Shown: in pieces, positions 1 through 29,029 of the stretch
Layout: each line of letters begins with the position of its first letter
Numbering within the stretch: position 1 is the stretch's first letter
IMG/VR virus record: IMGVR_UViG_3300010371_000093
Location: 1 to 29,029 of that record
Length of the DNA: 29,029 bases
Source: a virus
Strand: one strand, 5' to 3'
Program-made: the position numbers and the translations under genes
The notes under the pieces: generated by a model
Databases searched by the model: none
Told to the model about the DNA's origin: nothing
The model's input: the letters and a program-made list of their open reading frames with translations, nothing else

Positions 1-108
1 AACACGGGCAACCGCAGCGCCGCCACCAACACGGGCGACTACAGCGCCGCCACCAACACGGGCGACTACAGCGCCGCCACCAACACGGGCAACCGCAGCG
101 CCGCCGAA
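1..108 (+). repeat. Four tandem 27-bp coding repeats
   Basis: Units start at 1, 28, 55 and 82, each 27 bases (nine codons) with no spacers. Units 2 and 3 are identical; units 1 and 4 carry AACCGC (Asn-Arg) where the middle units carry GACTAC (Asp-Tyr), and the last unit ends in Glu rather than Thr. The array probably continues to the left of the window. The near-identity at DNA level suggests recent expansion or ongoing homogenisation. Confidence 0.9.
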
Positions 109-324
109 GTTAATAAAGGCGAGCAATCGATAGCTTGTGCTCTAGGCATTCAAAGTAAAGCGCGAGCCAGCAAAGGAAATTGGATCGTCGTCGTTTTTCG
201 CACCGACGAAGGAAAGATTAAACACATCAAATCGGCCCAGGCCGGCGTAACCAGAGGGATAAAATCCGACAAGTGGTACACGCTAAATTCCAAAGGAAAA
301 TTCGTGGAGGTCAAAGATGCATGA
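1..324 (+). CDS. NTG-repeat protein, C-terminal part (DUF7666-like), partial
   Basis: The reading frame is open from the first base, so the start lies outside the window. What is visible is four nine-residue repeats (NTG-NR/DY-SAA-T/E) followed by a globular C-terminus containing EQSIACALGIQSKARASKGN and ending in FVEVKDA. As I recall the family, this repeat-plus-tail arrangement occurs in phage and bacterial proteins annotated DUF7666, whose N-terminal domain would lie to the left. No function is established. It overlaps the next gene by eight bases, so the two are probably translated together. Family assignment rests on memory of the repeat and the SxACxxGxxSKA pattern; the coding call itself is solid. 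Confidence 0.75.
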   Translation, partial: NTGNRSAATNTGDYSAATNTGDYSAATNTGNRSAAEVNKGEQSIACALGIQSKARASKGNWIVVVFRTDEGKIKHIKSAQAGVTRGIKSDKWYTLNSKGKFVEVKDA

Positions 325-676
325 GATTTTTGTTTTCGGATCGAACCTAGCCGGACTTCACGGGGCCGGATCAGCTGCCGAAGCTCACAAAAATCATGGG
401 GCAGTATGGGGTCGTGGCGTTGGTCCATACGGTAACAGCTACGCCATACCGACGAAGGATAAGGCGATAAGGACGATGCCGCTGGAAGAGATCAAGCGCT
501 ATGTCGATCAGTTCATAAAATACGCTCAGGAACACAAAGGCATGCGCTTTCGCATCGTCGCCATAGGCTGCGGCCTTGCCGGGTATAGGCCTGAGCAGAT
601 CGCTCCAATGTTCCGACATGCGCCGTCGAACTGCATTCTTCCTCTGGAATTTACATTGGTGGGCGCCGATGCATAA
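317..676 (+). CDS. A1S_2505-like phage protein
   Basis: A 119-aa protein opening with HEIFVFGSNLAGLHGAGSAA, with a central SYAIPTKD segment and IGCGLAGYRPEQIAPMF near the C-terminus. These match my recollection of a small, widespread phage-associated family named after Acinetobacter A1S_2505, sometimes compared with macrodomain-like folds; its biochemical role is not known. The ATG at 317 follows GGAGG with six bases between, a good ribosome binding site, and overlaps the preceding stop. The end overlaps the next gene by eight bases. It resembles an accessory gene carried next to the integration module. Confidence 0.8.
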   Translation: MHEIFVFGSNLAGLHGAGSAAEAHKNHGAVWGRGVGPYGNSYAIPTKDKAIRTMPLEEIKRYVDQFIKYAQEHKGMRFRIVAIGCGLAGYRPEQIAPMFRHAPSNCILPLEFTLVGADA

Positions 677-803
677 ATCGTTTTGGATTGGTCTTTCGAT
701 GCTGCTGGTGGGTGTAATTTTTGGCCTTGGGCTTTCGGCCAGCACAATCGAAAGCGTCAACGTCGGCGGAGATCATCGCGACTGCATCAAGGAAAACAGA
801 TGA
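669..803 (+). CDS. 44-aa single-pass membrane peptide
   Basis: The ATG at 669 lies inside the end of the preceding gene, and the TGA overlaps the next ATG, which fits a coupled operon. The peptide has a short basic start (MHKSFW), a hydrophobic stretch of about 20 residues (IGLSMLLVGVIFGLGLSAST) and a polar C-terminus with one cysteine. It could be a small inner-membrane protein or an uncleaved signal-like peptide. No family is recognised. The tight overlaps on both sides are the main support; there is only a weak ribosome binding site. Confidence 0.6.
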   Translation: MHKSFWIGLSMLLVGVIFGLGLSASTIESVNVGGDHRDCIKENR

Positions 804-1132
804 GCGGCGAACGCACATATAACTTTCACGACCTGCAGCAAGAATTGCCGCATTATTCGGATAATACTCTATACCAGCGCATACATTCACTCGGCATCAA
901 GCGCCCGGTGGGAAGCAAGAAGTGGACTTTTACAAAAGATATTTTTGATAAAATATTGGAGTCATTTACATGTCGCTTATCCCTCCCGGAAAACGGGGAA
1001 ATAAATTCTGGTACGCCCGAGTGCAGGTCAACGGACAGCGCGTTGAGGTCTCTACGGAGACGACAGACAAAGGCGCTGCTCGCCGGTTTGAGGCAGAACT
1101 TAAAGCAAAACTTCTCAGGAATGAGCGGGTAG
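800..1132 (+). CDS. Excisionase-like DNA-binding protein
   Basis: A 110-aa frame starting at the ATG that overlaps the previous stop (ATGA). Residues about 5-55 read as a compact winged-helix or MerR-type helix-turn-helix: YNFHDLQQELPHYSDNTLYQ, then a wing-like KKWTFTKDIF. Its position just before the integrase suggests a recombination directionality factor (excisionase); that is inference from size and context. The C-terminal 54 residues are read in a different frame over the first 163 bases of the integrase gene, which is unusually long for two real genes. The true protein may be valued mainly for its first 56 residues. Confidence 0.6.
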   Translation: MSGERTYNFHDLQQELPHYSDNTLYQRIHSLGIKRPVGSKKWTFTKDIFDKILESFTCRLSLPENGEINSGTPECRSTDSALRSLRRRQTKALLAGLRQNLKQNFSGMSG

Positions 1133-2028
1133 GGGACGACGTTATGTTTGCCGTAGCTGCCGATCTGTACATGAACGCAAAGCTCTCTGAGGATAGTTAC
1201 GACCGCGTCGTTATTGAGCGCATAAAAAAGCTTCTTCCCAAGCGATTGGTCGGTTCCATCGTCCAGAACGATCTGGTCGATTGCGCAAAAATTCTTTATC
1301 CCGATTGCATGCCTTCGACATGGAACCGCTGGATTGTTAAGCCTATATCGGCCATCGTTAACTACGCAGCAAAGAATAAATGGTGTTCTCGTGCAGAGTT
1401 TGAACGCTTCGAAGAGGATGAACCGGTGACAAGAGCCGTAAGCATGGAAACGGCCGCTCGCATCGTCAGCACGCCAATGAAGCGTGATCAATTCGTTCTA
1501 GTGTTGTGGCTGTTCCGGCTTGGCACGCGCATCACCGATAGCTTAAAAGCCCTATGGGAAAACCTCGATTTCCGCGCACGCACCATCCAAATGAGGATAG
1601 GAAAAAAAAGAAAATGGCGTAAATTTCCTATAGCCAGCGACCTATTTTCAGAGCTTCTGCGCCATTGCTTTTTTGCCACCGCCATCTTGATCTGCGGCGC
1701 GAAGCGCAGCTACCAGTTCCGCCGTTACCGCGATACGCAAGAGCGGATTTTCACCTGGGGCAGCAAGGGGAATGTCTACGACTGGCTTAATCCCATTATG
1801 AGGGCCGCAGGGATACGCTTCACGCCTCACATGGCTCGTCACAGCGTCGGCACCTGGCTAAACGCCCAGGGTGCCGGCCAGCGCACCATCATGAGCGCTC
1901 TAGATCATTCCGACCTAAGAAGTTCTGCGCGTTATCAGGATGTTGATATAGAATTGCTCAGGGCCGAGGGCGAGAAGATTGGTCAACTGCTGAAAAGTGG
2001 GGGAAGAAATGGGGGAAAGAGTGAATAA
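970..2028 (+). CDS. int: Tyrosine-type phage integrase
   Basis: A 352-aa site-specific recombinase that would insert and excise phage DNA at the attachment site just downstream. The N-terminus (NKFWYARVQVNGQRVEVSTE) resembles the arm-binding domain, residues about 60-140 the core-binding domain, and about 160-330 the catalytic domain. All expected catalytic residues are visible: Arg187 (FRLGTRITD), a lysine in the KKRKWRK beta-hairpin (212-218), His287 and Arg290 (HMARHS), His313 (LDHSDL) and Tyr322 (ARYQDV). Start ATG has GGAG eight bases upstream. The gene ends about 25 bases before a tRNA fragment, the usual arrangement for a tRNA-targeting integrase. It looks intact. Confidence 0.93.
   Translation: MSLIPPGKRGNKFWYARVQVNGQRVEVSTETTDKGAARRFEAELKAKLLRNERVGDDVMFAVAADLYMNAKLSEDSYDRVVIERIKKLLPKRLVGSIVQNDLVDCAKILYPDCMPSTWNRWIVKPISAIVNYAAKNKWCSRAEFERFEEDEPVTRAVSMETAARIVSTPMKRDQFVLVLWLFRLGTRITDSLKALWENLDFRARTIQMRIGKKRKWRKFPIASDLFSELLRHCFFATAILICGAKRSYQFRRYRDTQERIFTWGSKGNVYDWLNPIMRAAGIRFTPHMARHSVGTWLNAQGAGQRTIMSALDHSDLRSSARYQDVDIELLRAEGEKIGQLLKSGGRNGGKSE
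1998..2017 (+). repeat. Candidate integrase arm site, left pair (2 x TGGGGGAA)
   Basis: TGGGGGAA occurs at 1998-2005 and 2010-2017, spaced 12 bases start to start. An identical pair with the same spacing and orientation lies at 2195-2214 on the other side of the tRNA-derived core. The left pair falls in the last codons of the integrase gene. Arm-type binding sites for integrase are commonly short repeats on both sides of the core, so this is a reasonable inference. The repeat could also be a low-complexity G-rich coding coincidence. Confidence 0.5.
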
Positions 2029-2052
2029 GCCTTTTATTTGCGCTACTGAGTA

Positions 2053-2102
2053 TTGCCCTCCGAAGGCAGGGGTTGCGAGTTCGAATCTCGCCGGGTCCGC
2101 CA
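2053..2102 (+). other. Putative attP core: 3' half of tRNA-Arg (anticodon CCG)
   Basis: Bases 2053-2057 and 2065-2069 pair as an anticodon stem around the loop CTCCGAA, giving anticodon CCG (arginine). A five-base variable region (GGGTT) follows, then T-stem GCGAG/CTCGC around TTCGAAT, then CGGGTCC, discriminator G and encoded CCA (2100-2102). The matching acceptor 5' strand, GGACCCG, and a D-arm are absent upstream, so this is not a complete tRNA. A 3' tRNA fragment next to an integrase is the usual form of a phage attachment core. Because phage-type genes continue on both sides, attP fits better than attL or attR, though two adjacent prophages cannot be excluded. Confidence 0.75.
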
Positions 2103-2130
2103 ACTTAATCAACAAAATCAGAACTAAAAC

Positions 2131-2163
2131 AACGTCGCGCATAAATGCGATGTTCTCTTTTTT
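2131..2163 (+). terminator. Intrinsic terminator downstream of int and attP core
   Basis: AACGTCGCG (2131-2139) pairs with TGCGATGTT (2146-2154) across a six-base loop, with nine pairs including two G-U. CTC and six T residues follow (2158-2163). The T run starts four bases after the stem, so strength is moderate. It would end the rightward integrase transcript. It lies on the far side of the attachment core from int, so integration would separate the gene from this terminator. Confidence 0.6.
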
Positions 2164-2194
2164 CCCCGTTTTCCACCACATTTCACGATCAGAG

Positions 2195-2214
2195 TGGGGG
2201 AAAAAGTGGGGGAA
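2195..2214 (+). repeat. Candidate integrase arm site, right pair (2 x TGGGGGAA)
   Basis: TGGGGGAA occurs at 2195-2202 and 2207-2214, again 12 bases apart and in the same orientation as the pair at 1998-2017. A related inverted TTCCCC sits at 2162-2167. With the left pair it brackets the tRNA-derived core. Rest of the 2029-2241 gene-free stretch: core, terminator, and no convincing promoter or open reading frame. Confidence 0.5.
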
Positions 2215-2241
2215 GAAAATGCGCACCATTGCAGGTGTCGC

Positions 2242-2874
2242 ATGATCATAAGCGATACCTGGCCGCTCGCCAAAATAAACAATCTAAGGTCGCTTTGGGG
2301 CCTGGGATGGAGCGCTGCGCGCATCGCAAAATCAATCGGAAAAACCAGAAACGCAGTAATAGGAAAAGCCAAGCGCATCGGTCTTTCGCGGCGTCCCTCG
2401 CCGATCATACGTGAAGGCGAATATAAAACTTATAGCCCGAGCCGAGTAAGTGCATGGCATCCCGAGGATGACGAGATGCTGCGCGATCTTGCAAAGCGCG
2501 GGCATAGCGAAAGAGAAATCGCTTACGAGATGGACATTGATCACGTTCGGGTTCACCGCCGAGCAAAGAAGCTTGGCATTACGTTGAAAAAAGAAAAGCG
2601 CACGCGCTCATCATATCTTTCGCGAGAAACCCGAGCATCGGAATTGCAGCTGAAGAGGCCAGAATATTACGGCGACCCGACTGTTTTCGCCGGCGTCGGC
2701 ATATCTCTCTTTCTCGCCGGAGCAAGGAATTGCCGGTGGCCGCTGGACGGCCTTGGCGCCGACGGCATGCCGCGCTGCTGCGGAAATGAAATGCACAGTG
2801 ATGGTCCTTACTGTGTTGATCATGCGCGAAGAGCCTACAACGGTGAGACCAAAGCTCAGGCGGAGGCTGCATGA
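2242..2874 (+). CDS. GcrA-family cell-cycle regulator with two HTH segments
   Basis: Translation from the ATG at 2242 gives 210 aa; the frame is open upstream, but AGGTG just before this ATG and the absence of conserved sequence earlier favour it. Residues 7-48 form a GcrA-type helix-turn-helix ending in KTRNAVIGKAKRIGL. A second, similar unit spans 72-113 (WHPEDDEMLR ... VHRRAKKLGI). The C-terminus has the GcrA signature NCRWP, a CC pair, and PYCVDHARRAY (residues 163-199). GcrA activates sigma70 promoters and its activity is tuned by GANTC methylation in Caulobacter; phage homologues are common. It overlaps the methyltransferase gene by four bases. The doubled DNA-binding unit is unusual for GcrA. 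Confidence 0.85.
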   Translation: MIISDTWPLAKINNLRSLWGLGWSAARIAKSIGKTRNAVIGKAKRIGLSRRPSPIIREGEYKTYSPSRVSAWHPEDDEMLRDLAKRGHSEREIAYEMDIDHVRVHRRAKKLGITLKKEKRTRSSYLSRETRASELQLKRPEYYGDPTVFAGVGISLFLAGARNCRWPLDGLGADGMPRCCGNEMHSDGPYCVDHARRAYNGETKAQAEAA

Positions 2875-4070
2875 GCGTTAAAATCCTGCAGGGAGATTGC
2901 CGAGAGATCATGAAACGCATGATCGATTGTGGAACACTAGTCGATTGCGTTGTGACATCTCCGCCATATTGGGGACTTCGCGATTACGACGTGGAAGGGC
3001 AGTTAGGACTCGAAAAAACGCTCGGTGAGCACATCGACGTCATGGCCGAAGTTTTCGATCTGGTGCGCGAATTGCTCAAGCCAGAAGGAACTTTGTGGCT
3101 CAATTACGGTGATTGTTATGCTACGACCCCGAACGGCCGCAGCGCTGCCGATACCAAGGCCGCCGGCAATGATGATCGGACGTTTCGAGATAAGCCATTT
3201 TCCACTGTAGGACCCATATATTCTGGACAGCATGATATTTGGCCGAGGGGTCCAGGAGCGCGTCGCGGCGGCGGCAATGCTTCAAGCGGACCTGTCTATA
3301 AGGCTGATTTCCACAAAAAATCGCGTCAGACTTTTACAGCTGCCGACAAACAACGTCGCGTTGAACATGGTGGTCGTGTCGTTGTCGGCGGCTATTTAAA
3401 GCCAAAAGACCTCTGCATGATCCCAATCCGTCTGGCGATCGCGCTGCAGGAAAGGGGATGGTGGATACGATCAGAAATAATCTGGCATAAGCCAAACCCT
3501 ATGCCGGAGTCGGTATATGATCGTCCCACCAGCGCTCACGAAAAGATTTTTCTGCTCACAAAACAGGAAAAATATTTTTACGATTCCGATGCTGTCCGTC
3601 TTCCACCTTCGCAGTCCTCCATAGATCGCCTATCGCAAGATATTGAAAATCAGAAAGGCAGTAAGAGAGCGAACGGCGGCAAAAAAACGAATGGTGCCAT
3701 GAAGGCTTGCTTCGGCGGACGCAGAAAATCATCAGGATATAAAACAACCAGACATTCCGGTCGCGAGGATGATGGCTCCTATATCAAAAACGGCGTCAAC
3801 CTGAGAAATGTATGGACGATTGCGCCGGCTGGATTTGATGATGCTCATTTTGCGACCTTCCCGACCGAGCTTGTCGAACGTTGCATTAAGGCAGGTTGCC
3901 CGACAGGCGGCATAGTATTTGATCCGTTCGGCGGCGCGGGAACAACCGGCCTGGTTGCCGATCGCCTGCAGAGGAATGCAATCCTGATCGATCTCAATGT
4001 AAAGTACGTCGATATGGCGCGAAAACGCATTGTCGGTGATGCGCCGATGTTCGCGGAGGTGACTGCGTGA
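2871..4070 (+). CDS. DNA methyltransferase (N6-adenine/N4-cytosine, beta-type order)
   Basis: A 399-aa site-specific methyltransferase. Catalytic motif IV is TSPPYW at residues 29-34, near the N-terminus, and the SAM-binding motif DPFGGAGTTG is at 351-360, near the C-terminus; this order is that of beta-class enzymes. NPMPESVYDRPTSAHEKIF, KYFYDSDAVR and HFATFP are shared with the common phage TSPPYWGLRDY methyltransferases. There is no restriction partner nearby, so it is an orphan. Likely roles are protection of phage DNA or epigenetic regulation. Target site and methylated base cannot be told from sequence. GGAGG precedes the ATG, which overlaps the gcrA-like stop. Confidence 0.92.
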   Translation: MSVKILQGDCREIMKRMIDCGTLVDCVVTSPPYWGLRDYDVEGQLGLEKTLGEHIDVMAEVFDLVRELLKPEGTLWLNYGDCYATTPNGRSAADTKAAGNDDRTFRDKPFSTVGPIYSGQHDIWPRGPGARRGGGNASSGPVYKADFHKKSRQTFTAADKQRRVEHGGRVVVGGYLKPKDLCMIPIRLAIALQERGWWIRSEIIWHKPNPMPESVYDRPTSAHEKIFLLTKQEKYFYDSDAVRLPPSQSSIDRLSQDIENQKGSKRANGGKKTNGAMKACFGGRRKSSGYKTTRHSGREDDGSYIKNGVNLRNVWTIAPAGFDDAHFATFPTELVERCIKAGCPTGGIVFDPFGGAGTTGLVADRLQRNAILIDLNVKYVDMARKRIVGDAPMFAEVTA

Positions 4071-4225
4071 CCAATGATCTCGAATTTAAATACAAATGCC
4101 TTCGCGCCGCTGTCCAGGCAATGCGCGAGAAGCAGAAGCTTTTTTTCGCCACCAAAAATCAAACGGCCTTGCGGGACAGCAAGGAGCTTGAACGTCATGT
4201 CGATAAGCTACTGGAGACCCCATGA
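4067..4225 (+). CDS. 52-aa helical phage protein
   Basis: A GTG start at 4067 overlaps the methyltransferase stop (GTGA), and the TGA at 4223 overlaps the following ATG. The sequence is strongly charged and helical, with AMREKQKLFFATKNQTALRD and KELERHVDKLLE, likely one or two amphipathic helices. Similar short proteins recur in early regions of related phages as I recall, but no function is known. Coupling to both neighbours is the main support. Confidence 0.65.
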   Translation: MTNDLEFKYKCLRAAVQAMREKQKLFFATKNQTALRDSKELERHVDKLLETP

Positions 4226-4467
4226 CCGATACGCGCAAGAAAAATATAAATTGGATGATTAATGTTGATGCCAATGGAAGAGTATCGAACGAAAACGCGA
4301 GGCTCGCTGTGCTGATGGACATTCGCGATGAGCTACAGCATTTAAATCGGCGCATGGACTGCTGGGAAGTTACGGAAGGCTTCCGGTCGATCAGAAAAAA
4401 TTATCTCTATACGCGCAAGCGCTGGCCATTGGAGAAGAAAGCAAAGCGGAGAAGGAAAACCAAATGA
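4222..4467 (+). CDS. 81-aa basic hypothetical protein
   Basis: The ATG follows GGAG with five bases between and overlaps the previous stop. The protein has a central helix LAVLMDIRDELQHLNRRMDC and an arginine/lysine-rich C-terminus (KKAKRRRKTK), which suggests nucleic-acid or membrane-surface contact. The MDIRDELQ-LN block resembles small uncharacterised phage proteins I have seen. Its end overlaps the next start by four bases. Function unknown. Confidence 0.7.
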   Translation: MTDTRKKNINWMINVDANGRVSNENARLAVLMDIRDELQHLNRRMDCWEVTEGFRSIRKNYLYTRKRWPLEKKAKRRRKTK

Positions 4468-4646
4468 TCGATGATAGAGCGACAAGAACCGCCAGAACAT
4501 TGCTTGGCAGTAATTACAGTGAAATTGCCGCCGAACTTATCGCATCATATGGTGATATTCGGGAAGCGGAAGGGATGAGAAAAGGAGCCGAACATATCGC
4601 GACCACGTTCAGGCAAAAAATCGCAGAAGCTAAGGGCGTTCTATAA
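4464..4646 (+). CDS. 60-aa hypothetical protein
   Basis: Starts at an ATG overlapping the preceding stop, with AGGA seven bases upstream. The sequence is mostly helical, with a small-residue/acidic middle (EIAAELIASYGDIREAEG) and a basic end (TTFRQKIAEAKGVL). No family recognised. It belongs to the same chain of overlapping small genes, and its codon use looks like its neighbours. Confidence 0.65.
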   Translation: MIDDRATRTARTLLGSNYSEIAAELIASYGDIREAEGMRKGAEHIATTFRQKIAEAKGVL

Positions 4647-4668
4647 CCATCAGCAAAGGAGAAACACC

Positions 4669-4968
4669 ATGAAGAAATCCCAAAATAAAAAAACCGCCGC
4701 CCCGAAGGGCGGCGTGAAGCACAGACCGGTTATTTGCCACTACGTCTCGGGAGCCGTAGTAATCGCCGCCATCATATCGCTGACATGGATCGTCGGCGCA
4801 GCTGCGATGTCGAACCGGCCTGCGCACACGACAATCGGCATGTGCGATCAGTTCCAGATTTTCGACCTGCAAGCCAGCCAAATGACGCTGACCTACTGTC
4901 GGAAGAATGCCGACACCGCGTCAGCAAAGCCGAGAAAGCATCTCGCCTATGACGGCTCGGCCGATTAA
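4669..4968 (+). CDS. 99-aa single-pass membrane protein
   Basis: The ATG follows AAGGAG with a good spacing. After a basic N-terminus (KKSQNKK) there is one membrane segment at residues about 25-47 (ICHYVSGAVVIAAIISLTWI). A C-terminal region follows with two cysteines (C59, C77), probably periplasmic. No family recognised. Codons 10-16 coincide with a perfect 8-bp GC hairpin that on the opposite strand has the form of an intrinsic terminator, so this part of the sequence serves two purposes. It overlaps the next small gene by 20 bases. Confidence 0.65.
   Translation: MKKSQNKKTAAPKGGVKHRPVICHYVSGAVVIAAIISLTWIVGAAAMSNRPAHTTIGMCDQFQIFDLQASQMTLTYCRKNADTASAKPRKHLAYDGSAD
4682..4714 (-). terminator. 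Minus-strand intrinsic terminator inside an opposing gene
   Basis: Read on the minus strand, CGCCGCCC (4714-4707) pairs perfectly over eight bases with GGGCGGCG (4702-4695) around a TTCG tetraloop. G, seven T, A and four T follow (4694-4682). UUCG loops with a GC stem and a U tract are textbook intrinsic terminators. It points against the early genes and would stop leftward late transcription arriving from the endolysin gene about 440 bases away. On the plus strand the same bases encode AAPKGG near the start of a membrane protein. Confidence 0.8.
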
Positions 4969-5068
4969 CGCAAAGCGCGTCCTGCGCTTCTGCATCCTCA
5001 TTCTTTCTCTGCCGGTCATGCGGATTATAATGGGGGTGCAGGAAGCTTGGGAGTTGAGCAAGGAGTGA
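4949..5068 (+). CDS. 39-aa hydrophobic peptide
   Basis: ATG at 4949 lies within the last codons of the preceding gene. The product has a basic start (TARPINAKR) and one membrane stretch, VLRFCILILSLPVMRIIMGV, then an acidic tail. No family recognised; could be a small membrane regulator or a chance frame. The downstream gene's ribosome binding site (AGGAG, 5061-5065) is formed by its last codons, which argues for a real unit. Confidence 0.45.
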   Translation: MTARPINAKRVLRFCILILSLPVMRIIMGVQEAWELSKE

Positions 5069-5073
5069 ACGGA

Positions 5074-5163
5074 ATGAATAAATTTCAAAGGACGGTTATC
5101 GATCGCCTTACATCGATATGCTTGTTGCTGATAATTATTTTAGAAATTTTAATTATAAAATAA
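5074..5163 (+). CDS. 29-aa membrane peptide
   Basis: ATG at 5074 follows AGGAG (5061-5065) with eight bases between. The peptide is basic at the start (MNKFQRTVIDR) and then almost wholly hydrophobic: LTSICLLLIIILEILIIK. It ends convergently over the last 11 bases of the endolysin gene. The size and shape fit a single-pass microprotein. AT-rich codons make it easy to form by chance, so support is mainly the ribosome binding site. Confidence 0.5.
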   Translation: MNKFQRTVIDRLTSICLLLIIILEILIIK

Positions 5164-5596
5164 TAAAAGGTGGCCCGTTTTTCCAACTCGGAAGTTCTGC
5201 ATGCGGGTTATCAACGATGCCATGAAAGGTTGAGCCAGAAACAAGGCCAAGAGCCTTTACGATAGCGAGCGCGTCCTGCCACTCGCTATCTTCCGCATCC
5301 CAATCCAGTTCATTTTCGCCAAGCCTGATGCCGAAGTCGAAGGCGCGCGCGGCTGGCACGGTGTTTCCGTTCTCGTCGATGCGCGTGCAGTTATGCGGGC
5401 TTTCGCCGCCTTTGGCGTTGGTGATGATATGCCCTGGAACCGTGCGGCCCTGCGCGTAATCCGCATCTTGCTCGGTGGCACTGCGATATGTTTGCGTTAA
5501 AAATACCTCTATACCAACAGCCTCGCAGCGATCGAGAAACTCCTGCGCCAGCGGTTGCAGCACAGGATCGAGATCAGTGATGAGCCGTGAGGCCAT
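5153..5596 (-). CDS. M15-family D-Ala-D-Ala carboxypeptidase-type endolysin
   Basis: A 147-aa peptidoglycan-cleaving enzyme of the phage M15C-like group. It shows YRSATEQDADYAQGRTVPGH, then SPHN with His68, an FDFG with Asp87, and NPHAELPSW with His132; these are the expected zinc ligands. There is no signal peptide, so release would need a holin. The length matches phage endolysins of this type. Start ATG at 5596 has AAGG upstream and overlaps the CtrA-like gene by 23 bases. Being last in the leftward late transcript fits lysis timing. The 3' end overlaps a convergent small gene. Confidence 0.9.
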   Translation of the reverse strand: MASRLITDLDPVLQPLAQEFLDRCEAVGIEVFLTQTYRSATEQDADYAQGRTVPGHIITNAKGGESPHNCTRIDENGNTVPAARAFDFGIRLGENELDWDAEDSEWQDALAIVKALGLVSGSTFHGIVDNPHAELPSWKNGPPFIIL

Positions 5597-5999
5597 GAGA
5601 TACCTTTTTCTCTAGCTGCGGGCGTTCGGCGCCGATTATCGACCTGATTTCGGCCTTGCTTTGCTCGTCCATGCGGTAGCCGCGGCCCCACACACATTCG
5701 ATATGGATGCCGTAACGTTCAAGTTTGTGGCGAATTTTGTGAATAAAGACGGTGATGGTCTTTTCATCGGGTGGGTCGTCTACCCGGTTCCCATAAATGA
5801 CCGTATGGATTTGCGAAACACTCGCGATCGGCCGCGCCATGATGACGCCGACGATGTTACCTTCGGTCGCAGTAAGGCCAAGCCGCTCATAACGAGGATC
5901 GTTCTGGCCAAAAACAGCCTCAAGTTGGCGCACTCGTTCTTCTGCCTGACACGCGCGCTCTTGCGCGATCCTGAATTGGCTCAGGACATCGATGGCCAT
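5574..5999 (-). CDS. CtrA-like winged-helix regulator without receiver domain
   Basis: A 141-aa protein with an N-terminal coiled-coil-like helix (RIAQERACQAEERVRQLEAV) and an OmpR/PhoB-type winged helix at about 38-110. The recognition region (DEKTITVFIHKIRHKL) and wing (VWGRGYRM) closely match the C-terminal domain of CtrA, the alphaproteobacterial cell-cycle regulator. The phospho-acceptor receiver domain is absent, so any activity would not depend on phosphorylation in the usual way. It lies between structural/lysis genes and the endolysin, overlapping both neighbours. Likely a transcription factor acting on host CtrA-type sites or on phage promoters (inference). Confidence 0.82.
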   Translation of the reverse strand: MAIDVLSQFRIAQERACQAEERVRQLEAVFGQNDPRYERLGLTATEGNIVGVIMARPIASVSQIHTVIYGNRVDDPPDEKTITVFIHKIRHKLERYGIHIECVWGRGYRMDEQSKAEIRSIIGAERPQLEKKVSHGLTAHH

Positions 6000-6169
6000 C
6001 TGAAAAACCCCTTTGGCATGGGATGAGATTTAGGCGCTTCTTTAGGCTTCTGACGCGCAGCTATACGTTGATTGCGAGCAATTTCTTCTGCCGCCTCGGC
6101 GGCTTTCTGCAATTCCTTGGCAAGGCGGCGCGCGTCCGCTTTATGACCGTCCGCAAAAGGATCGCTCAT
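5981..6169 (-). CDS. 62-aa charged helical protein
   Basis: ATG at 6169 overlaps the upstream stop, and the end overlaps the CtrA-like start by 19 bases. Sequence is alanine- and charge-rich (ARRLAKELQKAAEAAEEIAR), predicted helical, followed by a basic, proline-containing tail. No family recognised. It may simply be a linker gene in the lysis region. Confidence 0.6.
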   Translation of the reverse strand: MSDPFADGHKADARRLAKELQKAAEAAEEIARNQRIAARQKPKEAPKSHPMPKGFFRWPSMS

Positions 6170-6315
6170 CGCAAAACAGGCTCCTCCACCGGTTTCGTGG
6201 CTTGGTCATAGGTTTTGTCGATAAAGAGGCCAGAGACGTGGAAATAACCCAACTCAGCAGCTATCCCGTCCACGATAGCGTTCCCATAGATCTGCAACTC
6301 GTACATGATGATCAT
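6166..6315 (-). CDS. 49-aa membrane peptide, start uncertain
   Basis: From the first ATG (6315) the product starts MIIMYELQIYGNAIVDGIAA and ends VEEPVLR. The frame is open for 17 further codons upstream, and a hydrophobic segment straddles the ATG (GLAFVLLGMIIMYELQ), which suggests the real start is earlier. No ATG, GTG or TTG exists there; the only good Shine-Dalgarno (AAGAGG, 6352-6357) precedes an ACG. The stop overlaps the next gene. Likely a small membrane protein of the lysis region; function unknown. Confidence 0.5.
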   Translation of the reverse strand: MIIMYELQIYGNAIVDGIAAELGYFHVSGLFIDKTYDQATKPVEEPVLR

Positions 6316-6379
6316 GCCGAGCAGAACGAAGGCGAGGCCTTTCGTGGCGTACCTCTTGCTTATGATTTATGGATTAGGG

Positions 6380-6589
6380 CTATTTCGGCATTCCGTCGAT
6401 CATGTGACGGACCATTTCTTTCGCTTGATCGAAATCGAAGAGGTTGGTTCCTGTCGGCCAGTCGTGATCAGCCGGTTCATGCGCATAGTTTGGTCGCTGG
6501 TAACTGATGCCGTTGTCTGGGTTCCATGGCTTTGGCAAACGCCAACTTAGGAAGCTATAAGCCATGTATTCGATCTGCTCTTCCGTCAT
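6380..6589 (-). CDS. 69-aa conserved phage protein
   Basis: MTEEQIEYMAYSFLSWRLPK, then NPDNGISYQRPNY and PTGTNLFDFDQAKEMVRHM. This combination recurs in small unnamed proteins of many phages, often in tail or lysis neighbourhoods, as I recall. No function is known. GGAG precedes the ATG at five bases. Confidence 0.8.
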   Translation of the reverse strand: MTEEQIEYMAYSFLSWRLPKPWNPDNGISYQRPNYAHEPADHDWPTGTNLFDFDQAKEMVRHMIDGMPK

Positions 6590-6606
6590 AGGATCTCCGA
6601 GAGGGA

Positions 6607-6987
6607 TTAGGGCTTGTGTGTGAATACGTAGGTGAGAATGGCGCCGAGCATACAGAGAATTAATCCGCCGGCGCTTGATAAAAGAATTACATATAAGCCG
6701 CCAACTTTTTTATTTGTCGCTTCGTTGGCGTTCACGATTGATGCCTGAACGGCAGTCGTGAAATCTGTAATTGCTTTGCCGACTTTTTCTTGAACTCCGC
6801 TTACTGTATCGCGCATTTCTTTGTTGGATTCGGATATCTCAGTGCGCAATTGATCATTTGACCGGCGCCAGTCCTCATATCGGCGCGCACATTCTTGTTC
6901 GTGTGATTGCTCACGCGTTGCGGCAATTGTGGCAAGGGTATGCGCTTCGAGGGCTTTTGCCATTGCTTCATCGCACTTCTCGACCAT
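6607..6987 (-). CDS. Coiled-coil protein with C-terminal membrane anchor
   Basis: The ATG at 6987 has GGAAGG nine bases upstream; a TTG at 6993 is possible but too close to it. The 126-aa product is a long charged helix or coiled coil (about residues 5-90), followed by one membrane segment, GLYVILLSSAGGLILCMLGA, and a short end. A single C-terminal anchor in a lysis region fits a holin-related or anti-holin protein, or a virion-membrane protein; none can be chosen from sequence. Confidence 0.7.
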   Translation of the reverse strand: MVEKCDEAMAKALEAHTLATIAATREQSHEQECARRYEDWRRSNDQLRTEISESNKEMRDTVSGVQEKVGKAITDFTTAVQASIVNANEATNKKVGGLYVILLSSAGGLILCMLGAILTYVFTHKP

Positions 6988-6993
6988 ACCCAA

Positions 6994-7206
6994 CTACCTT
7001 CCGCATAAATTTTCGATATTGCGATCAAGGGCGTCGATTTGTTCTTTTTCCGCGCGTGTCCAGCGCGTTTGGAATCCCGGATCAGGTGAAACTTGGCGCA
7101 GCCAGGAGCAGGAATTAGGCTCCGCCGCCACGCATCCGCTTAGCGAGATCAGCATTAAGCTGATCATCGCTTTCGCGGGCAACTTCCTCAGCCGATTTCT
7201 GAGCAT
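6994..7206 (-). CDS. Small lipoprotein, putative outer-membrane spanin (Rz1-like)
   Basis: A 70-aa protein with a basic start, a hydrophobic stretch and lipobox LSGC (MISLMLISLSGC, lipidated Cys25), so a signal-peptidase II substrate. The mature part is short, with SWLRQVSPDPGF and a second cysteine near the end, resembling Rz1-like proteins. ATG at 7206 has GGAAG six bases upstream. It starts inside the preceding membrane gene in another frame and extends past it, the classic overlapping spanin arrangement. With that partner it would fuse inner and outer membranes at lysis. Confidence 0.72.
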   Translation of the reverse strand: MLRNRLRKLPAKAMISLMLISLSGCVAAEPNSCSWLRQVSPDPGFQTRWTRAEKEQIDALDRNIENLCGR

Positions 7207-7339
7207 TACTGGCTTCCTTTTTTGTCGCCTTCAGGTCTGATGCCTGCTGCTCAAGCTGGCCAATCCTCTGCTGCTGACGGTTAATAAGCCAATTGAAAAG
7301 GCCTACTACAACCGCCGCAGCTTTGAGGAGTAGCCCCAC
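7115..7339 (-). CDS. Putative inner-membrane spanin (Rz-like)
   Basis: A 74-aa protein starting at GTG (7339), a few bases after the upstream stop. An N-terminal membrane segment (LLLKAAAVVVGLFNWLI) is followed by a long polar helix (RQQQRIGQLEQQASDLKATK), which is the topology of an i-spanin. The lipoprotein gene overlaps its last 92 bases in another frame. It is shorter than lambda Rz, but overlapping topology and neighbours support the role. Confidence 0.68.
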   Translation of the reverse strand: MGLLLKAAAVVVGLFNWLINRQQQRIGQLEQQASDLKATKKEASNAQKSAEEVARESDDQLNADLAKRMRGGGA

Positions 7340-7341
7340 GT

Positions 7342-7764
7342 TTACTTCGCCGAGCCTGCGCTCTCGGTATTCGTAGGAGTTTCGCTTTGAGCTTTGCTTT
7401 CCATTGCGGCCTGAGCCTGTTGCAAAACGGCCTGGGCATCAGCCAAGGCGTCTTTTGTGGTGGTCGCGAGAACCACGGCACCGACACTGGCCGCGGCCGC
7501 CGCCACATTGCCCGTAGCGAGAGTTGGCAGCGCCGTTACGAGGGCGCCAAGCGCGGCTTTCGTGTCCTGCTGGAATAGCTGGACACAGAAAGATTTGACG
7601 TAAGGCAGAACGTCTTCGTCGAACTCTTCGACAAGGGCCTCGACCTTTTGCTTGATCTCGCTGCCAAGCTCTTCGAGCTTTGCTTCGGCTTCCTCGAAGA
7701 AATCCGGCTTTGACGTATCGACCGGGTCGGTCGAGGCGATGTTGGTATCGGACTGTTCAACCAT
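7342..7764 (-). CDS. 140-aa hypothetical protein with hydrophobic Ala-rich segment
   Basis: An acidic N-terminal helix (DFFEEAEAKLEELGSEIKQK), then a long alanine/valine-rich stretch (about 70-105, VAAAAASVGAVVLATTTKDA), then a polar helix. AAGGAG precedes the ATG by seven bases. Phage proteins of this style are sometimes called holin-like, but the hydrophobic part is weaker than a normal membrane segment. Position just before the spanins makes a lysis or tail-associated role possible. Not recognised with confidence. Confidence 0.7.
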   Translation of the reverse strand: MVEQSDTNIASTDPVDTSKPDFFEEAEAKLEELGSEIKQKVEALVEEFDEDVLPYVKSFCVQLFQQDTKAALGALVTALPTLATGNVAAAAASVGAVVLATTTKDALADAQAVLQQAQAAMESKAQSETPTNTESAGSAK

Positions 7765-7815
7765 GACTTACTCCTTGTTAGCCATGCTCAGATAGTCCGC
7801 TGCATGGAATAGCGG

Positions 7816-8088
7816 TTAGCCTTCCGAGGGAAGGTCAAGAGGAAAACCCCTCATCGCTTCTGTGCAATGATCGCCTGGGATGCGAAAAATCTTATTCTGT
7901 ATCCACGTCAACGCGGCGCATCCGATGCAGCCGACGCGCCGGTGCTCAAGGCGCATCTCGGCTAAACGCTGTGAAATTGTGTAATGGGCATTGCCCGCGG
8001 CCGGAGTACCTGGCGACGGGCCAAGAATGGCATTGCCAAGCTCGTCCACCGCTATAAGGACAGCGAGGACTCGCGTTTGTAAGCTCAT
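7816..8088 (-). CDS. 90-aa conserved phage protein
   Basis: MSLQTRVLAVLIAVDELGNA, YTISQRLAEMR, and a C-terminal half with GCIGCAALTW and PGDHCTEAM. As I recall, this resembles small phage proteins with a hydrophobic start, ISxRxGRxR-like centre and a DHC motif, often near lysis genes. The ATG overlaps the preceding stop. A CCTTCC/GGAAGG hairpin lies at its stop codon, without a T tract. Function unknown. Confidence 0.7.
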   Translation of the reverse strand: MSLQTRVLAVLIAVDELGNAILGPSPGTPAAGNAHYTISQRLAEMRLEHRRVGCIGCAALTWIQNKIFRIPGDHCTEAMRGFPLDLPSEG

Positions 8089-8555
8089 GGGATGGTGATA
8101 GCGTTCGACGGAATGCTGCCGACGGTTCCGGCACTATCGGCATAGATTTGTACCGCCGCCACAAAATCGGCGAAGGCGGTCGCAAAGTTCTCGAATGTCG
8201 CAACATCCGGAAAAGCATGCATCGAGCCTGCTGTATCTGCCCATGGTAATTGCGAGACGCCGCCGGGAAATCGGCCATTCTTAAGAATGTAGGTTGTGAC
8301 ATTAGCGACGTTGGCGATGCTCTGAGCCGAAACTGAATAATTGCCGTTGAGAGCAGGAGTGCCGGTTGAGGTGAGATTGATGCCGCCGGCGAGAGCAGCT
8401 GAGACAGCGGCCGCAACGGTTCGGGCCGTCGATTGGGCGGCAAGGAACGCCGTTACACGCGCATCACTGTCATCGAGCATTTGCCAGTTGCCGGATTCGC
8501 CTTGCCCTACGACTTTGGCGTTATCTGAGGAAAGAATGTAAGCCGATTGCGTCAT
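8085..8555 (-). CDS. Tail fibre accessory protein (DUF4376-like)
   Basis: 156 aa. The central part (TPALNGNYSVSAQSIANVAN ... NGRFPGG ... FPDVATFENFATA) resembles the DUF4376 domain found in tail-fibre assembly and related proteins. A preceding helix (RVTAFLAAQSTARTVAAAVS) is typical. It follows the tail fibre gene directly, with AGGA before the ATG, so it may assist or extend the receptor-binding apparatus. Confidence 0.7.
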   Translation of the reverse strand: MTQSAYILSSDNAKVVGQGESGNWQMLDDSDARVTAFLAAQSTARTVAAAVSAALAGGINLTSTGTPALNGNYSVSAQSIANVANVTTYILKNGRFPGGVSQLPWADTAGSMHAFPDVATFENFATAFADFVAAVQIYADSAGTVGSIPSNAITIP

Positions 8556-8566
8556 GATGATGATCC

Positions 8567-9616
8567 TCAGAAGGTATAGGAAGTCACGTTGATGCGGGCG
8601 CCGACCGTGCTTTCGGAGTTTTTGTAATAAAGAGTTTGCGCGGTAATAAGCGCAAGATCATTGAACACCGATCCGTTCGTGAAACCTTCTAATGTCGGAG
8701 CGGTCGTATCCGACATGAGAGCGATTTGTTCGCCGGTTCCATTGGCATCGGAAGCGACTGCAATACAGCAATCTTGCGTTCCACCATTGCCGCCCATGAA
8801 GCCGCTCACGGTTTTTGCGGCTGGCGGAATTGCAGAAGAAAGGCCAACGCTGGTGTAACTGGTGGCCGTGGAACCGCTAGTGACGTTTAGCACATTAATT
8901 CCTGCGAAGCTGACCTTATGGCCAGTTTGAACGCCGATGGGGAATTGGTTGCTTCCATTTGTCGGCCAAATGCCGATCAAAGCCGACAGGGTATAACCAG
9001 CCGGCATATTGGCGCCGCCATAAATCAGGCTGCTACTGGTCGTCACATTGCAGGCTAGAATGTTCTTTGTGCCGTCTGTCTTACCTATAGCGTAAATCGC
9101 GACATATCCGTTTGCCGGCGCGGCGCCGGTGTCCATGCCGCCGGCACCGGTTGTGGCAAGATTGACGGTTTCCGAGTAACTGGGAAGCGAAAGAAGCGTT
9201 GCGCCGCTGCTGAGCGCCGATGCTACGATTACCTGATCGGCCGTGAAGGTGAGGCTAGTTCCTGCTGCCGCCTGCGAAGCCTTTAGGCCCGTTGCGCTGC
9301 CGATAATCGGGCTTGTGAGGGAGTTTAGAACAACCTGTGTGGCTATAAAATTTGAAAGAGCGTCTTCGATTTCAGTGACGAGATTGGTCAGATTTCCATC
9401 GTCTGGCACGCTTACGTTCTGCGCCACGCAGAAGTTGGCGATGCCGGCCGCTATGAATGCCGACTGGCGCCATACTTTGTTTAATTGATCCGATTGGGCG
9501 ATACCAGCAGAAAAACCGTTCGCGAGTAGAGATGTAAGACCGGCGTAAGTCGCTTGCGAAATTACATTCGCGCCGCCTCCCGTTGCGAACGGAAGAATAT
9601 CGGTCGTGGCCGTCAT
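8567..9616 (-). CDS. Tail fibre protein
   Basis: 349 aa. The start, DILPFATGGGANVISQATYA, and the following LNKVWRQSAFIAAGIANFCV segment match N-termini of tail fibres from many proteobacterial phages, which attach to the baseplate. The C-terminal half is Ser/Thr/Gly-rich beta sequence, as in fibre shafts and tips. GGAGG precedes the ATG. It follows the DUF2612 baseplate gene with one base between. Its receptor cannot be told. Confidence 0.8.
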   Translation of the reverse strand: MTATTDILPFATGGGANVISQATYAGLTSLLANGFSAGIAQSDQLNKVWRQSAFIAAGIANFCVAQNVSVPDDGNLTNLVTEIEDALSNFIATQVVLNSLTSPIIGSATGLKASQAAAGTSLTFTADQVIVASALSSGATLLSLPSYSETVNLATTGAGGMDTGAAPANGYVAIYAIGKTDGTKNILACNVTTSSSLIYGGANMPAGYTLSALIGIWPTNGSNQFPIGVQTGHKVSFAGINVLNVTSGSTATSYTSVGLSSAIPPAAKTVSGFMGGNGGTQDCCIAVASDANGTGEQIALMSDTTAPTLEGFTNGSVFNDLALITAQTLYYKNSESTVGARINVTSYTF

Positions 9617-9617
9617 A

Positions 9618-10286
9618 CTATCTGCCTCCAGTTAAAGTGGCGAATGCTCCGGTGTCGAAACCGGCGATCGTTGAATTTGCTAAGTCGAATCCGAAGAACG
9701 GGTCCCCCGGAATGCTCGGCGAGATGTAATGGCTGATGCGAACGCCGATGGGTTTCACATCGAGATAACCGTTTTCGAGCAAGGCGGTTGTCACTGCATC
9801 TAGCGCTACATTGCCGATCACGCCCATCAGCATCGTCATATCGCCATTGTCTTGAATGACGAGATTGTCGGCGCCGAGGACCGGGTTCAGGAATGCGTAA
9901 GCCGACGGGATCGTACCGTCCCATTGATTGTTGGCGATCTTCGCGTGCAGTAGCGTGCGATAAGAATCGTCCGGCAAAACGTCGAGTTGCGTCGTGGAAT
10001 CGAACGGTCCAAGCCAGGTTCCTTCATCGAAACCAAGGCCCGTGGTGTCGAATGAAAAGTAGACGCCGGTAAGAGGTATCTGCAGATCTCGGCTGATGCC
10101 GATCCATAGGCCCACGGCGTCAAGCTGAGATCCGACGGCCGTATCAAGATCATAACCAGCCGGCATGGCGAGCATGACGGTTTGTTGGTCAACACTCGGC
10201 TGGCAAAGTGCCGCGACCGCTGCCGAAAAGTTCGGTTTTGAAGCGTGTTCGCTGGTGATCAGGCCGGTGTAAGTCGATACACTCAC
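9618..10286 (-). CDS. DUF2612-type baseplate/tail protein
   Basis: 222 aa from a GTG that directly abuts the upstream stop. The first third (FSAAVAALCQPSVDQQTVML ... DLDTAVGSQLDAVGLWIGISR) is the usual opening of the DUF2612 family, found beside baseplate J genes. The middle DDSYRTLLHAKIANNQWDGT is a family signature. Likely links baseplate to tail fibres, equivalent in place to tail protein I. Confidence 0.85.
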   Translation of the reverse strand: MSVSTYTGLITSEHASKPNFSAAVAALCQPSVDQQTVMLAMPAGYDLDTAVGSQLDAVGLWIGISRDLQIPLTGVYFSFDTTGLGFDEGTWLGPFDSTTQLDVLPDDSYRTLLHAKIANNQWDGTIPSAYAFLNPVLGADNLVIQDNGDMTMLMGVIGNVALDAVTTALLENGYLDVKPIGVRISHYISPSIPGDPFFGFDLANSTIAGFDTGAFATLTGGR

Positions 10287-11480
10287 TTACGTCACCGTCA
10301 GATTTATATTGCCGGTCGCTGTTACGGGAAGCTGATTGAAGGCGACGGTTAAATCGGTCGCTGTTGGCGAGGCCGGATCAAAGGAAATCGCAATGGCCGT
10401 GATGTTGAAAGTCGTGTTGTTTGGCACATTGTAAGCCGCAGCGGATAGAGCCGAGAGCGATATGAGGCCATTATTTGCATAAATGCCCAGGCCGTTTATG
10501 TAGTTCACAACAGCCTGAACGATCGCGGCACCGGTGGTCGATTGGTATCCGTTTAGCGCTTTGACGGTGATGTTGACATCGACCGTTTCCTGAGTCGGAC
10601 GGTAGAAATTGATCGTAACCGGTACGCCAATAGCGTCTTCGATAATTTCCGTGGTCGTTCCGTAAGTTCCAGTGCCGGGCGTTTTTTTCTGCGCGATTGT
10701 GGTAGCGATCTGCACCGCATCGCCGCCTTCGATTACAACAGAAATCGAGTGACCCGGCACGCCGTTTCCGTCGGTTGTGCCGGTGTCGTTCTCGAATATT
10801 TTAAGCTGTTGTACCCCGGTGAGATTTGCGAGCGCTCCGAAAATGCCGCCGATAATGGACTGCGCCGGCAATTCGGTCGACACGGATTGCCGGCGGCGCA
10901 AGGCGGCATCGGTCTCAACCGGATTACCCGGCGTTGCCGCCGAGGCGTTATTCGCAGTCTGCCATCCGAGCGTCGGGGTGATAATCTTCGTAACAGTTCC
11001 GATGCCAGCGGAAATGCTTCCAATTTGCTCGGCCGTCGCCGTCACTACAATCGATCCGCCGCCTGGGATCGTGATCGTCGAAGGCAAATCCCACTTGTTC
11101 CCGTTGTCGTCCTGAACGACGCCATTATTGATGATCGTGCCCGCCTGTCCGACAATCGTTAAATCCACGGTGCTGTTGCTCGGTACAAGCCGGGCAAGAC
11201 CATTGATTTTGACGACGCTGGAAAGACCCGCGCCTTGCGATGTGGCTGGACTGAATTGGTTATAGACGGCAATAGCCGCCTGATTGCAGTCGTTGATAGC
11301 GTCGGCGAATATCGCCAGCAACTGGCCATCTTGGCTGTCCGGTTGCAGATAAGCATCCGAGCCAAATATCTGCTGAAAACTTGCCTGCAGCGAAGCGAGA
11401 ATATCGGAATAGGCCGGTGCAGATATGCCGGTGCTAGTCACCTGCGAAGCGAGTGTGGCAAGCGGGTAGGGACCAGGCAT
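10287..11480 (-). CDS. Baseplate J-like protein
   Basis: 397 aa. Contains the family signature near the N-terminus (FGSDAYLQPDSQDGQLLAIF), a beta-rich middle with GTVTKIITPTLGWQTANN, the ETDAALRRRQ motif, and a C-terminal repeat-like region. Baseplate J proteins form the wedge of contractile tails. ATG overlaps the upstream stop (TAATG), consistent with coupled synthesis of wedge parts. Confidence 0.92.
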   Translation of the reverse strand: MPGPYPLATLASQVTSTGISAPAYSDILASLQASFQQIFGSDAYLQPDSQDGQLLAIFADAINDCNQAAIAVYNQFSPATSQGAGLSSVVKINGLARLVPSNSTVDLTIVGQAGTIINNGVVQDDNGNKWDLPSTITIPGGGSIVVTATAEQIGSISAGIGTVTKIITPTLGWQTANNASAATPGNPVETDAALRRRQSVSTELPAQSIIGGIFGALANLTGVQQLKIFENDTGTTDGNGVPGHSISVVIEGGDAVQIATTIAQKKTPGTGTYGTTTEIIEDAIGVPVTINFYRPTQETVDVNITVKALNGYQSTTGAAIVQAVVNYINGLGIYANNGLISLSALSAAAYNVPNNTTFNITAIAISFDPASPTATDLTVAFNQLPVTATGNINLTVT

Positions 11481-11833
11481 TAAAGCACCGTGCTGATTTC
11501 AGTTTGTCCGTAAATCGTGTTGATAGTCGCCTGCACGGACAACGCTCGCGTGGCGGGATTCCATTGGCTTGCGTAAGCCGTGATCTCGGTCACGCCTTCC
11601 GTATCGAGAATGCGTTCACGTATGGCGCCGTCATATGTCGCCTTAGTTCCCATGCCGAGAATGAGGGTCGAGTAGGGCGTGCCTTCCGTCTTATCGAGAA
11701 ACCACTCGCCCTGCAGAAGCAGAAGGCGGGTAAGCACGGCCTGCGCGACCGCAGCCGGTGAATTGACAAGAAATTCCGTTGACCCGAAACCGAAGGCGTA
11801 ATCTCCATTTTCGTCAAGTTCGCGGTATCTCAT
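11480..11833 (-). CDS. Baseplate wedge protein (gp25/gp46-like)
   Basis: 117 aa, MRYRELDENGDYAFGFGSTE, then a LTRLLLLQGEWFLDKTEGTP segment and ERILDTEGVTEITAYASQWN. Size, position between spike and J protein, and the GEWFLD block fit the small lysozyme-like wedge protein of contractile tails. It overlaps both neighbours by a few bases. Confidence 0.82.
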   Translation of the reverse strand: MRYRELDENGDYAFGFGSTEFLVNSPAAVAQAVLTRLLLLQGEWFLDKTEGTPYSTLILGMGTKATYDGAIRERILDTEGVTEITAYASQWNPATRALSVQATINTIYGQTEISTVL

Positions 11834-12483
11834 TCGGGAACCCTTGGCGGTGTTGGCTCGCTATGGCTTCCGCTTGTGCCGTCCGTAAATGTGTTTATGC
11901 CGCCAGGATTGAATTGATACCCGCAGCCATCAGCGCCAATCGTTGCTCGGCTCGATGCCTCGATGTTGATGTTGGTGGCTACAAGCTTGATGCGGCCGGG
12001 GCTTAAATCGATAAAAGCAGTCCCATCATCCGTGCGTAATTGGCAAGAATTTGTGCTGACACCGCCCGAAAGCACGCGAGGCTGAGATCGAATGCCGGCA
12101 ATAGCAAATCCGTCTGACAGGTCATGCATGCGCAGTTCGGCTTGCGCCTGAACGCCACCACTTTGCCACCATCCGTCGATGCATCGATCCGCGAAAACGA
12201 CAAGGACTTCATCCCCCTGTTGAACAGGAAATGTCAGGCTATAACCGCCCGCCGAAGGGAAAACGATCGGCACATCGAGAAGCAGCGGTATTTGCACATT
12301 TTGTATGCTGCCGTCTTCTGCGCGCTGCTGGCCAAGGATGGCTGGCTGCACTTCGCACGTCATTTTGACGCGATCAAACGACTGCACGATGCCGGGCATC
12401 GCCGTCCACGTTTTTGCCAATAACCCTTCGACCGCCGTGCGGAGCGCTTCCTCGCTATCGTTGTAGCGCTCTTTAGGGTCCAT
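11830..12483 (-). CDS. Gp138-type membrane-puncturing spike protein
   Basis: 217 aa. The N-terminal beta domain (MPGIVQSFDRVKMTCEVQPA, then VPIVFPSAGGYSLTFPVQQG and DEVLVVFADRCIDGWWQSGG) matches the Gp138 N-terminal domain. It is followed by a repetitive beta segment and a tip containing HSEPTPPRVPE. It would form the central needle that pierces the outer membrane. Overlaps the hub gene by 11 bases. Confidence 0.87.
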   Translation of the reverse strand: MDPKERYNDSEEALRTAVEGLLAKTWTAMPGIVQSFDRVKMTCEVQPAILGQQRAEDGSIQNVQIPLLLDVPIVFPSAGGYSLTFPVQQGDEVLVVFADRCIDGWWQSGGVQAQAELRMHDLSDGFAIAGIRSQPRVLSGGVSTNSCQLRTDDGTAFIDLSPGRIKLVATNINIEASSRATIGADGCGYQFNPGGINTFTDGTSGSHSEPTPPRVPE

Positions 12484-13423
12484 AAGGATTTACTCCCGCC
12501 TTGAAGATCAAAGGTGATCCCGGCGGGATCGAGGCATTCACGCCTATGCAAACCAGATCGGTGTACCAATTATTGCCGCGCGTATCGCCTTCATGCTCGG
12601 AGATGAGAACCTTGTAAAAACCATCATCACTGAGGCTCGGAACGAGGAAATTGCTCACTTGACCGGGAATGCTTAGGTTGAAATTGAAGCGCTGCACGCT
12701 TTCGTTATCGATTTGAATGCGCGAACCGATCTTGATGCTCGGGTTGAGCAGCGTGCGAACTCGAATGCCGTTCTGCGTCTGCTCCGGAAATCCAATCAGG
12801 CCGGTTGCCGACGTGAGAACAATTGCGGCACCGGGTAAATAGGACGTGTGCAAAATCAGCTGCAATTTGCCGTCTTGTATGCTCCAGGTGCAGCCGTTCG
12901 AGTTTGCCAGCACGCGCATGTAATCGCGCGCCATTCCGTAAAACACCTTGCCGCGCGGTAGGGCGTTTTGCCCAATCGGCGGCTGGTTCTGCGCCTGGGT
13001 GACGCCGTAAGCCTCCATGGCATTCGAGAGAATGCCAAAGTGATCCGATGGCGTTGAACCAGCCGAGCGGCTTTGTCTTACAACCGCGAAGTTATAGGCG
13101 CTGTCTCCATCCGCTGCGACGAGATCGAGATAGCTATCGATACTGCTTTCGTGGCCTCGATATTTATACTTTATCGTGCCTTGAAAGATGAGGCCGAAAT
13201 TTCCGTCGTAACCGGCCTTCAAGATAAGTTGCGAAAACTCTTTGGTCTGTAGCTGCTTTACTGTCGCGTCTGAAAGATTGTAGACGCGCACCATGCAGGA
13301 ATTTGGCGTCTGAAAATCGCCACGCCGCACTTCAAACTTGAATTGCATCTCGGATAGATCGAGCGCCTGACCGCCCGGCGATCCGACAAGAAGGGATGCC
13401 TGGCGCAAATACTGCTGCGTCAT
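12473..13423 (-). CDS. Baseplate hub protein
   Basis: 316 aa. The N-terminus (LDLSEMQFKFEVRRGDFQTP ... CMVRVYNLSDATVKQLQ) and IFQGTIKYKYRGHESSIDSY are typical of hub proteins that carry the spike, in the gp27/gpD role. It sits between plug and spike genes, with start overlapping the upstream stop. Confidence 0.85.
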   Translation of the reverse strand: MTQQYLRQASLLVGSPGGQALDLSEMQFKFEVRRGDFQTPNSCMVRVYNLSDATVKQLQTKEFSQLILKAGYDGNFGLIFQGTIKYKYRGHESSIDSYLDLVAADGDSAYNFAVVRQSRSAGSTPSDHFGILSNAMEAYGVTQAQNQPPIGQNALPRGKVFYGMARDYMRVLANSNGCTWSIQDGKLQLILHTSYLPGAAIVLTSATGLIGFPEQTQNGIRVRTLLNPSIKIGSRIQIDNESVQRFNFNLSIPGQVSNFLVPSLSDDGFYKVLISEHEGDTRGNNWYTDLVCIGVNASIPPGSPLIFKAGVNPYGP

Positions 13424-13734
13424 TACGGAACCACGAAGTAGAGATTTCCGTCAGTCCCGAGGCCTTGATAAGTTGGCGGCACGGCCGGTTCAGCGTCCAT
13501 TTGAGAAATCAACTGGCCACCGAAATCGAGGTATCCGTACTGCTCAAGTAGATCGGCGCCAGTGATCAGCGGCACGCCTTGAAGAATCGGATTATCGTTC
13601 TCATCCGAGAAATCCATCACCCAGCAATTAGCGAACGCGTTCCATTTCAGCGTGACATCGTATGTGTTCGCGCCGAGCGTAATCTCGAAAGATTGCGCCT
13701 GCGGCTGTGTCGGGATTTTATAAACCGTGCTCAT
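13423..13734 (-). CDS. Baseplate plug-like protein (DUF6983, Pam3 gp18-like)
   Basis: 103 aa. SFEITLGANTYDVTLKWNAF, CWVMDFSDENDNPIL and GVPLITGADLLEQYGYLDFG are the conserved stretches of this family, named after the cyanophage Pam3 baseplate plug. It would close the tail tube at the hub. Overlaps both neighbours. Confidence 0.82.
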   Translation of the reverse strand: MSTVYKIPTQPQAQSFEITLGANTYDVTLKWNAFANCWVMDFSDENDNPILQGVPLITGADLLEQYGYLDFGGQLISQMDAEPAVPPTYQGLGTDGNLYFVVP

Positions 13735-14402
13735 GGCGAAGTATGTATCCCGATCGGTTGACCGATCGAGCCATCCGAATTAAGCACGAAAGCCGTAATC
13801 GCTGGTTGCTGCGTACCAAGGTTTTGCACGGGTCCGTTCGATTCCGGGTTTTCCATGACATCCGCCGACGGCAGGGACGTAGCCTGCGTCTGCACCACGA
13901 TAATCTGCCGGCACACGGCCGTCACGAAAAGAGAATGCTCGGTTTTGTCGTCCGTTGGTACGGTCAGCGACCGCAGTAGCATGTTGGAATATTTGCGCTT
14001 GCCGGTGACAATATCGAACGGTATGCGCGCTTCCTGCAGAGTCAGCAGTTGGTCGTAAACCGTCTGCATGTAATTGAAGTCGCCGGCATCTGTAGTGCCG
14101 GTGATGATATTCGAGATCCCGGCTAGGCTATCGAGCGCGGATTGCACACCGCTGTTGCTCCAGCCGAGATGCAAGATCAATTCGCATGGTTTCTTAAAGG
14201 CGTGATCCGTGATCGCTGCGCCCTGTTCGACGGGATGCTCGGTGATAACGAGTTCGTCCTGATGCGTTTCCTCTATCGTTACTTGCGCCGAGAATGGTGT
14301 CAGCGGCGTTACTCCCGGCGGCAGCGCAAAGCCGGAAGAATAGGGGCCGATCTGGCGCTGCGGCTTAAAGACAGCCGTGACCAAGTCTGGCAGGGTGCTC
14401 AT
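13731..14402 (-). CDS. Dit-like distal tail protein
   Basis: 223 aa. FSAQVTIEETHQDELVITEH, GAAITDHAFKKPCELILHLG and LLTLQEARIPFDIVTGKRKY are typical of the Dit-like N-terminal domain that joins tube and baseplate in contractile-tail phages of this type. The last 60 residues are a flexible or variable tail. ATG overlaps the tape-measure stop. Confidence 0.85.
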   Translation of the reverse strand: MSTLPDLVTAVFKPQRQIGPYSSGFALPPGVTPLTPFSAQVTIEETHQDELVITEHPVEQGAAITDHAFKKPCELILHLGWSNSGVQSALDSLAGISNIITGTTDAGDFNYMQTVYDQLLTLQEARIPFDIVTGKRKYSNMLLRSLTVPTDDKTEHSLFVTAVCRQIIVVQTQATSLPSADVMENPESNGPVQNLGTQQPAITAFVLNSDGSIGQPIGIHTSP

Positions 14403-15769
14403 TGAATTGCCCCCTGCATGTTCCTAACTAACTGATTATTAACCTCATTTTGCCGTGTCGATACGGCGGCGGCGATCGCTTGCGGATCACTGCCGGTGAT
14501 GTTGAAATTGTTCGTCTGGTTTACTGATGCGGCGGCGTTCTGCGCAATACGGCCGCGAATATCTCCTTCGCTGCTAAGAGCGGGCCGCTCATAGAAATCT
14601 GAAAACAGCCGCCCGGCATCATAGGCATTCGTCGCGCCGCGCAGCTTTGCGCCAGCGCTCTTCTCGCCGCCTTGCGTCAACTCATACTGCATGAACGCAA
14701 GTTGCTGATCTAAGGATGAACCGTAAATATCGTGTCCGGCCCAGGCTTTGAATGCCGCGCGGCGATCCTTGTGCCACTGCGCGATGCCGTAAGCGGTATT
14801 GTGATCGCCGACGGCACCTGGATTGAAATTGCTCTCAGCCTGTAGATTGGCCGCGATACCAATCGCTTGCGCGTCACTCCAGCCTTTGCTTTTGAAGTAA
14901 TCGACCGTTTTCTGCCAAGAACTTGTCGTTGTCGAAGCTGAAGGAGCATTAAAACCACCGGCCTCAGTCACATTCTTGAGGTACGCGCCGTGATCAAAAA
15001 TGTAATTATAAAGCCCGCTACCAAGCGCTTTAAGAGGATGCTGCGTGAGCCGCGCAATTCCGACCTCTAACGCCTGGACATAATGCAATATCCAGATCAG
15101 CGGTCCAGCTATCGTCATAAGGCCTTGATAGGCAATGTCTGATGCAGCGCCTACGCCGCGCAAAGCCGTCTGAAATTCATTGCTTCGTCTTGCTGCTTCG
15201 GCGCTATTCACGCCGGCTGACCGTAGAAGATTATCGTAGTTTTGAAGCTGTTGTGTTAACTGACCACTCTGCATCGCGAGCAGCGTCTTTTCGTCGATTC
15301 CGAGCACATTGGCAAAAGGCTGCGCCTGCCAGAACGGCATATGCTGGAACGTGACACTCAAATCCCTCATCGCCGCGACGGCGTCATGCACATGCTCCGG
15401 CGCAACGCCGAGTTTTTCCAAGAACTCCGCAGAACCTGGATAGCTGCGTATGAAGTGCGCCAGATTTTCTAGTGAGGCTTGCGCGGAATCCGCGCTGCCG
15501 CCGAGATTACTGACGGCGTAATCGAACCCTTTCATCGCCGCCACGGCGCTACCGGTGCGCTGCGCCGCGAAATACATCTTTTCCATAGCCTCGGAAACCC
15601 GAGCCATCATAACCATAAGGCTGGTCTCGGTGATCGCCGTGGCAATTCCGAGTGTGTTTACCGCCTTGGTTGCGCCCGCAATGGAGTCGGTGAATTTTTT
15701 ATATTTGCTGTCGTCGATCTTAAAACCAAGCGCGACGAGAAATTCCTTAAGCGTGAACGTCTGCGCCAT
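14399..15769 (-). CDS. Short tape measure protein with C-terminal tail lysozyme domain
   Basis: 456 aa. The N-terminal part (TLKEFLVALGFKIDDSKYKK) and long helical middle with a hydrophobic patch are tape-measure-like. About residues 285-400 form a phage tail lysozyme domain: VDYFKSKGWSDAQAIGIAAN, LQAESNFNPGAVGD with the likely catalytic Glu, and AYGIAQWHKDRR. It sets tail length and digests peptidoglycan during entry. At 456 residues it is short for a tape measure, implying a short contractile tail. Confidence 0.85.
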   Translation of the reverse strand: MAQTFTLKEFLVALGFKIDDSKYKKFTDSIAGATKAVNTLGIATAITETSLMVMMARVSEAMEKMYFAAQRTGSAVAAMKGFDYAVSNLGGSADSAQASLENLAHFIRSYPGSAEFLEKLGVAPEHVHDAVAAMRDLSVTFQHMPFWQAQPFANVLGIDEKTLLAMQSGQLTQQLQNYDNLLRSAGVNSAEAARRSNEFQTALRGVGAASDIAYQGLMTIAGPLIWILHYVQALEVGIARLTQHPLKALGSGLYNYIFDHGAYLKNVTEAGGFNAPSASTTTSSWQKTVDYFKSKGWSDAQAIGIAANLQAESNFNPGAVGDHNTAYGIAQWHKDRRAAFKAWAGHDIYGSSLDQQLAFMQYELTQGGEKSAGAKLRGATNAYDAGRLFSDFYERPALSSEGDIRGRIAQNAAASVNQTNNFNITGSDPQAIAAAVSTRQNEVNNQLVRNMQGAIQ

Positions 15770-15770
15770 A

Positions 15771-15941
15771 TCATTTGTCCTTATTCGCCTGGGCGATGCG
15801 GTAATCGTTCTCTAACTGAACGTCGATCGCGTCGTTCATGCGGGCTATGTCGCAAATGTCAAGCGCGCCATTTTTGAGGCTCTCGTATGAGCACAGGCCT
15901 TTCATGACCGGCCGCATAAGCCAGTCGTCGCCCTCCGGCAT
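15771..15941 (-). CDS. 56-aa DUF6889-like protein (tail chaperone partner)
   Basis: MPEGDDWLMRPVMKGLCSYE, then NGALDICDIARMNDAIDVQL. I recall this pattern as DUF6889, always next to tail assembly chaperone genes. It begins 11 bases after the chaperone stop, and its frame is open upstream into that gene, so it could also be reached by a -1 frameshift, as in lambda G/GT. It ends just before the tape measure start. Confidence 0.78.
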   Translation of the reverse strand: MPEGDDWLMRPVMKGLCSYESLKNGALDICDIARMNDAIDVQLENDYRIAQANKDK

Positions 15942-15952
15942 TACCGCGGCGT

Positions 15953-16360
15953 CTATTCCTGAGCCGGGGTTGCTGCGGATGCCTTTTGCAAGAGGGCGTC
16001 GATAAAAGGGCCGAAATTGTCCTCCAGAACTTTTTGCGCTATTTCCAGCATATTCGGCAGGCTCAAATCATTGAACATGAGGTTGCCGGTCGCTGACATC
16101 AAAGGCGCCCAAACGGCACCTTGTAATTTCTTGACGACAGAGAGGCAGTTTTTCAGCACATAATTGGCATCGTCCTCGGACAGCTTCGATACGGCCGTTG
16201 CGATATATCCGATTGCCAGAAGGGGATCTTTATCCCGCACGGCTCCGGCACCAACGATACTTGAGAATAACGATCCCATGCGGCGCAGAACGTGAAACTG
16301 CGTGAAAAGAGGTAATTTATCGGATTGGTATTTAACCCCGTCGATCTCAAACTCTGCCAT
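15953..16360 (-). CDS. Tail assembly chaperone
   Basis: 135 aa. AEFEIDGVKYQSDKLPLFTQ and FHVLRRMGSLF at the start, then a helical body (LPNMLEIAQKVLEDNFGPFI). This matches chaperones found between tail tube and tape measure genes. It would keep the tape measure soluble before tube assembly. Confidence 0.8.
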   Translation of the reverse strand: MAEFEIDGVKYQSDKLPLFTQFHVLRRMGSLFSSIVGAGAVRDKDPLLAIGYIATAVSKLSEDDANYVLKNCLSVVKKLQGAVWAPLMSATGNLMFNDLSLPNMLEIAQKVLEDNFGPFIDALLQKASAATPAQE

Positions 16361-16378
16361 TTAAACCCCCGTTTCCGA

Positions 16379-16861
16379 TTAAACCGATCCGGCACCAAAC
16401 GTCGCAAGATTCGCGAGCAAGCCGCCGCCGAGGCTGCTATCGAGCATGCAGTCGAAAGCCCACTCGTTATAGCGGCCGTTCTTGTCGTAAGTGACGTCGG
16501 GATGCTTTTTGAAGGCTCCATAGGTGGCCGTGATCGAATCCCCGGAAACGGGATTTTTGATCGAAATGACGTTAAGGCCCCAAGCCGCAGAGGATTGGGA
16601 TTGTACATTGTACATCTGGCTCAACTGTGCATTGACAGGCGATGTTTTGAGCAAGCGCACAACGATTTGCCCCGCCTTGCTGGCATTGAGGCTGTTCATC
16701 ACGCTACCGTCGGCAGATACGGTCTGAATGTTCTTATCGTCGCGATAAGAAACGGTAATGCCTTCCTCTGTGGTCGCGGCGCCAGCGCCGAGATTAATCG
16801 AGCCGCCAGGTCCGTTGATCGCGGCCTGGACGTCAAGAAAGGAATAAGTTGATACGGCCAT
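16379..16861 (-). CDS. Tail tube protein (DUF3277)
   Basis: 160 aa. TYSFLDVQAAINGPGGSINL, ADGSVMNSLNASKAGQIVVR and LLKTSPVNAQLSQMYN are family signatures, and PDVTYDKNGRYNEWAFDCML near the end. It follows the sheath gene, the standard order. GGGAG lies six bases before the ATG. Confidence 0.88.
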   Translation of the reverse strand: MAVSTYSFLDVQAAINGPGGSINLGAGAATTEEGITVSYRDDKNIQTVSADGSVMNSLNASKAGQIVVRLLKTSPVNAQLSQMYNVQSQSSAAWGLNVISIKNPVSGDSITATYGAFKKHPDVTYDKNGRYNEWAFDCMLDSSLGGGLLANLATFGAGSV

Positions 16862-16871
16862 TTAAAGCTCC

Positions 16872-18350
16872 CTAGCGATTTACGTTGACGAGGATGTTGA
16901 CCGTGTCGACGGCACCGGCGAGTTTCGCGGCAATCTGAATAGGCGGCGATTTTCGCGCAGCACGATCCGCTGTGGCTTGCAGCGCTACCGTCTCGGCATA
17001 AACGTAATATCCTCGATCAAGGAAATCGCCCTGCTTAAGGTTGCCGAAACCGCCGGTGGTCCAGGTGCCGGGCGCGAGCAGTCCATTGGCGACGAAGGCC
17101 GCGCAAGTCGCCTCGCATACGTTCACAATCTGATGCACGCCGGCGTCGGTCTGTGGGATCTTCGTCGGATTGGTGTAGAGCAGGTTGAAAACATTGACCT
17201 GCAGTTCGTTCGCGAGCGCGTCGGTTCCATGAATTTCGTCGATAAAGGCCGGTCCGGACATCCAGCCATTTTCGATAATAGCCGTGCCGTTGTTGTAATT
17301 GACGAAGTAATTGTAGCGCTTGGTATCAAGCACCGCGGCTTGCGAGGAAGTTAGATTTTCCGCGACGATCCCTGGCTCCTGCTTGTACATGAGATCGATA
17401 ACGGTGTTGTTGCCCTGGAAATTGACCGTGAACTCACGCCCGAAGATCGAGGCAGCGGAATAAGAATTTGACGAACTCCAGCTGCAGAATGTGCGCGTAT
17501 AGCCGAGCGCCATAATCTCTGAGCCGATGTCGGTCGTGGTGGTCGAAACAAGAGCGCCGGGTTCGGTCGTGCTGATGCCATAAATATGCGGATTGCCGGA
17601 AGCTTGGATATATCCTGCGATGGCAATGTGATCGTTATCAACGATGTCTGGAGACGCGACCGTAAGGCCATACCACTGCGTCTTCAGATCATCGAGGATC
17701 GTGACGGCAGCCAGCGCGCTTTCGGCTGCGATGCCGTTGATTGGTGTAGATGCACCACTGGCCGAAGTGAGGCCGAGTAGCGCTGATACGTCCGTACCGG
17801 CTCCGGCCGTGGCATAGGCGACGGTTGAGCTTGTTCCGGTGGTCGACGACGTGACTTGGAAAAATTCACCTGTCCATACGCAGGTTGCGTGGCCCGAGAG
17901 CGCCGTCGTGATGATCGTGGCGATGCCGTTAAGATTGCTGGCACCGGTGAAATTGAGGGCCGTCAAATTGCGCGCAACACCATCGATCGTGAAATCGACA
18001 CCACCGTTGCTGATAGCTGTAAAATTGCTCAATTGCTGCTGCGTAGAGTTAAGGGCGGCGCCATTCAAAATGCCCGCCGTCGCGCTATGCGCCCAGCGCC
18101 CGACATAAAGTTGTGTCGGCTGAGGAATTTGGGAAAAGAAAAGCTCGGCCGCGAGATATTCAGGCGCCGAGGTGCCGAAATCCGCCGCCACTTCCTGCAG
18201 ATCGCCATAAGTGCGAATGCGCTGGCTAACATCGATTACATTGCTGTCGCCCATGATAAGAAGGGAGTCGACATTGAGAAATTGCGCACCAAGCGGAGCG
18301 AGATTGACCGAGACGTCAATTAGTCTCGATACGGGTAAACCTTGAGACAT
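16872..18350 (-). CDS. Tail sheath protein (DUF3383)
   Basis: 492 aa. Opens SRLIDVSVNLAPLGAQFLNV, then RIRTYGDLQEVAADFGTSAP and FFSQIPQPTQLYVGRWA, which define this sheath family. The C-terminal half has NTVIDLMYKQEPGIVAENLT and the RGYYVYAETV and PPIQIAAKLAGAVDTVNI stretches. It establishes the phage as contractile-tailed. GGGAG precedes the ATG by eight bases. Confidence 0.92.
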   Translation of the reverse strand: MSQGLPVSRLIDVSVNLAPLGAQFLNVDSLLIMGDSNVIDVSQRIRTYGDLQEVAADFGTSAPEYLAAELFFSQIPQPTQLYVGRWAHSATAGILNGAALNSTQQQLSNFTAISNGGVDFTIDGVARNLTALNFTGASNLNGIATIITTALSGHATCVWTGEFFQVTSSTTGTSSTVAYATAGAGTDVSALLGLTSASGASTPINGIAAESALAAVTILDDLKTQWYGLTVASPDIVDNDHIAIAGYIQASGNPHIYGISTTEPGALVSTTTTDIGSEIMALGYTRTFCSWSSSNSYSAASIFGREFTVNFQGNNTVIDLMYKQEPGIVAENLTSSQAAVLDTKRYNYFVNYNNGTAIIENGWMSGPAFIDEIHGTDALANELQVNVFNLLYTNPTKIPQTDAGVHQIVNVCEATCAAFVANGLLAPGTWTTGGFGNLKQGDFLDRGYYVYAETVALQATADRAARKSPPIQIAAKLAGAVDTVNILVNVNR

Positions 18351-18353
18351 TTG

Positions 18354-19217
18354 TTAAACTCCCTGTTGATTAGGTAGGGTGACTTTGATGTTGCGGGTAA
18401 GCGGCGACACATCCGTGACCAGTTGGTCGTTGCCGCTCAATTCGAGAATGTCGAGCACGGGGTAAACGCGGACCACCGCGCGGCGGAAATTCAGCAAGAG
18501 ATCGATGCGCCGAACCCAGATGTTATTGACCAATTCCGGCACTTGGATCATGTCGCCGGCGTCGATAAATCCCATGCCGGCCAGTTGCAGGGCTTCGCGG
18601 TTTTGCGCTATCTGCCATCCATCGCGCAGCCGCGAGGCATTACGCATGCAAGAAGGGCCGTAAAACGTGCAGAGCACGCCGATCTCTTCTTGGTGGTAGA
18701 GAATATCACCCTGCAGAGCGGCCGCATTGATGTCGAAAGTCTGGCCATCGTCTAAGGTGGCGTCCGGCTTGTCATATTGCTGCTGTGATACGTCGTAGGG
18801 CTCGGGTGAGGCATCGAAAGTCTGACCGGTATCAAAATCACCGCTGGCTTGATCCTGATCACCGGAATAACGACTCCCGTCGTCGAATTTCGCGCCCGGT
18901 GCCTCATATGTCTTACTTGCGTGTATGATAGCGCTGTAGGTGTCGGATTTAAGATTATCGACGCCGAATGCCATCCAGTTGATGTTTTGTGCCTGCATAT
19001 TCGATGGCACCGGTTGCCAGCGTGGCAGCACTAGGTTTCCAACAATGCCCGACATGCCGCTGAAAAGCGGTTGCAAAAAACGTGAAAGATCGTCGTCGTA
19101 ATGAGGCGGCTTTCGATCCCAGAAATCGCCGTATTGATTGTATTTGGCACCAAGATCGTCCCACTTCTTATCTTCCGGGATAAGCGTGCCGCCGGTTGCG
19201 CTCGTCGTGATAGTCAT
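18354..19217 (-). CDS. Neck/tail terminator protein (LIC_12616-like) with acidic insert
   Basis: 287 aa. RWQPVPSNMQAQNINWMAFG near the start and GVLCTFYGPSCMRNASRLRD further on match the phage neck terminator family (LIC_12616, gp12-like). Between them, residues about 104-165 are an Asp/Gln/Tyr-rich stretch with recurring FDDG, FDTGQTFD and LDDGQTFD, which looks like a repeat insertion. The C-terminal domain resumes with RIDLLLNFRRAVVRVYPVLD. It would cap the tail and join it to the head. Overlaps the next gene upstream by four bases. Confidence 0.8.
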   Translation of the reverse strand: MTITTSATGGTLIPEDKKWDDLGAKYNQYGDFWDRKPPHYDDDLSRFLQPLFSGMSGIVGNLVLPRWQPVPSNMQAQNINWMAFGVDNLKSDTYSAIIHASKTYEAPGAKFDDGSRYSGDQDQASGDFDTGQTFDASPEPYDVSQQQYDKPDATLDDGQTFDINAAALQGDILYHQEEIGVLCTFYGPSCMRNASRLRDGWQIAQNREALQLAGMGFIDAGDMIQVPELVNNIWVRRIDLLLNFRRAVVRVYPVLDILELSGNDQLVTDVSPLTRNIKVTLPNQQGV

Positions 19218-19594
19218 GTCGAGGCATCCTGTGTATCAATCATCTCGCACTCATTGGCGGTAAAGCCCTGTCCGAAATGCGACCAATTGTTTGGTTTCTT
19301 GACGACGTAATTGTTTCCGTTCCACGTCACAATGTCCGGCTCAAATCCAGCCTGCACCGCGTAAAGCGTCGTGCGTGTGTGAACCGTGATCACTTTCTTC
19401 GCCAGTTCGGAATCGGCGGCGCGTTGCATCGGCAACATACTTCCGACTGTCACCACGCCATAAATATTCAGTTTCGTTGTGGCCGGGTTGAACTCAAAGC
19501 CGCTGTTGGCGACTTCTTGCGTCTTGCGGGTTATGATTATTGGGTCGCTGAAATCGGGATCGTCCAGCACATCGGAGACATCGAGATCGGCCAT
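19214..19594 (-). CDS. Head-tail connector protein, putative
   Basis: 126 aa, beta-rich: DPIIITRKTQEVANSGFEFN, then YGVVTVGSMLPMQRAADSEL and PNNWSHFGQGFTANECEMID. Position between a gp10-like tail completion protein and the neck terminator suggests a head-tail adaptor. Family not named with certainty. Start and end share bases with neighbours. Confidence 0.72.
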   Translation of the reverse strand: MADLDVSDVLDDPDFSDPIIITRKTQEVANSGFEFNPATTKLNIYGVVTVGSMLPMQRAADSELAKKVITVHTRTTLYAVQAGFEPDIVTWNGNNYVVKKPNNWSHFGQGFTANECEMIDTQDAST

Positions 19595-20079
19595 TATTTT
19601 TTCCGAATGACGTAAGTGATCGAATTGAGCAGTTGCCCGGTATCGATCAGGGGCTTTGTTCTATTCACGCCGCGCGCGGCGCGCGCCTCCAGCGTGGATT
19701 GCGCGAGGGCCGGCGGTATGCCCGCCGTGATGCGCGCCTTGACGGCTGACTGCGCCACAAGGCCGGCGGCATTCAGCCCGTTTTGCACGGAGTCAAGATC
19801 TCCGGCCAAGGCATTCTGCCCGGCCTTGCGAAAGATCGATGCCACCTTGTCGGAGACCGACTTAATACCGGGCACCAGAAAAGGGCGTGCCGGTATGTTA
19901 TTGATCGGACTGCCAGTTTCCTGAATATAGCCAATCGCCGCGTTGCCTATTGCGGCATCATCAGTGCGATTTGTGTTGTCCGCCGGGATGCCGACATAGA
20001 CGACGCTTTCCGTAAGAGCAGCGAGGGCTTTTTCGAAATCACGGCTATGATCCTTGACGATCGTAACGGCCGTATTCAT
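19594..20079 (-). CDS. Tail completion/neck protein (HK97 gp10-like)
   Basis: 161 aa. ESVVYVGIPADNTNR, then AAIGYIQETGSPINNIPARP and FLVPGIKSVSDKVA, ending KPLIDTGQLLNSITYVIRKK. The IPARPFL and LIDTGQLLNSI blocks are typical of gp10-like neck proteins in this class. Overlaps DUF4054 gene by four bases. Confidence 0.82.
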   Translation of the reverse strand: MNTAVTIVKDHSRDFEKALAALTESVVYVGIPADNTNRTDDAAIGNAAIGYIQETGSPINNIPARPFLVPGIKSVSDKVASIFRKAGQNALAGDLDSVQNGLNAAGLVAQSAVKARITAGIPPALAQSTLEARAARGVNRTKPLIDTGQLLNSITYVIRKK

Positions 20080-20465
20080 AGCTGCGCGCCGCCGGCGCCC
20101 ACCATGCGGGCGAGGCGAAGATATTGGAGGCCGTAGGTCGTGAGGTTAAAATCACCACCTTTTTCCAACGTCACGTTCTGCGCATCGTATCCAGCCGAAA
20201 CCTTATCGACGGCCTTCGCCGACACAACACCTTGCGTAACACCAGGGACGCCGCCGGTAGCTGCCGCCTTCGCGCGTTGCCGAGCCAGCGCGATATTATG
20301 CGCTGTAAAAAGCTGCACACCTTGATCCTGAAGCGATCCCCAGCGCGGCGACGAGCAAAGCTGATAGCCAAGGTTCAGGTAGAACTCTACCTGTCCCTGG
20401 CTATAATTTGTTGTGTTGCTGAACTCAGGAAAGTTCGTAACGAAGTCGCTATAGGCAATCGTCAC
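20076..20465 (-). CDS. DUF4054 head-tail connector
   Basis: 129 aa. YSDFVTNFPEFSNTTNYSQG, VEFYLNLGYQL, then QLFTAHNIALARQRAKAAAT and TYGLQYLRLARMVGAGG. This is the usual pattern of DUF4054, the adaptor bound to the portal or head vertex. Its start overlaps the preceding stop. Confidence 0.87.
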   Translation of the reverse strand: MTIAYSDFVTNFPEFSNTTNYSQGQVEFYLNLGYQLCSSPRWGSLQDQGVQLFTAHNIALARQRAKAAATGGVPGVTQGVVSAKAVDKVSAGYDAQNVTLEKGGDFNLTTYGLQYLRLARMVGAGGAQL

Positions 20466-20773
20466 CGATTGGCCCGGCCGCGGCCAAAGCGGCTCTGCGC
20501 GGGCTTTTCGGCTTCATCGCTGGCTGCATCGACTTCAGCCGGTGCTTCCTGCAACTTTTCCTCTGGCTCACTGGAACCGCTTTCCCTTTGCTGCGCGGGC
20601 TTTTCGGCTTCATCGCTATGGATGAAATTCTGCGTATAGCTATGATCCGCTACTTCATCATCGACTTGCTGAACGCCGGGTTCGAAACGTAGCTCCCTTG
20701 TGGAAAGCCATGTTTCATTGCTCGGAAGCCTAAGAGTGAAGGCCGTATGGACGTTGATTTGCCGCTTAGCCAT
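20462..20773 (-). CDS. 103-aa head-region protein with duplicated acidic segment
   Basis: The ATG at 20773 follows GGAAGGGGG; the frame is open further upstream but over the major capsid gene's strand shadow. The first 40 residues (RQINVHTAFTLRLPSNETWL ... FEPGVQQVDDEVADH) are folded-looking, like small head proteins following the capsid gene. The C-terminal half is acidic and low-complexity, with DEAEKPAQ twice, from an exact 27-bp direct DNA repeat. Function unknown; possibly a head accessory protein. Confidence 0.7.
   Translation of the reverse strand: MAKRQINVHTAFTLRLPSNETWLSTRELRFEPGVQQVDDEVADHSYTQNFIHSDEAEKPAQQRESGSSEPEEKLQEAPAEVDAASDEAEKPAQSRFGRGRANR
20495..20617 (-). repeat. 27-bp exact direct repeat within a coding region
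   Basis: CTGCGCGGGCTTTTCGGCTT and the seven following bases are identical at 20495-20521 and 20591-20617, 96 bases (32 codons) apart, so the reading frame is kept. The repeat encodes the doubled DEAEKPAQ. It points to a small in-frame duplication. Confidence 0.85.
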
Positions 20774-20789
20774 GTCGGCCCCCTTCCTC

Positions 20790-21851
20790 TTAGATGTTGT
20801 CGCGATAGCCGATGGTTTCCGGATACACGAACTCCATGCAGCCCAGGCGACCGAAATACGTGCACATCTGATAGATAGAGCGGTATTCGATCGGAGTGCG
20901 CTGCAACGGAACCAGCGGATAGCGGACGCGCTGCTTGTCCTTCGTGTAGGCCACGATACGGCCGTGACCATTTTCGGTGAATGCCGTACCGCCGGAGCCG
21001 CGGCCAGTTAGCCACTTCACCGGAGCGATGCGCAGCGGGCGACCATTCACGCGCATCGATACGGAATTGTCCTCGAGGAATTTGAGGATCGAAACCGAAC
21101 CGGCAGTCGTGACAGGGGTTGCCGCCAGATAGCCGTAAGGCGCCGGAGGAATGAGAAGGTCAGACGGGCATACCGCGTAGCCTGACTTTTTCCACACGTC
21201 CGTGACCAACTCATTGACGTCCGCCAAAATCTGCGCTGGCGTCGTAGAGCCACCGAGCCATGCGCCTGTGACGGCGTTGCCGGTGCTGCTGACAATAGCA
21301 GTGCTGTTGACGAGGCCGGTTTTGTTCATGTCGGTGTCGCCGATATAAACCATCTCATCGATGTCCATATTGTGCTTGATCTTGATGCCCTCAAGCTTTT
21401 GCTGGTCGACTGGGCGACCCAATTTCTGAGCGCTTTCAAGCTCAGGGATGGAATAGCCAAGTTCCATGCCCCACAGGTAAAGTGGGTTTGGAGTTTTGGC
21501 GATGTCCAGCGCCATATTGGCAATCTGGGTGCTGTCCTTACCGATGAAGGCTTTGCCCTTCGGGTTCATTCCGCCAGCGGCCGCAAAGGTGCTGTTGGTG
21601 AAGCTCGAAGTTTCATCGGCAATCGAGACGTCTTCGCGCAAATCGATGTCGCGCGACCAAGTCACGCTGACAAGCGGTTCATGCAAAGCGGGATCGAGGC
21701 GTTCCAACTCATTGATAAGGAACGCACCGGTGCTGTCGATCGTAGCGCGATCGAAAGTGAACAGCTGATCATTCGTTTGCACGCGCTTGCGCACAGACGA
21801 AAAGCCTTTGGGCGGCATGATCAGGCTGGACGTGAGGTGGTCGGTATTCAT
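20790..21851 (-). CDS. Major capsid protein (DUF2184)
   Basis: 353 aa from ATG 21851, which has AGGAG nine bases upstream; the ATG at 21857 is only three bases from it. Contains FDRATIDSTGAFLINELERL, then WSRDIDLREDVSIADETSSF, YLWGMELGYSIPELESAQKL and a C-terminus with PIEYRSIYQMCTYFGRLGCM. These fit the DUF2184 HK97-fold capsid family. It forms the head shell. Preceded by the decoration protein and the protease/scaffold, the standard order. Confidence 0.9.
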   Translation of the reverse strand: MNTDHLTSSLIMPPKGFSSVRKRVQTNDQLFTFDRATIDSTGAFLINELERLDPALHEPLVSVTWSRDIDLREDVSIADETSSFTNSTFAAAGGMNPKGKAFIGKDSTQIANMALDIAKTPNPLYLWGMELGYSIPELESAQKLGRPVDQQKLEGIKIKHNMDIDEMVYIGDTDMNKTGLVNSTAIVSSTGNAVTGAWLGGSTTPAQILADVNELVTDVWKKSGYAVCPSDLLIPPAPYGYLAATPVTTAGSVSILKFLEDNSVSMRVNGRPLRIAPVKWLTGRGSGGTAFTENGHGRIVAYTKDKQRVRYPLVPLQRTPIEYRSIYQMCTYFGRLGCMEFVYPETIGYRDNI

Positions 21852-21870
21852 GTTCATGATCTCCTTTGGA

Positions 21871-22677
21871 TTACATTCTGTAGGCGATTTCGGTGTTGCC
21901 GTTGGCATCCGCCGGTCCCATGAACGTCGCGTTCGGAACAGGGACGTTGGTCGCGGTCACGGTGATGTCGAAGCCGTCGCCGACAACGAAGTCGGTGCTG
22001 CCGTCCGTGATTGTGAGGACAAGCTGCTGGTTCGTGAACGTAACCGCTTGGCCAGATCCGGAATAACCTTGAGAGTCGATCAGGTTGCCGTTCGGATCGT
22101 AAAGGTTCCACAGCGCGATATTCGTGCCAGCGGATTCCACACGGGCCTTGTACACACCGGGTTGCGCTAAAGCTCCAGCCGTAATAGCGCTTGTCACGCC
22201 ATTGCCGGTATTGCCGCCCGACTTCGCCGCTGAAACGCCCGAACCGCTCGCTGCGGCTTCGATACCGCCTTGAACGAGATTGCCTGACGTTGCCGCCGTG
22301 CGGACATAGACCTGTCCACCCTTAACCGGTGCCGTCGAGTTTTGCAGAAGGACGCTGACATAACCCTTTTTGCAAACATCGGCCGGATAAGTGGTGTTCG
22401 GCGTCGAAGTGCCGAGACCGTCCGTGGTGTTGGTGTTGCTGATCGGGAAAGGACGCAGAAGAATGCCGTAAATGGCGCTTCCTGCATCGCCGGCCAGAAC
22501 CTTGCGGGCGTTATGGCTTGTGCCGTCGATCACGACGAACTGGCCGAACGCCGCCGGCGGATTGGTCGCGTCATAGTTCATGGCTTCGACAATCGCGCCT
22601 TCTTTGCGGGACAGATCGCCCGGAATGCCGGAAGGCATACGGTCGAGGAAAGCCACGTCGTTTGTCTGGATTCTCAT
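21871..22677 (-). CDS. Capsid cement/decoration protein, putative
   Basis: 268 aa. GDLSRKEGAIVEAMNYDATN, then GSAIYGILLRPFPISN, GYVSVLLQNSTAPVKGGQVY and VRTAATSGNLVQGGIE are typical of structural cement proteins located between scaffold and capsid genes. About residues 160-250 form an added beta domain (GVYKARVESAGTNIALWNLY). AGGAG precedes the ATG by seven bases. Confidence 0.8.
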   Translation of the reverse strand: MRIQTNDVAFLDRMPSGIPGDLSRKEGAIVEAMNYDATNPPAAFGQFVVIDGTSHNARKVLAGDAGSAIYGILLRPFPISNTNTTDGLGTSTPNTTYPADVCKKGYVSVLLQNSTAPVKGGQVYVRTAATSGNLVQGGIEAAASGSGVSAAKSGGNTGNGVTSAITAGALAQPGVYKARVESAGTNIALWNLYDPNGNLIDSQGYSGSGQAVTFTNQQLVLTITDGSTDFVVGDGFDITVTATNVPVPNATFMGPADANGNTEIAYRM

Positions 22678-22688
22678 ATTTGATCTCC

Positions 22689-23465
22689 TTAGGCTTGTTT
22701 GCGATCTGCCCAGAACTTGGCATTCGCAGCGTTGATGGATGCAGGGGTCACGGTCTTGCCGAAATCGCGCACGGTGAGCTTGTCGCGAGTGCCGCCGGCG
22801 TTGTTCTTCTGCCGGATGAGTTCGGAAGCGCCTGTGAAGATGATCGCGACGGTTGGTGCCGCCATCTTATCGAAGTCGGCGTCTTGGCCAGCCAGGAACG
22901 GCTCGATCACGCTTTTTCCGCTATCGGTGGCATAGGCTGAAGCGAGCACCTTGCGCTGGCATTTGCAGACGGAATCCGCGAATTTCTTCGGATCGGCCTT
23001 GGCGTCGTGCGTCGGAACCTTGAAGCCAGGCGAGAGAAGCTCGGCGCGGGACGCAAGATCCTGCAGAGCGGCCTTGTGCTCGGCATCCTTGGTCTTTTTG
23101 TCGTTGCCTTTGCCTTCTTCCTTTTCCTCTTCTTCGGTCTCTTCTTCTTTTTCATCATAGGAATCGCCGCCATCGACCAGCTTTCTGATCAGTTCTTCGA
23201 GCTTCGCAACGCGCTGCTCAAGACTGTTTTCGCCTTCGTCGCCGGTCTTCTCCTCGCCTTCTTTTTTGCCTTCGTTCTTTGCATTCGGATCGGCCTCGTC
23301 CTCGCCTTTTTCACCGTAGTTATGGACGTGCACCTGAACGCCATTGGCTTCCGTGCCTTCGCCCATCTGGGTCTCGGCATCTTTGACCGCTTCGGCGAGC
23401 GCTTTTTCGTCATTCAACGTCATAGCGGCCCGGATGCGGTCCCACACCGTAACTTTCTTCTTCAT
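22689..23465 (-). CDS. Nested scaffold protein (internal start within protease gene)
   Basis: In-frame ATG at 23465 (MKKKVTVWDRIRAAMTLNDE) follows AGGAG with exactly seven bases between (23473-23477), stronger than the protease's own GTG start. The 258-aa product would be the scaffold domain alone: charged coiled coil, an acidic run, then a folded C-terminus. This copies the lambda C/Nu3 plan, where scaffold is made in excess from an internal start. Inference from sequence; no expression evidence. Confidence 0.7.
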   Translation of the reverse strand: MKKKVTVWDRIRAAMTLNDEKALAEAVKDAETQMGEGTEANGVQVHVHNYGEKGEDEADPNAKNEGKKEGEEKTGDEGENSLEQRVAKLEELIRKLVDGGDSYDEKEEETEEEEKEEGKGNDKKTKDAEHKAALQDLASRAELLSPGFKVPTHDAKADPKKFADSVCKCQRKVLASAYATDSGKSVIEPFLAGQDADFDKMAAPTVAIIFTGASELIRQKNNAGGTRDKLTVRDFGKTVTPASINAANAKFWADRKQA

Positions 23466-24155
23466 AGTTGGACTCCTATCTTGGATTGCGCAGCGCGGGC
23501 CACATCGGCCCCGCTCAACCAGTGCAACGTGGTTTCCCACGATGTCGAATTGCCGCCCGCGACCCGGCTCAACTTGCTCGTATTCCGCTTGGTATCCGCA
23601 GGACACCTCGCGCTTGCCGTCGCGGACGGCCTCAATTGCGTCTTTGTCGTGAATAAGAAGATCGGCAATGATGCAATCGTCATAGATGCCTGTGCCGCGG
23701 CGCACGTTCTGAACATGACCGACGGCAAAGTTTTTGTAATTTTCCGGGTCTACTTGGTCTTCGGGATGGTCGTTCGTAACCGGCTTCCCTTCGAAAGACG
23801 CAAGAGTTTCCGGACGAAAGACTTCCTCAGGATCTCTCTGCACTCGGATAAGACCGTCACGGCCCGGTTCAACCGTCGTTCCGTCGTCCGGGCCATAGAT
23901 CAACTCTCCGGTACGCGCGATTGCTACATCGCGGCACAGTAAAAATCCCTCGTTCGTCAGCGACTGGTTTTTGCTGATCGCGTGCGGCGTATAGAACCGC
24001 ATCGTCTTTCTGGGATGCTCGCCCGGCAGCGCTTCGTCTTCGCCCGCTTTTTTATAGGCAATAGCGGCGGCTTGCGCGCGCGTCTTTCCTGCTCTTATCT
24101 CGACTGCAATATTATGGCCTATCGTCGCGCGCGAGCTTCCTGGCTCAAGGGGCAC
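22689..24155 (-). CDS. Prohead protease (DUF2213) fused to acidic scaffold domain
   Basis: 488 aa from GTG at 24155, with GGAG six bases upstream. Residues about 60-225 are the DUF2213 protease: LASFEGKPVTNDHPEDQVDP, a likely nucleophile Ser185 (REVSCGYQAEY) and His209 (VGNHVALVERGRCG). A short region of unknown role comes first (PLEPGSSRATIGHNIAVEIR). From about 231 onward it is highly charged scaffold-like sequence with acidic runs, then a conserved end. It would cleave scaffold and head proteins during maturation. A strong internal start gives a separate scaffold product. Confidence 0.87.
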   Translation of the reverse strand: MPLEPGSSRATIGHNIAVEIRAGKTRAQAAAIAYKKAGEDEALPGEHPRKTMRFYTPHAISKNQSLTNEGFLLCRDVAIARTGELIYGPDDGTTVEPGRDGLIRVQRDPEEVFRPETLASFEGKPVTNDHPEDQVDPENYKNFAVGHVQNVRRGTGIYDDCIIADLLIHDKDAIEAVRDGKREVSCGYQAEYEQVEPGRGRQFDIVGNHVALVERGRCGPRCAIQDRSPTMKKKVTVWDRIRAAMTLNDEKALAEAVKDAETQMGEGTEANGVQVHVHNYGEKGEDEADPNAKNEGKKEGEEKTGDEGENSLEQRVAKLEELIRKLVDGGDSYDEKEEETEEEEKEEGKGNDKKTKDAEHKAALQDLASRAELLSPGFKVPTHDAKADPKKFADSVCKCQRKVLASAYATDSGKSVIEPFLAGQDADFDKMAAPTVAIIFTGASELIRQKNNAGGTRDKLTVRDFGKTVTPASINAANAKFWADRKQA

Positions 24156-24522
24156 TTGGTGCTCCGGAGGGTTGAGGAGCCGATGCTGCGGCGACGAGAG
24201 GTGCTGGCGGCGGCGCGGCCGTGGGAAGGACGGCCGGTGAGGGCGCTATGGGGGCCTGATCCGTGACCGGCGCCAGCGTTTTCATCGTGTTCGTGATGGT
24301 GTCTTCCTTGTTGCGACTGCCAAGCGACGAACCGAAATAGTAAGTGATAACGCCGGCGAAACCGGTGCCCCCCAGAAGGCCGAGCAGGATGTTGACTAGA
24401 TCGCGGTTCTCCGGCGGCACGCCATGGTTCATCAGGGCGTAGAGCACGAAGAAGAAGCCGACGACAATGATGAGCGCGAGTGCCATCTGGCCCGAGCAGC
24501 GCTGCAGGTTGGGGAAGTTCAT
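24145..24522 (-). CDS. 125-aa two-pass membrane protein (holin-like)
   Basis: Start ATG at 24522 with AGAGG upstream. Two membrane segments: MALALIIVVGFFFVLYALMN at about 13-32, and LVNILLGLLGGTGFAGVITY at 43-62, then YFGSSLGSRNKED and a long proline/alanine-rich cytoplasmic tail. Two-pass topology fits a class II holin or a small phage membrane protein; the YFGSS-GS-KE pattern recurs in such proteins. It lies in the head cluster rather than the lysis region, so the role is unclear. The 3' end overlaps the protease GTG by 11 bases. Confidence 0.72.
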   Translation of the reverse strand: MNFPNLQRCSGQMALALIIVVGFFFVLYALMNHGVPPENRDLVNILLGLLGGTGFAGVITYYFGSSLGSRNKEDTITNTMKTLAPVTDQAPIAPSPAVLPTAAPPPAPLVAAASAPQPSGAPSAP

Positions 24523-24542
24523 TGTATCCTCTTGGGAAAAAA

Positions 24543-25064
24543 TTATTGTAAATCTCCGGACAGTATCCATGTATTTGCAGAAACTTGTCTAAGCTCTGCC
24601 ACGGAATATTGGCCGAACAACCTCAGGGTGGTTGATGAATTGATTGTCACGCCAGGACCTTCTGCGACTGAAAGTTGTCCTATACCAACCTGAGAAATAG
24701 ATATTTTTGCTCCGACTGGAATTGGAGCGCTTGAATTAGGTGGTACCGTCAGAGTGCATGAAGATGAACAATTCATCTGAATAAAATTGGGCGGTGCTGA
24801 TGAGCTTCCTGCATCAGCAGATACAATGACATAATCCCCTATATGAGAAGTTGAATTGAAATAAACAAAGTTAACCCCGGCAAGATCTGCCCAAATATTT
24901 GTTATATCGTTATACGCATTCTGAAAATTTTGACGTATTACAGAGGAATCCAAATCCGAATCTGACGCAGGTACTGTAGGGTCTATAGTTGAGACATTAC
25001 TGGCGTATGCAGAATTAACCAGAAAAAGAAATAGAAAAACGCTATGAAAAATTATTTTCATCAT
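24543..25064 (-). CDS. Secreted protein with signal peptide, 173 aa
   Basis: ATG at 25064 follows AGAGG. Residues 1-20 (MMKIIFHSVFLFLFLVNSAYA) form a strong signal peptide with an AxA cleavage site. The mature start, STIDPTVPASDSDLDSSVIR then NFQNAYNDITNIW, is the same module as in the large beta-helix protein. The rest is beta-rich with one Cys pair (CSSSC) and ends in ELRQVSANTWILSGDLQ, a tail-fibre-like tip motif. Its bases are visibly more AT-rich than the neighbours, which suggests later acquisition. Role unknown; export is unexpected in a head gene cluster. Confidence 0.75.
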   Translation of the reverse strand: MMKIIFHSVFLFLFLVNSAYASNVSTIDPTVPASDSDLDSSVIRQNFQNAYNDITNIWADLAGVNFVYFNSTSHIGDYVIVSADAGSSSAPPNFIQMNCSSSCTLTVPPNSSAPIPVGAKISISQVGIGQLSVAEGPGVTINSSTTLRLFGQYSVAELRQVSANTWILSGDLQ

Positions 25065-25123
25065 ACAAACCTCTTTGAGAGATCCATCATGTTGGATTCG
25101 AGAGCATCGATCAGGCTTGATTA

Positions 25124-25303
25124 TTACTGTACGGATGAAGGATGCATCATCTGATCGATAAGTGCGGGAATGCCTTGCGCGGTTTTTTGCAGATCGGCGC
25201 GGCAATCATTTAACGATTGCTTCAAGTGCTGATTATAAAGAGGCTGGACGATATTGCCCACTACCAGAATAATGATAAGCCAGATGAGCGATGTTTTCGA
25301 CAT
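25124..25303 (-). CDS. 59-aa N-anchored membrane protein
   Basis: ATG at 25303 follows a full AGGAGG four bases upstream, overlapping the end of the beta-helix gene. One membrane segment (LIWLIIILVVGNIVQPLY) then a polar helix, NQHLKQSLNDCRADLQKTA. Topology is like a small i-spanin or an anchor. Too short for family assignment. The 60 bases after it (25065-25123) hold nothing recognisable. Confidence 0.65.
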   Translation of the reverse strand: MSKTSLIWLIIILVVGNIVQPLYNQHLKQSLNDCRADLQKTAQGIPALIDQMMHPSSVQ

Positions 25304-25311
25304 CTAACCTC

Positions 25312-28300
25312 CTAATACGGCGTGCAGCTAAAGCTTACTACATCGCCGCTTACGGTTGTTCCCTGTAAACCAGCAGATGTAGTTGTTGATGCGATCTGCG
25401 ACCATGAAGAGGTGTCGGAAGTAGTGGTAGCGTCTAGAAAATTGCCGCATACGTAGCCATGCGGTGCTGCCAACGCGCTAGAGCCATTTGGAGTAATTAT
25501 TACCGTGCAGGCCCCGGTAGTACCCGAGGTAAAACTGCCTATCGCTCCCGTACCGGTCGGGGCACTCGCAGTACAACCGGAAACCGAGAATGTGTCGGAA
25601 CCATTCTTCTCGGCAATAATGCCAGTTGCCGACCCGAGAATGTTGAACGCTTTCGAGGCTACCCGGAAATCATTCGGGCCGATACGAGCGCCGGAAAGCG
25701 TGGTCGTGGCCGCGAGGCTGAGGGCATATTTTTGAGTACCAGAATTATCATCATATGCCTGGTTGCCAGAAATATATAGATTATCGACAGTAACTTGATT
25801 GGCAAGACAGATGGCCGCCTTTAACGCATCGGTAGCGGTAGTAAACCCATTATTTGCAAAGGTATTATCTTGAATGTTGATGTTGCTTATGACCGCAGTA
25901 TTAGCCGCATTTGGACCGATCATCGCAATCCCGCATTGACCAGCTTCCGTTATAATGTTTCCGGTTATATTCACCCCTGTGAGGGCCGTCCCTGCGGTTG
26001 GTACTTGAAGAGCGATTCCAGCGCCCGCCGTAGTTTTAATTCTGTTCCCGCTAATTACCGTAGTAGCTTTAAAGCCTGTTGATGGGTTAGCTTGCCCATA
26101 ATTGATGAAAACCGCTCTGCTTGTGTTATATAAGCTATTGCCACTTATAACGGTTTCTACTCCCCCTATGGTATTTAGAGTGCCATAATCAACCGCAATG
26201 CCGCTAATAGCGTTACTAGCCGTTGTCGTGTAAATACTTTCATTTCCGTAGCAGACATTACCGACCGCTGTAAAATTTGATCCGCCAGAATTGGCTATGC
26301 AAGCCGGTGTTGTTAATGTGCCACCACCAGTCGAATTGTAGCCAGCGATCACTATATTATCGTTAAATGTTTCGTGCGCCAGCACAGTCGCGGCGGATTG
26401 CGCCTCTACAAACGCTCCGTAGTGAGCCGGGTTTATGATGATGTTGCCAATCACGGAATCAACATCACCGCCGCTGATCGAAAGGGCATCGCCAATCCCA
26501 TTAGAACCAGCTTGGCTATTACCTCCCTTACCACCACCGAAGCGGCCAGCGTTCATAATAATATTGTAATTTTTGAACCCATTAAACGGAAAATCTGTAG
26601 CTAATCCTGTCGCATTCGTGTCATGGATAAAAAGATGATTGATATTAAAATCAGAGGCACAGGATAAATTAACGCCTTTCGAAGAAACGTTATAGCTTGC
26701 TAGCGTTGCGCTTTCGTCATCAATTTCGAAGTAGCTAAGCTCATTATATTTTTGATTAAGGGCTTTTGTCGGCGTGCACGTCGACGCCGTAACGCCGTTT
26801 GATAGCGCCCGGCTGGTAATAGTCGCCGCTGTCTTGTCTGTTGTCGAAATCCATTTCAAGACCGATTTACCAATACCTTGCCCACGAATGCTGACATCCG
26901 TATCGAGAATTATGCCGCTGGCCATAATGCAAAGTCCAAACGGCAGCATGATGGTACCGCCACCAGCGGTATTGGCAGCCGTATCCGCTGCTTGCAAGGC
27001 GGTTGCGTCATTGGTTCCGAACGTCCCGCGTGCGATCCCAGCAATGCTGGTACTCGGGGCAACCGTAAGAACCGCATTGCCGCCGGAGACGCTTGCAATC
27101 GTGGTGTTAAGAACGTTTACAAAGGTAAGCGCGGTGCCGGTATTGGTTGCCGTGGCATTGACATTCATAATAACGGAAGTGCTGCTTCCAAAATCGATGA
27201 CCTTGGCCCCCGCAGGAATGCCGGTGCCTATAATCGATTGACCTAAAACAAGGCCGGTTAAGTTCGGAAGGTTGGCGATAATATTGGAGCCGCTCGTCGT
27301 ATCTCCGGTAGTGGCCTGATTGGTTCCAGCAAAGATGGTGATCATCTTGCCCGTATCATTGTTGGTGAATGAGTAACCCACACTCGATATAGTTGTGCTG
27401 CTAGCGGTCGTTGTGAAGTCCGTGCGGAATTGCCCGTCGCATTTAGCCCCATAGTTGGATACATATAAAGGTGGCTGACCGATGATAGTCTGCAACAGAG
27501 CCTGATTGACGGTTGTGCTGGCCGATAGAGGAGAAATGGCCGTTCCGTTTCCGGCGTAATACCCGAGTTGATTAGGGCCACCAGTGTTGACTGTTCCAGA
27601 ACCGCCGCCGCCAGTCCCATTCGCAGCCGCCGTAATTCTTCCGTTCGAATCAACGGTTAGATTAGTGTTTGTGTAGCTCCCTGGTGTAACCGCGGTTGTC
27701 GGCAGGAGCGCCGAATTAAGCGTGCCGCTTGAGATATTGCTCGCATTTGTCGTGTCGGTTGTCGCTGATGCGGCAAGACCGGAAATATCAGATGCCGCCG
27801 GCTGCGCCTGCGAAACGACGCCTGCTGTCGATATACCCGTCAAAAACTGGTGCAAGACGGGATCAATGCTTTCAACACCGCCCAACGATATAGCTGACGG
27901 ATTCGGCAGATCAGAACCCAACAATGAGCGGCTTGAGATTGTCCCATTGGAGCCAGTAGCGAAAACGACCCCGTTACCAAGACCCGATAACGTCAATCCA
28001 CCGAAAGTCGGCGACGAGGAGGTTCCCAGGCCAATATCGGTGCGTGCCGTAGTGGTGTTCGCCAGAGCCGCCGCTACAGAGCCGGTGCCGGAGGCAATCA
28101 CATCGCCAGTCAAAGATGTAAATCCGCCACCGCCCACACCGGCAACGCCAGCACATATAAATCCTGTATTGTTTGTCCATCCAATTGCGTCTCCCGCTAA
28201 AGGATTGCAGGCAGGAATTGAAATACCAGTGGGAGATCCGCCGGTAACAGAACCCAATAATTGATTAGCGCCAATCGATACTGATCCTGCAATTATCGAA

Positions 28301-28470
28301 TAAATATTCGTGATGTCGTTCCAGGCGCGCTGGAACTGCTGGCGCAGCACGGCGCTGGATAACGCGCTGCCCTGAGCGGGCTGTGATGTGTCGATGGTGG
28401 ACGTGGTTGCATAGGCGTTTGATCCTCGCAGAAGCGCGAGCAGCACCAGTAAAGCTGAAAGCTTCTTCAT
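25312..28470 (-). CDS. Large beta-helix tailspike-like protein with signal peptide
   Basis: 1052 aa from ATG 28470, which has AGGAG eight bases upstream and overlaps the previous stop. Residues 1-22 (MKKLSALLVLLALLRGSNAY...) look like a signal peptide. Residues 25-62 repeat the STID/DITNI module. About 65-335 is tail-fibre-like sequence (YTNTNLTVDSNGRITAAANG). From 336 it is pectate-lyase-type beta-helix: NYGAKCDG, then TNDATALQAADTAAN and GGGTIMLPFG, interrupted by a ~138-residue beta insert (347-484). Such folds often degrade or bind surface polysaccharide. A signal peptide is unexpected for a virion spike, so a cell-surface role is possible. No catalytic residues can be named. Confidence 0.82.
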   Translation of the reverse strand: MKKLSALLVLLALLRGSNAYATTSTIDTSQPAQGSALSSAVLRQQFQRAWNDITNIYSIIAGSVSIGANQLLGSVTGGSPTGISIPACNPLAGDAIGWTNNTGFICAGVAGVGGGGFTSLTGDVIASGTGSVAAALANTTTARTDIGLGTSSSPTFGGLTLSGLGNGVVFATGSNGTISSRSLLGSDLPNPSAISLGGVESIDPVLHQFLTGISTAGVVSQAQPAASDISGLAASATTDTTNASNISSGTLNSALLPTTAVTPGSYTNTNLTVDSNGRITAAANGTGGGGSGTVNTGGPNQLGYYAGNGTAISPLSASTTVNQALLQTIIGQPPLYVSNYGAKCDGQFRTDFTTTASSTTISSVGYSFTNNDTGKMITIFAGTNQATTGDTTSGSNIIANLPNLTGLVLGQSIIGTGIPAGAKVIDFGSSTSVIMNVNATATNTGTALTFVNVLNTTIASVSGGNAVLTVAPSTSIAGIARGTFGTNDATALQAADTAANTAGGGTIMLPFGLCIMASGIILDTDVSIRGQGIGKSVLKWISTTDKTAATITSRALSNGVTASTCTPTKALNQKYNELSYFEIDDESATLASYNVSSKGVNLSCASDFNINHLFIHDTNATGLATDFPFNGFKNYNIIMNAGRFGGGKGGNSQAGSNGIGDALSISGGDVDSVIGNIIINPAHYGAFVEAQSAATVLAHETFNDNIVIAGYNSTGGGTLTTPACIANSGGSNFTAVGNVCYGNESIYTTTASNAISGIAVDYGTLNTIGGVETVISGNSLYNTSRAVFINYGQANPSTGFKATTVISGNRIKTTAGAGIALQVPTAGTALTGVNITGNIITEAGQCGIAMIGPNAANTAVISNINIQDNTFANNGFTTATDALKAAICLANQVTVDNLYISGNQAYDDNSGTQKYALSLAATTTLSGARIGPNDFRVASKAFNILGSATGIIAEKNGSDTFSVSGCTASAPTGTGAIGSFTSGTTGACTVIITPNGSSALAAPHGYVCGNFLDATTTSDTSSWSQIASTTTSAGLQGTTVSGDVVSFSCTPY

Positions 28471-29029
28471 TCCAGCAACTCCTTGGGTATTATGGGTTCC
28501 GCGTAGCAGCGGCAATTGGGTAACGTACCGGCGTGTCCGGTAAGGCCATCGAGTGTTGGCGGGCTTCCCCACCTGACAAACTTTCCCTCCATCTTTCGAT
28601 GGCTTGGTCGAACATCTTGATCGTGAGCGGTGCGCCAGATGTATCCGTCGCTGCCAACAAACTCAGCTCTGGCTTGAGTAAGTACAGAAGAAGTCCGTGA
28701 TACTTCTGTTCGCGCAATAGTCGCTGCACGCGCCGCCGCCACAGCGCCTGATCTTTGGATCTCGCGGGCAATCTCAGAAGCGCGACCTGATTGCTCGGCA
28801 TTCTTGATCACCAGTTCGTGAACGCGCTCCGCCGCAACCGCCGGCATGCTCGTAATGAGCGTTACCTGTTTCTGCATCAATTCCTGAAAGCGCACCCCGA
28901 TAGGTGCTCGCTTGATTTCTTCCCTAATGCCGCGGCTTAGTTCTTCGGTGGCCGTTTTCCATGCCCGCGCGTCGGCCTTGCTGACTTGCTCGACCATCAG
29001 TCGCGCACGGGTCTTAGCCCACGGCTCCA
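28467..29029 (-). CDS. Phage head morphogenesis protein (SPP1 gp7/MuF-like), 5' partial
   Basis: The frame runs off the right edge; the first in-window ATG (28997) is probably internal, since the preceding codons (EPWAKTRARL) read as coding. Visible are TATEELSRGIREEIKRAPIG, ARTEVSRTSSVLTQARAEFV and IWRTAHDQDVRPSHRKMEGK, ending at a GHAGTLPNCRCYAEPIIP block. These are the C-terminal signatures of MuF-like proteins, which act with the portal in head assembly. The stop overlaps the beta-helix ATG. Confidence 0.88.
   Translation of the reverse strand, partial: EPWAKTRARLMVEQVSKADARAWKTATEELSRGIREEIKRAPIGVRFQELMQKQVTLITSMPAVAAERVHELVIKNAEQSGRASEIAREIQRSGAVAAARAATIARTEVSRTSSVLTQARAEFVGSDGYIWRTAHDQDVRPSHRKMEGKFVRWGSPPTLDGLTGHAGTLPNCRCYAEPIIPKELLE

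Follow-up and report, generated by a model that had tools for sequence, protein, structure and literature searches.

A candidate Sec-exported, exchangeable spike cassette between the muF and head protease genes of a contractile-tailed phage

Introduction

The beta-helical tailspikes of tailed phages, such as those of HK620, Det7 and CBA120 (TSP3), are cytoplasmic proteins without a signal peptide that join an N-terminal attachment-type module to a variable beta-helix of the polysaccharide-enzyme type. Tailed-phage spikes are not thought to be made by export and folding outside the cytoplasm, and genes with a signal peptide are commonly assumed not to encode virion fibres; one DGR survey counts the absence of signal peptides as support for phage origin (PMC6199706). 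Our search of the open-access literature found no tailed-phage fibres with signal peptides. Host Sec is used by other phage proteins, including endolysins (PMC6116005) and Lom (PMC12309495). Lom, the signal-peptide and SAR endolysins, spanins and moron lipoproteins are all lysis or host-surface proteins, and none has a fibre or spike architecture. Head fibre proteins of the phi29 gp8.5 type (PF11133) are encoded in the head gene cluster.

Here, we analysed a window of 29,029 nucleotides (positions 1 to 29,029 of the 29-kb IMG/VR record IMGVR_UViG_3300010371_000093), in which four genes, two of them for proteins with predicted signal peptides, lie between the genes for a MuF-like protein and a head maturation protease. 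Like the tailspikes, the largest of these proteins has a conserved N-terminal module, possibly for attachment, and a variable, predicted beta-helix, but it carries a predicted cleavable type-I signal peptide and an even number of cysteines that could pair, and its gene lies among head genes. The beta-helix has its best PDB fold matches in alginate C-5 epimerases (AlgE) and secreted pectate-lyase-like enzymes, but shares ~15% identity with them and is joined to a phage fibre module. The cassette shares its place in the head cluster with the head fibre genes, and Edwardsiella phage ZHS has a 90-aa head-fibre protein (PF11133, E 9e-7) in the same slot, but the spike proteins of the window have no Pfam match at E 0.1 and the ZHS protein is not the signal-peptide spike. 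Finally, the window proteins would resemble Lom and the lysis proteins in their use of Sec, and differ from them in their spike-like build.

Results

The window derives from a contractile-tailed, integrase-bearing phage with genes for a tail sheath, a major capsid protein and a tail lysozyme. A gene for a GcrA cell-cycle regulator (PF07750, E 2e-23) is directly followed by one for an N6/N4 DNA methylase that partly resembles CcrM (2194-4067, plus strand), a phage-borne pair reminiscent of alphaproteobacterial GcrA/CcrM cell-cycle control. The GcrA gene beside a DNA methylase gene suggests an alphaproteobacterial, hence Gram-negative, host. When genomes were searched for a host with the sheath, the sole match was one metagenome contig labelled as an archaeon. 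At the left end of the window (1-324, plus strand), a reading frame contains tandem eight-residue repeats of the NTGxxSAA type.

The genes of the muF-protease slot and its borders are, in order of transcription:

28467-29027, minus strand: upstream border of the slot, MuF-like minor head protein truncated at the window end (Phage_Mu_F, E 4.7e-16; phrog_324, E 1.6e-61)
25312-28470, minus strand: 1052-aa protein with a predicted signal peptide, module, linker and right-handed beta-helix; 14 cysteines in the mature part
25124-25303, minus strand: 59-aa protein with a single transmembrane segment (ORF call)
24543-25064, minus strand: 173-aa protein with a predicted signal peptide, module and tail-fibre-type C-terminal domain; ATG ATG start, CSSSC pair, 2 cysteines in the mature part
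24145-24528, minus strand: 127-aa two-transmembrane protein (59% identical in L003; phrog_9990, function unknown, E 4e-7)
22689-24155, minus strand: DUF2213 head maturation protease, downstream border (PF09979, E 1.3e-51; phrog_530, E 4e-55)

All four cassette reading frames were confirmed as closely packed and co-directional with muF, which bears out the proposal of the initial annotation that a cassette with exported proteins, two of them with signal peptides, separates these head genes. The ATG of the 1052-aa gene at 28470 overlaps the muF stop codon (ATGA), with AAGGAG just 5′, and the stop codon of the two-transmembrane gene overlaps the protease start at 24155. A purine-rich, Shine-Dalgarno-like stretch lies 5′ of each of the four reading frames, and the genes between the 1052-aa start and the two-transmembrane stop have their own ribosome-binding sites. 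With ends that overlap muF and the protease gene, and with closely packed genes, the cassette appears to belong to the late head operon.

This layout bears on the suggestion that the cassette serves lysogenic conversion or superinfection exclusion, in which proteins expressed from the prophage would cover or alter the host surface and exclude other phages. The integrase gene, the signal peptides, the AT-rich, moron-like 173-aa gene and a polytopic membrane protein in the slot of a related locus (L011) agree with such a role. However, the start of the first gene coincides in part with the muF stop codon, the genes all run closely spaced in the late direction, and the spikes are built like receptor-binding proteins. 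Promoter-like sites numbered 10, against 5.5 ± 2.2 in shuffled sequences (both strands taken together), had weak consensus and were not clearly placed, and terminator-like sites were at chance level. The suggestion thus gained no promoter or operon support, and we consider it improbable.

Signal peptides were called by a rule of our own, not by SignalP, which asks for a positive n-region, a hydrophobic core and an AxA-like site; it is not clean, as it also picks up spanin-like proteins. The rule flagged 49 of the 791 reading frames in the first set of loci, including both window proteins. Their predicted signal peptides are of type I: a lysine-bearing n-region is followed by a hydrophobic core and an AxA site, and both end in AYA; cleavage is predicted between MKKLSALLVLLALLRGSNAYA and TT in the 1052-aa protein, and between MMKIIFHSVFLFLFLVNSAYA and SN in the 173-aa protein. 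The N-terminal features of the larger protein are:

28408-28470, minus strand: predicted Sec signal peptide, MKKLSALLVLLALLRGSNAYA (rule-based score 5.4)
28306-28407, minus strand: N-terminal fibre module, STIDxxxPAxxSxLxSxxxRxxFxxAxNDI; DNA homology to L003 stops here

Cysteines were counted after the predicted cleavage site, which gave 14 and 2 for the mature window proteins. Even cysteine numbers are described as favoured in Gram-negative exported proteins and are thought to limit wrong disulfides, as outlined in one report after E. coli work (PMC7678975). Among the cysteine-containing proteins of a hand-curated set, the count was even in 23 of 26 with a signal peptide and in 6 of 15 without. 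Counted automatically and without redundancy, the first set of loci gave 20 of 22 against 60 of 161 others (p = 1.4e-6). Over all loci, even counts were found in 26 of 32 signal-peptide clusters and 127 of 325 others (Fisher p = 4e-6), although this count takes in spanin-like false positives, which weaken rather than help the result, and the related sequence sets overlap in ancestry. Based on the type-I signal peptides and the even-cysteine bias, the two window proteins are probably exported and disulfide-bearing; the parity would be hard to explain unless folding were extracytoplasmic. Signal peptides arising by chance were ruled out by their recurrence together with the cysteine parity, and alternative starts yielding a cytoplasmic form were rejected, as neither window gene has a start codon at the module start.

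The mature parts of both proteins open with a common module of ~35 residues (48% identity), whose invariant residues are STID, PA, S, L, S, V, R, F, A and NDI. Scanning viral contigs for this module yielded 24 loci. In about 15 distinct contigs, a signal peptide precedes the module and the cleavage site lies right at it, while four genes start at the module and have no signal peptide (L027, L046, L048 and L058; L060 is a weaker match of this kind). In podovirus-like contigs, one gene with a signal peptide (L025) and these four without it follow the same small CDxCG neck gene. Elsewhere, the signal-peptide module gene lies downstream of the genes for baseplate J, tail protein I and a fibre base (L026, L038, L040 and L050), and the signal-peptide spike gene of L071 is likewise just downstream of these three; all five loci carry such spikes, and identity between their tail genes and the window's is about 41-65% (42-65% for the first four). 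In L047, L053 and L056, the signal-peptide module gene lies between two other conserved tail genes. In addition, the ends of signal-peptide proteins match tail-fibre PHROGs, namely phrog_9017 in L003, L026 and L070 and phrog_15881 in L008. The related loci with signal-peptide spikes are metagenomic contigs throughout, with inferred hosts and proteins known from their genes. A module search of isolate phages, plasmids and 84,980 genomes gave no confirmed match; jumbo-phage capsid genes appeared at E 0.4 and above and were taken as chance.

The sequences suggest that the module belongs to phage fibres, occurring with a signal peptide in most proteins and without one in at least four distinct fibre genes. 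The premise that a signal peptide rules out a virion-type spike is therefore not supported, since the same module is found with or without it at tail-fibre loci. The opposite possibility is that the proteins are cytoplasmic virion spikes and that the hydrophobic N-terminus is a virion anchor or a misread start rather than a working signal peptide; the fibre domains and virion loci would fit this, and export is read from sequence alone. Against it, AxA cleavage sites lie directly before the module, the forms without a signal peptide indicate that the hydrophobic stretch is unneeded for the fold, and the strong even-cysteine bias is confined to proteins with signal peptides. We regard this possibility as very improbable.

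Two further proteins of the window phage, both without signal peptides, have relatives encoded beside signal-peptide spikes elsewhere:

8567-9616, minus strand: ordinary tail fibre (phrog_11303/11518, tail fiber)
8085-8555, minus strand: 156-aa protein (BLAST E 2e-18 and 4e-11 to signal-peptide proteins of L047/L053)

The base of the tail fibre is homologous to genes just upstream of the signal-peptide spikes in L026, L038, L040 and L071 (BLAST E 1e-13 to 1e-19). The relatives of the 156-aa protein are small signal-peptide proteins encoded directly after the spikes (L047:11974-12558 and L053:6115-6645). Some accessory proteins follow the spikes in having a signal peptide: the DUF4376-type protein (E 1.8e-7) has one in L047, while its relative at 8085-8555 does not.

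AlphaFold modelled the 1052-aa protein with low confidence (mean pLDDT 50; core 70-86). In a Foldseek search, this model matched epimerases and tailspikes best (E 3e-5 to 1e-3), among them alginate epimerases and the tailspikes of HK620 and CBA120 (TSP3). We tentatively assign the protein a right-handed beta-helical fold of the tailspike/epimerase type, at the low confidence of the model. Beta-helix relatives of its distal part occur in L070 and L071 (33-35% identity); their mature N-termini differ from that of the window protein, yet a signal peptide is again present. The L071 gene lies at a tail-fibre locus adjoining relatives of the window's own tail genes, and that of L070, by inspection, directly follows a capsid-like gene and precedes a sheath-like gene.

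The 173-aa protein matches phrog_18179 (E 7e-15), phrog_8780 (minor tail protein, E 2e-10) and phrog_6953 (tail fiber, E 5e-7), and its C-terminus also matches minor tail proteins of Gordonia phages; its AlphaFold model was discarded as uninformative (pLDDT 38). The 59-aa protein had no family match in Pfam, PHROGs or NCBIfam. The 127-aa two-transmembrane protein is holin-like by appearance only; it had no match in Pfam or NCBIfam, to a holin family or otherwise, and its PHROG matches are all of unknown function.

We surveyed 88 loci with both slot borders, among them many that are closely related to one another. Most gaps were < 600 bp and empty, and 15 were larger; 10 of these 15 larger slots held one or more signal-peptide proteins of several families, a count that includes a 157-aa protein of L125 recognised by eye. 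The slot is also empty in two of the closest isolates (Magia and IFTN9). In a sister phage (L003), the DNA is 97.4% identical to the window over 14462-24216 and 88.6% identical over muF, the signal peptide and the module, but 24217-28305 (minus strand) is replaced by other DNA (blastn). The L003 slot encodes a 486-aa signal-peptide module protein with a tail-fibre C-terminus, a 260-aa signal-peptide protein whose family recurs beside the spike of L070, and an 828-aa signal-peptide module protein with arabinofuranosidase-like and SGNH hydrolase parts. Retention of the signal peptide and module with exchange of the distal part is the usual pattern of receptor-binding proteins. Neither this swap nor the module common to both proteins had been noticed in the initial annotation. 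In a more distant phage (L057), the slot holds a 1557-aa signal-peptide module protein. An assembly error is unlikely, as the slot is likewise filled in L003 and L057 and the reading frames are intact.

The GC content of the 173-aa gene (24543-25064) is 39.7%, compared with 53.6% for the window, 56.8% for the protease gene and 57.2% for muF. This low GC content, the absence of the cassette from most relatives and its replacement in L003 support, at the level of sequence, a mobile, exchangeable unit of separate origin, in line with the origin first proposed for the AT-rich stretch.

Other slots differ in content. L004 has a GDSL protein without a signal peptide. L011:6682-7788 encodes the 368-aa polytopic membrane protein, which by eye resembles an O-antigen ligase/polymerase; this likeness was dropped, as Pfam gave no match. 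L137:3305-9025, in a 72-kb phage, encodes two large signal-peptide proteins. One has 636 aa; the other has 877 aa and 25 cysteines, one of which lies within or adjacent to the signal peptide. In L008, a stretch of more than 7 kb upstream of the protease (372-7591) holds two signal-peptide proteins, two SGNH-hydrolase-like reading frames, a lipoprotein-like one and a papain-like one. The small slot proteins of L119, L125, L131 and L137 had no match by profile or tblastn, and a capsid-decoration identity for them was dropped. Reading frames that by eye resemble HNH/AP2-type and Vsr-like homing endonucleases lie in the slots of L073 (5443-5961), L111 (4688-5212) and L010 (6717-7223, minus strand), which suggests that the slot attracts mobile genes generally.

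Discussion

We give an even chance to the reading that the window carries a swappable cassette of late spikes or fibres that would be exported by Sec, stabilised by disulfides and most likely docked on virions at lysis. The spikes would be made late and pass via Sec into the host periplasm, where, after loss of the signal peptide, they would fold and form disulfides. Set free at lysis, they would bind and digest surface polysaccharide, and their exposed N-terminal module would, by what we infer to be the most likely path, dock them on progeny virions. In other phages, the module without a signal peptide presumably attaches fibres to virions. Docking would have to come after lysis, because a periplasmic protein cannot join cytoplasmic head or tail assembly before it; to our knowledge, such docking of a spike has no precedent in tailed phages.

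The beta-helix, SGNH and arabinofuranosidase-like domains make a surface-polysaccharide function likely, as judged from domain matches and models. This part of the depolymerase idea in the initial annotation stands; its other part, release, is a rival to docking. The proteins would then be free secreted depolymerases, never on the virion, that reduce the capsule or biofilm surrounding a lysed cell or loosen the envelope. Signal peptides and predicted disulfides, polysaccharide-type folds, SGNH hydrolases and the location of the genes away from the tail genes (window, L003, L057 and L137) are all compatible with this. It leaves unexplained, however, the conserved N-terminal module, which is common to genes without signal peptides at virion fibre loci, as well as the tail-fibre C-termini and the small signal-peptide proteins without enzyme domains. 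We therefore judge free release unlikely, though it is the main rival.

Returning to exported spikes that dock on virions, the cassette may represent a widespread and so far undescribed class in tailed phages, in which receptor-binding or depolymerase spikes would be routed through Sec and Dsb, acquire disulfides in the periplasm and be fitted to virions only at lysis; we hold this wider proposal to be possible, at somewhat less than even chances. Should exported spikes exist, many soil phages would have their receptor-binding proteins mislabelled as auxiliary enzymes, and part of tailed-phage assembly could take place outside the cytoplasm, in a step dependent on Sec and DsbA.
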